Origin: Ectocarpus siliculosus
Lineage: Eukaryota > Sar > Phaeophyceae > Ectocarpales > Ectocarpaceae
DNA: 64,000 bases
Reading direction: 5' to 3'
Assembly (NCBI GenBank): GCA_000310025.1
Contig: FN649731.1
Span: forward strand, 2,275,114 to 2,339,113
Part shown: positions 1-64,000 of the stretch, one piece after another
Layout of the letters: the number at the start of each line of letters is the position of its first letter
Numbering within the stretch: position 1 is the stretch's first letter
The notes under the pieces: generated by a model
Told to the model about the DNA's origin: nothing
What the model saw: only the letters and a program-made list of their open reading frames with translations
The model's database searches: none
Position numbers and translations under genes: made by a program

Positions 1-294
1 TGCAAGGTTTCAGGGTTCCCATCCGAGACTCGGGGCGACCGCCATCGTCTATTTTTTCTAGTGCACAGCCCCGTGTTACGTGAAGAAGCATCGCTGGTCT
101 GGATATTTTCCCCGTTGCCCTGCCCCCCCACCCCCGAAAAATATTTTCATACTCTTTCCGCAAGCGGTTCTGCTCGTTGTCTAGAAAAGTGGCACTGAAC
201 AACAACTTCTTCACTTGCTCATCCGCCTGCCTCCCGAAACTGTCGTGGTTCTCTCTTGTCGGATCCTCGACGAAAATCTCAACAATACCTACAG

Positions 295-2490
295 TGTCGC
301 ATGTTTGAGGACGAAGCGGCGCTTATCCCATCGTTGCGAGGGAGCGAGGTGACCGATCTTGTGGCGAAGGTCACGGAAGGCGAGGAGACCGCTGTTGCGG
401 AGGCGCTGGCCCTGCTGGAGCCCGGTACTCCGGAGGACGAGAAGGACAGAGTAACCAAGGTACGTAGCAGGACTGGCTGTGGTCGGTGGTGGTACGAAGT
501 CTTTTACAACGGTGGAATTTCGGCGCTGCTAGCTTTGCTTGCCTCGCGAGTAAGATAGCAGTGTTCAGATCACCATCGCACTAAGAACTAAGAGTCCCTC
601 GCTGCGCTCGAGGCTAGACCAAGGACAGGACGGAAAAGAGAACGAACTACGGGCCCGCTCCCAGATCAGCCTTTTCGGGATGCGAGAATCTACGGTGCTG
701 AGATTGCCCTCACTCCCACCGTACACAACAGCGCTCTCACCATCACCTTCCCATACCACTCGCGTCTCCTACAGAATATTCAGTACCGCATCAAGACGAA
801 GGCGGTGGAGGCTGTCGGAGACCTAGTGAGCCTAATGGGGAAGCTCAACCTCGCCCCTCCGGTAGCCGTTCTCGACGTTCTAGAGCGCGCGTTGCTGCTG
901 GTCGGCAAGGGTAGGGCTGATCTGTGTGATTCCAGGTGCGCGAGGAGCCTGCTATCGGAAAACAGTCTACGTCTCGTAGAACGAGCTCCACCCACCTATC
1001 TGCAGTACAAGTAACATCAAGTTTTAGATGGAGGCCTCCAACACCATCATCGTCAGATCGTGAGAGTCTCCTCGACGTTTCGGAGCCAGTCAGCACACCA
1101 ACACCATACATACCAATTCGTTGCTTTGATATGGCGGGTATCGGTGGCAAGTTGCAAAATTTTGATCGACTGATTCTTGAACAGCACCAACGCGATGATT
1201 GATTTGGCGACGAAGATAAGTTCAAAACTCCTACAGCAGAGAACCTGGATTTGATGAGAGAAGAGAGGAAGCACTCTAACACTAGTGCGCCGGACCGGTC
1301 GCACTTCCAAAGACAGAGAGACAAGCAAATTTTGGGATTGTGAACTGTGTGCAGGGGATGATAAGGACCATTCCATCGGGAACAAGATGGTGAAAACGAA
1401 CGGATGCGCCTGCTATATTTTGGTACCATGAGGCCCCAAGTGCGAGAGAAACTTGTGATATCCGGAAAATAGCAGGGAAAACCGTCGGCAACAACATGAC
1501 TGGATAGAAGCACTTGACGCCCGAAAGTTAGCGGTCTATCTACAACGAGAAATAGGGAGGGTGCTTCGTCGATGGTCGAAATACTACAATGCAAGTAATG
1601 TGTGAAAGCCTCTCCTGCTGTTCACGCCCATGCTACATAGGGGTGCCTTGGACTGGGTAGACAAGATGCGGATGGTCGTGAGTACGGAGCTTGTGCCGGC
1701 CATCTCGGCCTTCAATGCGGAGGACCCAGCCTCCGCGGTGCGAGCCGGAGAGGCAAAGGTGGGCAGCAGCGGCCAGCGATGAGTTATGGGCAGTTTAAGC
1801 CCGCCCCGTTAGCACGAAACCAAGTAATACCTTGACAGTCGATAGGCTCTTGACTTTTCTGGCTGCAGTGTTATGTCGGAAGGATGTGGCAGCACCGAGC
1901 GACGCTAGCGTGTCTTTCAGCTTACACCTCGCATTAGGACACCCCCCTCGAAATTTCAGTAGCCTATTATTCCGGGGAGGCGTGCTCCCCTAAGATGCGC
2001 CTGGTGACGGTCCTAGTTGCTAAAGACAGCCTTCACCTAGACTTGGAATGCCGTGGAGTCAATGTTGGGCGTCCAACAGTTTGCCCGCCGTTAACCAACC
2101 GTGTAAACGCCGCGCTCACGCACGCTTACCCAGTCGAATCCTCCGTCACCGCTTGAACCTTCCCACGTTTATCCTCGACTCATCTCTGGCGGCTGTTGCC
2201 AATGTTTAGCTGCTGCTGCCGCGCTTGAGTTTGCCCCTTCCTGAAAACGATGCTACCATCAGGAAGCCGTGGAATCGATGGACGCAGAGAGCGTCAAGGC
2301 CTCGAACGTCCCCGCCCTGGTAGTCCTGGAGTGGATGTCGAGCGCCATCACCGAGGCGGAGGATGCGGCAGCGGCGGCGGCGGCGGCGGAAGCGGCGGCG
2401 ATTGCTGCGGCGGAGCAGGCGGCGGCGGAAGCCGTAGAAGCCGCAGAAGCGGCCGCTGCCGCTGCGGAAGAGGAGGGCGAAGAGGATTGA
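295..2490 (+). CDS. Unidentified protein, C-terminal part (4 exons)
   Basis: I do not recognise this gene. Four exons join in phase: 295-459, 784-935, 1641-1758 and 2263-2490 (TGA), giving about 220 residues. The first exon follows an AG acceptor and has no clear start codon before it, so the true start is probably left of the window. The protein is helical and acidic, with few aromatic residues. The last exon has a Trp-containing helix (VLEWMSSAI) followed by about 45 residues of almost pure Ala and Glu, ending EEEGEED. The Trp helix recalls the segment before a dynein stalk, but that resemblance is weak and I would not name the gene on it. The end of exon 2 is uncertain: a GTAGGG donor at 913 exists, but only the donor at 936 keeps the frame into exon 3. 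Confidence 0.6.
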
Positions 2491-3985
2491 CGGAAGAAAA
2501 ATTGACAGCAATACTAGCCAGAACGGGGTAGGGGCGGGGGATGGATGTGGTCAGGTTGGGCGGGGTCCGGGGGTCTTGCCGTGAACGAGCACGAGTGCTC
2601 ACAATAACGGCGAGGGGGGCAGTTCTATCGGGGGTAGGTGTGTTGTATCTATCAATCGGTTTGGTCAACCCAAGAGTCCAAGAAGCACTTAAGCAGGTAT
2701 CGAGAATGGGTACAACAGCTGGAAAACTAGAGGCAGACACATCATCAGGGCGAAAGAAAGTGGAGCAGCGGCTATACGGGCGGTCAACCCGGAGCATGGG
2801 GTGATGGGCGTTCGGGTGTACCGAGCGTGCTGGAGCATTTGACTTGTGGGTTTGTTCTTGAAGTACCTACCAAGTAACGGGTGAGGCGCCCACAGTTCGC
2901 ACTTGCGGTACGGGATGTGTTTCTATTCGCATGATTCTCCTCCGTCATGAGGAGCCCGTTGAGGCTCTGAAGTTTGACACCCTGTCCTTGTCATCTACTC
3001 CACATTATCCCTTTGGAGGTTTCTTCTCCTTGCGCGCCATGCTGGACGGAGTGGCTCTTTTGTACGACTGTCTCATGATTGATTCAGAGAGGTTCTACAG
3101 AAGCGTATGTACGGTAGCCGACCAGGCCTGTAAGCTTTGTTTGTGTCGTACTATGGTCATTCTGGTCACGCTCTCGAGTGTACACGCCCTTGCTTCCATC
3201 GACCCATCACTCTGCGATATGCACCAAATGAGCCGTACCTTCCCACCGCGACAAATAAATATGGGTTTGTTTGGTGTTGCTCATTCGTGTCGGTGTACAG
3301 TATCACTCCCTCGCCACCCACGCTCGCGCTTCGCCATTCGCAACCCACCGTGATGAATCCGGAAGCTGCGCGGATGCTCCGTTCCTACAAGGGGCGGGGA
3401 TGAGACGTATTTGGGGGGTATTGAGACACCATCATCAGCTAACTAATTAAAACCATTTCACGTCCATCAGTTCCCGGCTTCTCGGTGGTGCGGGGGGGTT
3501 TTCTGGAAGGTACAGTAATAGGTCGAGGTGGGGTGTTTGCATGCGGCCGCCCAACTTCGCACAACAATACATACGGTACATGTGTGCAAGGGATAGGCCT
3601 GCCTGCAGGCAGACGACAAGGCGGCGCGGGTACGGTAGACCACTGAGTCAGCGCTGACTGAGTAGTCTAATGGGTAAACCTTTCTAACAGGATTGTTGGG
3701 GATACAGACTAATGTCATTGTGGAGCTCTGCATTGCTAGTGGGGCCTTCCCATATTACAACAGTAGTCCGCGTGGATTGGGGCAGGGGGCTACGGAGACG
3801 AGTGACCGAGCAATCGCAGCCACAAACAAATTCCGATCATTTTCTCGCGGGCCAACACATGAGATACGATCTGAGCCAACAGATGAGGACTACCAGCGAG
3901 CCGCGAAAATTAGAAAATTAGGAGGGGATATTGGTTGTAGCATGTCACCCCCCAGCTTCATGACTTTCTCTTGAACGCCATGTCC

Positions 3986-4020
<35 letters not shown>

Positions 4021-6051
4021 TCTCTCTCCCTCCCTCTCTCTCTCTCTCCCTCTCTCTCTCTCTCGCCAAAGCGGTAGTGATGGCAATCATGTTTGGGAAG
4101 AGGGGAGCGAGAGTCCACATGGGGATAAAAAAAGGGGTGAGAGGGAGAGGGAGGGAGAGAACGTGCAGAGTGCCACTATATGTTGATGTGCACAACGCAC
4201 AACAAAGACAGACAGACAGACAGCAGAGACAAACGAAGCGAAGAGGGGCGAGAGGGCGAGACGCGCCTTTGCCGGGGCCTCCGCAGATACTTATGGAGTG
4301 GGGGTACCATTTCGTGTCACGACCCCCCCCCCGTCATCCATCCTTTGGCTTTGTGTATTGTTTCCGTTCCACTGACCACGTTCACATCACAGCACAGCAC
4401 CAGCAGCCCTTTACTGCTACGCGCTCTCTCTCCTTGGATCTGAAACAAGGAACAGCGACGATGGTGAGGGTTTGCTTCTTCTTGCAGGATGTGTGTTGTC
4501 TAAAACGAGCTATTCAACCCTACGGATCATTCCAACTGCGGACTCTCTCTCTGTTGGAGGTCGGAGGATATGCATTACATCGTATCTGGCTCTCTGCCGC
4601 ATATCTAGAGAGCTACCATGCTACGGTGCTGTTGTTGTTGCTGCAGCAGTTTTTATTCTCTGTGCGAAAGAGGTAGGCATGGTGTCGTCACTCTCGTGTC
4701 GTAGCCATTGCGCAACATGGGCCGAAGCTCGAGATGGTGTCTGGTCTGGCGACTGGTGACCCTTGTAGAGGAAAAAATGACAGTCCCGTGGCGTGCCTAC
4801 AGGCCGATTCAGCTCCGTTCTCAGCTCCGATCACGTTGCGTGCCGAAAGATCGCCGTTGTACCTCGGCTAAGAGCAAAAAACATACATAGAGACCAGCAG
4901 GGAGACACAGGCAGCCCACCCCAAAAGCACGCTTATCAGCAATGCGCACAGGACTCACATAGTACAATACTAATCACCCATGCTTAATTTAATCTCTCTG
5001 ACGTGGGGCGGATATCCTTTCCAGATCCAATCTACTGCCTACCGGCTGATTCAAACGCAAAATACCACCGGAGGGTACATACAGCACCCTGAACATGTGA
5101 TCAACCCGGTGCCGCATCCGCGTGGGAGAGCAGAGGAAGCGCACACCGGACCCGATGCTAACGTACTGCCTCGGTGCTTGATGTTGTTGTGATTGCGGTG
5201 CGTGTGGTTCCCAGTATTGGGAGTGAAGGGTGGTTCGTCTGCTGTGTGCAAAATTTCGCTCAAAGGCAAGGGTTTTCGGGACTACAGCTCCGATCACAGC
5301 TCCGATCACAGCTCTCTATTTTTAGTACAGAATAGTTGAATTTATCACGAATTTTATGCATTTTGTGCGATAGTGGATGATGGTATCGATTCTCCGATGA
5401 GCGGGCCGTTTTTTGGTCGATCTGGCGCTTCTGTGAGGCGGTTTCCCGTCAGCGTCTTCGCATCTAGCGCCGCTAGCATTTGCGCTTGCCGTATGCTCTG
5501 TCCAAGGATGAGGTGGAGAAGATGTGCCAACAGGTATTGCTTGCACAGGTACATCCTCTGTGCAGATGGTTGCTGTCGGAGACAGGCATGCACACCTGCT
5601 TAGGAACTACTGCTGTACAGTCTGTTTCTCTCCGCATAGCTGCTACTGCTGTACAGCAATAGTACTACTGTACTCCCGTTCGTCACCCTTACATATACCG
5701 CGTCCCCATCCCTGTGACCCCAGCACATGGACCCACTGCTGCACCATCCTTGCCGCCGTGATTTACGGGTGTACACGCAGCTTGGAAGATCTTTGACCGC
5801 AGAGAGCCGGTTGTGGGGAGAAAAACCAAAAAATTCAAATTAACCCAGTCACGTAAGGGTTAAGTCGTGTGTGAAACAGAATTTACGTTGTGTGGTGTTA
5901 TGGTGAACTAATGCCCAGGCCATTTGCTTGCATCGAGTGCTCCCATCGAAGCACTGCTGTCGCGTGGTTGTATTTTGCACGAATGGGCTGTTTCGATTCC
6001 AGGCATATTGGTTGCATACCAAGCCATCTACGGAACGTATCAAGAATAAAA
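2491..6051. other. Intergenic, with microsatellites
   Basis: No gene is well supported here. It holds a CT microsatellite at 3987-4064, a short GACA tract near 4208-4223, and a direct repeat of AGCTCCGATCAC at 5286-5310. A short open stretch at 5477-5533 on the plus strand ends in a plausible donor (CAACAG then GTATTG) and could be a lone exon of about 18 codons, but nothing around it joins to it. Confidence 0.5.
3987..4064. repeat. CT dinucleotide microsatellite
   Basis: About 78 bases of almost uninterrupted CT repeats with a few CCCT interruptions. Confidence 0.9.
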
Positions 6052-7702
6052 ATGGCGGTTCGGAATGCGCACTGTTTCGATCTCCATGACAATGTTAATG
6101 TTAAACTTCGAGGTCGCGAATGCTTGTGGTTTGTAAAATGGTGTGCCACACAGGAGCGAAAGAATGATGCGACTAACGAAACACAAGCGGGAGATGGAAA
6201 AGGAGGTGCCGGAGTGCCGGCGGAGGCCCAAGACTTGACCGTGTTTGTTCAAAGCGTCATGGAGCAAATGGTGAGAGAGATCTGTGTCCTACTGTACATT
6301 ACAACCGTGGTATACCTACATACCTTGGTGAGCCAAGCACGCGATCCACTAGTTTCAGGGTTCTGTGACTCCCTATAGATTCGAATCATCTTTGGGTTGT
6401 CATCTTTGGGTTGTCATCTTTGGGTTATTGCATCTTCCGACGAAATGTAGCGGGGGTTCCCCCGCGGGTCGAATGTGGGTTGGACTATATTCCTGTACCT
6501 CAGTAAAAGAGACAGAAAGATTCCGAAAGACTAAAATACAGGCAGAGAAGACGAACCACTTACACGGGCGACTGCAACAGCTCGGCAAGGTATATGCAGA
6601 TGCTGCGGCTAGTTGGCGGGTTGTGTTTTTGTCGGTTACTTTTGACGTTGGTCCCCGCTCCCAACCGACTGGCCGGACCACCGAAGAGATACGGTAACAG
6701 CTGCTGGTGACACAGCAGAATTTTTTTAGTAATGTTGGCGTGCGTTGCTGCTGCTCGTGGTGGTAGATCCTTTTGTGGTGGCTGTTGCTGTAGCTTTGCG
6801 TTTGCCCATTATGATAGGTTTTCGTTCTGTAAGTAATTCGTCTCACGCCCGCCCACACCCCCAACCCGCCGCCCTACCAATCACATCAAACGACAACGAA
6901 CCGAATGGGATGCAACAATGTCATGAACGATAACTTGCAGCAAAATCGGTTCAGTCAAATGTCGGACACCATCATCGGGAGGGTAGACGAGATGAGCACC
7001 CGCATAGACGACCTGGAGAAGTCAATTCAGGACCTCATGGTGCAGGTAATTGCGTCCGTTGATTTCAACAACGATGATCTGCACACCTTAACACTTTACG
7101 AGGTCGGAAAAGGTCGGGACCTCACGAAGGCTTGCTGTTCGGGCACGACCGAGCAACCATGAGTACAGAATGGGCCCGCAATTATGAAACGTCATACCAG
7201 TCAGTGTAGTTCGGTTAGTCGAGCCTCAATTTCTGGTTTTATCTTCACTGTCGAGCACCGATCGTCAAAATACATACCAGTAGAGGGTAGCGCAGGATCT
7301 ACGCTTGAGCTGTGTTTCTTGAACCCGACGAGTATGAAAGTTCTTTTTGTTCTTGAAAAATGGAGCCCCTATTTCTTACTGGGGTTTATTTGTTAGTTTC
7401 GGGCCTGTTGTGTATATTTGCTTGTTTTTCTGTCCACAGGAGAGTCGAGGGTCGATTTCCTGTACACGTCTGTGTCTTGCGCCAGTTGTATAGGGACGGG
7501 AATGGAAATTGAAGCTTGCGTGTGACCACCGCTCTCAACGGAACGAACGAGCGATAAAAAGAAAAGCACCGTGCCATACCTGCCCCTTTGCGTTTGTGGC
7601 GCACAGGCCGAGATCGAACCTGCAGATGACTCTTCTGCCGAGGCGGGGGACGGAGGTGGGGATGCAGAACCACCAGCACAACCTGAAGCTGGAACTGCGT
7701 AG
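6052..7702 (+). CDS. HSBP1: Heat shock factor binding protein 1 (HSBP1)
   Basis: HSBP1 is a small trimeric coiled-coil protein that binds the trimerisation domain of heat shock factor and damps its activity; relatives also act in WASH-complex assembly. Three exons join in phase 0: one ending at 6270, then 6941-7045, then 7607-7702 (TAG). The joined product reads [15 protein letters not shown], then [18 protein letters not shown], then [17 protein letters not shown]. This follows the animal and plant HSBP1 core almost residue by residue, including the M-S-D-x-I-I-G-R turn and the R-I-D-D-L-E-K heptads. The last exon adds an acidic, Pro- and Gly-rich tail ending AGTA. The start is unresolved. 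The nearest in-frame ATG is 6052, which gives an N-terminus longer than usual. An acceptor at 6153 (CACACAG) suggests the first coding exon lies further upstream. Confidence 0.9.
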
Positions 7703-9277
7703 ACATAGAGTGACTACATATATATGACTAATTCAAACGTATAGATAGGTAGGTGCGTCAAGAGATAACCTCTGCTTCCCTTTTTGTCTTTCTTGAATCT
7801 GTTGCATGACACCGTCCGGATAAGCAGGGAGAGGACAGCAGTAGACTACTTGCTGGATAGTCGATGTAGACTAGTGCTCGTTGTTTTCGCCCTCCAAACA
7901 AAACCTTTGCCGGGCGGGATGGTGATAGCACCACCAGAGCCCCGGGATGCCGAAAAAAACGGAGAGGGGCGGCGGCAGGGAGAGTTCAGACTGCCGCTGC
8001 AATGCTTTGGGCTGTTTGGGAGAGGACCAATCGTGTTGTAGATACGTTGCGCTGTGCCAAGTTCGTGTTGGCGTTATTTCGTGTGCTGTGTGCTGTTGGA
8101 TGGGCGAGCGACACTCCATGGTGTATCAAACTCTTTGGACGGAACATGTTTTGGACGGTGTTCTCCGAAGGGTGCGCTTCGATGTTACAATGCCGCTGAC
8201 TGCTGCAAGCAGCTTCTGGCGTGCTCGCGGCCCATGTTTAGGAGGCCTGCATCATTCTGCGGAGACTTTTAACGTGCAGTTTGCGCGTGGAAAAAAAAAG
8301 TCTTCTATATACCAGATCAACGGCCTACAGCACAAGTTACAACGTATGATGGCCTTCGTCGAGTTATGCTTCGTCTCAGCTTCTTGGAGGTGCGGCGGGC
8401 TCATTCGATTAAAACTTCGTCTTCACTGTTTTCTCCTTCAACAACAAGGAAGGGGCCGCTTCACTCCTCTCCCAAGCACCCACCCACAGCAACGCTCCTC
8501 ACATCGCAGTATCTTGTTAAACGCCCGGACAAGCACCACATCCACTCTAGCGACCTACACCACGCACTATGACGTACTGTACTGTACGGAACTAACGGCG
8601 AATTCGAAAGCAACAAGTTAACTTCGTGTGCCCGAACATGAACATCTACATGCTTAAAAACACAAATACCATGTCTCGACACAAAATTACGCGCAGTCCC
8701 TCTATAGGACCCTTTCTCGCATGAGGCCTATCCGCTACAGTTCCACACGTGTGAAAAGCACACGAAAGATTCAAACGACTACGGATGCTCATCAAAGCCT
8801 GAAATAGTCTCTCCTGCAGGAAGCATTTCGACTCGTTTCAAAACATGAGAAGCACACGATGAACAATTCCTTGTCAGCAAAAGTCTCTCCTCTACCTGCT
8901 GCCACCGCGGGGAATGAGCATGCAGACGGGACACAGCGTACAACAACCCGACAGAAACAAGTGGAGGAAACGAAAAAAATATCTCAACACTTGCAGAGAA
9001 AAATAATTAAACTTGGTCTAATATGGACGAGCAAAGACGACAAAACAAACGAGAAAGGAAAACACAGAAAAAAACATAAAATGATACATTACAACTAATA
9101 GATACGAAAACAAAGCGAAACACTTTCACGGCCCACTTTCCGACCTCCCAGCTACTTTTCTATCAGGTGCCGCCAGGAAAAGGCCTTCATACTGCACTTC
9201 TACCTCGCGCAGGTCTCCTGACCACTCAAGGTACAACCTGTATGGCACTATCGTCATCTTTCACTGCTGTGCCGTTG
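7703..9277. other. Intergenic, no gene seen
   Basis: This lies between the stop of the HSBP1 gene and the stop of the minus-strand kinase, so it is a 3'-to-3' intergenic stretch. Open frames in it lack family features and consistent splice borders. The part at 8860-9120 is AT-rich. Confidence 0.6.
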
Positions 9278-12200
9278 CTATGCTGGAAAGTCACTTTTGT
9301 TGAGCTTTCTGGACGAGCTCTTGAACAGGTGGAACTTCCGTGTAGGGGCACGCTCCACTGACCGGGCCTGGGCGGCAGCGGTTGCGGCTCCCTCAAGCAA
9401 GCTGGAAGACACACGGGGGAGGAAGGCGCGCAGGACAGTACATCCCTTGAGTACAGACGAGACACTTTCCATTAAAGTCCCCTGTTCAGAAGGACTAGGG
9501 GGAGGTCAGGAGATCGCATATGTGTGTGGTGAAAGACAGCCGAGATGCAAGGTGCAGACAGGTCATCGTCCACTCGCCTCCCACCTCACCCGTTCCCTCC
9601 CTCTTCGCAGCCTGCTCGAGTGCTTCGCCGCATGCAACACAATTACGGGGGACGTTGCGAGGGTCCGTACATACAGCAGTGCGTCCATCCCATTCTTGCC
9701 GTGGTGGTGGAATCTCCCAAAAAATTCAGGTAGGCGCACGTGATGTATAAACAATCCTTGCACTAGACCCAGGACAGCGGCTAAAAGCCCCCTACGGGCA
9801 ACACATTCCTCCTTCTCACCTTCGCAAGGTGGTGGTGATTTCCCCAATAGATATCCGCTTGTGCATGTCGTGGTGCCAGCCAGATTGGAGGAGTTTCACG
9901 AACGGAGCCGGCCAGTTCTCGCTCACGCGTGGTCGAACGCCCTTGTCCACCTGCCACCAACAATCGGAGACCTTAATTGTTGACATTTGTGCTCTTTGCC
10001 ACGTTCCAGAGTCCAGAAACAAACACACGATAGCCCGGTTGTGCTTGCTTCACGTGGATCATCGCTCATCACAGCAAACAAACACCAATACGGCATGACA
10101 CCAAAGACACCAAACACCAAACCCGGAATCCACATCCCATCGTTTAGGTGGCCCCTCTCTCGTCCATTACATTTCACCTCAAGCATATCGAGCACTGCAC
10201 ACTTGACACGTGTGCAGCGGCCCAGCTGCAACGTAAACCTCACCAAACCGTAGCTTAGCGTTGCGAATTTGATTTGTTTCTGACAACTCCAGTGAATGCC
10301 ACGACCTCCGACGGACAAGATTAGTCCACGAAGGGCGATACAACCATCAACTCACCACCTGCTGAAGAAATTGTTCTCGGCCCATCATCTCGAACGGCTT
10401 GGTCATTGTGGCCATCTCCCAAAGAATCATTGCGAACCCTGTGCGTCGAGAGAGCGAAACCGCCCTTTTCGGATTAGGCAACACTGCCCAACATTTCTGG
10501 GGTATGATGAAGACACGCGACGCTCATGCGACTTCGTGTATGCTCATACCAACTGGGGTCACGCTCGGCCTACACACAAGATATGCCATTTTCCACACAA
10601 CTCCGCCTTGCTCCGAATGATTGTCGTGGGCCTTCGGGACGGGGACAACACTTCGCAAGCGCTCCTGCCACCCTCGGTTCGGACCACGATTACTGCTCTT
10701 ACTATGCATATCGTGATAATACTCGCCACTCTCGCGACGTCTACCAGGTGCCGAGGTATGTAGGTAAGGAAAGTCCTGTGACCTCGTCCGTTCGAGCAAG
10801 CAACGACGGCAGGAGCACAATCAAGCCAACACACCACCAGCGACGACGACGACGACGACTGCACGACAGAGCGGAGTGCCCATAATGTGCGCGCTTTTGA
10901 AATGTTTTCTTTTCTTTTCTCACCGTACACGTCCGCCGAGCCGTTGTAAGGCTTCCCCAACGCCACCTCGGGGGCCATGTACCTGCCACGCCACGGCACG
11001 CCACACACGAAAAAGGGGTACGTCCGAAAATGAAGAAGCCAGATCAGCAGAGGAACATTTCTGGTGTTTTTGGGCAGGTCGGACAGCGGGTGAGCAAGAG
11101 CAACAGACCGTGGCGTTGACTTGAGCCCTATGACTGACAGGCTCATGCGCGGGGGAAGCAGACACAGAGAGCGAGACGCCGCCGTACGCATGTTCCACGC
11201 AACCAGCCAGCACGCAGTGTTGGCTGACTCGACTCACCGCAAGCTTCCGGTCTCTCCCGTCATTCGATACGTCGCCTTGTCGTCGGCAGCCTTGGACACC
11301 ACCCTACCCAGGCCCAGGTCGATGAGCTTGAGATTGCCCTGCGCGTCGAAGCCGATGTTGTCCGGCTTCAGGTCGCGGTGCACCACCAGCTTCCCCGGCA
11401 TGGCCTCGTTGTGCATGTACTGGAGGGCCTCGGCCAACTGCAGGCCTTGCCGCAGCAGCTCCTCGTACCTGACGCGCACCCGGCACCGGCAAGGGGAGAT
11501 TTAGCCCCAACTATTCTTGCGCGCCGGGAAATGACGCAGCGTTCTCTGAAAGTTGGGAAACCCTCGGACGGTTGCGTCAACTTCGTCTGTCCGTTCGGGT
11601 GGTAAAAGGCATGCCGCTATGCAACGACATCGCGACAAACGACCGCACGCAGGTACAGACAGATCGGGGACCAACACTTTTCATGGTCCTCTTCTCTCCC
11701 CGATTTCAACAGAACCTCCCAAAACACCAACGCACACAACACACCCCGAGCTTCCTCAACCAAGGCGATATATGCATACCAGTAAACTCGGTGTCCGTCC
11801 CACAACCGTCTCGACAAGAGATACTCACGTGAACTGTCTTATGTGTCGGAACCGGCGCCTTCTGTCCCGGACCTTGACCGCGTTGCCGCAGCGCTGTGCC
11901 AGAGTCCCGCCGTCCAATCGCTCGATGAGCAGGAACGGCTCTGGCCGAGTACCGGCTCCTAGCAGACGGACGATGTTTGGGTGGCGCAGGCGCATCAGCA
12001 GACCCATCTCGAGCTCCAGCTCCTGCGTTTTCGTTTGATTCGCACCGAAGGAAGGGTTGTGTCGTTCGGGCGTATTTGTTCCCACACGCCTCTGTGTCAA
12101 CAGGCAATGTTTAGCAGAGACGCGTGTGGCGACAATCGGCACATCTATTCAAGACCCGCATACGCACCTTCCCTCCAACCCCGTTTCATCCATAAACTTT

Positions 12201-15200
12201 CATTCGATGAAGCTCACACGGCACGGGCGCAAGCAGACAAAGGACAAGAGGTGGAGGTCGACAGAAGAGTAGGTGAAGGGTCGAACATGACGACATACCA
12301 GTGTCGGAAACGCGGTTTGGTACCAGGTTCATGCAACCCCCCCCCCCCCCCCCCTACCCCGTCACACAGCGCCGAGCATTTGTGCTCACACGCGATCTTA
12401 TCCGTGATGGAGCTACATCACAAAGCGGGCACGACTAGACCCACAGGATAGCGGAGCGCAGGGTCGCGCGCACCTGGCGTACAGTGTCCCTGTCTTGGAC
12501 ATCTTTCCGCATGACCTTCACCACCACAGGCGTCGTCCCGTAGAAAGCCGTGTATATGGTGCACCGGCTACCGTTTACCATGAATTCCACCGTCGTGAGC
12601 TGCTCCCATCGCACCTGGAAATAGTCGAGGAGGTGTGGTTCGCATGATTGGTTGTTTGGAATCCACGATATATGTAACAAGCAAAAACACGGCACCAGGA
12701 GAGTGCTGGAAAGAGCTACAACAGACATGGAGAGTAACGACTCTTCGATCTAGTCACGGCACCAACACATGAGTGGTCCCAATAGATCACAGACAAGGTC
12801 GTCGACAAACAAGGAAGGTGAGACGTTGAAAACACGACAGCGAAGGCCTAGCGTTGGGTTGCGGGGAAACCACCGCTGCTCAAGACGGACACCAAAAACT
12901 TCCGCTCTTAGCTCAACATTACCCGGTCACTCTGGGTCGAGCGGAGCTCTCTCCTGACGCAGACAAGAATAATTGAGATGAGGAGACACCTTCAAACTTT
13001 TACGGGTTGGTTCAGCAGCAAATAATTGGCCGACCAAAACTCACATCTAGGTTGAGCGGGCCATCCCCCAGGGGCAGGCTGGGGCTGGTAGCGTTTTCCG
13101 ACATATTGCTCGGCGTCTGGTGTCGCGTTGTATCGGATGTCCCGTTGATATTGAAACAAGCAAGCGCAACATGGCAAGCACGACCGGTAAGCAAGCGTGA
13201 GAATCGGCCATCTACGAGGTCGAAATTTAAGCAGTGATGCTTACTTCACGACGCGAAAAGCGCATGCTAGAGGCAACTAGGGGCAACGGCTGCGGGGCTG
13301 TCCTCATAGATATATTTCAACACATGGCGGTGTAAACTAGACGTGATACACAACAGAGTGTCACCAGATAAGAACCAAGAAAACACCAACGGACAAAAAT
13401 AAACGAATAGTCCTGTCCGTTACATGAAACAATAGTGGGGGGGGCGGGGGCGGGAATTGTCCGCGCTCGGCTAAGCGTACACAATACCAAGACCCTTACA
13501 CATGAAGGAAACAAAAAAGGTACACATGATACCAGTAAAACTATCGTACCAGCGAGCGAACGGGACGACACGCCATGGGCACCCATGTGCTGCCACGACA
13601 AACCCACCCAAGTGCGGGCAGAATCTCTACCAGCGAGGAGAGGTTGTTATCGTATTTTAGTACAAGTATCGCTGTCTCTTACTCGGGACTTCCTGGCCGG
13701 GCTGCCGCTGCCGTCCTCCTTGGCGTAGGCCGGAAAGGACGCCGATATTGCCACGCCCGCCGCCTTAGACAGCTGAGTCAAGACCGACACGGCCGTGTCT
13801 TGTCGCTGCGAAAAAAACATAGACACAGGTAGGTGGTTGCAACAGCAGTGGGGGGGGGGGGTACAGCGGGAGAACAGCAGCGCGACAAAGAGAGTTCGAT
13901 TCGGCCGAGGAAGGAAAGATAAGACAACATGCAGTACAGACAGCAGCTTGACGAAAAAACAACAACAGCCTGCTGGGAAGCGAGAGCTGCGTCACGGCAC
14001 AAATGCGAGCTGAACATTCAATCACGGTCATAGATCGCTACGCCGGGCCTCGTCGACGCGTACCTGTAGGCGAGCACGGCAAAACGAACAACACAGGTGT
14101 CCCAAATAAAATCAAACGAAAAAATATGCACCTCGTGCTTTGTTGCTTCAACCACCAGATTCATACCATCCATTACCATCCATACCCAGGGCCGCAGACT
14201 GGTACATACTGTTCGGAAACTCCGACGCCTACTGGTTGTTCGTCCGGCCGGTGGAGGGTACACCACACGGGCAGCATGGACGAGGAACAGCAGGGCGGGG
14301 CGTAGGCAATGTGGTATGCCCCGAAATACGCCCGCCAACCATCTCAAAAAGAAGAGACACCATCAGCGGCACCCACTCTGTTGCCAACATGTCAGCTGTC
14401 GCTCTCTCGGCAGCTTAGTCAAAGCGTCCTTGCGGGGGGGAATTCCCAAGTTTGAAGTGTAGGCGTCTGGTGCTTGACCGCCAAGTCAAGGGCGTCAAAA
14501 GGACGACAGGCAGTGCGAAAATCGACTTTTGTGGGTAAAACGCGTTTCTCCAACGGTGTAGCACTCACGTTCACGTCGTGCTCGGCAAAGAAGACGAAGC
14601 AGAGGTCCCTCCGGAGCACGGAGAGGCTGATGGGGAGAGCTACGGCCGTGTTTAGGGGCAGGCTGGTATGGAGAGGAGTGTCCGGGTGCATCGAGGTGAA
14701 CCACAGCAGCCGCTCCTGCTTCCGCGCCTCGTCAACAAGCTACGCAAAAAAAACAACAACAAAAGAGGAGTCGGGTGAATGGGGAAGGATTCGGTGGTCA
14801 ATGCGCACATGAGGGGTTAGGTGATGCCACTGAAGCAAATCTCGCCGAGAGGTATTACACAAACTATTGCCAGCCCGCAAAATTATCTGCCTTTTTTTCT
14901 AAAAAAAGGAATTGGTGGACGTCGGAATAGGATTTTCGCACGTCCAGAATGACGCTGCACTTTCAAAATCAAACTACAATGGTTTTTGGGTTCAAGCGGC
15001 AGAGACGACAAAGCGTGATTACTGCTACTTGCCACATCGAACCTGCAGCATTGAAACTTTAGCGTTGCTCCCCCCGGACGATCATGTTACCAGAGCCCAC
15101 GCACAAAACCACCGTCTACATTGTAATGTCGGCCTAGAGCAGTGCCACTGCTTTACGACACGGACGTCGGTCGAGTGTTTCAGAAGATGGTTCAGGACGC

Positions 15201-18200
15201 GCCAAAGTGCTGTGCTCTACTGACTTACTCCGCGGCTGTTGACATTGTCCCGGTGCCACTTCGTAGAGGAAATAACCAACCCAGGCGGGCGGGTCAAATG
15301 CAACTGCAAAAAAACGGCAGCTACAGCAATTTCCGCGCATCCTGTGACCTGTTGCACCTTTTTATTATTCTTCCTTATGGTGGCTTTCACCGGATTTGTT
15401 CGCCCCGAGATAGAACAGAAAGATCCACATACTCGGACACCAAAAGTGTGGCGGGGCTCGCCCGTTTAAAAAAACAACAACAGACCCCGAGTTGGAGTTG
15501 AGTGTGCGGCAAAACAAGGAATAGATAGGCTGTGGTCGAGGTTGCGCTGGTTTGCAGCTGTGTGGAGATGTGGACATGGGGCTGCGGCGAGTGAGCTGTG
15601 CGGGCCGGGAACATCCTCTGGCACAAACTGGGAGCACCCTCCGGCACTACCCTCGGAGGGAGGGGGGCAATCCACAGACAGCGGCGGCACATGCTGCGGT
15701 TTATATCCATCATCATTGGTTGCGGTACTAGTGGTTGCCGTACTGGTCATGGTCACAGCAGCCGCTGCCGCTACTTGTTGCGCTCCTGTTGGTCAGCACA
15801 CGACGAGGACATATTCTTGCGCTCACGGGTGTTGACTGTGGACCCCGTTGCGTGTTGTGCGCAGATGTGGAGACTCTCCCTCGTGCCGTGTGGCAACTAG
15901 GCGAGAGCGCGAAAACGACAGCAGCAGTAACAGCAGTACAGCGGTCGTACCGTCCGTCCTTTAAGGAAATTAGTCGCCATCTTACCTTGAGTAGACCACC
16001 TTTTGAGACCTCGGAATATTAGCTTCGTCCAACTCTTTTCCCTTTTCTCCCTCTGCTCTCTGCTCTCTTCTTTCTTCTTTTGCTTTCCTTTTTCCAGTCT
16101 ATGGTTACCTCGCATACCGTGCAGAGGCGAGCGGAGTGTCCTAGACCATCTGTCGTTCATTTCTATTGACTTGCAGACCCTTCGGGTCCATTTTATTTTC
16201 GTAACCTTCTTGGGTAAGTTAGCCTATGACCACGGGAATCGACCGCGTAGTACGGACAGAAGAAGGTACTGGGTAGAGAGAATCAACGGTTTTTTATGTG
16301 AAGACAACACAACAACTCGGGGTAGAATATATCATCTTGATTTAAAATCATCTTGAATAAATCTAAAAGAAAGTCCGGTGACATGAAGTTTTGACCCCGA
16401 GTTCAGCTCGCTCGAACTGCAGGAGAAAAAAAAATTGTCTCTCGTGATTTCACCCAATCAAACCAAAGGGTTCTGTGGATCTTCTGTTCTTAGCGGGGTC
16501 GGGGCGTGAACTCGGGGCGTACAATACCGGTTACGACCCACCGACACAGACTACAAAGGATGGGATAGATCAGCAGGTATTCGTAGCGTCATTGGAGGCT
16601 ACCTGTGTTTCTACGATTTCCTCGAGCAGCAAACAGCGATATCTCCACCGCGTGTAACAGGTTCTTGTGCCTCTGCTGTTGTTTGCATTTTCTCGGGATG
16701 CACACTCACGTATGCATACGCCTGTGGGTAACGCTGGGCAAATCACGCGTGGTGGCCCCAACCTATTAGGGCCGGTCTTAACGCAGGAATCAGATCTCGA
16801 AATCACATTCAGATTTGGTTATAAGACCGGAAGATCCAAAGAACTCTGTTTTTGATTGGGCACAAAGTTCTTCCGCCGGTCTCCTCTTTAGGACTTACAA
16901 CAGGACGACCCAAAACCAAAGCAAATCTCGAAATCACATTCAGATTTGGTTATAAGACCGGAAGATCCAAATAACTCTGTTTTTGATTGGGCACAAAGTT
17001 CTTCCGCCGGTTTCCTCTTTAGGACTTTAAAACAGGACGACCCAAAACCAAATCAGATCTCGAAATCACATTCAGATTTGGTTATAAGACCGGAAGATCC
17101 AAAGAACTCTGTTTTTGATTGGGCACAAAGTTCTTCCGCCGGTCTCCTCTTTAGGACTTAAAACAGGACGACCCAAAACCAAATCGGGATTTGAAAAAAG
17201 GTGAAGTCATTCCATCAGATCCCGATTTGGGTGAACCGCAACCAAGTTCGAACATTAGCGGTCTACTCGCATGCACGGCGCGTGCCCACCTAGCCCCATC
17301 CACACGAACTCCATCCACCGCCGAGCACAGAGGAGAGAGAAAGCATAAAAAGCCAACCCAAAGGGAGGGTGACTGCGCATCGTTGTTGCACGTGACTGGC
17401 GCCGAAAGAAACGTGTGTGGGGTGTGTTGGTCTGTGGGGCAATGTCCCGTGGGTTGTCCAACATCAAATGCACAGATGAATTGGTGGCTTTCCGTCGGAC
17501 GAGGCTCGATTCAAAGTCTCACATGCATAGACATCGTGTCAGTACCGCACAGAGGCCATGTACGCGTTGGTGTGTGCTTCTCGGGAGCGATAGCTCCCCA
17601 TCTGGTGTGGTCACGTCACAAGAGCACGTCACAACAGCAATCTGGTAGTTGGCAAGCGGCGGACCTCTCGGGTTGTTCGCGGTGGACTGCAGAGACTCGT
17701 TTCCACTTGGCAGATCTGCCGTTAAGACACACAGGCCATTCCGTCCGGATTTGGGTAGATCCGACTCTTCTATTTTTATATCGAAATGTGATTTTCGAGA
17801 TCTGATTTCTTCGTTAAGACCTACCCTTAATACGTACTCATCTCTCGTCTGTTTGGATGTCTGAAAAAATGTACCAGAGAACATATCACCAACCTCTGGT
17901 ACACAGGATCTATGCTATACACACAAACAAAATCGGGCGTATTCGGTGATTGTCTAATGGGCCGCACGCATTGACTTGCGGACCCCACGGGGCCAGTTTA
18001 TTTGAGTGTACCTTTCTAGGGTAAGTTAACCTGTGACCACGGGCATCGACCGCGTCGAGTGTTGGATCAGTACGGACATACGAAGGTACTGGGTAGAGAG
18101 AAATCGGAACAGTTTTAAATGTGAAGAGAACCACAACAACAACCACAACAACAACGCACGTTGGAACTCAATGTTGAAGGCACGCCGAGGACTAACGAGA

Positions 18201-19765
18201 CGTATATATGTATCCCGACCCGGAGGGGTTAGGATGTGAGGATTTGCCCCAACACATGCGTGCCTCGATGGGATTGCCGGGAAATAAAAAATGGTACTCT
18301 GTAAACAATAATTGATTTCTGTAGGTGCGGTATTTCCGAGCACAGCGCGCCTCTTGGTCCCTGTGTGTTGTGGTTTGCTAGAGACTGGCCACAACAGCTT
18401 TGTTACGCCGATCATCAACTTATTTGCCCGGCGGGCGCTTTCGGAAGAAAAACCGCTTCTTTGACAAGAGAAAGCACGCCGTCACACACTGCTGTGTACG
18501 TGGCATACTTACTTATATCTTAAGCACTCTAGCTTGCGAACATGTGGCGACAGCACCTGGCACGCGCCCGCACACTTGCACGTGCGTTACAACCACTCAT
18601 GTCGCTGAGTGTACACACGTCGACGAAAATGCAATGTCTAGAAACTCAAGCACGTGCCTGTTGCTCTTGCGCACGTACGTGTCCACGTGCTCGCGAAACT
18701 CTGCTGCATACTGCCAGCAATATTGTATATTGGAGCCACCGCCGACGGATAAATATTTTCCGTAACCTGCTGCACAAGAAACCGTCACTTACCGACAACT
18801 AACCGACGTAATTACAGAGGGCTCGTCGGACAGATGGAGGCCTGCAACGGCGGGCGTTTGAGGCGCGACCACAGGTACCAATTTTGTGCCGTTGTAACGG
18901 AGCGTCAAGGCATGACTACTGCTGAAATTACTGATCATTACGCATTCAACCATGGTCGCCGCACTGCAGTGTGGGTCGTGCAAATCTCTTACCCCCGGAG
19001 AAAGCGAATGTCTTGCGCTGGTGTTGTCGTCCCTCAGCGCACCCTGAACATCCTTGAAGCTCTCGATCGTGGCTGGCCGTGCGTACACGTGGAGGCACAT
19101 GGGTTCTAGCGGCTTTCCCTCGGCAGCGCTGATTTCGCCGGTGTATGTCCAGACCTGTCCAGATTCAGGTTTTTCATGAAGCAGAGAACGGGCGCCGGCA
19201 CAGCCAGCCGCATCTACTGCAGTGTTGTTGGGAGAGCAGAACAAATTTCTACCATGCATTCATGTTCGGCAATGCTACTTTCGCTCCATGTCACCCCGTT
19301 GATCTCTCTCTCTCTCTCTTTCTCTGTCTCTCTGTCTCTCTGCCTCTCCGTCTCTATTGCACGAAGACGAGAAATAAACAGCACAGACAGCTAGGTACCA
19401 CTCCAACGCTCTCGCCTGCTGTTATCCCACACTGAACACTAAACACCCTCGTCGCGTACCTCGGCAATTTGGAACTGAAGCAAAGAGCACACCGCCGCAA
19501 GACAACGGTCTGTGGCATCGAGGTTAGAGGTGTCATGGCTGAAATCCTCCAGAGGGTCGAAAGTCGTGCGCCCCCCGTCCTGGGAGTCCGTGGGCGGCAG
19601 CGGCGGGGTGTGGGAGATCGACCTTGATGGTGGGGCGTCCTGGAGAGGCTGGATGTATTCAACATGGTCCGGCGGCGGCAGTAGAGGCGGGTGGCACGAC
19701 CCCGAAAACGCCCTTCGGATTCGTGGCTCGCTGCCGCTGCTGTCGAGCGCCAAAGGGGAACTCAT
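9278..19765 (-). CDS. TKL-like protein kinase with conserved N-terminal region (kinase A)
   Basis: A predicted serine/threonine kinase, intact and 597 residues long. Twelve exons join in phase: 19765-19460, 19154-18993, 14739-14569, 13805-13683, 13116-13045, 12614-12474, 12022-11829, 11468-11238, 10982-10924, 10438-10359, 9950-9820 and 9401-9278 (TAG). The kinase domain spans about residues 280-560. It has VVVK (Lys 311), [19 protein letters not shown] (catalytic Asp 422), a DLG in place of DFG (Asp 440), MAPE at 469-472 and an Arg-Pro pair in subdomain XI. The glycine loop is degenerate (NGSRCTIYTA). Residues 1-280 are not a domain I can name, but they align with kinase B, for example LHTSLPLNTAVALP against [14 protein letters not shown]. 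The C-terminus is basic and Ser-rich. Intron 2 is 4.25 kb and full of repeats. The start shares a 281-bp spacer with kinase B. Confidence 0.85.
16165..16316 (+). repeat. SINE-like dispersed repeat, copy 1
   Basis: Shares with the copies at 17970, 29384 and 50181 the core GGTACTGGGTAGAGAG, then a CAACGGTTTT-like run, then ATGTGAAGACAACA ending in CAA repeats. Near its 5' end is a short hairpin at 16176-16188 (GACCC, loop TTC, GGGTC). A simple-repeat tail and 5'-truncated relatives point to a retroposon. Confidence 0.7.
16769..17826. mobile_element. Non-autonomous PIF/Harbinger-like element
   Basis: The ends are inverted copies of about 45 bp with a few mismatches. The left end begins GGGCCGGTCTTAACG and the right end, read inward on the opposite strand, begins GGGTAGGTCTTAACG; both continue AATCAGATCTCGAAA. 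TTA flanks both sides (16766-16768 and 17827-17829), which fits the 3-bp target duplication of the PIF/Harbinger group. No transposase frame lies inside. The left third is made of three direct repeats of 131-132 bp. Confidence 0.75.
16794..17188. repeat. Three tandem 131-132 bp repeats inside the Harbinger-like element
   Basis: The units begin with ATCTCGAAATCACATTCAG at 16794, 16925 and 17057 and are nearly identical, so the amplification is recent. Each unit begins with part of the terminal inverted repeat, so the array repeats an end of the element. Confidence 0.9.
17970..18155 (+). repeat. SINE-like dispersed repeat, copy 2
   Basis: Same family and orientation as the copy at 16165, starting ATTGACTTGC and ending in CAACAACAACCACAAC. 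It has GTGACCACGGG and the GGTACTGGGTAGAGAG core. The two copies flank the Harbinger-like element. Confidence 0.7.
19303..19355. repeat. CT-rich microsatellite in an intron
   Basis: A run of CT and CTGT repeats in the first intron of kinase A. Confidence 0.8.
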
Positions 19766-20046
19766 GTCGCTCGGTGCTGAGGAGACAGACGCAGGCTAGC
19801 AGAAGTGACAACAGCCACCACCACTACAACAGCAGCGACATCAAGCTCAACACACCACCGAGAGAATGGAAGGTTCAACGTCGACAACGTGCAACGTCGA
19901 ACACTGGATAGTTTAGAGAAAACCACGAAATTGCAACAAAAATACGTAACGCCTTCGTGCATTATCTGTGGGTGCCCACGCTTGTTGCCCCGCACCAAGC
20001 GACGTCAAACAAACACAGCATACCAACAGCACTTTAGCGGTGGGCC
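19766..20046. promoter_or_regulatory. Shared intergenic spacer between head-to-head kinases
   Basis: Only 281 bp separate the two predicted ATGs, so both promoters and both 5' leaders must fit or overlap here. Near the middle is an imperfect dyad: GTTCAACGTCG at 19873-19883 and CAACGTCGAAC at 19892-19902, inverted with 9 of 11 matches. Its centre is about 18 bp from the midpoint of the two ATGs. No TATA box is evident. A bidirectional promoter is an inference from spacing and symmetry. Confidence 0.5.
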
Positions 20047-23000
20047 ATGGCGGTGTTGCCTGATGTACTCGAGGATACGGGCTCTCAATCGCCCGTGCCC
20101 CCGGATGCCGAACTTCTGAAAGTTGATACCTGTCTCAGCGTCGGGGCGCTGTCGTTGAAGTTCGACATAGCAGAGCTCTGGCGGTTTGGGCCGGACACCA
20201 GCAAGAGCAGAAGCGGTAAGGCACGGGAGGTGCGGGGAGGTGCGGGGGGCGCCAGCGGCGTGGCCGGAGGGGGTAACGTGAAGGCTCACTGCGAGCACGT
20301 GTACACGATGCCCGCGACGTTGAAGACATACAGCGGGCGCATCATGGGGATGTGGAATTCCGGCTTTGACGATTCGAGAGCACCTCAGCATCATGTACTT
20401 TCGCCGCAGGTGCGTGTTGGAAGGGGTGGGGCGGAGGACAGCAGTAGCAAGAGCCGGAGACAACAGCAGTGGGCTCAACAGAGACGCGAGGAGAGAGGCT
20501 AGGAAGGGTTGGAATCATACATACGTGTGTCTGGACAGCAGCACATTAGGTCATTTCATTTGAGAAAGTACAGTTCTCCATCCATACGTGGACATGTCGG
20601 GTCGGGGGAAGGGAGTGTAATTGTGGCAGATTCTATTCCGCCGCTTTCGTCTTTCCGTGTGTCCCTCCTTCCCGATGATGTAAGAATATTCTACATGTGG
20701 ACGTCCTGCGATACATCAGAGATATAAAGGTACAGTCGACCCCGCTTTAATGACACACCACGTTTTCCCAAGAAAACCGAACCGCTAGCAGATGGAATGA
20801 ATCTTTCCATACACCCACACGCAGTGTGCGGGCTGCAGCAGACCGCTGTTGATTTTCTGGGGGGGGGTCGAATGGTGGAAAACCCTGCCCCCCCCATTTT
20901 TTCACATCTGCGGGGCACCATGTTTCTGAAAAAATTTGTGTCCTTAAAGCGGGGAGTGTCTTATAAATGGTGTCTTTAAAGCGGGGACGACTGTATTGCA
21001 ATGTCTCTCTGCCGCTCTTCTATGTCCCTCCTTCCCGACGACCTACTTGAGCCTACTAAAACTTCAACAATTGACTTGTAAAATCTTCAAATCTGCATGC
21101 ACTCGGGTAGTTTCCGGTTCAGCGCGGTGAATCGTAAGTAGTGTCTACGAGGTGGTAGATATCTGGCTCCATTCAGCACAGGACCACACGTAATTAGCTG
21201 CAAGACTGGCGTCTTTTCATTGGTCAATCCAGCGTGGTCGATGCTTATCATATACTGTGTCCACGAGCTGGGTCGTGGTAATGGTGTGTCTACTGCTGTG
21301 AACCCGGAAGCTGGATCGTGTCCTCCATTCTCCTCCGCGGCCCTCCTCTCGGGGGATCCCGATGACTAGAATGAGAGTCCGCGTGATTTCCCGCTATTAG
21401 GCCGACTGGCGTCATCGTTGGTCAGCCGGTAGCGCCGTCGATGTTAGTAATAGTTAGCAGAAGCACGATACTAGATCCAAGTGATCTTCCGGGGTGGGTT
21501 CACGAGAGCATGGCAATGTCATGAAGGGGTGATGCAAGGTGATAGTAGCAGGCAGCAGGACCAGCTCACAACTGACAGCCAGCTAACGTGTGTTTTTCAC
21601 GTTGTTTTTGACTCGAACAGCCCAGCAAACCTCAACGAATCAAAAGAAAATACTTACATACCAAGATCTGTATCCAGTAGTCTTACTTCTGTAGCATTTA
21701 CCGCACTGACCGACTGGCCAATATGGCTGAAGAAGCGGCATGGACAGCGAGCACCACGCTGAGTCCGAGCCTCGTGCTGTACCTGTTGGGCGGCCGAGAC
21801 ACTTCCCCGCTGGAGTTAGGCTTTACTGAGTCTTGATACATATCGCGTCTAGCTTTTGCATAATTCTTCGCGTAAAGACGGCAAAGACGGTGTTGATGAC
21901 ATTGTTCCAGACCCTGAGCGGGACGAAACAACGCACGACGAACTATTGTAAACTACGGGGTCCCCAACTGAGGGACTATGGAGAAGACTTGACCTAAGTT
22001 TCCAACCAACTTGTGTATACCGGTAGTGTTACTATGCGATTTGTCACCCCCATGTGACCGGTCGCAGTTTTGTCGTCTCGGGAGTTACGATTGTTGGTGA
22101 CATACAAAAAGTGGAATACTTCACACGCCAAACACAGGCAGCTGCCGCAGGCCTTCAAACATTGCATTAAAGCAAAACGAGCGATGCGACTGCTGTGCGA
22201 ATATTTCCCAATGATGGCGCTTCGGCGGAAGGTTGTTAGTGCAATCTACGAAGACTGCTGTTATCTCTGCTTCAAGCGTAATCGTCTCCATCTCTTCTTC
22301 GTTCTCGCGCCTGCAACCGCATTAATTGCAGCTGTGCGAGCAAGCGCGAGCGAGCGAGTGTCCGCTGTGGTTCAAATCAACCCCTGCGAGGAAGCTACAC
22401 CCGTCCCTGCCCATCAACACCGCTGTCGTGCTGCCGGTGCACTTGCACGTCGATTCGGACGACGAGGATAAGATGGCGGACGACACCTACATCGCGGTGC
22501 GTAATCCAGCTTTATCGAAGACACAACAGACGGAAGGGACTGAGACGCAAACCGTTGTCACGCCCGACCGTTGTATCTGTTGTCATGAGAGACCAAGATG
22601 TCGGTGGTGCATCGACGGGTGTGTTGCTGCTGTGTGTGCGTGCAAGCGCATTAATTTCTCACCGCAGCGCGAGTCATGCATTCATCCAATACTAGTTCTA
22701 CGAAGTGGTGTTTCGCTCGCCGCACGTATCATGACGCACGTTGGTTTGAATTAGCTGGTAGACAAGTTTCATATACACAAGTTGCCGGAGGGAGATCAAA
22801 TCAACCGCGCTCCCGCCACATGTGAAACTTGTAAGAATTGAAAGTAGTCATGGACGAACAGCTTCAGAATCATGCACAGAGAAGTCGTTCGGCGTGCTGT
22901 CTTCGTGAAGAGTTTGCTGGTCGAGCAGTTAATGATCTCCGTTCATTCTCCGCCTGTCTGACCCGTCAAAGCTTCGATCTCGCCATGTCTCGAACGTCGA

Positions 23001-26000
23001 TCCAGGTGTTTCTGTCGCTCACGCTACACGAGCGCAACCTGCTGTCGCTGGATTTCTTGGAGCACATCTCCAAGGCCGCCACAACCCTGTTCCTCGAGCA
23101 GAAGGAGAAGAAGAAGATGAAGATGAAGCTGCCGTGTGGGGTGGCAAAGGGGCACCCCGAGAAGGTGAGTCAGAGGGAGGATGGGATGGGATGAAACGGG
23201 AAGGGAGGGGAGGGGATAACGGTGGGGCACCGCTGCTGCTGTAATGTCCTGTGGTTGTCTGTCTCTTAGATCGCCTCGGTTCACACCATGTTGATTGATG
23301 GCTCTCCGGAGCTTGGTATTTAGTCATCATGACCACAGCAGTAGAAACAGTAGAAAACAACGGACGGTTGTGTTGCTTTTAATAGACTCTTTTTTCGAGG
23401 CTCTCAGGACCCATTCCCTTTTGAGTGAGGGCCAACAACAGAAGGGCTGGGGTGGGAACCGAGAACTGGACCAAGTATGGTGAAATGCTGGGGAAGGGCG
23501 TTGCCCTTGGTTTTTTGAGCCTGCGATCTCGCAACAAGTAGCAAGGCCATGGTCTTGGTTACACCTCTCCTAAGGTTCCACGCTTTCCACATGGAGACGA
23601 ACTGCTCCTTGCGGATGGGCTCCTATCTTGCCATCCTAACGTATGGCAACTGCTCTATGATGCCATCCAAAAGAGAGACCAGGACGAGCCGACAAGCTCA
23701 CATTACATGGCATCATCGTATGCCATCGTGAACAATGTTGTTCTACTGCTCGAAACCCCATCGGATTCGCCTAATATTCCTTTGCGTGCACGGGTGCTAC
23801 TGCTGCTCCTGGTGCTGCTGCTGCTATCTCTCTTTCAGTCTGCGTTTGTCGAGACTCACCTTCAAGACGTGCCGGTTGTGGCTCACCCCGGCGGGATGCT
23901 CAACACGAACGTGGCGTGGGCAGAGCTTGGGGATGTCGATTTCCTCGTGAATGGCAGCAGGTGCGGCGTAATTGCTATCTTTCCAAAACCTTATTCATCG
24001 GCGTGCATGACTTGTTGCTGCCCAAGCTCTCTCATCCTCGACTCGATTGCCTTGAAGACCCGTGAATGTGGCGGGACCCAACACATCAGTATCGATTCAT
24101 GTTTTTTCCGTGTGAACGATGTTTGATAGCGCTCAGTTTGTTTTCCAGAACGACGAGTGTGATTCCGCGCCAACCAGGTGTGTCACTTTCGGTCTACGGT
24201 TCTCGCAGTCAGGGGAAACACCTGCGGTATGCACATGGAACCCGAACTGTTCTTAACGTATTTGCCGTGATCCCTCGTCCGCTTCGTGGGTCCCTCGGTC
24301 GATGGGTGGAATAGTCAAGCGGAAACGGAAACTGTCGTCGTTAACGCTGCTTTCTTTTCTTGTCTCCCTGGCCAGATGTACCATCTACACGGCGGTCTAC
24401 AAGGACCAGCAGGTGGTGGTGAAGCTCATGCGGAAGGACGTCCAGGATGCGGCCCTGGTGAGGGACGAGCTAGAGCTAGAGCTGGCGTTGCTCCGAAGGT
24501 CAGTCCAACTTCTTAATGTTTTGCAGCGGGATGGTTGGTTTGAGGCAGCAGCATCGAACGGTAGCTCGCCGCACCGTGATCTTTGCACACTGCTACAGCA
24601 CGCGATCCTGCTTGGTCTTGGGAGTACACCGCCCGGAGTGCATGCGTCGATGTCGCAAAGCGTAGGCGCGAGTGTGCCTTTGCTTGCGCAGGCAGGTCGC
24701 AAGGCATTCCCTTTAGAGTAGTCAGAACTTCCGCGAGCGCACGCCCAGCAGTGAATTCCAGTGTTGCCCCGCCTCTCGACATCACACTTAACCAACCCCC
24801 CCAGACACCCTTTTCCGGGATTATTGAGCGAGGAGTGGGGAATGAGATTCAACTGAGCGTGACAAACACCCCTTGTCGATTTTCCCCGGGCTCGTATGAA
24901 TCGGACGCGTGCAGGGTACGGCACGAGAATATCGTGCGGCTGCTTGGGGCGGGGAAGGACCCCGAGAGGTTCTTGATCATCGCGAGACTCGACGGGGGCA
25001 CACTCTCGCAGCGCTGCGACCACGGGTCGAGGCTGCGCGATCGACGAGGACGGTTCAAGACCGGGAAACCCTTCAGCCACATGCAGGTGCGGCGCTTCTT
25101 CGCCGCCACGAAGTCGCACGCCGGCGGCCATCGTGTAGCGTACGTCTCTCCTTTTTCCGGTTTCCAGCAGCGGCACAGGCGTGTCGTCTCGTGCGGCTTG
25201 TTCTTGGGGATAATGTGCCCTCTGTGGGCGACGCCAGTTGTACTTGGTCCACACAACAAGAGGAGTTGATGTGTTTTTTTACGTCATGCGAGAGTTTTGC
25301 TTTGGTGTCCGCTGACAGGTCAGTTTGGTTTTCTTCACCCAGGGGAGGGGAGGCCGGAAGGTTGTCCGACCGTAAGAAGGTGTCAAGGTGTAGTAAAATA
25401 GCAAACTAGGACCTGTTCGTATCTTGTAGCTCGCCGGGCAAGCTCTTAAAGCCTTGGTGTGCTATCTAGAAATTGCATGCAAGCACGGCAAACGCCTTGT
25501 TCGTATCTACTGTAGCCGCTCACCGAAGAGGCGAGGGCGGTAGCCCGTTCAACGTGAGGATACTTGTTGCCGGCGGCGGTTGCTGCCGTCGTCAGTGTTC
25601 GACCTCTGTCTCGACGTCCGCGCTTTGTGCTATGTATTTAGCTTCCTCCGGTCTTCCCTTTCTTCGTCCCCCAGTTGCTTCGGTGCGCGCGGCAGCTGGC
25701 GGCAGCTTTGCGGCACCTCCACGAGGAGGCCATTCCGGGCAGGATGGTGGTGCACAGGGACGTTAAGCCGGACAACATCGGCTTCAACGCTGACGGCGAC
25801 CTGAAGCTGCTGGATCTGGGCCTTAGCAAGGTGGTGTCCAAGAGCGAGGTGGACAACGCCATGTTCAACATGACGGGCGAAACTGGCTCGGTTCGATACA
25901 TGGCGCCAGAGGTACGTACGGTTTACCCTACCTTACCGAGAGAATGTAGAAGTATATTCGTAGGGACGAGTTTGGATGGGCGAGGCATCTGCTGAACATT

Positions 26001-27651
26001 TTTGGGAGTGCCACAGCACCAGAGGTGCTATCGCACAATATGACGCTTTCGGAAAGGGGATGATTTTGATTTTTGCCAATGATCCGCACGTCTTTCGACT
26101 TGTACATTACGTCCGTTGCGTTCGACAGCTTGTTTTTGCGCCGCTTTGTCGTTGGTGACGTCTTTGGTGTTTTGTTGTTTCTACCGTGTTGCGTTGCAAC
26201 CAGCCGACGTTGACTTCGCTGTTTCCTTCGCTTGGTGCAATCTAGGTCGCCGAGTCGCGGCCCTACAACGAAAAGGTGGACGTCTACTCGTTCGGCATCA
26301 TCCTTTGGGAGATGTCCACGCTCAAGAAGCCGTTTGACGGCATGGGACGCGACCGATTCCTCTCGCAGGTGATGATCCGAACGAATTTCTCCGATCCGAT
26401 CGATTTGCGAGGTAAAGCGAGTCGGGTTAACTCACGTTTCGACAGATTGGCTTCATTCAGATATCGGAGAAAGTCGTTTGACCAAATTGACCTCGAGTTC
26501 AGCCGCGCGGAGGAAATTTTACAATGGTGTCCCGGTGGATAGCGTCTCTCACGGCGGGAGGAACGAACAATGTTGTAAGTTATAAATGCAGGTGTTGAGT
26601 TGACTCAGGCTTTCGGGTAGCCGTGTGACTCCCTACCTTTGCCTTGCAACCGATCAAATCGGCTCAAAACGTGTCGCGACCGCCTGTTCTGCATGCCACG
26701 CCTCTCGCAGGTCATCCGAGGATCGCACCGACCCCCGGTACACAAGAAGTGGCCCAAGCCTTGGTCCGAACTCATGCAGGTAAAATTTGCAAGGCTTACT
26801 GCGATTGGACGGTTCATTTGTTTCTCTGTTCTCGATACAACTCCTGTGTCTAGCGCTACGGTATGATTGGTGTCCCGAGTGTTCAAATTGTACGACCGTG
26901 ACAAACAGGTCCATTTTTGGGAATTGTGCAGTTGATGCTCGATGATGACGTGTGACCGGTGTGTTTGCGTCAAGTGCGCTTCATTTCTTTTCTTTTCAAC
27001 ACTCACTCGAGAGATGAGACCGTGCGCACATGCACCCTCTCCTCGCGACCCCTATCGTACTGTTTCTACGTAGAGTGCTGCATGCAATATTGCCCTCTAC
27101 GCCCCCCCCCCCCTACCTACTCACGGCGCTTCCCGCTTGGTGATGTGAAAACCTGGTCCGGTGAAAACCCGGCGTGCTCCGTCCCGGCTTTGGAGGGATG
27201 CGAGGTCAATGGTCTAACGACTACGGCAGGCACGACTATGAGTACACCCCCCCCCCCCCCCCCCCCCCTCCATGGCGGCTGCTTGNNNNNNNNNNNNNNN
27301 NNNNNNNNNNNNNNNNNNNNNNNNNNNNNNNNNNNNNNNNNNNNNNNNNNNNNNNNNNNNNNNNNNNNNNNNNNNNNNNNNNNNNTTCCCCCCCCCCCCC
27401 CCCCCCCCCCCCTACTTGCTTGTTTGAATTCTTGCACACACTTCTGCATGGAGCGCCTGTCGCGGTACGTAAAGTCTTGATCTTATCTTGTGCCTTCCCT
27501 CTGCCCCCTGCCGTCCGCCATCGTGCTGGTTTTGTTCTTGGGACCCCAATGCGTAGTCTTGCTGGGCTGAAGACCCTACGAAACGACCGTCCTTCGCGAA
27601 AGTCGGCGACCTGTTGCAGGGGATGCTGCAAGATGGAATAGACCAGAACTG
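20047..27651 (+). CDS. TKL-like protein kinase with conserved N-terminal region (kinase B), 3' end unresolved
   Basis: Paralogue of the minus-strand kinase. Ten exons join in phase: 20047-20409, 22332-22496, 23006-23164, 23839-23960, 24376-24498, 24915-25086, 25675-25911, 26246-26368, 26711-26779 and 27557-27651, giving 542 residues. The kinase domain has VVVK (Lys 286), [19 protein letters not shown] (Asp 397), DLG instead of DFG (Asp 415), [21 protein letters not shown] and [12 protein letters not shown]. The glycine loop is degenerate in the same way as in kinase A (NGSRCTIYTA). The N-terminal 265 residues match kinase A in order and partly in intron position. The last found exon ends in a GTGAGT donor, so at least one more exon follows; a tiny one ending in TAA at 27769 would fit in frame but is not proven. 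The N gap lies in the intron before exon 10. Confidence 0.8.
20733..20993. mobile_element. 261-bp MITE with Tc1/mariner/pogo-type ends
   Basis: The ends are inverted and nearly identical: CAGTCGACCCCGCTTTAA on the left and, read inward on the other strand, CAGTCGTCCCCGCTTTAA on the right, continuing GACAC on both sides. TA flanks each end (20731-20732 and 20994-20995), the usual target of this superfamily. There is no coding capacity. It sits in intron 1 of kinase B. Its ends differ from those of the Tigger-like element at 50437, so that element is not its obvious source. Confidence 0.85.
27286..27385. other. Assembly gap (100 N)
   Basis: Exactly 100 N, the usual placeholder for a gap of unknown size. 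Both sides are long C runs (27246-27268 and about 27388-27412), so the break was probably caused by a homopolymer. It falls inside an intron of kinase B. Confidence 0.95.
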
Positions 27652-27901
27652 GTGAGTCGCCGTTGCCAGCGGCTCAACTGCGCATACTGTTACCGACGTG
27701 CATGCTTGTCCTTTTGGGGGATTTAATATGCTCGTGTGAGGTCGGTGCAGGGTCCATTCCTTACAATAATTGTGGGGGATGTACATACCCTAGCGTTGGT
27801 GGACTGCGCGTCCCCCCCCCCCCAAGCCATTGCGAGACACGACAGTTGGTAGGTAGGTGAAGTGATAAAGTCTTGCCAGGACGGCTGTCCCCACGAACTT
27901 T

Positions 27902-29292
27902 TCAATCGAACTCTCCGTACCGAACTTTGTTGACATACATCATGAAGAAGGTCTTGCTCCCAGCCGTCGATTGATTCCTACATAGATTCCAATCACCAGG
28001 CACCGGGAATGTAAACGCACAACGCTGTCTACCGTCGAGCTGCATGTCCGCGTGTACCCGATGAACCGAAGGTACCTGCTTTTTCAACAATGTACATGTA
28101 CACCCAACACTTTCCCGCAAACCCCGTCCCCCGTCCCCTGCATGTCGCGCGAAACGTGCCGACAGGAACAAGGCGCCCCCGACTGGCTTCATGTCCAGGC
28201 TAGGGCTGAAGAACCGACACAGCTCGTGGTTTTGAGCATGGCAGTTCGTTTGTTGTAGTGCTTTCATTTTTTCCCGAGGACGGGGGGTCACGTCTCCGTG
28301 AATATTGTGTCTGTTAGAACCCCGTGTCTTTACCATGCGTGTAACCTCACCGGGCAGTATCTACTTGTTGTCTATTGTTTTGTTTTTCGAATTCGTATTC
28401 ACAATCGGTTGTTGCTTCTTGTGCTTCCTCACCCCTTTCGTGCCTTCAAGGCCGAAGCAAGCTTGTGGTGAGGAGAGGAGTTGTTTTTGTCTTTTGCTCT
28501 GGGCTGGGTCTTGGTTTGTTTGTGTTTAGTGTTGTGCGAGTATCTGTGTGCCAAGCAACGCGGCGTAGACGCCGGGAGCACATGTACAGAATTGCTCGAT
28601 GTAGCATGCGCGTGGTTGTGTGGTCCCGTTTTTCTCTGTAGTACTGTTGACATGTTTATGACACCTGCCTGTTTTGTTGTGGCGCTGTCTGTGCGTGTTC
28701 CCAAAAGCTGTGAGATGGGACTTAAGCGTTCATCGATAAGATACATGCCAACATGTGTCTAGTATAGAGAAGTGCGAGGGCCATGAGAACGGAGAAGATT
28801 TTGGAACTCGTGCGCCAAGGTGGACACTTTGGGTCGGTCGTGGTATCTTCCTGCGGGTGTACATACCGTGTGCCTCGTATGAACGAGACAAATGGAGTAT
28901 TATTAGGGGCACACTTGATGCCGCTCGCTTCAATGGAGACAGACCTCCTTCGTGAGAGGCACGGAGAGCTTCGACCGCGCCGGCAAGTTAGACCAAGTTT
29001 TACTTTGCTTCGCTCATTACACTGCATGCTGCTCTAACAAGCGCATGCATACCTATGGCATGTTTTTTTTGCGTGTCTTTGGTCATGGCTCGCTGCAGTT
29101 TCTCTGGAACTGGAACTGTGCATGCAAGTGCTGCGTTCTTTCTCTCGAACACAATCAATTGATTCGTCGTGCCTTACCTCCTTGCTGATGCGCGCATCGC
29201 AGCCGCCCCTCGCCCTCCCTCGTAGCCCTGGAGCACATGCACCACGTTGGCTCGAAAATGGAAGGCACAGTTGGACAGGAGGCACCGCACTT
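27902..29292 (-). CDS. Unidentified gene, two supported exons including the 3' end
   Basis: I do not recognise this gene. The terminal exon is 28075-27902: it follows a good AAAAGCAG acceptor and encodes 57 residues (VPSVHRVHADMQLDG near the start, VNKVRYGEFD at the end) before TGA. An upstream exon at 29292-29178 begins EVRCLLSNCAFHF and ends with the strong donor GTAAGG. Its phase (2) does not match the terminal exon (0), so at least one linking exon between 28076 and 29177 is missing. The stop lies close to the 3' end of kinase B, which makes the two genes convergent. Confidence 0.45.
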
Positions 29293-29383
29293 CTGTTGTA
29301 GCAACCCCAAACCGCGATAAACCCATCGGAGAGTTCAGAGAGGTGCATACTGCACACACACACATCTATCTTGTGTATACTGT

Positions 29384-29455
29384 GTTGGATCAGTACCAGT
29401 ACGGACATATGAAGGTACTGGGTAGAGAGAGATCGGAACGGTTTTTAGTGTGAAG

Positions 29456-29486
<31 letters not shown>
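29384..29486 (+). repeat. SINE-like dispersed repeat, copy 3 (5' truncated)
   Basis: Contains only the 3' half of the family, from GTTGGATCAGTACC through GGTACTGGGTAGAGAG to TGTGAAGACAACA, then about 28 bases of CAA repeats. Confidence 0.75.
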
Positions 29487-29487
<1 letters not shown>

Positions 29488-30061
29488 ACTGTAGTCTAAC
29501 TTTTGGACAGAGAGAAGAGGTGTTGCTGCATGCTATTCTTAACGTTGTAGGCGATCCCTAGACGCTACATAGCCCCGAGGTCTATGGCATACACACGATC
29601 TGTTATTTGTGACTTTCAGGTCTGACCGGATGTATGTACGTTGACTGGAGGAAACTAATAGACTAGATAGAGTGTGATCACTTTTCTGTCTGCTGTCTGA
29701 TATGGTAAAATATTTACGTTCAGTTCGCCATACGACAAAAAACAGGACATCAATTATTGGAACGTTGGCCCCAAAGCACACGCAATCTCTCAATCACAAC
29801 GGATTCATCTCTGCTCTGCTGTGTATCCAATGTTAGTCATGCGAGTGTACGTCCCAAGCCCCCAACACATCCACCCGAGGGGGCCTCCTGGTTGAACCGA
29901 TGGAACACCCCCCCCCCCCCCCGCCTCCCATCCAGTGGACCACAGCATGACCTGCAACCACTGCAACCATCTGAAATTGTTTGAAATCAGCCCGCACCCA
30001 CATCTTGATCGGCTAGCTGCACATCGCATTGCCACCCACAGCACCACCCGACGTCACAGCC
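29487..30061. other. Intergenic, no gene seen
   Basis: A short stretch with a C homopolymer at about 29907-29922. No supported exon. Confidence 0.5.
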
Positions 30062-30297
30062 ATGGCCGCGACAACGGTACCTGGCTGCTTTGCGTGCCAT
30101 GTGGACTGTGCAACGGGCTGTGCCGCCGACGATCAACCCTTCGATCACCCCGACTACGCTGACTACAAAATACCGAGCTTTGACGAGAAGGACGCGGACG
30201 AGGCGGAGCTGCGATCGACGCGACTGCATAGCAATAATAGCAAGGAGGAGCCCCAGGACTCAGATAAAGGGATGGAGATCAGCACGGACGAGCCTGT
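30062..30297 (+). CDS. Possible first exon of an unidentified gene
   Basis: A stretch from ATG at 30062 encodes about 79 residues: a Cys-rich start (PGCFACHVDCATGC), then an acidic, charged section (FDEKDADEAEL, then EEPQDSDKGMEI), ending at a GTGAGT donor. No known family is evident. A further open stretch after an acceptor at 30344 keeps frame (PVMVRDPSPLHFLAKQAY) and ends in TGA near 30482. That join would need an intron of only about 47 bp, far shorter than any other intron in this window, so it is doubtful. Confidence 0.35.
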
Positions 30298-31774
30298 GAG
30301 TGGGACTGGAGTGCGTGTTGAGGAGATTGGGTGGATCTGCAGCTGCTGATTGTTTTGTTCGCATCTACGACAACAGCAGATCTGCCGGTGATGGTGAGAG
30401 ACCCTTCGCCGCTTCATTTTCTGGCCAAGCAAGCCTACAAACAAGTCTTACGATTTGATGAGGGATTACATGTGTCGTCTTGATGATGGTGAGCCTCGCC
30501 ATCGCCAACTCACACCAAGGGGATAGCGCACGGCTCTCAACCTTGTCCATCGTGTGACAAGAGGCGATGACTCTTGGTTTGCCTGCTGCTGCCAGCATAT
30601 TTGTAAACACGACTTTACCCCCTACCAGTACTCGTTGCCCCTGTTGGCCAAGTTCCCGTGGCTGTTCATTTTCCAATTTTGGTGCGTCGGAACCAGAACA
30701 AAAACAATGGCTAGCGATCCACACGCACCGTACGTCATCATGGTTGATTCCCGTCATCATGAAGACTACTCCCATCAAAACACAGCGGATGTCGTGCAGA
30801 ACTTTCGATAGAGAAGCGGACCATCCATTTTGGCGCATTGCGAATAGCGTTGTTGACACAGATGCCACAGCAGCAACAAGTTCAAAGATAATCGAAACAA
30901 CACCTTCCTTCTATGACTTCTATGTACACGTTCCCAGCAACATACAGATAGATACACAAGACGGCCACCAAACTGTCTTGCTGGCCCTGTTACCCACGGG
31001 GGAGATATCGCTGTGTGCTGCTCGGGAATCGTGGAAATACAGGTAGCCTTCGCTGACGCTATGGAGTCATCGCTATGTAATCTATCTTTGACTCTCGTCT
31101 TCTACTTGTATGGATTCGTTGGGTTATATTGAAGTACTAAGAAAACAATGAAGAAAAACGTTGGGGCACGAACAAATAAAAACCATGCCGCCTTTCACAG
31201 CGGTCGGACCCTCCCTCTCTCTCGCTCTCTCTCTCTTTCATGCACAGACACCCGATAACGGGATTGAGAGATTGAGATCCTGGCCCTGTTCGCAGTGTCA
31301 GCAGATGATTTCGTAGGAACGTGCGTAGTAATGTGCACACACACACCCTTGAACACTCAACTGTTCATTTTTAGTGCCTGTTTAGTCGACTGCCTGTCTG
31401 CAGACAACAAGTGCCACTGGAGTAGGGAGTTTGAAAATTGAAATTTGAAATTTGTTGTCGAAGATAACTACTGACTTGGTTGAGAATTCATGCACGCGGT
31501 ATTGTTGCGTACATACTTCAAGTATTTGTCTGCAGACAAAAGGCTTCAACAGGACTTGGGCCTTATCGCAACAGCAGCAACAACAATGTAGAAGTAGACA
31601 ATAAATATGCTTCAGTCCCTTTCTTCAACAGCACACGGGCGGCCAAAAGTTACCGCAAACAAAGGCGAAGATAGAGCCCCCCGAAGTCAGAGGTACCAGA
31701 AGGGGTGCGAAAAAACAGCAAGATACAGAACAAGATAGCTCACTCTTTGTAACTTCACGGGGGGGGGGGTACTC
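30298..31774. other. Intergenic, with a dispersed repeat
   Basis: Apart from the repeat at 30951-31128 there is no supported gene. A hydrophobic open stretch (YSLPLLAKFPWLFIFQFW) at 30629-30680 ends at a GTGCGT donor and could be a lone exon. Confidence 0.45.
30951..31128 (+). repeat. Dispersed repeat, copy 1 (relative at 48215)
   Basis: Aligns over about 180 bp with 48215-48402, sharing AACTGTCTTG, CTGTTACCC, GGGGAGAT and GGATTCGTTG. Both copies end in an A-rich stretch, which suggests a retroposon. A third, shorter copy is at 46072. Confidence 0.7.
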
Positions 31775-32160
31775 TTATGTTTTGCATGCCTTAGCGGTTA
31801 TACCATTGACCACGCGTCCTCGAGAGGACGGAGCATTGTTCCCACAGGACCGATCACCGATGGCCAATCGTTCCTTCCTACTTTGCCAAAGGTGGCTCAA
31901 AAATGTCTTCCCTAGTCTGTCTATCCTAACGATATCCCTTCCCGCCTTTTCAAACCACTTCCTACTCCCCAGTACAGCTACCGTCCTCTCCTCTCTATTC
32001 CATGCCTCAAACATCTCCCTGTACGTCCCTTGTATTTTTCCCAGCTCAGTCATGTACACTTCCCTCTCCTCTTCGTACCACGGACATTCCGCGACTAAAC
32101 ATGAACACGGTCTTCGCATTCGAAGCCGCAATCACATTTGAACGTGTCGTCTTCGTCGTT
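31775..32160 (-). pseudogene. LINE (non-LTR retrotransposon) 3' fragment, frameshifted
   Basis: The minus strand encodes the region that follows the reverse transcriptase in many LINE ORF2 proteins: a Cys-rich knuckle (FKCDCGFECEDRVHV) followed by the conserved ECPWYEEEREVYMTEL block. The knuckle and the block are in different frames, with a TAG ending the first, so the copy is broken. It is 5' truncated; no reverse transcriptase motif lies upstream. Confidence 0.7.
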
Positions 32161-35100
32161 TACCGTCCTATGTCTTCATCCACGTTAACTTCACGGCGGG
32201 GGGGCATTTCATATGAAAGGGGCGCATCCTCTTCGGAAGTACGGTAGCCGCCTGCAGACAACTATAATAGCGTACATGTACATGGTGCATTTTTGTTTTG
32301 TGGACAACCGCTAGGCAGGCACGGCCGTTCTCATAAAGTAATGTGCAGTTAGTTGGTAGTTACAGATGTACAGTGCATGGATTGTGTGTGATACTGTAAC
32401 TCTCTCTCGCTCTCCCCTCCGCTCTGAGACACGCTCGAAAGTACACGGTGAGACCCCGCCAAATGGGAACGACGACTCAGGCAGAAGTTGAAAGCGATTG
32501 GTCCGGCGGTATTTTCATGGCATCGAAAACGAAACAATGGTTTCTCTGCGGACACGTATACTGTACAGTACCGCAGGAGGAAAGTTGTGAGCCCTGCTGA
32601 AACGTCAAACACATACACCGCGAGGTGATTAGATTGGCGCCAGAATAAATGGGACGAAAGTGCGCGCACGCACACAGCAGTAGTCCACAATTTCTCCGAG
32701 CGAATGCAGCAGACAGTGGTGGGTAGCCAGACACGGCCTGTAAATGCGTTGTTGTGACTCTGATACTGGACACAAGCGCCGCCTCGGAGCCGTTCTCCAC
32801 TTGCACAACCCCGGGTAGCACAAGCCTCTGGCATGGATGAAGCTGGGTGTCCGGTAGCCTCTTTAAGCCATGCTCAGACCACACATCGGGCAGGGATGGT
32901 AAATTAGTGGGCCAAGAACGGGCAAAACTCATGTGCAGAGCCAGCCGTGAGTCGCTCGGTTGTCGAAACGCCAATACAGCAAGAGCTTCATGAAACCCAG
33001 GACGGCCTCGAGAGCTTGTGCTGTTCCGTGGTATTTTAGAATATCGGTTTGCTCATCTTGTGGTGAACTTCGATGCTGCGGTCCATTTACATGTTTTTGC
33101 GGCGGAATCCACTGTGGAGACAGGTTTGGAATTATCATTTTGGTATTTCTTTACTCTCTCTAGAGCGTCAGCAGTCCACACGTCACGTAAGAAAAAAATC
33201 CCACCCATCCTCTCCATTCTTGACTCCTCTTATTTGCCGAGTTATTTTTCTTCCGTCCTTGAACCCAAAAACACGCAGGCGGAGGGCTCGTCCTTGATGC
33301 GGTTCGTGTTGTGGGCTTTGAACGTCAAGACTGACACGGGCGCATGACCAACCTACGGCCGAGAGATACTGCATTGACGACGTTTCGTGCGGTAGGCCTG
33401 TGCCTGCTGCCGCCTTTTACGGGATGTGGCCCGGATGGGTGAGGCCCACCTCGAATATGCCATTCGGAGGCCCTTAGCTTGCTCGATCCCACTGGAGCGA
33501 AAACGTGAAAATCGGATGGAATGGGGCCCGGTGTATGTGTGCAGTGCGCCTTAGCCGTGGAGGGGAAGTAGGAACTGGGAAATTGGGGTTGGGGTTGCAC
33601 CCCTCGCTTGGCGCTTCCTGCGGCCTCTCTGCGACGTCCAGCAGTGTCGGTGTTATGCCGTGCTGCGGCAATCGCTACCTGCTCTGTGTATCAAGCTGGT
33701 GTTGGCCGGCAGCCAATTATTGCGTGCATGCGCGCGTGTCGTCTTGCACATGAGATCATCCTGGATGGTTGTTATCATCTACCAGGCCCGTCGGCACATA
33801 CAGTGTTCGTAGTCTGCGTGTGGAATGGTTTGTTGGTATACTGGAAGATGCAATGGGGATACCGGCTCGCGGTCTCGAAAAAGGAAATTTTTGTTGGTCC
33901 CGTGAATCCCGTAGGATAGTTTTCCTGTAGTTCCAGGGGGCTGCAGTTACCCGCGAGGTTGACAGTCTTCGTGGAGTGCATGTCTTTTTCCTGGCGAATG
34001 GTGTCTTGTTGTAGAATATTTCATTTCTCGTGCATCAGGAGGCTGTTGGATTGAGTTTCATGGAGGTGTATATATTTGTCTAGCGGAGCAGTAAGTGTTC
34101 ATTCGTTGTATCTTAGGTATGTAGTTGCGTCTAAAGGCGACAACCCGCACAAAGGAGTCAGTTCTCGAGTAGTGCGCGTGATGCATGAAGAACGTGGTGG
34201 CTGCGATTGTCATAGAAGTTGTTTCTTTTGTCGTGATAGTTTTGTTTCAGTAGCGCGTTCATTCTTTGGTCAATCGTGAGCAAGACACGAGCGGACCTCC
34301 CCGCAGCTACGCTATTTGTATCACGTACGTTTTATTTTCATGTCTACTGTAGTGTTCTTGTTTCTGCAGCGTTCCGTGCAAGTGTGTGGGAGATCAGCGC
34401 ATGTGAACCTCAGTTGGTCTGGTTGAGTCTACTCAACGAGCCTTTTGTTTGTCCGGTTTCCAACGCGAAATTTGTTCGCACAACTCGCCCGATTGTTAGC
34501 AGCAGCGGTAAACGATAACGGTGGAGATAGGGCACGTTTAGTTGCTGTTCATCTACCCATCCATCTCTGGGGGGGGGTCGCGTCCCAGGTGTCAAAGTGG
34601 GCTTCCTCGACGAGGGGGTGTTCAGCCTTCGCTGCGTGCTTAATGTTATGAATAGGGTTAGCCTACGGCTAGCACCCGCATTTGAGAACCTCTAGTTTTT
34701 GGCCGGGGTTGGGTTCTTAGTTCCCGGGGTTATGCTACGAATGGCCGCTAATTTATTTAGTGCAGCAAGCGCACAGGTTCTTAGCCGGGCGCGTATGGTG
34801 CCCAAGCTCATAGACTTTGAGTTTGACGAGACTGTATCAATCAACTTCTTGACGACCACGTCTTGAAAGAGGATGCTAGCTAACTGTACCCCAACTACCA
34901 TACGCTAGTGGTTTCCCTCGCAAGATCACTTCGGATCCTGGACAAACGACTACGTAGTACGTCGTATTGGAGAGGTGTTGACCCTACACCGTTGGTGTGT
35001 TGAGAGCGGTTCACCGCGCCCACCATGCGCCGTGATTTCCGAGTTTACCAAGTCAGGGCGTTATGCTTGCTTCCGCTGAAGAAGACTTGTTTCGGTGCCT

Positions 35101-35806
35101 GCGTGCATGTGGCTTTTGGTCTTGCCCGCCTACGAAAAGGTACGCGAAGCTAAAACGCCTGACGGCCTCCCCGCACAAGTAGAGAATGGTCACAACAATT
35201 TCGTGCTTTTTGGCTACCGAGACGCAAAACTACGTGCCGCAGTTCTGGACCTCCGCAAAACTCGGTCGGTAGAGAGTTTTTTTAGGATGGACAAGGATCA
35301 TGATGGTTTTGGGCGATTTATGGCCGATGGCACCAGTGATGGAAACTTCTCGCCATTTTCGCGCCGGAGGAGCTGTTTTGTCAAACAAGAAAACGACGCC
35401 CCTTCGAGCGTGGTGTTATCTCGAACGGGTAGTGTTTCAGTGATCTGTGCATTTCTAAGAAAACGACGCCTATTTAAACAACTTTATTGAACCTGGAGTA
35501 GTCAAGAATCTGGTTTTTGAAGGACCTGGCGATGAACAACTTGAGCCTCACAGATAACATTCCACAAAAATTGCCTTTGAGTATCAGTTGTTGCTCGGTG
35601 AAGATTCCCATGCTTTTTAGTTTAGCTGTCTGGCTGTTTGACAACCTACCCGGCAACGACGTACGGTAGTCTCGACAAGGCGACGCGTGGAGCATGTGAT
35701 TCTCCTCAAAGTGGGGTTTGTGTTTCCGTGATAAATGACACCTACTACCTGCGCCATCCTGCAGCAACAAACAAACCTCTCTCCCACGTTTCAAGGCTAC
35801 CTATGT
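32161..35806. other. Intergenic, weak coding signals only
   Basis: No gene is well supported. The minus strand at 34692-34901 and the plus strand at 35095-35490 are open and not obviously low-complexity, but neither shows a recognisable domain or a matching exon partner. They may be retroelement remnants. Confidence 0.4.
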
Positions 35807-36148
35807 TCAGCGTATACTACTCCGGCCGCTCTCGATCAGGGGAAACTTCAGAGCCGACTCTTTTCTTGATAGCTGTCCAGGAGCATTACCAGGCGTCGGT
35901 AGAGTCGAATGTGATCGCGACGACGGCGATCTCGACCCTCCGCCGTCCTTGGCATGTTTTCTAGCAGGGAGTGTCGGTGCTGATGACGATGTCGATTGCA
36001 ACGACTTCGAACCCGGACCCCCCTTGACGGCCCGCTTGCTGGCCTGCTCACGAGGATGTTTATGTCTTCGGGAATCCTTGCTTCCTCGCGGCATTCTCGC
36101 CTGTCGTTCGCTGGCCTCGAGCCTGTTCCGATACAGTGGTCCTATCAC
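35807..36148 (-). CDS. Possible terminal exon of a disordered basic protein
   Basis: After a good acceptor (TTTCAATCGCAG, ending at 36149) the minus strand is open for 113 codons to a TGA. The product is rich in Arg, Lys, Ser and Pro (for example RMPRGSKDSRRHKHPREQAS) and looks intrinsically disordered. Another open stretch on the same strand ends at a donor at 36485 (NEVGGVQNDSEPCPSY within), but its phase does not match directly. It could belong to the same gene with a missing link, or either could be chance. Confidence 0.35.
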   Translation of the reverse strand: MIGPLYRNRLEASERQARMPRGSKDSRRHKHPREQASKRAVKGGPGSKSLQSTSSSAPTLPARKHAKDGGGSRSPSSRSHSTLPTPGNAPGQLSRKESALKFPLIESGRSSIR

Positions 36149-36822
36149 CTGCGATTGAAATGGATTATGGGTATACCCGTTAACACTTTATCCAACCCTC
36201 CCCCGTGGCAACGAGAACGTCGACCAGGCGGCAGATGATAATAGATGCATCGCGCCGGGACGAAACAAAACTGCACAAACATCAGAGCACTACATTACGG
36301 GAGAAACGCTCACGGCCCAACACCGGCATTTGTTACTACAGAGTCGGGCAGGGGATGTTCTCCACCAGGTCCGTTTTGGCGGGCATTTGTGCAGGGTCAG
36401 CCCCACCCCTTCATCCCGAAATACCAGCGCAGTACATCAAATATTTAGCGTACAGATGAGACCAACAGGTAGACTATACAGTACCTCTGCATATTGGAAA
36501 GACGAGTAGTGCCGTGGCGTTGTCGATTCTGTAGTATGATGGGCAAGTACTTCGACGACACCCACGTACTGTATGTAGTAGTTGGGCGGGCATCGTCTTC
36601 TAGACTACTGTACGAAGGACACGGCTCGCTGTCGTTTTGGACACCTCCCACCTCATTCTTCATTCTGCTGGCGTCTTGCCACCCCTTGACGGCCTTGTAG
36701 TAGGATGTGTTCGAATCCCCCGCATATCGATACAGGTCCTGCTCACCACAACAACAGTGGATACGGGGAATACCGCAAGACGGAGGGATGCGCGTGTTAC
36801 TGCTGCAGTCCTCAGACCGCAC

Positions 36823-37513
36823 TACACCACACGGGTGTTCTAAGCTCCGAGGTAGGCAGTTTGCTGCTCATTGCGTTCTACTGGTGCGACCGACGCGGAC
36901 ACAATCCGTGTTCCCAGGCTAGCTGCCTAGATAGGGTCGAAACATACTTGTGAAACATGAAATTTAATGAGAGGAAGGAGCCATAAAACAAAAAAAAACA
37001 CGACAGAAATGAAAACGAGAAGTTAGGTCTCCCAAACAGTCAGGCTTGGCATGTGACACGCCGCAAAAAGATCGACCAATTTGCGTAGTCAAAATCTATC
37101 CTACGCGGAGGTAGTATTTGTCGTGCTGAAACAAGGGGGCTGCAAGACGACTACAACTAACTGTACTGTTCTCGGATTGGTTGGTCCTCTTGGACTATAA
37201 TGCGAGTTTACTCTGCGTAGCCCGGACATGTGCTGTGCCTTGCATCGCGAGTCGAGTTGGCTGGCCTCGAACAGGTGACCGACCGCCACAACGAAAGGAG
37301 GTGCACACGGAGGATCTTTTCGTCATCGTTTGTTTTGTGTTTATCCATTGGACCGACCGGTGTTTATCTGGAAAAAAAAAGGCGATAAATAATGTGTAGG
37401 AATAGCACCAACAAAGCTCCTAATGGCGAAAATCAAGTTCCAGAAGCTTCAATTCAAGATGGGAGTGGGTTGCATTTTTTCTCTCGCAAGATCTTGGATG
37501 GGAAATGCTTGGT
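36823..37513. other. Intergenic, no gene seen
   Basis: Downstream flank of the EF-hand/CNB gene. AT-richer than the exons, with no supported coding frame. Confidence 0.5.
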
Positions 37514-40500
37514 CTAGTGAATGAAGCGAGGGTCCCGCAAGTCGCTTGAGAAAGTTCGGTTTCTCAAGGGAATCATCCTTGCTTTACGAAAAAATATTTT
37601 TCCTCGAGCGAACTGGGAGTTTTCAGAATATGCTACTGGATGATTACAATGTAGGTACGAGATTTTGCAAGGAGAGGTATCTACAGCACTCTGAATGAAG
37701 CGTACCTGCGTTTGGTTGTAGAGCTGATCCAATTCTCCCGATGTCAAGTACAAAAAAGCGTTGTGTCTCGAAACCACGCAAACCTGCACATCCTGCGAGA
37801 GAGCCACCACCTGTCAGGCAAGGCAGAGAGAGTACCACATATACATGCACGCACCAACGGGTTTACGGTTTCCAAGTGGGACAGATTACTTCTCTACGAC
37901 TCGCTACTTCGTGCTTCATAAGCAACAATAAAAGCCACCCACCCACCGCCAGGATTCCGTTGCTTTTACACCGATAAAGTCACTCCATTCTCTCAGCGCT
38001 TTACTACATTCATTCGTGTCGCAGCTCTTGTTCCAACCATTTCATTCAATCTAAAGTTCAGAAGGGGAGTATAACGATCGATCGTCGTGCGGTAAGCTAC
38101 TCAAAACTCTTTGAGCCCTCGGGACACTACAATATTATACCTGGTATTGCCTGGTTTCGAATCCTAGCACGCAATCCTCTCCCGTCACCTCTCCCACTGT
38201 CGAGGTCTTCAGGTTTATCGTCACCTGTGCACGAAGGAGCGGGAGGGAATGCTGGAGCCAGAGACTTATATCGCCGGTGTCAACACACGCATCAGGCGGC
38301 GGTGAGTCGGTGTCTCAAACTGTTGCACTCCATCAACACCGCTCACTAGCTGTGTTCTTCTTGCACCAGGTTGTTGTTCCAAGTTGAACACACTGCGCAT
38401 CTTACCCCAATTTTGAGAAGTGATGAGCTTTAACATGTATCTTCCACTACACCAACGTGATGCCCAGTGAGGGAGTAATGGCTAGCTCGGACACAGGTGA
38501 AAACATCTTGTGGACCTTCAAATCCGAGGCATTCGCATGTGCAACAACGATCAAAACGCGCTGTCCGAACCCAAGGGATCTCTGACGGAGTCAACCCGTT
38601 CACCCAACAATGACACGAAATGAGATCGATCGATGGCTTTCTTTGCACCGAGACAGAGTGGTGAGGGATGCATAATATCATCCGGGGAAATAAAAGCAAG
38701 TCCGGTTTCTTGCCGTCTGTGCCTTTCCGTGTTGGGTTGGTGTTGAGTCCAAACTAAGCTTCGCAACCTCAGCCTCAACTTCAGTGAGTGGTGCGTTTAG
38801 CACCGTCAGATGTCAAAAAGGCCTGGGGGGCGGGGGAGCACTCCTGCCAGCTTCTGGAAGCCGCTCTTAGGGTATTCACCACCGCCTGTGCATGACTAGC
38901 TATTCAGGGTATACGTCCCGGTTTGTTTATGTGTGTCTCACAACGATCACACCCGGCGTCTGCGACCATGCACTGAGCGTTCGCCCCACTCCGTTTGGCA
39001 TCGAACACACGCTACAAGTGTCTTCGCACAGGAACGCGTCAGCTTGAACAGACTATGTCTTCGCCAAAAAGCAATCTCTTTGCAAATTCGCGGTAGCTCA
39101 TTGGTTTGGGCCTACCTTCAACAACGGGCAATGCCGCAAGAAGTACATGCTGCAAGGATAGGACTTGTGATTTGGTCGAGTTCTTGCCTGCTTCATGGAA
39201 TTTCGTTGGTGAGTCTTCTTGTTGGAGACCGGCCAACGGTTCACGAAGCGGTACCGTAACACCCTTTGGGCCAACACCTGGCTCGTTCGAGTTGAAGTGG
39301 GAGAGTAGACGCGCCAAAACGCACCGAGGGAAGGTGGCAGCTTGAGGGAGCGATTCAGAGCAAGAAGAAGAACGAAAGATCTACACACACGAGGCGTTGT
39401 ATTCTCCGCGACACGACAACATCGTGTCATATCGTCATCATCATCATCATCACCATCATCATCATCCCGTACAACACGAAGCATGATTCGTCAACATCTT
39501 CTCGCCTTTCCACTGAACACGATGTAGAGGTTGTGTGCAGGCTCGCCCTGCCGGTAGATGTATTCGCCCTTCGCGTGGCTGTGGTGCGCCATACAGTACG
39601 CAAACGCCCTGATCTTGGAGTGAGACCAGTTCTTAGCCAGCTCGAACGTGTCTTGGAGAAGGTTGATCTGTTTCGTTCATGTCACGCACATAACACCACG
39701 GGCCATGTGTGCATTGGAACTAAACACAAGGACGGAAAGCAATGATGGCATGATTTTCCTCACCAGATCGCGGCAGCTGCGGCATCGGTGACTTCAACAA
39801 CGGGCGGGCTTTCATTTCACTACACAGCCTTTTCGGCAAACGCGCAAACACCCCACACTGCGGAGGGGGTTCCAGAAACACGAATTCTCCCACCCGAAGG
39901 GTCACCATACAATTTGACGTTGGTTTCACCACACCGATCACCCAGTAGCGGAAATTTGGAGGATACAAAATCGATCCCTCTAGCATTTGGATGCTCCTGT
40001 CAGTGTCCAACCCAGTTTCGAACTATGTCTGGCGTAGCGTTCTGTAAGCACGTGGCCAAACACATATCCCGAGAGTAAATACGCCACAAATTAGTTGCAC
40101 CGTAGAAATGTCCCGTGGCTACGGCAGCGAGATGAACACTTCCAGGGCAAGGGTGGTGGGGCTAGAGGGTTGGGGTTGGGTTGAGGTGTAAGTCACGAAG
40201 GGTTCTCAATAGGTGTTGAAGCTGATGCTGGGGTTCCGAGGTCTCAGGTGTTTGTTCAATCGCCCATTCGCCATCACCGAAGTAGCTCAGCATTCACGCA
40301 CGCTAAACTTGGCAAGCATCTTGTCCACTAGGACATTCATCCCGCACCGTGCAGCATAGGTATCTTGATCTGCGTTGCTGCCCAGAGAAATACCCAAACA
40401 GGCGCCACAGAAGCCCCCTCCCCCCTCCCCTCGTTGCAGAAATGCCTTCGTACCTTCATTTGCATCTTGTCCATCAGGTACTTTGAAAGAATATGTCGAT

Positions 40501-43500
40501 AGTCGCTGGTACGCATCGTCACTAGCAAAGCTCCCGATGGATCGGCCTATGGAAGTTGACGCACAAACGGCCGTTCAGTTGACCAGCGGCGAGGCTTAAC
40601 ACGCTTTGCTACTTTCTTTCGGGTCGAAAAAGAGTAGGCTGCCGCAGCGTCGGCAATTTGTCGCCGAGGCAACTACTGGCATCTACCCGACAAGGAGCCT
40701 TTGGACGGCAAGGAACGACCTGTGTTCTAACTATGACACACGAAAAAATAAGACTGTTTTGAATCGCTCTGTAGTGTCAGCCACACCTTACACACTAACA
40801 ATGTTCTGTCAACTGTGGTACTCTGTGCGCGTATTCGTTCTCCGGTACTTTGTAGTCTGAAATTGTCGTTGAGGCCGCGCTTACGAGGTCCAGCGGGTTC
40901 CTTCTGTTAGAAGCAACCCTACGAAGACACAGATTCCGGGTACTGTGCGCCGCACATGTCGAGCACGTCGCATAGTTGGGCATCGTCGTGTAGTAACCCA
41001 CACTACTGATCAGTATTTGCACGGACAAATCAGCACGGTGCACACCACCTCACGGCCGCTCTTCCAGCCATCTGTGCCGTACGAAGTATACAGCGGGTCT
41101 GAAATAAACGAACCCTTTTCACGTCGTACAATATGGTACACGGTATACGAAGAATATTGGTACTCCAAGTCATCATCAGCCCACCTTGACAGTCGCGGTT
41201 CGTTTCTCAAGATTCTGCAGACCCAGTTCTCCAAACGTCTCCCCCGGCCCTAGAACAGCCACAGGGCATTGTTTCACAAGAACCACGACGTGCCCGTCCA
41301 GTATCATGTAGAATGCCTGTAATCACGTCGTGCAGTGGGGTGGGGGCGGCATGGACGGAAGATCGGCTCGAGACAGTACGCAACTGCTGTAGGACGCGGC
41401 CCTCTTCAACGCGACAAAGTAAGACGTCTAGTTTTCAGGTGTTTTGTGACCGAAACAGTGATCTACTGAAGACGATACCCTTTGGGTATAATTGGTGTGA
41501 TTTGGGCATGTACTCGAGACACGGGCTGATGGTATGGGCCGTTTGCCAGAAGGAGGAAACAAGTTCCTGTCTCTTCAAGGGCCCGCCCGCTGTCACCGCG
41601 GTGTCGGAGCCGGGGACCCTGTTCGGAAAAAGTCGACGCGACGTTCTCGTAGCAAGGGAAAGACAAGACAACTGAAACAGTGTAACTCGCGAGGAAGACG
41701 AGCCAAAACCGAGCCACGGTCAGCTGTTTGATTACTCTCGTCCTCTAGATAACACAATGCATAATGTACACCATGGCGTTCGGAGTAGTGCATGCAACAA
41801 GAAATACGTTTAGAGAAGGTACAGGTTGCTCAGGAGAATCCCGTGACACCGGTGCAGTTCCGTCTGCTGATACTGCGGGCGCCACACAAACACGCAAGGT
41901 TGACCGACGAAACCCTGTTTCACCTGAAAGCGCTGTTTGCAACGTATCGTATCCGTTCCCAGCCACCAAGTCCCTTATCAGCCAGACTTGGCTCTTCAAC
42001 AAAATCTGGCAAACCACTACATAGTAGCCAAACGTGCGCTGCTGAGTGCTGGTACGTCTTTTCATGCACCTCGGATTCGTCCCCTTCCGAGAAAAGCTTC
42101 TCCCCGGGCCGAAGCTCTTGACACTCCACCACGTTGGTCACTTCCATTAGCCGTTTCGCCCCCAAAGACCGCAACGAATCCTGAAGGGAAATTTCGAAAG
42201 AAAATACGACCAGTGTCAGTGTCATGGACGGCTCTTAGATCGTGCCTGATCCAACCCAGCAGGACATCAGCTGGTAATTCGTGAGATGATGTTCTACGAC
42301 TGTGTAGGTGCGCGCTAGCCGTCGTCATTGTGGAGTATTGGCTAGACGGGGTGAAGGCGTACACGGTATTATGACCTGACTTCCAGCAGCCATGTCGTGG
42401 GCACGGTAGCATCCTGCGCCTTGCAGTCTTTGGGGTAGGAATACAAGCTAGCTCTCATTGGGGCTGCCCGTTGTACTCTAATTGAAATGAAATTTCTTGA
42501 AGAGTTTCCCCCGCGAAACACGCACGCACATAGATCCTGGTCGTACTTTCAAAAATGTGTGATTTCGAACGTACAAGCACTGGCAGGTGTGTTCTGTGCA
42601 CAAGGGAAGATACCTGCTGCCCCAGCCAGCCGGTAATGGCCTGCACATCGCGGTGGAGTCGTTCTTCCGGTTGTTTCTGGAGAGCTTTTTTTATTTCTGG
42701 CACCCCATAGGCCCCATCTTCCTCCGAAAACCTGATTCAGCGAACGTGAACGAGCATCACCTCATGAGTGAGCCAGGAACTGAAGACACTACCTGCATCC
42801 CTCCAGGCGATGACAGCTAGGGGACTGTTGGCAGGAAAAAAAGCGGCCTTCCTTGTTGCTGTAGACATGTTCGACACAAGTGTTTTGGTGCCTTGTACTC
42901 GGATGCCTATGCCCAGGTTGCGTTCGTTCAACGTGATGTGCTCCTATGATGGATGTCCCTTGTCTCAAACCGAAACCCTTCGGAATAAGCGAAGCACCTG
43001 GGTTCGTATTCGAAAGTCGTCTGTTTCTTGTAGGGACCGCGTGATTTTTGGCGATGGCTTGACCGATCCGCAACTACGCTGCCTTGACAGAACGCGTGCT
43101 CCAAGAGGCCTCTAAACATACCCAACGTTGATCGATCGCCACGGTCCTCGTGAAAAGGCGAAAGACGAGTCGACGGCACCCCGTTTGGTGTGTTCGTTCG
43201 ACCTGTCACCGTGGGTGGATTTGTTGTTCTTTGCTTGCCTGGAAAACACCTGCTGAAAATCGTCCCTGCCGATCAGCCAATTTGGAAACACCGGGTCTTG
43301 TTGGGCGTCGAGGTTGCCGCGCCAGGTGCTCAGCTCGCCCGCTCGCTTTCGGCGCTTGTACAGCCGAATTGTGCTGTCTAACTCCTTCACGTCGATCTCG
43401 CCATCTCCGTCGTTGTCTGGGGACACACGCAAAGCAGAAAGCACAACGTAGATGCCGCTGTGAAGGTTCGCGCTTTTCACGTGCCACGTTACGAGGTGCA

Positions 43501-45116
43501 TATAACGCAAAGTGCTTCGAGGGAATTCCCCTTATGATATGGCTGCCAGCTTCCTGTCCAGCTTCCCGTCCAGCTCCCTGTCCCGAGGGGGGAGACTGGA
43601 CAATCCGTGCCAGAGGGAATACACCCTACCAACGTTGAGGCTCATCAAAACACAAACATCCTGCAACTACTATTACTGTTTCGTCGATGCTTTCAAGAGT
43701 GCGTCACGGAACAACGTTTGATCAATACGGGGAGAATACTGCACTGTACGGATAAAACTATCAAAGGCAGCTCATATTGAAAACGTAGGTGAACTGGTCG
43801 ACCATATTCCACCGCTTATGCTACCCCCCCCAAACAGGTGGTCAACTGGACCCCATCGTTGTTCTCACCCATGAAGGTCACAAGAGCGTGGGCTTGTACC
43901 GTCGTGATATTGATGTCCAGCTCCACGAGCGCCCGTTCCAGCTCTTGGTGCGAGAGCTTCCCATCACCACTAGAGTCAAGATCTGTGAATGAATGTCAGT
44001 GTGCGTTTGATCGGTGGCACCATTCACAAGCAATAGCCGTGCCATCCTATCACACAGACGCTGCTTCTCATTACCATAGGCTAAATGCTTAGCAGACGAA
44101 CAAGTGGATGGGGTTAGGTTGTTTTCATTTGTTTCTTCAAATCAAAAACTGTTCCCGGTCTCTGATCGGTACCTTCGAACACCCGTACCGATCCAACTGA
44201 CCCGGACCGCTTCCTTCCGCGGTCACAGGCCAACAATAAAATTCTGTGGCAACAAACAAGTTATTACACAGAAGAACGGGAACATGAAAATTCGCCCTCT
44301 TGTCTGATGCATTCAATGTAGGCGAAGACCTTCCTTCTAAGCTGCGAACCAAGGCCTGTTCAAGCGTATGCGCAGGACGGTAAGGACGTAGACCACCAAT
44401 AGTTCCAATGAACTCTTTGGCGTGGTTCCTCATCAGTGCCGACCTTGCAAGCAGCAAAGCTAGACTGGTGCCATCCACAATACACAACTTTAAGCTTGTT
44501 GCACTCCACGCCAAGCGTGACAATGTCAAGGGCAGAAGGTGCATGACTATGGTTTAAAAAGACGAGGCTGCACCTTTGAAGATGTGGTTGATGCCCTTGC
44601 CCGTACGGCTCATGTACGCAGCAAGCTGCGATACCGCCGCGATTGTTTGTCGGTGGTCGCTGCCCAACATTTGATCAAAATGCTGCCTGCAGTAACATAA
44701 AACCATGGTGAGGTAGAAGAGAATAATAAGTAAGGCGCCAGGAAGTTGTCGAGGAAGTTGTTGTGTTGTTGTCTTCACATTTAGTCTACTAACCGTTCCG
44801 ATCTCTCCACCCACATTACAGGACAGTTAGTACTTTCATCTGTCCGCTGATCTTATGTAACAACAATTGAACGTGTTTCAAAAGCTACATATACAATACA
44901 TAAGTTTGTCGGCTTTGGGAGAAACAAGAATGCGACGACGAGGTTTTGGCGGTTAGGTGAAGTTCACCACCACCGCCGAGGCCTATCTTACTGGTGGTCT
45001 GGTATGAGCGCCTACCCCGCCGCGATGTCCGATTCATCGTCATGCTTCGACTCCAGCGACAAGCTCCTTCTATTCGAACTCCGTGAGAGCGAGCTCCGAC
45101 AGCTGGCGTTGTCCAT
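37514..45116 (-). CDS. EF-hand and tandem cyclic-nucleotide-binding domain protein
   Basis: Predicted calcium and cyclic-nucleotide sensor with no kinase or channel part in the resolved exons. Exons in order: 45116-45016, 44686-44574, 43982-43869, 43416-43250, 42676-42614, 42180-42070, 41316-41185, 40546-40454, 39667-39514, 39277-39054, 37792-37706 and 37612-37514 (TAG); about 485 residues. The N-terminus is Ser- and Arg-rich (SNRRSLSLESK). EF loop 1 is residues 74-85 (D-S-S-G-D-G, Glu at position 12) and loop 2 is 110-121 (D-N-D-G-D-G, Glu 121). CNB domain 1 is about 186-298 with an intact phosphate-binding cassette (FGEL, Glu 253; RTATV, Arg 262). CNB domain 2 starts at about 299 (YRQGEPAHNLYIV, later LFGEDI). 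About 15-20 codons between LFGEDI and DVQVCVV are missing, so one small exon in 37793-39053 is unresolved. The join 39514 to 39277 is the least certain. Confidence 0.8.
39434..39466. repeat. ATC/CAT trinucleotide microsatellite
   Basis: About ten repeats of CAT with one ACC interruption, in an intron of the EF-hand/CNB gene. Confidence 0.85.
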
Positions 45117-45148
45117 CTGCCCTTCCACCTATGCGCCACATGCATGCG

Positions 45149-45179
<31 letters not shown>

Positions 45180-45482
45180 ATAATATATCCGTATTTGGGA
45201 CTGATGAGGGAAACGCTTACGGCGGGCAGCCCACCACAAAAGCAGCGGTGATGACAGCGATCCGCTATGAGCGAGCTTTTTAAACGGAGGTATGTTTCGA
45301 TGATTGGTCGAGACGTGTCCGTCAAGGCACGCGCACGACAGGTGGTACGTGCGAGAGAGAGAGAAGAAGGTTGTCAAGCGTAACCAATCAATCCCAGTCC
45401 TCCTCGCATGTAGCGGCCTAATCTGGCACGTCGCTGCCCAATGAGAACGCGTCAAGATTCATGTTGTCTGGCTGTGTACCAG

Positions 45483-45536
45483 TAGAAATCTCGAATGGGT
45501 GTAGTCTTTCTGTCTGTGTTTTTATTATTCCTTAAT
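45483..45536. mobile_element. Small repeat insertion flanked by an 8-bp duplication
   Basis: A 54-bp copy of the repeat family containing CTCGAATGGGT, TAGTCTTTCTG and TTATTATTCCTTAA. It is bounded on both sides by TGTACCAG (45475-45482 and 45537-45544), which looks like a target-site duplication. Confidence 0.6.
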
Positions 45537-46071
45537 TGTACCAGCAGCCTTCACGGATTCACCCACCCCCGAAAACCAGCTGGCGGTCTTTCTCCGATCT
45601 ATCTATCTATGCATTGTATGGGTAGGGTTAGAGTTTAGGATTATACAAGTTGTTTCAGTATTGTGCTGTGAGCATAATTATCCATGTAGCTGCTGGTAGT
45701 GCTTTCGGCGCCGTGTGGCCAACAAACAACACACGGCACGTGCGTATCTCGAACAAATATTTAGTCAACCGTTTCTCACTGAGGTTCACAGTGTAGTTCC
45801 CATTCGGCTCGACCCCTGGTTCTCACGCAGTGATTTCCATCATCATTCCTGATTCCTGATTCCATGTCTCTATCCATCTAGTTTTCCCTCGTCTGCAGCA
45901 CCTGCCTCCCTCCCACAGACAATCCTATTGCGTTGTAATTATTCACGGCGAAGACTCAGCGACCCCTCGAGGGGGATGGGCTTATCCCACTACTGCGGCG
46001 GCCTCTCTTTGACTTTCCCTCTGCTATACAGCTGCGACTCCAGCCTATACGAAGGTCCTCTGTGTGCCATG

Positions 46072-46115
46072 ACTCTTTTTTTTATGATAGAGATGGATTC
46101 GTTGTGTCGCATTAA
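46072..46115 (+). repeat. Dispersed repeat, 3' fragment (relative of 48215)
   Basis: Matches the end of the family: TATGATAGAGATGGATTCGT, then TGTGTCGCATTAAG and an A run. The 5' part is absent, as expected for a truncated retroposon. Confidence 0.6.
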
Positions 46116-46546
46116 GAAAAAAAAATTCGTAATCTCGCCGCGTCTGCCTCGCCGTCAAAGCTTCAACGATCAACAATCAACCCGAGAACGAAACCACACC
46201 AGAACCAGAGCGCCCGTGATCCCGCGATCGGAAGAGAGAAGAGAACTGGATTGACCTTGTTCCCCGATGTTGAGACGCCCCCTCCTGGTCTAGCGCAGCA
46301 TCAAACGCATGAAGCATCTCGCGGTACTGGTTCTGCTCCTGCTTCCGCTCGCGAGGCCTCGGCTCCAAAGCACCGTCAACAGAGAAGCAGAGGTGATGCA
46401 TTTGCGTATGTATGCATCCGAGAATCTCGTAACGTACCACCAGCCAATTCTCCACAGCCCATGTCGTGGTAGAGCATTGGATACTGCAGCTATCTCCCTT
46501 GCCACTGTACAGCACACGTGTCGGTCGTGCAAACGAGCTGTTTGAT

Positions 46547-46628
46547 CCACCACATCCCGTTCGACTACTGCTGTTGTGGGTATATCTCGAATGGGTAGTC
46601 TTTCTGTGTGTGTAGTATTCCTTATTTG
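46547..46628 (+). repeat. Foldback-family repeat, direct copy
   Basis: Carries CATCCCGTTCGACT, GGGTATATCTCGAATGGGTA and GTCTTTCTGTGTGTG, then TATTCCTTA. The reverse complement of this unit lies at 47148-47222. Confidence 0.7.
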
Positions 46629-47147
46629 ATGCCAAGTTCGGGTTATTTCATCTACGAAGCTGCAACTTTGACACCCCACCCATCTTGGTAGCACCCACCG
46701 CCGTGACCAGCGCGTGCAGCGCGCGTTCTGCTTCTACTGCTGCAGCCTCCCTACGCTTCTAGTGTCTGATGTGGGAAATGCTGCCTGCTGGTGGGTAAAA
46801 CACAGCCGGAGTTGTGTGGTGCACGCGCACGCGATTGTGTGTCGTGTGCGAAGGGGCAGACAAGAGCTGAGAAAATGAGATGCGTTACATGTACGAGAAA
46901 GACGAACGGAGGGCCTAAGAGCATGCCATACATAGATCAAGACGGGCGTTCAAGGCCTAATGACTAATGACCTTTGTTCAATGTGGCGTTGGTGTTTGCT
47001 GGAATGCATACATGCATACACCTGTGTCGGCATGCACTTTCACTTCACCGACCGGAGTAGAGTTATTTAAAACTCGATTCATGGACCGGCGGGACTTTTT
47101 TGGGCCTTTCGCTGCTTTGTACATTTTTGGTGAAAAACTCTCGTGAT

Positions 47148-47262
47148 ATTAAGGAATAATAAAAACACACACAGAAAGACTACCCATTCGAGATATACCC
47201 ACAGTCGAACGGGATGTGATATAAACTAGTCTTTCTGTGTGTGTTTTTATTATTCCTTAAAA
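47148..47262. repeat. Inverted repeat (foldback element)
   Basis: The left arm (47148-47183) begins TTAAGGAATAATAAAAACAC and the right arm ends with its exact complement, TTTTTATTATTCCTTAA at 47262. The arms are about 34 bp and complementary through AGAAAGACTA, separated by about 45 bp. TTAA is at both tips. Confidence 0.8.
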
Positions 47263-48214
47263 CTCGAGAATAGATCTTCACAGGATAAAAACACAAGACT
47301 GTTAGCCTGCGCCAATACATGCTCGGACAGCTGGTGTTGGGCAGGTGGGCTGCCGTTGTGGTGCAGCCAAATTTGATCAACCGGAAACAAGCAGCAAGCG
47401 AAATTAGAGTGCCTTTTTTCAAGGTGATACGAATATGCACACCCTAACGTAATGAACGAACAGCGGACAAGGCGCGTTCATCTCTGCCAAGAGCGCCCCC
47501 AACCCACGCTAGGTGATACTCTGTATGTTGGCACTCGGGCACGTTGATGATAACAAACCGTTGGTCCTTCTTCTCTTTTTTTTGTGCCAAAGAGAAAACG
47601 AGAGAGGGGTTAGAAAAGACAGGCAGACAGGCATAGTCTATACGCACACACACCCTGTGCATCAACGGCAACAACCTCCAGCCTCCCCGCCATGCCGACT
47701 AGGAAGAGCCGCCCTCCCCCCCACAAAAATAACGGGGCAGCCTATAAGCTACGCGGCGAGCCTTGTGGAACTGTGTCTGTTCGTTAGCTCGTCTGTGCTT
47801 GCGTGCGATGGCGGCACCAGAGAAAGCGAGAAAGAAAAAGGAGCACGACGAGAGGGGAGGGCAGAGGGGAAAAGAGAGGGTGCAGCAGCATGCAGCAACC
47901 TCACGTACGCGTTGATACGCATGCAGCACAACAAAAAATCGTTCGGGCAGTGCCCGAAAGCTTGGTTGGGGGCTGGCGGTGGTGGCAACGTTGTTATGAT
48001 TGTGTGCTGTTTCTTTGCTGTTGTGACGGCGGTGATGTTTGCTGCAAAAACGAGGAGAGAGGAGAGGGAGACAGGGAGATAGAGAGAGCAGTCTGTTCGT
48101 CTCAGAACACAAATATATACTTGGAGCTCTGGAGCCCCAAACATATTTTTGCTCACGATTCATGCATTTTTGCCCAAAAGTCCCCTCCGATATAAAACTG
48201 CCTTCCCAACATAA

Positions 48215-48402
48215 CATATATGAGACACACAAGACAGCTACAAAACTGTCTTGTTGAGCCTGTTACCCGCAGGGGAGATGTCCCTATATGCTGTCTGGGA
48301 AATCGTAGACATACAGGTACTTTCTGACGCTATGAATTCATTGCTAATCTGTCTCAGACTTTTTTCTATGATAGAGATGGATTCGTTGTGTCATATTAAG
48401 AA
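48215..48402 (+). repeat. Dispersed repeat, copy 2 (relative at 30951)
   Basis: Shares AACTGTCTTG, CTGTTACCC, GGGGAGATG, the GGATTCGTTGTGTCATATTA motif and an A-rich end with the copy at 30951. Confidence 0.7.
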
Positions 48403-48555
48403 AAATATAAAATAAAACTCGATTCACCCACTTTTCGGGCTCTTCCACTGGTTTCATGCATTTTTTCGAGTTTTAAATAACTCTAGTCCGGTGTGCTCTT
48501 TTTTCGGACCATTTTTCGGAGATTCCGGGTATTTCGTTGGGGTCTTTCCACGACC

Positions 48556-48898
48556 GGCAACCCCTATTTGCACGACGCGAGTGCAAATAATTATTCCTTA
48601 AATAAGACCGTGCACGACTCGACTTGTGATTGGTCAAAACAGCGCGCGCAGCGTGCGGACCACGTTCTGACGTGCGGACCACGAACGTGGCGCAGCCGCG
48701 TTCGTGGCCAGTCTCGCCACCACGGCCCCGGTTGGACGTCCGTGAGGGTTAGGGTTAGGATTAGGGTTGGGTTGGGTGGGTTGGGTTGGGTTGGGTTGGG
48801 TCGGTCACGTGTGTGTATAACCCAGTTTCAACCCATCCACGGAGGCGTTTCGAAGTGCACGTCTTATTTGCACGCGCGTCGTGCAAATAGGGGTAGCC
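48556..48898. mobile_element. 343-bp foldback MITE with 14-bp direct flanks
   Basis: Left end GGCAACCCCTATTTGCACGA and right end, read inward on the other strand, GGCTACCCCTATTTGCACGA, followed by CGCG and GTGCAAATAA on both sides. Each end is itself a hairpin (TATTTGCAC and GTGCAAATA). GTCTTTCCACRACC flanks the element at 48542-48555 and 48899-48912 with one mismatch, consistent with a target duplication. The interior holds no coding frame but includes the telomere-like tract. Confidence 0.75.
48746..48801 (+). repeat. Telomere-like GGGTTA/GGGTT tract
   Basis: GAGGGTTAGGGTTAGG followed by ATTAGGG and several GGGTT(G) units. TTAGGG is a common telomere repeat; here it is short, degenerate and internal. 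Confidence 0.6.
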
Positions 48899-50180
48899 GT
48901 CTTTCCACAACCATTTTCAACGAGCCGCGAGGCCCCCTCCCGCGCACTAGCCATTTGTTATCGAGCCCGGCCAACGACCGCAACATTTCCAACAATCTTG
49001 CTCTTTGCATCAACCGCCCTTTGATACACTAGATAAAAGAAAACAGAGCTGGGTTGTGCTTTTTTTTTCCGAGAATAATCTTCTTACAATTTAAGTTTCT
49101 CTGAGAACTCTTCATTTCGCTTCTTTCGGCTTCTGTGAGCGCTCTATTCCGGTCTTCTCGGGCTCTCACAGAGCAGCAGCATTTCCTCTGGAAATTTGGC
49201 ACTTTGGTGGACTTTCCACCTTTTTTATCTTCCGCTTTTATCTCTCTCGCCTGCTGCTGTCACCCCGCTCTGTACCATCATACCACGCATTCCACTCGAA
49301 GTACGGCCCTCTCTGTGTGTGCCTCCTTCTCTTCCGTTCCTCCGTCTCTCTATGTCTCTGACGGTCTGTCTATCCACATTCTCTTCTCATTTTCGCCTTC
49401 TCTCTTGACCGCTCTCTCGCGTCGGAATGGTCTGTTGTTTGTTCCGATTCCGTGTGCTACTGCTGTACATTTTTTTTTTTTTCTAACACCTTCACACGGT
49501 ATGCACTCACCTCCTTTCACCTAGGTACCGTATTCTCTCTCTCTCTCCTCTCAGTGTGTGTGTGTGTGTCTGTGTATCCACGTTGTCTTTAAATGTTTGC
49601 TTTTCTCTCTTCACCGCTCTCGCGTCGGAATGGTCTGTTGGTTGTTCCGATTCCGGCAACGGTGTTGTGTGCTCCGGTTCCGATAATCCCTTGTAAAGGT
49701 CCGGAAATACGAAAATACACTCCTTTCTACCTCCACTCTCGATGGCTACCCCGCCCACTCCTCCCACTCCCCTGTAGCTACTCTATTTCATTTGTTCAGA
49801 ATTCAAGTAGTGCGTCCAATTCTTCGTGCTGTCTTTATTCTTTTTTTGCAGTTCAAGTAGTGCGTTAAATTGGTAGTGCTGACTTTCTTCATTCGCAGTT
49901 CAGTCGACAATTTTGTCTATTTTTTGCAGTTCTGAGTTCTGGATCTGTATCAGATAATGGAGGGGTACTGGGCACGGCGATGGGAAACAAATAATGGACC
50001 TTTACATCTCCGAACCTCCATCGTGGGAACTCCACCCTCTTCACGGAAACTTTAACTGCCATCGGTGCCTACCTTCATTTTGAACAACATCCTACACCCA
50101 CTTTCAGAGAAAACGTTGCCTCGGAATCGCTTCAAATAAAGCGGGGGCGCGCAGCGCCCAAAACCTTGTATATATATGCG

Positions 50181-50326
50181 TAGAAGGTGTAGCCCCGTTG
50201 GGGGTAGTTGGCTTGTGACCACGCAAGCCGTCCGCGTCAGTTGGACCAGTCCGGACATTAGATGGTACTGAGCGGAGACCGGAACGGTTTTTAATGTGAA
50301 GACAACAACAACAACAACAACAACAA
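50181..50326 (+). repeat. SINE-like dispersed repeat, copy 4
   Basis: Has GCCCCGTTGGGG at its 5' side, GTGACCACG in the middle, GGTACTGAGCGGAGACC, then AACGGTTTTTAATGTGAAGA and a CAA tail. More diverged than copies 1-3. Confidence 0.65.
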
Positions 50327-50436
50327 TGGTCACGTGCAGAAAGAAAGGATGGGCCTTGTTCTCTGCACGCGATAAAGTTCGTCGCCAATTTCGGGGGTTT
50401 CCATGCACGTTTTCGTTCATTAGCGCAAACGATGTA

Positions 50437-53400
50437 CAGTGGGGGGCCCTCTATAGTGCCGGTACGTGCGCAGGGCGTTCACCGGCACTATAGCGGGCAC
50501 CGGCACAACTGGGAATAGTGCCTCAATAGTGCCAAACGGCACTATTTGGGTGATCGATATCCCTCAGTAGTGCCGGTCTGGCACTACTGAGGCACTGCTG
50601 TTTGAGTTCATGGTGTATCGCTTACCATTTGCGAGGCCAACAGAGTAGCATGTGGATCGAGTGTGGTGAATATACTTTGTGGGCGGCAGGGGCAGCCTTT
50701 TCTGAGACAAATGTGGGTTCCACTCTGATAGCTGAGTTTGCCGCGAAACCATTCCCGCATGCACGCGCAGAATTCACCTTCGGAGCCAAACCCCGTGTAC
50801 AGCTCCCGTCCGTGCAACTTAGTATACTTGAAAAAATATCACGTTCCTCGCTGCCTCCCTACGATGTTGCGTGATGAGACACGCCAACAAAACCAATAAA
50901 CGCGCCAGCAACGAAGCGGACAAAAATAAAACAAAACAAAAAGAAAAAAACTGCGGTATAGCTGTCCCCCCCTCACTCATCAACAAACTCTCTCATGTCT
51001 GTCTGGCGCACGCCCTTAGCGGCATGCGCCGCGATCATCGCCATCTTCGCTTTCGATAGGTGGAACGCAGCGTCCCCGTTTCCACTCTCCCGCGCGGCCA
51101 CCTCCAGGACGCCGAAGTGAGAAGACAGTTCACCGTAAGCCGGTGGGGCGCGGCGGCCGCCCCCCGTGTCCTCATGATCACTGTCCGCCTCATCTTCGGA
51201 TTCCTCCTCGCGGCAGGTAGATAGGCGCGTTCCCGCTAGCTGTGCCGTCATTTCGTCCGCTGCATCCTGTCGAAAAGCCTCCACCACGTCATCGTCATCC
51301 TCGATGGTAGCCCACGCCTGAACTAAGTCCACCGCCTCCTCCGGGGCAGGCTCTCCGGGTGAGATGTTGAGTTCTGCGAACATTTCACTCAGGTCCTCGT
51401 CTTCGATGCGAGACCCCTGCTGCTGCGCGTCGTGCACGCTCGTGCTCAACGAGTGGACACTCTTCGTGAGGGACCTCAACGCAGGCTCGTGGATGCGGGC
51501 CTGGGTTTTCCCGTGGAGGTTGGTGAGCTCAGCCGCCATCTCCTGCGGAAGCGTGTCGGCTTTGACAAAGCACCTGGTCGCGGGGTTGCCGAGAATACGA
51601 ACCGCATCCGTTTTTGAGTGCAACGCAGATATTAGACGGACCCAGCGGCAGAAGTTGACTCATCCGCATGCAAAAAAAGAGGAAATTTTTATTGCAAACG
51701 AGGGATGCCCCTGCAGGAAACTTTCTCAAAAAAAATCCGTACCACCTCTGCCACGAAACGTGCCACCAAAGCTATTGTGCTAGCACCACCGCCCGAGTTG
51801 AAGCATCTACATAGCAACAGAACATGTTCAAACCTGACCTGGCGATGTCCTGGGGAGTGACGCTGCCCCATGCTTTCTGAAGAAGTTCAGCGGCGTCCCG
51901 TAGGTGAGGTTGGTGCCCCTGCGCCAGCCCCATCGTCCCGGCCTTCATCTTACTGGCTTTGGCCTGGGCGCGAAGGGTCTCAGCGACCAACATTGTGGAT
52001 GCCTTCACGTCGAGCAGCTCCTTCCTGTAGAGGACCTTCGTCTTCGCGATGATCCCCATGTCCATGGGCTGGTGCAGGCTGGTGCAGTTCGGAGGATAGA
52101 ACTTGATGGTAACTTGCCCACGATCATCAACGAGATCGCCGTGAGAGGAGCAGCCGTCCATCAGGAGCAGCACCTTTTCGTGAGTGAAGCGCCGAATGAA
52201 CGGGAGGAAGACTTCAAGCCACCACTTGAGGAACGTCGCGGAGTCAGACCACGCGTTGGCCTGCGAGAAGTACTTCAGAGGTGAAGGCGCGTCCGTGAAG
52301 CAGCGAGGCACCTTCGACCTCCCGATGATGGCCATGTCCACCTTTGCAGTGCCGTCGGCGTTGCTGCACATGATGGCAGACATCCGATCCTTGAAGTACA
52401 TGCTCTTGGAGCCCCGCGCCTTCTTGCGGTCCTCCGAGGAGGAAAGATACGTGCGCCTGGGCATAAGCTTCCACTGGATGCCTGTCTCGTCCACGTTGAA
52501 GATGAACCTAGCTGGGTACTTCGCGCAAAGGCTCCTGACTTCCTCCATGCCCTTCTCGATGGCCGCTGGGTCGACACTACCAGCCTCGCCATGAAGTCTC
52601 GCACTCAGCACCTTGTTGCGCTTCACGAAGTTCTTGGCCCACTTTTCACCGGCCTTGAAGTCCTCGACCCTCGCCCTCACTGCTGCAGAAGTAGCGGGCT
52701 CAGCGAGCAGGGTTGCCACGGTGGAACGGCCGAAGCTTCGAAGTACGTCCCGTGTGACGGGCATCTTGGCCTTCCGGGCTTTATCGAGCAGATCAATAAC
52801 TATCTCATCCACCTGCCGGCGAAAAAGAGTATACAATGCAGAGGTTCAAGCGACCAACGATTAGTTTCAAACGTAAGCATCTACACTGCGCGGCGCAGAT
52901 ACGAGGGACGACGCCGCGGTACACCGTAAACAAAGCTGATGTTTTTTAAGTGCCACTACACCCGGAAAGAAAAAATTGCGGGAGGGGAAAGGGAAAGTTG
53001 CGAGGAGACGCTCGTACAGGCTACATCTGCTTACATCTGCTTGTTTGTTTTGAAAAAAAAGCGGGTGCGAATATGTACACAACAGTGCTCTTTCAATTTC
53101 AAGGACAAATAATCGGAAGGTCTATGAGTGTGGACATCGAGGACCTCAAAGGCCAAAGACATAACAAAAAAAGGCAAAGAGAAAGAAAAAAAGGAGGTGA
53201 CATGAAAAAAAAAAACACCATATGATACATACGAAAAGACGAAAAGGGAAAGGCAAAGAAACAAGGAAGAGCAAAAAAAAAAAAGGTACAGCAGTAGAAA
53301 TCGGCGACATGAGGGCATTTTTGAAAAATGGCGGGGAAAAACAACGTTCGAGAGGAAATTGCCAGGCATGTCGTGTACTCTACCTACCTCCGGAAAGTCT

Positions 53401-54105
53401 CCTCTGCGTGCGGTTTTCTGGCTTCCGTCGCCTGCAGCTGCCTTAGCCTCCACTTCCTTCCGTTCAGCTTTCACCTTGCGGACCAGCCGTTCCGAGCACT
53501 TAAAGCGATCTGCTATCTGCTCATGAGAAATCTTGGCATCCAGCAGCTTGAGGACCTCAACCTTGTCAGCGTTGCTCAGCCGCGCGCGAGAAGCCTTCTT
53601 CCCCCCCCCTTTCTCTGTCGGACGTTTAGATGGTCCTGCCCCAGCATCAACCCCAGCTGCGGTCGCTTTGCGCTTGCCAGTCTTAGCAGCGACGCAAGAA
53701 CTGCAGATGCGGGATGTTTCGAAGTCACCCTCCACGCTGCCGCAAGTGCTATGGAGCCGCCCGCCACATCCTCCCTTGCAGACGTGGCCATGAGGGGCCT
53801 TCGGCGTTCTGTTCTGTTGAAGGCACAGTTCACCTTCCGCACACGGCATGGTGCGCCTCTGCGTAGAGCTGTGTTGGACTGCAGCAGCACGGTGTCTGTA
53901 TTTTGGGAGTGTGGTGGTGTGTGTGCGTGCGTGTGTGAACCGGCACTATTGCGGGCTGACGTGGTGCCCAACCGGCACTATACCAGGCCCGCCCTCAATA
54001 GTGCCGTTTGGCACTATTGAGGGCGCTTTCTGTGTGGAGAGATTTTACCGGCACTATACCGGCAGTTGGCACTATTCAACCGGCACTATAGAGGGCCCCC
54101 CACTG
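50437..54105. mobile_element. Tigger/pogo-type DNA transposon, apparently intact
   Basis: A 3669-bp element. Its ends are perfect 27-bp inverted repeats, beginning CAGTGGGGGGCCCTCTATAG, flanked by TA on both sides (50435-50436 and 54106-54107). Both ends carry clusters of GGCACTAT-type motifs, and each has subterminal hairpins: 50525-50546 and 50562-50592 on the left, 53992-54023 (14-bp arms) on the right. A three-exon transposase lies inside on the minus strand with no stop or frameshift. Perfect terminal repeats and an open frame indicate a recent insertion. Confidence 0.9.
50973..53849 (-). CDS. Tigger/Jerky-type DDD transposase
   Basis: Catalyses cut-and-paste transposition of the surrounding element. 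Exons 53849-53388, 52812-51839 and 51573-50973 (stop) join in phase to give 678 residues. Exon 1 has a Cys-rich, zinc-binding-like start (about residues 3-50) and a helix-turn-helix (LSNADKVEVLKLLD, then CSERLVRKVKAE). A CENP-B-type second helix-turn-helix is at about 180-240 (GEKWAKNFVKRN). The DDE_1 core has NVDETG (Asp 262), LLLMDGCSSH (Asp 373) and TSLHQPMDMG (Asp 405), a complete D-D-D triad with 31 residues between the last two. The join at 51839/51573 gives DIARCFVKA, the usual form of this family. The C-terminal third is acidic, with a D/E-rich stretch. Confidence 0.88.
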
Positions 54106-54636
54106 TACCAATAAATTGCACGTATGGCCTTTTTCTGTTATTGTGTGGTTTGCAAGATGTTACAGCTAGTGCTCGCTTGCGTTTTCTTCCTTTCGCATCT
54201 ATCCTCATGGCTTGCCTGTCGTGCCCTCAAAACCTCGCGTGCACCTGCGAACTACAGTAGTAGGGGGTCCCTCCCCGCTTCCGTTGTCATACCACATCGC
54301 AAAATGTAAAAGCTAAAGCTTGGCAATGTCAACACCAACAGACTCGTCGGCTTGCATTTAAAACAGTACTGTGCCATACTTCAATACGATGTGATAGATA
54401 AATGCCGGTCGCCCCGGTGTTCTGGTGGGTACCCTCGTCAATGCCGGAAGCCTACAGACTTTTTCGGTAGCAACAATTCGCAGTTCCGCTGCGTAATTCG
54501 ATGAAGTTCGTGAGTGGTATACGCGAAAAGAGGAGATTGCTGAACCCTACGATCGGAGGCAAGCACCGCTGGGGAAGGTTGGACGAAAGGAAGATTGCGT
54601 TCCTCCTGTGTGATGACCCAGGCTAATCTGTAAATA
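54106..54636. other. Intergenic, no gene seen
   Basis: Right flank of the Tigger-like element; no supported coding frame. Confidence 0.5.
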
Positions 54637-54871
54637 CTACAACATCGCGTTTCTTTGCAACCTGCCCACCACGATTTCGTATCGATCTATCGTTTCCTTC
54701 AAACAGCAATCTGCCGTGGCGGCACGACGGACAACAGCAGCCCTCAACACGTACAACCCGGATGAAGGTGCGAAGATCGTGTCACGGGTATCAGCGTGGG
54801 CCCGACCCATGCACGTCCAACCGGCATTGTTTACATGCCCTCCTTCTCTGTCCCACTGCCTGTCATTGAAC
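54637..54871 (-). CDS. Possible C1q/TNF-like terminal exon
   Basis: After an acceptor (ATCGAGGCAG) the minus strand encodes 77 residues before TAG. The segment GGHVNNAG followed by TIFAPSSGLYVLRAAVV resembles the GGHF-x-FTAPxxGxY strand pair of C1q/TNF-like jelly rolls, which are usually secreted trimer-forming modules. Only this piece is visible. Upstream exons on the minus strand (one candidate begins MAFMARLRFVSTLVP at 56145) could not be joined. The call rests on one motif. Confidence 0.35.
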
Positions 54872-56250
54872 CTGCCTCGATGCCATGAGGTAGGTGTACG
54901 ACGGGAGAGGGTGTCGCAGGAAAGAAGGCGTGTGTGGAAGATGAATATAGTTTTGCCTGGTGAGAGTCTACAGGGCGCAATGTACAGCACTAAGTGTCCC
55001 GCCTCTGTTTTGCAGGCGTCTTAGCATCCTGCAACCATTTCGATATCATTACAGCAGTATCACTTCGCCATTGACAGACGGTGTGTATGAGCTCGAGAGG
55101 AATACTCCATTATCTAAACAATAATATTCATGTTCTCGAAAGAAGTACCTACTATAGAGAATGCCCACTTAACTGACCATTGATCAAGCTAGATTCGGCG
55201 ATTTGGTTCGGTCCGCGCCACAGCGTCGTAGACCCGATCGACAAGCGGAAGAGACGCGGTTTTAGCTATTATGGTGCCGCTATTGGATTCCTCAGATGGT
55301 ATTAGGCATCTTTCAGGAAGGGAAAGACTGCGGCCGATAGAAGGTTTCCCTCATTGTTGCAAGCTCGAAGTAAAGAGTGCGCCCCAGGGTGTAGGGTGTC
55401 ACCCCTGTCAGCGGCCTAACTTGGTCAATTATACAACAGCGCATAGAGTGTGGTACCATTCTGATGATGCCAGGGTGTTGTCGTCTCGAAGCCCTTCATT
55501 GAACTTTTGTCAGCTGTCCCCGGCCTGTGTGAACGGAACCATTTTAATGACCTTCGTCTACGCACGGTTGTGCTGTTGGCAAGTTGGGTTGTCAGTTCTC
55601 GCGATGCAGACAGCAGCACTCTCGCCGTTTCCGTGGTACCACACGCTTGTCTTGTCTTCCCTTTTGGAGGCTTCAGCAAGGATCCAGCTCTATGCTTTGG
55701 AAATGCGACTGCGATGGTGGCGAAACATGAATTACTTTCCTCTACAACTTCGTCCCGCTGAGGAGTGTACCGCTCTGCCCCTCCCACCCCCTCTGATCTA
55801 CCCCAATTGTCGCAGATGAGCTATTCCATATGCGAAAGTTGCCAGAGCTTACTGTATACGTGAAGGGGCATCGAGGTGGGCCAGAGAGAAGACAGAGAAG
55901 GGGAAAATAAACAATAAATAGAGATCCCAAAGCACTGCTGCTGCTATATGTATGCCGTATGCTGCTGTGAATGATGTCATACATCGTCTTACCTTCGCTT
56001 CGGGGAACTCTTTCGCTTGGTGCACATACCTTGTCAACAACGCAACCGTGGGATTTGCCATGTACAATGAACTTGCGACTGCGGCCTTGTATCGCCTCAC
56101 CGGTACCAGGGTAGAGACAAATCGGAGACGGGCCATGAAGGCCACTGAACACCCTTGGATGCTTCAAGTTGGCAGGGTTAGATTATTTCAAGTTGTGCCG
56201 GCAGGCAGGTGTCATGATACCCTCACGTCAACCAAAACCAACAAACGCTC
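54872..56250. other. Intergenic or unresolved exons
   Basis: Several open stretches exist on both strands. The minus-strand frame from 56145 ends at a good donor (GTATGT) near 56026 and could be a first exon. No confident gene model. Confidence 0.4.
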
Positions 56251-59200
56251 CCAGTTGATGACGTCGTGTTTTCGCCCCTCCTCTTGTTCCTTCTGGGCTG
56301 TGTCCTCTCTTCCCCTGCTCAACCTGGGCCCAAAGGAGAAGGAAAGACGGTGGGCGGCGAGCCCACCAATAGAAGCTACTTGAACAACCTAGTGGCGAAT
56401 TCAGCAGCGCAAACAGAGGGCCAAGTGAGAACAATGCTGTACTGTATTATCATGGGAGCACTGCGAGCATTGCCCATCCATCCATGCATCCATCCATCCA
56501 GGGGAAGGTAGTTCCTATCTGTGTGACGAACGGAAAAGGGTGGTGACCACCATTTGTCGACAGATGAAGTAGCGTTGGAAGGCTGGAAACGGAGGGAAGG
56601 GGCTGGAGGGGGCGGGGGAGGCACGGGAAGCGGGGGGGGGGGAAGGGGGAGGGCAGTCAAGCTGACCCCCCCCGTTACACCATACCAAGCGGAGAATCTC
56701 GGGGGAGCGTTTCAATCTCGTCTTTCTTAGGCAATCACAATCAACCAGTCGTGACGTGTGACCGTGTACGGTGTTGGACGACTGCTGTACCTTTGGCATT
56801 GGGACGGGTTGGCAGCAACCAAATCCGAACACAGATGAAAACGGTGAGAAATCGGAAAGTCCGTCATGCCGATGGTGTTCCTTGTGTTCGCCAACGTTCA
56901 CCAGATGCGTAGCCATGCAAACAGCCGACTGCCACACAGCAGTGGTGGTTTGCTCAGCTCTGTCTTCAATCGATGCATCCGCTGATCCTACGCCGCCTTG
57001 AGAGTTTGGCCATCTTACACGTCCCGCATCCGCCCTTGCTTTTTGCTCGTGGTGCCCGTTGGCGCTGTTTATTCGTGGGCGACATCACGGTGGCATTTAA
57101 GCTGAGTAATATTGCCTTCATCAAGACACACAAGACTGCTTCAACGACATTTGCCTTCTTGCTCTACCGGTACGCGCGAAGGCACAACGTGAAGGTGAGC
57201 GCGAGACTGCTGCTCGAGTCCTGTCGGTGGTGTACACCTCTGGTGTTAGCTATCTTATTTCTGGGCGTAGATGCGTCGCAGCATCTTTTGTCAGCAATAC
57301 CGTGGTATGTCACCCCCCGCCCTCCCCCCAAGCGGAGAGTCCACGAACACCATCCCATGACATGTGGCTGTGATCACCGTTTGTGTGCAATGTTTGGTGT
57401 GATACTGATGGAGCTTGGAGATGTCCGCAGCATGGGGATGGCGAGTCGAGTCCGCGAAATTTGATTACCACCCCGCAGTCCCTCTTCCCGGAGTATACTC
57501 CTCTGTGGGAAACGGTCTACGGAAGGTTGAAGGTTGATATAGGGTACTTCGGGTGCGAGGAGCGAGCTGACTCGCCGGCCGGCCAGCTGTGTCTTACGGC
57601 ATCCAATACACTACATTTGATTGGTGAAGGACTTCCGAGACAAAACGTGGTCAAGCAAATCATTTCGTTCCTGTCTCTGGTCGTGTTGTTTGTGGCGCAT
57701 AAAACGTGTGAGGTGCATGATTTTTGTCCCGTGAGTTTTTTGCGGATGGTGGTCACCTTACTTGGTTGGCTGTGCAAAAGCGTCCGCCCAGTGTGAGCTG
57801 ATTGGCTTATTTTCCCTTGTCCCACGTTTCTTTGTGTGATTGGGATCCTCCGACGCGTTAATGTGCGGCGGGATGGTTTGATTGGCGGATGATGGCTAAC
57901 GACGACGCCACCCAGCTGGCCCACTTTGACGACCACAATTCCGCCATTCCCTTAAGAGAGGCTGTTCAACAGGTGGGTCAGTTGCTGAAAAGGCCAGGGT
58001 GAGCTGCGGCATTCGTGTGGACAAACTGGTCTCCTCGTGCATTTGCATATGGTGGGGGGTAAATCCAATGTTTCGAGTCCTACTGCTGTGGCAGGGCACC
58101 ACGGCGAATAGACCGACGCTCGTCTCCTTTCCTCTCATCATGCAGTGGGAGCGGTCGCTTGAATCTACCCGATCGCGTGTGCCAAAACACAGAGGATCCG
58201 TCACAGCCCCACACGCAAAGCGTGCGAGCGCCGACAACCGTGTCCCCGTTCGTTTGACTCAATACACGCACGATATGGAACTGGGTTTGAACACCGGACA
58301 GACGGAAGGCAGACAAGGGAAGGGAAGGTGCGACATCATGCACTACCACGTGTCCGCGTTCGGGCAGTTCGAGGGCTCCTGGAGACAAGCCGAGCAGGCG
58401 TACCGAAGAATACTCCGGAATACCAAGGCGGTGAACTTCGTCACCGTTGTCCGAGAGCCGCGGAGCCACCTCCTGAGGTGTGACAACTACCGTACCGTAG
58501 GCTTGATCGCGTTGTAGACCCGTAGCGCAGAAACGGTGTGCTACGTAGGAGCCATGGCCAAGCCTTGGCTCGGAGACGGGTTTGATTCATTAGGGCATGA
58601 GCCACGGATGATCCGAGGTGACAGCGTTGTTGATAGCAGAGCATTGGGGTCGCCTCTACCGTTTACTGTTTCGTGCCGTAAGTTCGGAATCGAGATCGAT
58701 TCCTTCGGGTTTGTCGTCGGATACACCGGGACAACCGCGCAGTCACCCAATGGTGGACCGGCGGTGAACATGCATGTTTTTTTTGTTTGAAGACTCGTGG
58801 TCAATACGCTTGCTGACCACCGCTCCAGAAATGGTAGGCTAACTATCCTGCGCTGTGCGTTGTCTGTTGGTTGTGCTTTTGTTCTCCTCCCCCGTGTTTG
58901 TTTGTCCTTCCGCCTGACGTTGCTGCGTTCGTTGGCCACTTATGCTGTACACGTGTAACCTGTTTGCTGGGAATGGAACAAACGGACCGAAGCTATTACT
59001 ACTACTTCCTCCAGCCACAGACGCAGGTGCGTGCGTTTTGTTTGTCCTGGACCAGGACCAAGAGCAGTCATCCTCGTCGACGCACTTCGCCATCCACGAC
59101 TTATTTCGTCCATCTTCATGCACGCAAGATATTTTGTAGATTCTCTCCTTGTTTCCTGCTAGAAACGCACAGTTGGCTATTGGCTATACATTTTTGTGAT

Positions 59201-62200
59201 GGAGGCTTCACCACACTTGCGCGGGTTCTGAATGAAGGCGGCCTGACAGCAACAGCCCTGTTGAGCTGCGTGGTTGTGTGATTGCACAGAGTCAAGGATA
59301 CACACAGTAGCTGAGGAGCCAGGAGAGACCTCGCCCAGCGGCATCGTTCCTCGTTGTGGTGAACGCTAAGGCCTTAAGGTTTTTTCACTAAATAGACGTG
59401 AAAAAAAGTGTATCTACCGGGCATTTCGGCATTTCCTTACCCTACCAGTGGCAAGAACACAAGATCGGCTTTGTCCAACACATGTGGTTCACTTCACCGG
59501 TCGGCCACTATGATCGTCTCCTTGCAGGGGCACGATTAAACAGCTTTCGGCAGCACGTGTAGGCAAGGAAACGCGATGGAATCGTCTTGGTCCGTCCGAG
59601 GACTTGGTTGGATTTCAAGTACTCCCCTCCGTTTCACCACTCCCTCTCTCTTCCCTTCTGTTCTGTCTGCCTGCCCCCTTTCTGACAGAAAACCATCGGG
59701 GAGTTCTTGACGCAAGCGAAACACCCCCGGGATCCCATCCACAGGCGCCTCTTCAACCCACTCTCGGCGGAATTTGGGGTGAAGAAGCGACAGGACCTGC
59801 GATATGTGCTTGAGAAGGCGCTCCCGAACGCGAAGATGGTGAGATTACGCTTGTCTTTCTTTTGGCCCTGCGAGTCTCGGTGCCCCCTCCGACCACTTTC
59901 GAGTTTCTGCTTCTGCATGTGGAGAGTACCGTAGGTCGCACAACATGCCACACCCCGCGGACCGATTTTCGTGGCTCGATTAAGCTTCCCAGAAACAGTG
60001 ACGGACCCGTTTCGTCGAGGGCTTTCCGAAACATATGCATCCTCTTCGTCGTGGAGTAGTTGAGATTTGAAATTCGGTCCAGGGGGTGTGGTACCTTGTA
60101 CGACCTACGGTAAAGGAAGAAATCGTACCATAGCACTACAACGAGTTTCTCTCTCAGCGATAGTGACGTGGAGCCATCTGTCATGTGGCTGTCGGCGTGC
60201 GCGAAACGCCCCTCCTTTGTGTCGGGGACGACGCCCCGCGCCCTCATCATGTTTACATTCACATTTTGAGAATGCTCTCGACCATCGATGCCGTTTCAAC
60301 AACAGCAGTATTGAGTCGCGCTAGCTGAAAGCTTTGGGTATCACACGCGTTGCTAGTTTTTGTTTACTAAAATGATTCAATTTCAGTGATCTGGACGGAA
60401 TGGTTGGACGGGTGCGGGAATTGTGTTGTTTCGGCCGAGGCGCGTTTCCGTAGAAAAAACCATGCTCGCGCAACGAGCCAACAGTCGTGTTATACCGACC
60501 GAAATGGTGTGGAATATCGCTATCGGGGAAAACACCGACCGAAATCGTGTTGAACACTGCTATCGGAGAAAGGTCAACATTTGAAGTCGACGGTCGAAAG
60601 CTGAAAACTGCAACTCCCTTCGTAACCGGCGTCCCAATAAACTTGGCAAAGGTTTTGCTGACAGAGGAGTTCGACGAGGGGTTGATGGTGCTGCGGCGAC
60701 TTTTGAGGTGGGAGATGGTGGACATGACGTACGTGAGTGTCTACAAAACGACGGCTGGGGCGAGACGGTATGACGGGAAGCCGCTCGTCAACGCACCCCG
60801 TTTCGAGGATCTTCCCGTGCAGGTGGGTGGGAGAGTGCGCATGGCACGCGCGCTCCGACGTGTTTGAATTGATCGATCCCTCAGAGAACATGGATCACAT
60901 CGACATGTGGTTCTAGTCTCATCGGGCGTGAGATAGAGTTTTTGTGAGTAGTCGTGACACCGTCGCTAGTGCCTAGGTCGCAATGCGTATCCGGGTCAGT
61001 TGCAAAGGTAGACTTCGAACGATAGCCTTCTAACTATGCGCGCCAGATCCTCGCCGCGGTTGTTGCCCAAACGAGTTAATGTATTTTTTTGTTTTCAATT
61101 TTTTTTACATCGGCTTATTTACATCGTCGACAACCTTACTTGTCTCGATACATGCAGGCACGGCGTCCGCCGTCGATCCGAAGGTCTCCCGCTATCACGT
61201 CGCTACATGTACCTCAACTCCTGTGCTTGTGAAGTATCGGTCCATGTGCATGAACGCGTCTGTAACCCAGCAGCGATTTGTTCGATCAAAACGGATCAAG
61301 TACCAACCTTGGAGCCTCGTCGATCCATACCAACCGCAGGTGCAGCAGATCATCGACCAACACACGGAACTTGACCGGGTCCTGTACAATGCTGCGAAGT
61401 TGGAGTATGAAAAGGTACGCCAGCCGCAACGACACTGGTGCCCGTAGTGCCCATGCATTGTGTACGAAAAAGGACCATCTATCTCCCGAAGTGGGTGCAA
61501 CAGTTTTTACCATTCTACACGGCTGGTGAGCTACACGGCTGGTGAGCAAGTGATTATGTATATATAATTCATCCTTGCCATGTTGCCAGCAACACTCAAT
61601 CAAGCCCGACGAAGCAGCCATACAATGCAGGCAGTACATACTTAGTCGAGCAGCAATCAGCGACACAACCGCCGTCCCTACCCTATCCCCGCATAACCTC
61701 TCAACCCTGCTTAGCTCAGTGCCCACAAAAGGTGATGTCGATGTGCGTTGCAGCGGGTGCATGTCTGATGTAACGATAACGGTCTCATGACCTCGGCAGT
61801 CCTCCTACAGCAGGATTTTGAACCGTTCGTCCCGGCGGTATAGTTGGTAACCTCGTAGCCTAGCCTTCTGACGGCGAGATCGGGCGCTCGAACCTAAGCC
61901 GAGGGTGATTCTTTGCCGCATCTGGTACGAAAACATGCGCGTTGCCGTAGGTTGGGTTAGGGTTAGTGTGCTTGGCGGGAGGAAGTGTTCCTGCTGCTGT
62001 AGAGAAACCGATATCGCGTTGAAATTGAAGTGAAGTGAAGGGAAGGGAAAGCACTGACGGCAGAGGAAGGAACGAGTCTCACTCTTGTGTGACCCCGGTG
62101 TGACCCCGGATTGTAAGCCTTTGAGTCGAGAATGGGAAAGATCGTTTATGGGCAGGTAGAACCGGCAAGCGACGGTAAAACCGTACCATACTTGGTCACG

Positions 62201-62478
62201 AGGAAAACAATTGCCATGACACCCAGTGGTATGTCCGTGGGCGAGCCAGGCGAGAGACCCCCGGGTAACAGCAGTCACCTGTCACTATTGTAATGATGAA
62301 GTATCTCGTTCTCCTTTCTCTCCCTCTTCCTCTGGACTTCCGCTGCCCCCAAATTTAGCGGAGAGACTTGATACCGCCACCCCTGTTGGAGGAGGACTTA
62401 GTGGAGTTCCACGAGCTGCAGCGAACAGTCGGCGCATACCTGGTGGATAACCCTACCAGCAAGGCCAACGCGATGTGA
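56251..62478 (+). CDS. Galactose-3-O-sulfotransferase-like protein
   Basis: Predicted Golgi enzyme moving sulfate from PAPS to a sugar hydroxyl. In an alga this would suit sulfated polysaccharide or glycolipid synthesis (inference). Supported exons: 57102-57194, 57479-57531 (end uncertain), 57916-57972, 58302-58477, 58993-59026, 59689-59838, 60652-60822, 61340-61414 and 62359-62478 (TGA). Family motifs run in order: SNIAFIKTHKTASTTF (PAPS 5'-phosphosulfate loop), LYRYARRHNV, CDIMHYHVSAF, VTVVREPRSHLLS (3'-phosphate site), YYYYFLQPQ, VLLTEEFDEGLMVLRRLLRW, and a Leu- and Tyr-containing C-terminal helix. These match the Gal3ST family. A hydrophobic stretch (SPLLLFLLGCVLSS) in an open frame ending at a donor at 56424 may be the membrane anchor, but its start codon was not found. 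Exon 58993-59026 is only 34 bases. Confidence 0.82.
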
Positions 62479-64000
62479 GTTGGGCATGCGCTGTAGAAAT
62501 TGCTACCGAAAATGCAGAACTGTGTCCGGAGTACATCACAGTTCCTGTTTCATACTGTGGTTTGGGTCCATTCGTAGGAGGAGACGTCCAAGGGCGTGTG
62601 TATGGACCCTCGACTGTGGGAAAGGAGTGTTGTGACTATAGATGAAACCCGCTACCAGAGGTTGGCTGTTTCCTTTGGTGTTTCGAGGAATGCTAAGCTG
62701 GACCGAGCGAACCAACTGAGTCAAGCTTATGTATAAGGGTGGTGCGGAGTGTGGGCGAGCCTTCGTGGACTCATTTTCCCAACCTCCTGAAGATTCACCG
62801 ACCATTCGCAGCCGTTGAGAATCAGAAAATCCTCACGAAAACGGTGATATGTCACACAGATGTCACAGATATATTTCGTGTATGTGTGTCTGGACTGCAT
62901 GATTGTACCACATCCTGGCCTCCATGTGTGATCATTGTGCTATTATGGTTCGATTTTCAGATGTTGTTGCGACCACGAGATGCTAGATTGGTTTCGGGGG
63001 AAAACTGGGCCGTACGAGAAAATCTGCGTCCGTATCCTTCGGCCACATTAGTACAAAGTACAAAGTATCGAGATAGATCTAGATGCCTCCAAGCTGCCTT
63101 TTCTGCGCACGCAGGCAATGCCTGCTTTTTAAAATGTAGTACTCACGAACGTTCTTTTTCCTGGAAGACGATAACAGGCACCCAGGGATACAATAGTGCA
63201 TAGGAAGCTCTTGCCGACTCAAGCTTAGAATTGCGCGGGTCTCTCTCTGCATCTAAATAGCTGGCTATGTGCCCGCATCTACATCGTTTTTTTTCGAATC
63301 GGGGGCAAAACCGGCTTGGCATGTTCCGGAGCGAGGCGAAACCTTTTGAGGTAGATTTCTTCATCAAGAGAGTAATCCCCCACGACACCAACACACGTGA
63401 CAAGCTGTTTACGTCTACCGGAAATGGAGTGGCGAAGAAAAAAAAGAATGAAAAAGCGTGTACAGCCAGTAGCCACGTAGCAGTGATTTTTTTACAACCC
63501 CCCTCCCCCCACCCCCCCGGTGTTTGCCAACGGGGTTTGGGTTTTCGTCGCTTGGCAACGACGTTGTAAAACAAGCCCCCCACTCGGTGTTTGCCATCGG
63601 ATTGGGTTTTCGTCGCTTGGCAACGACGTTGTAAAACAAGCCAATTCACTTCGTGAACTCGGCAACCAGGTTACCGTTTTTTTTTTTTTTCCTCGGTTTT
63701 TTTTTTTGGCGGTAACCATAATGGTGGTCGAGTAGATCATGTTGTGCGGGGTCGAGAAACCTCACTCCGCGCAACGGGGATGATCGCACCACGTTGTGTT
63801 AAAATGGTCAAGCTTCCTCGAGGCAGTTACACAGTGCTTACAACTGTCTCTGGAAGTGAAAGCACCAGAAAATAAATTAAGTCATACGCAGCTGTCATCC
63901 GTACGCAAGGAAGTAAGCACAAGATGCCGAACACCCTTAGGAGGATGGCAGCTCACCCTTCATGCGACTCGCCAAATACCTCACGGCGCTTCGCGCTTGG
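62479..64000. other. Intergenic, no gene seen
   Basis: Downstream of the sulfotransferase. It contains a palindrome at about 63110-63124 (GCAGGCA, TGCCTGC), the duplication at 63519-63642 and a poly-T inverted repeat. No coding frame is supported. Confidence 0.5.
63519..63642. repeat. Tandem duplication of about 58 bp
   Basis: Two units, 63519-63577 and 63586-63642, share GGTGTTTGCCA, TTGGGTTTTCGTCGCTTGG and CAACGACGTTGTAAAACAAG. They are nearly identical. Just downstream, GGTTACCG at 63669-63676 and CGGTAACC at 63710-63717 bracket two poly-T runs. Confidence 0.85.

Follow-up and report, generated by a model that had tools for sequence, protein, structure and literature searches.

Signals carried by Ca2+ and by cyclic nucleotides are usually linked via separate proteins, such as calmodulin, cyclases and phosphodiesterases. 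Cyclic-nucleotide-binding (CNB) domains occur in tandem in PKA regulatory subunits, which lack a catalytic domain in cis and carry a basic segment N-terminal to the first CNB, and they are combined with a kinase domain in PKG. A further arrangement is found in Plasmodium, a member of the SAR group. Its protein CBP-O has no recognised output domain, yet it works in vivo and binds both cAMP and cGMP; four to five CNBs lie behind an N-terminal region without recognisable domains, and the term EF-hand is absent from the main text (PMC12422582). Trypanosome cAMP-response proteins are associated with the flagellum by prediction, and two of them contain EF hands (PMC10354285).

Here we describe a gene from the brown alga Ectocarpus siliculosus that encodes an EF-hand pair followed by tandem CNB domains, with no output domain detected. 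It lies in a window of 64,000 nucleotides of contig FN649731.1 (positions 2,275,114 to 2,339,113), and all positions given below are those of the window. Like CBP-O, the product contains several CNBs and no recognised output domain. As the EF pair and the CNBs are accompanied by no recognised enzyme or channel, the protein probably combines two signals to regulate a partner. We lean, with moderate confidence, toward a single gene whose product of at least 430 residues would be a dual Ca2+/cyclic-nucleotide sensor acting as a regulator in trans. The original prediction had proposed such a sensor; the architecture behind it stands and makes it the most economical reading, with sensing itself a prediction. 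In the open-licence literature, the titles and abstract starts among the matches listed describe no EF-hand/tandem-CNB protein.

Gene model and splicing

The model consists of 11 phase-consistent exons on the minus strand, 45116-37706 (Table 1), which encode, in this order, an N-terminal segment rich in Ser and Arg, a pair of canonical EF loops, a linker and tandem CNB domains. All 10 introns, 329-1281 bases long, preserve the reading frame; nine are of the GT-AG type and one is GC-AG. Exon G+C at codon positions 1, 2 and 3 is 0.598, 0.370 and 0.679. A small exon known to be missing from CNB2 was recovered as exon 10: the model that includes it ranks first among 9,857 splice chains, and its addition raises the Pfam score of CNB2 from 28.4 to 42.6 bits. 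An alternative acceptor for this exon at 38251 gives 39.1 bits, against 40.9 for 38224. Exon 9 depends on a GC donor, which we count against the gene model; with a GT donor, the best chain reached 34.4 bits compared with 40.9 using the GC donor, and that version was rejected.

Table 1. Positions of the exons and of the rejected C-terminal tail in the window
Feature	Position	Strand	Content and evidence
Exon 1	45016..45116	-	Start codon; Ser/Arg-rich N-terminus with RRSLS (45071-45057)
Exon 1 flanks		-	In-frame stop immediately 5' of ATG; donor GTAGGC; phase 2 entry into exon 2
Exon 2	44574..44686	-	Helical lead-in to EF1; splice model and match in genome search with window protein
Exon 3	43869..43982	-	EF-hand 1, loop DSSGDGKLSHQE at 43977-43942, and helix toward EF2
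Exon 4	43250..43416	-	EF-hand 2, loop DNDGDGEIDVKE, and basic run KRRKRA (43357-43340)
Exon 5	42614..42721	-	Linker helix EIKKALQKQPEERLHRDVQAITGWL ahead of CNB1
Exon 6	42070..42180	-	First portion of CNB1; PDB alignment
Exon 7	41185..41316	-	CNB1 barrel and phosphate-binding cassette FGELGLQNLEKRTATV (41235-41188)
Exon 8	40454..40546	-	CNB1 end and connecting helix
Exon 9	39506..39667	-	First portion of CNB2; terminates at GC donor AAG/GCGAGA
Exon 10	38141..38224	-	Bulk of CNB2 cassette TGEDCVLGFETRQYQV (38185-38141); final cassette residue in exon 11
Exon 11	37706..37810	-	CNB2 barrel end and start of C-terminal helix; then donor CAG/GTACGC
Read-through tail of the original prediction	37514..37705	-	Positional G+C, negative coding score

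We infer that one transcript unites the EF half and the CNB half. Alternatively, exons 1-4 and exons 5-11 could belong to two adjacent genes, one for an EF-hand protein and one for a CNB protein, as no homolog was found across the exon 4/5 junction and two alternative junctions are possible there; in the second, exon 4 extends to 43203 and exon 5 begins at 42731, which is open, in frame and adds 19 residues. Such a division is highly improbable, since both junctions keep the frame, exon 5 contains no Met and is preceded in its frame by a stop some five codons upstream, and the intervening intron of 528 bases is ordinary for this gene.

The chain had originally been continued to 37514, an end that we now reject as read-through. 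The tail lacks the exon signature, with G+C of 0.438/0.438/0.422 at the three codon positions, and it begins at a donor at 37706/37705. Its coding score is -0.198 per codon against 0.056 to 0.193 for the exons, although only the negative tail value is informative, because the score was trained on the same exons and their positive values are partly by construction. The last 63 residues of the earlier chain are thus probably non-coding intron and, if this reading is right, at least one further exon must exist downstream, for which a terminal exon search gave no trustworthy candidate. It is conceivable that the transcript runs past exon 11 into an output domain that Pfam exon scans do not recognise, given that the sequence after 37706 looks intronic. 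We consider this very unlikely, as introns of this gene keep to the lengths given above and the three minus frames of 26000-37813 contain no Pfam match at E up to 0.1, a kinase domain C-terminal to the CNBs included. The same-strand frames of 45117-49616 were equally without a match at this limit, in a flank scan that would miss very small exons or domains that Pfam does not know. No transmembrane channel or CDC25-type GEF was detected by Pfam in the protein or in these flanks, so that the claim of a chain without kinase, channel or exchange-factor domain is upheld at this level; all NCBIfam matches were far under cut-off.

EF-hand pair, basic run and linker

The two EF loops and two CNBs named in the original prediction are borne out by Pfam, which matches EF-hand_7 (E 3.8e-7; 30.8 bits against a cut-off of 30) and two stretches of cNMP_binding (E 4.2e-24) in the assembled 493-residue chain. 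Both loops, DSSGDGKLSHQE and DNDGDGEIDVKE, are canonical 12-residue loops of the EF-hand superfamily with the standard residues at positions 1, 3, 5, 6, 8, 9 and 12. The first codon of the second loop is split by intron 3, and the loop ends at 43382. The pair aligns with calmodulin and centrin across both loops, whereas the algal protein has two EF hands only and these are fused to CNBs.

Two basic motifs flank the pair. RRSLS (residues 16-20), earlier likened to a basophilic kinase site, is present and fits R-x-x-S, but it fits neither R-R-x-S, the PKA consensus, nor the inhibitor-site pattern R-R-x-S/A; it carries little information, and we do not treat it as strong evidence. More interesting as a candidate control segment is KRRKRA (residues 130-135), which follows EF2 and lies 38 residues ahead of the linker helix and 86 ahead of the Pfam match to CNB1. 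The best PKG matches extend, with their N-terminal region, over part of this helix, EIKKALQKQPEERLHRDVQAITGWL.

The position of KRRKRA raises the question of a Ca2+-gated subunit of the PKA-regulatory kind, in which the run would be a pseudosubstrate lodged in an AGC kinase's active site and be released when EF2 binds Ca2+ and the CNBs bind cyclic nucleotide. As in PKA regulatory subunits, tandem CNBs occur with no kinase domain in cis and a basic run precedes CNB1; Ala stands at the phospho-acceptor position, R-K-R-A fits R-R/K-x-A, and protein kinase exons are plentiful in the genome, where AGC and other kinds were counted together. We nevertheless judge a subunit of this type to be distinctly unlikely. 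The algal protein has EF hands, and its basic segment differs in position, at the distances from helix and CNB1 given above, and in residues, with Gly rather than a hydrophobic residue after the Ala. A run located behind the EF exit helix may also have another role. No dimerisation/docking domain (RIIa) was found among Pfam matches to E 1, although such domains can escape sequence search, and at E<=0.1 a single RIIa match is listed genome-wide, on C23.

Cyclic-nucleotide-binding domains

Each CNB on its own exceeds the Pfam cut-off of 27.5 bits, with 48.8 bits for CNB1 and 42.6 for CNB2. In the PDB, both find their best sequence relatives among PKGs (E 4.5e-24 for CNB1; E 6.6e-8 for CNB2 against PKG 1), the top entries being those of Plasmodium PKG. 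The comparison with PKA regulatory subunits made in the original prediction therefore holds for the tandem arrangement but not for these closest relatives, nor for CNB1, which has a cGMP-type Thr instead of Ala. The algal protein differs from PKG in that no kinase domain was found and an EF-hand pair is located on the N-terminal side.

The cassettes of both CNBs retain Glu and Arg. In CNB1, the Thr following the Arg (R-T-A-T-V) aligns with Thr193 of PKG I, and Gly replaces the usual Ala of FGE-x-A-L. Thr193 favours cGMP in PKG I, with a preference of just about two-fold in the isolated domain carrying it (PMC3080414). CNB1 is thus predicted to be probably cGMP-favouring. The CNB2 cassette is degenerate apart from its Glu and Arg: Gln occupies the position of Thr193, where cGMP and cAMP sites mostly have Thr, Ser or Ala, and Cys-Val stands where Ala-Leu is usual. 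Because of these substitutions, CNB2 possibly does not bind cyclic nucleotide.

The degenerate CNB2 would suit a scaffold or structural protein, for example a flagellar one, with mostly structural CNBs and regulation by the Ca2+ site alone, and the trypanosome proteins introduced above provide a precedent in which EF hands and a predicted flagellar association occur together. This is unlikely, however, as CNB1 retains three residues of a working cassette (Glu, Arg and Thr) and flagellar placement has no direct support.

Proposed mode of action

For a dual sensor, ligand binding, coupling and partner can be proposed from these domains as follows. Ca2+ would load the EF pair, and cyclic nucleotide would load the CNB pair, probably with a preference for cGMP at CNB1 and an uncertain ligand at CNB2. 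Both inputs may alter the exposure of the intervening linker, that is, KRRKRA and then the helix QPEERLHRDVQAITGWL, and the linker could engage a partner, for instance a kinase of the AGC group or a structural protein. If this is true, a single soluble protein sensing both messengers would allow the two pathways to communicate directly, and the gene offers a defined algal target for testing it. Its significance would be lower if binding is absent or if the architecture is already annotated in many related genomes.

Related loci in the genome

A genome search with the window protein found no second copy of the gene. Exact peptide patterns, which reach close relatives only, matched 8 stretches in viral contigs and 63 in genome contigs, and none was confirmed. 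The CNB family search at E<=0.001 missed the window gene, which shows that its inventory of CNB loci has gaps. Among the 15 CNB loci examined, with a small profile used to detect CNBs, three (the window locus included) have EF loops, which suggests that the combination has been used more than once. At the other two, C346 and C30, EF and CNB motifs occur together on one strand.

A more specific version of the dual sensor is a coincidence detector in which Ca2+ at the EF pair and cGMP at CNB1 would jointly free or hide KRRKRA. An AGC kinase would thereby respond to both messengers through one soluble subunit, which together with C346 and C30 would be part of a larger group of EF-CNB regulators in the lineage; in this full form the idea is decidedly improbable. 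C346 and C30 resemble the window gene in combining two CNBs with an EF hand on the same strand, with no kinase motif in between. They differ from it in that the EF hand is located after the CNBs and that neither appears in the results of the genome search with the window protein, and C30 has in addition a run of N downstream and a kinase exon upstream.

Domain architecture of the predicted protein

The minus-strand gene of the window encodes a predicted protein in which an EF-hand pair precedes two cyclic-nucleotide-binding (CNB) domains, an architecture that had been proposed from the sequence and is borne out by a Pfam scan of the 493-aa chain (the protein with its originally predicted read-through tail). 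EF-hand_7 reaches 30.8 bits (E 3.8e-7), barely above its cut-off of 30, and three single-EF models also exceed their own cut-offs. The loops are DSSGDGKLSHQE (residues 74-85) and DNDGDGEIDVKE (residues 110-121). The cNMP_binding model matches two stretches (84.8 bits, E 4.2e-24), the CNNM2-type CNBH model comes close to its cut-off (25.3 of 27 bits), and no family besides EF-hand and CNB models scores above cut-off in this chain.

The original prediction of no kinase, channel, or exchange-factor domain likewise holds for the chain and its same-strand flanks (45117-49616 and 26000-37813). With stops read as X and E up to 0.1, no Pfam match was found in the three minus frames of 45117-49616, 33014-37813, or 26000-33100, nor was any found in the plus frames of 28000-37498; such flank scans are blind to domains split over very small exons or absent from Pfam. 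A protein kinase exon (PF00069, E 3.5e-13) lies at window 25681-25914 on the plus strand, opposite to the window gene.

The solved structures closest to CNB1, with the region before the barrel also aligned, are PKGs (E 4.5e-24), which we take to be Plasmodium PKG, and the closest to CNB2 is PKG 1 (3shr, E 6.6e-8). In the alignment, the CNB1 cassette FGELGLQNLEKRTATV keeps the Glu and Arg, has Gly in place of the usual Ala, and carries Thr at the position of PKG I Thr193, a residue reported to anchor guanine and phosphate and whose mutation abolishes cGMP selectivity, the isolated PKG domain preferring cGMP only about two-fold (PMC3080414). The CNB2 cassette TGEDCVLGFETRQYQV also keeps Glu and Arg, with Gln at the Thr/Ala position and Cys-Val in place of the usual Ala-Leu; its predicted ligand is uncertain. 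A ligand switch is possible for a CNB, as Trypanosoma PKA is described as answering to nucleosides (PMC10959531).

Gene model

The exon model comes from inspecting all three minus-strand frames and choosing splice sites by eye. Joined, the eleven exons give 1290 bases and a stop-free protein of 430 aa, with the frame kept across all 10 junctions and an in-frame stop preceding the ATG at 45116. Introns span 329 to 1281 bases, and 9 of the 10 are GT-AG. Exons 4 and 5 can also be joined at a second junction (43203 and 42731) that is likewise open and keeps the frame; it would lengthen the protein by 19 residues, which makes the course of the linker provisional. A GCT-type triplet run sits directly upstream of the start codon (window 45153-45179).

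Coordinates of the window gene exons and of two further CNB loci with EF loops
Feature	Coordinates	Strand	Basis or content
Exon 1	45116-45016	-	frames and splice sites
Exon 2	44686-44574	-	frames and splice sites
Exon 3	43982-43869	-	frames and splice sites
Exon 4	43416-43250	-	frames and splice sites
Exon 5	42721-42614	-	frames and splice sites
Exon 6	42180-42070	-	frames and splice sites
Exon 7	41316-41185	-	frames and splice sites
Exon 8	40546-40454	-	frames and splice sites
Exon 9	39667-39506	-	frames and splice sites
Exon 10	38224-38141	-	frames and splice sites; CNB profile score
Exon 11	37810-37706	-	frames and splice sites
L003	C346:1500-10500	-	CNB, CNB, EF pair; order opposite to window gene, without kinase motif
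L004/L005	C30:2531500-2549500	-	CNB, CNB, EF on one strand; run of N after EF

The small exon said to be missing from CNB2 was recovered as predicted exon 10. Exon 9 and exon 11, joined directly or through one middle exon, gave 9,857 open chains, each of which was scored against a CNB profile derived from eight structurally solved domains. The chain with exon 10 ranks first at 40.9 bits; moving its acceptor to 38251, 27 bases upstream, lowers the score to 39.1 bits, and leaving out the middle exon lowers it to 34.2 bits. This margin is clear but not very large, and the acceptor at 38224 is provisional. In Pfam, CNB2 scores 28.4 bits without exon 10, covering profile positions 3-37, and 42.6 bits with it, covering positions 3-80. 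The alternative of a GT donor for exon 9 was rejected, its best chain reaching 34.4 versus 40.9 bits; intron 9 is thus probably GC-AG (window 39506/39505), a call made from the CNB profile score only. This intron also holds an ATC-type triplet run (39435-39466).

Exons were upheld as far as 37706, whereas the last stretch of the original model, down to 37514, was not. The exons through NQTQ have a G+C content of 0.598/0.370/0.679 at codon positions 1/2/3, compared with 0.438/0.438/0.422 in the 192-base read-through after them; because of this difference and a donor (CAG|GTACGC) exactly at the boundary, the last 63 residues are probably intron. A terminal exon was sought downstream of exon 11, and no candidate could be chosen.

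The 189-Mb genome (492 contigs, the window being C6:2275114-2339113) yielded no second copy when searched with the 430-aa protein, only the best candidates being scored: of 18 matches listed, 11 are exons of the window gene, and none of the other 7 is better than E 0.0066.

Proposed mechanism and relation to known systems

The most economical reading of the sequence is a soluble dual sensor that would act on a partner. Ca2+ would load the EF pair and cyclic nucleotide the CNBs, and both inputs could alter exposure of the intervening linker, which contains a basic run, KRRKRA (residues 130-135), and a helix suggested by alignment (residues 174-198). Of the dual sensor acting in trans that was originally envisaged, the EF pair and two CNBs without a detected output domain stand, while binding of Ca2+ and cyclic nucleotide, their coupling, and the partner are what we infer. 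In KRRKRA the Ala occupies the acceptor position of an R-K-x-A motif, which makes a pseudosubstrate role conceivable, although the run is atypical of the pseudosubstrate consensus in its distance from CNB1 and in the Gly after Ala. Surrounding parts for such signaling, cyclase-domain and protein kinase exons, are present in the genome. Ectocarpus male gametes are reported to upregulate adenylate cyclase and cyclic-nucleotide-binding K+ channels, and sperm navigation to involve free Ca2+ (PMC3879662); nothing seen ties the window gene to gametes.

With Pfam, the defining dimerization/docking domain of PKA regulatory subunits was not found in the window protein, nor the defining kinase domain of PKG in the window gene. 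The single RIIa dimerization/docking match listed for the genome is at C23:3626730-3626807, a contig without a CNB match among those listed. CNB proteins without a recognized output domain are already known, for example Plasmodium CBP-O, described as binding cAMP and cGMP (PMC12422582), and Phytophthora is reported to have some kinases with CNB and some with EF hands (PMC3019232). No description of an EF-hand/tandem-CNB protein was found among the literature matches listed; such architectures may already be in protein-architecture databases, without study.

Other CNB loci in the genome

Fifteen CNB loci were surveyed on the CNB strand, using a CNB profile together with EF-loop and kinase-motif patterns: the window, 13 loci behind 19 genome CNB matches (L003, L004/L005, L006-L013, and L016-L018), and L019, from the search with the 430-aa protein. 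Most span ~9.9 kb (L006, 5.3 kb). EF loops occur at three, namely the window, C346 (EF-hand_7 E 1.8e-8), and C30 (EF-hand_6 E 3e-5, under cut-off), and no EF-loop match was seen in the 125,022 bases of opposite-strand sequence scanned at these loci. At each of C346 and C30, the EF and CNB parts may form one gene. C9 (L008) and C346 share almost identical CNB exons, and the pattern survey found no EF-loop match at C9. C30 may represent another type of gene, even a kinase-bearing one, because a kinase exon and DFG motif lie upstream of its CNBs on the same strand, with a weak EF match (E 0.0024) between. Kinase motifs follow the CNBs at 3 of the 15 loci (C479, C25, and C13:3022), in agreement with genome kinase matches and as expected of PKG-like genes.

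A light-harvesting protein on another contig (L014) matches fucoxanthin-chlorophyll a/c proteins, best FCP17 (409 bits over 198 residues), pointing to an alga with fucoxanthin-type antennae, in agreement with the stramenopile originally assumed. Light-harvesting (PF00504) matches form arrays on C92, C232, C488, and C16, many with identical scores, which suggests recent tandem copies or repeated contigs.
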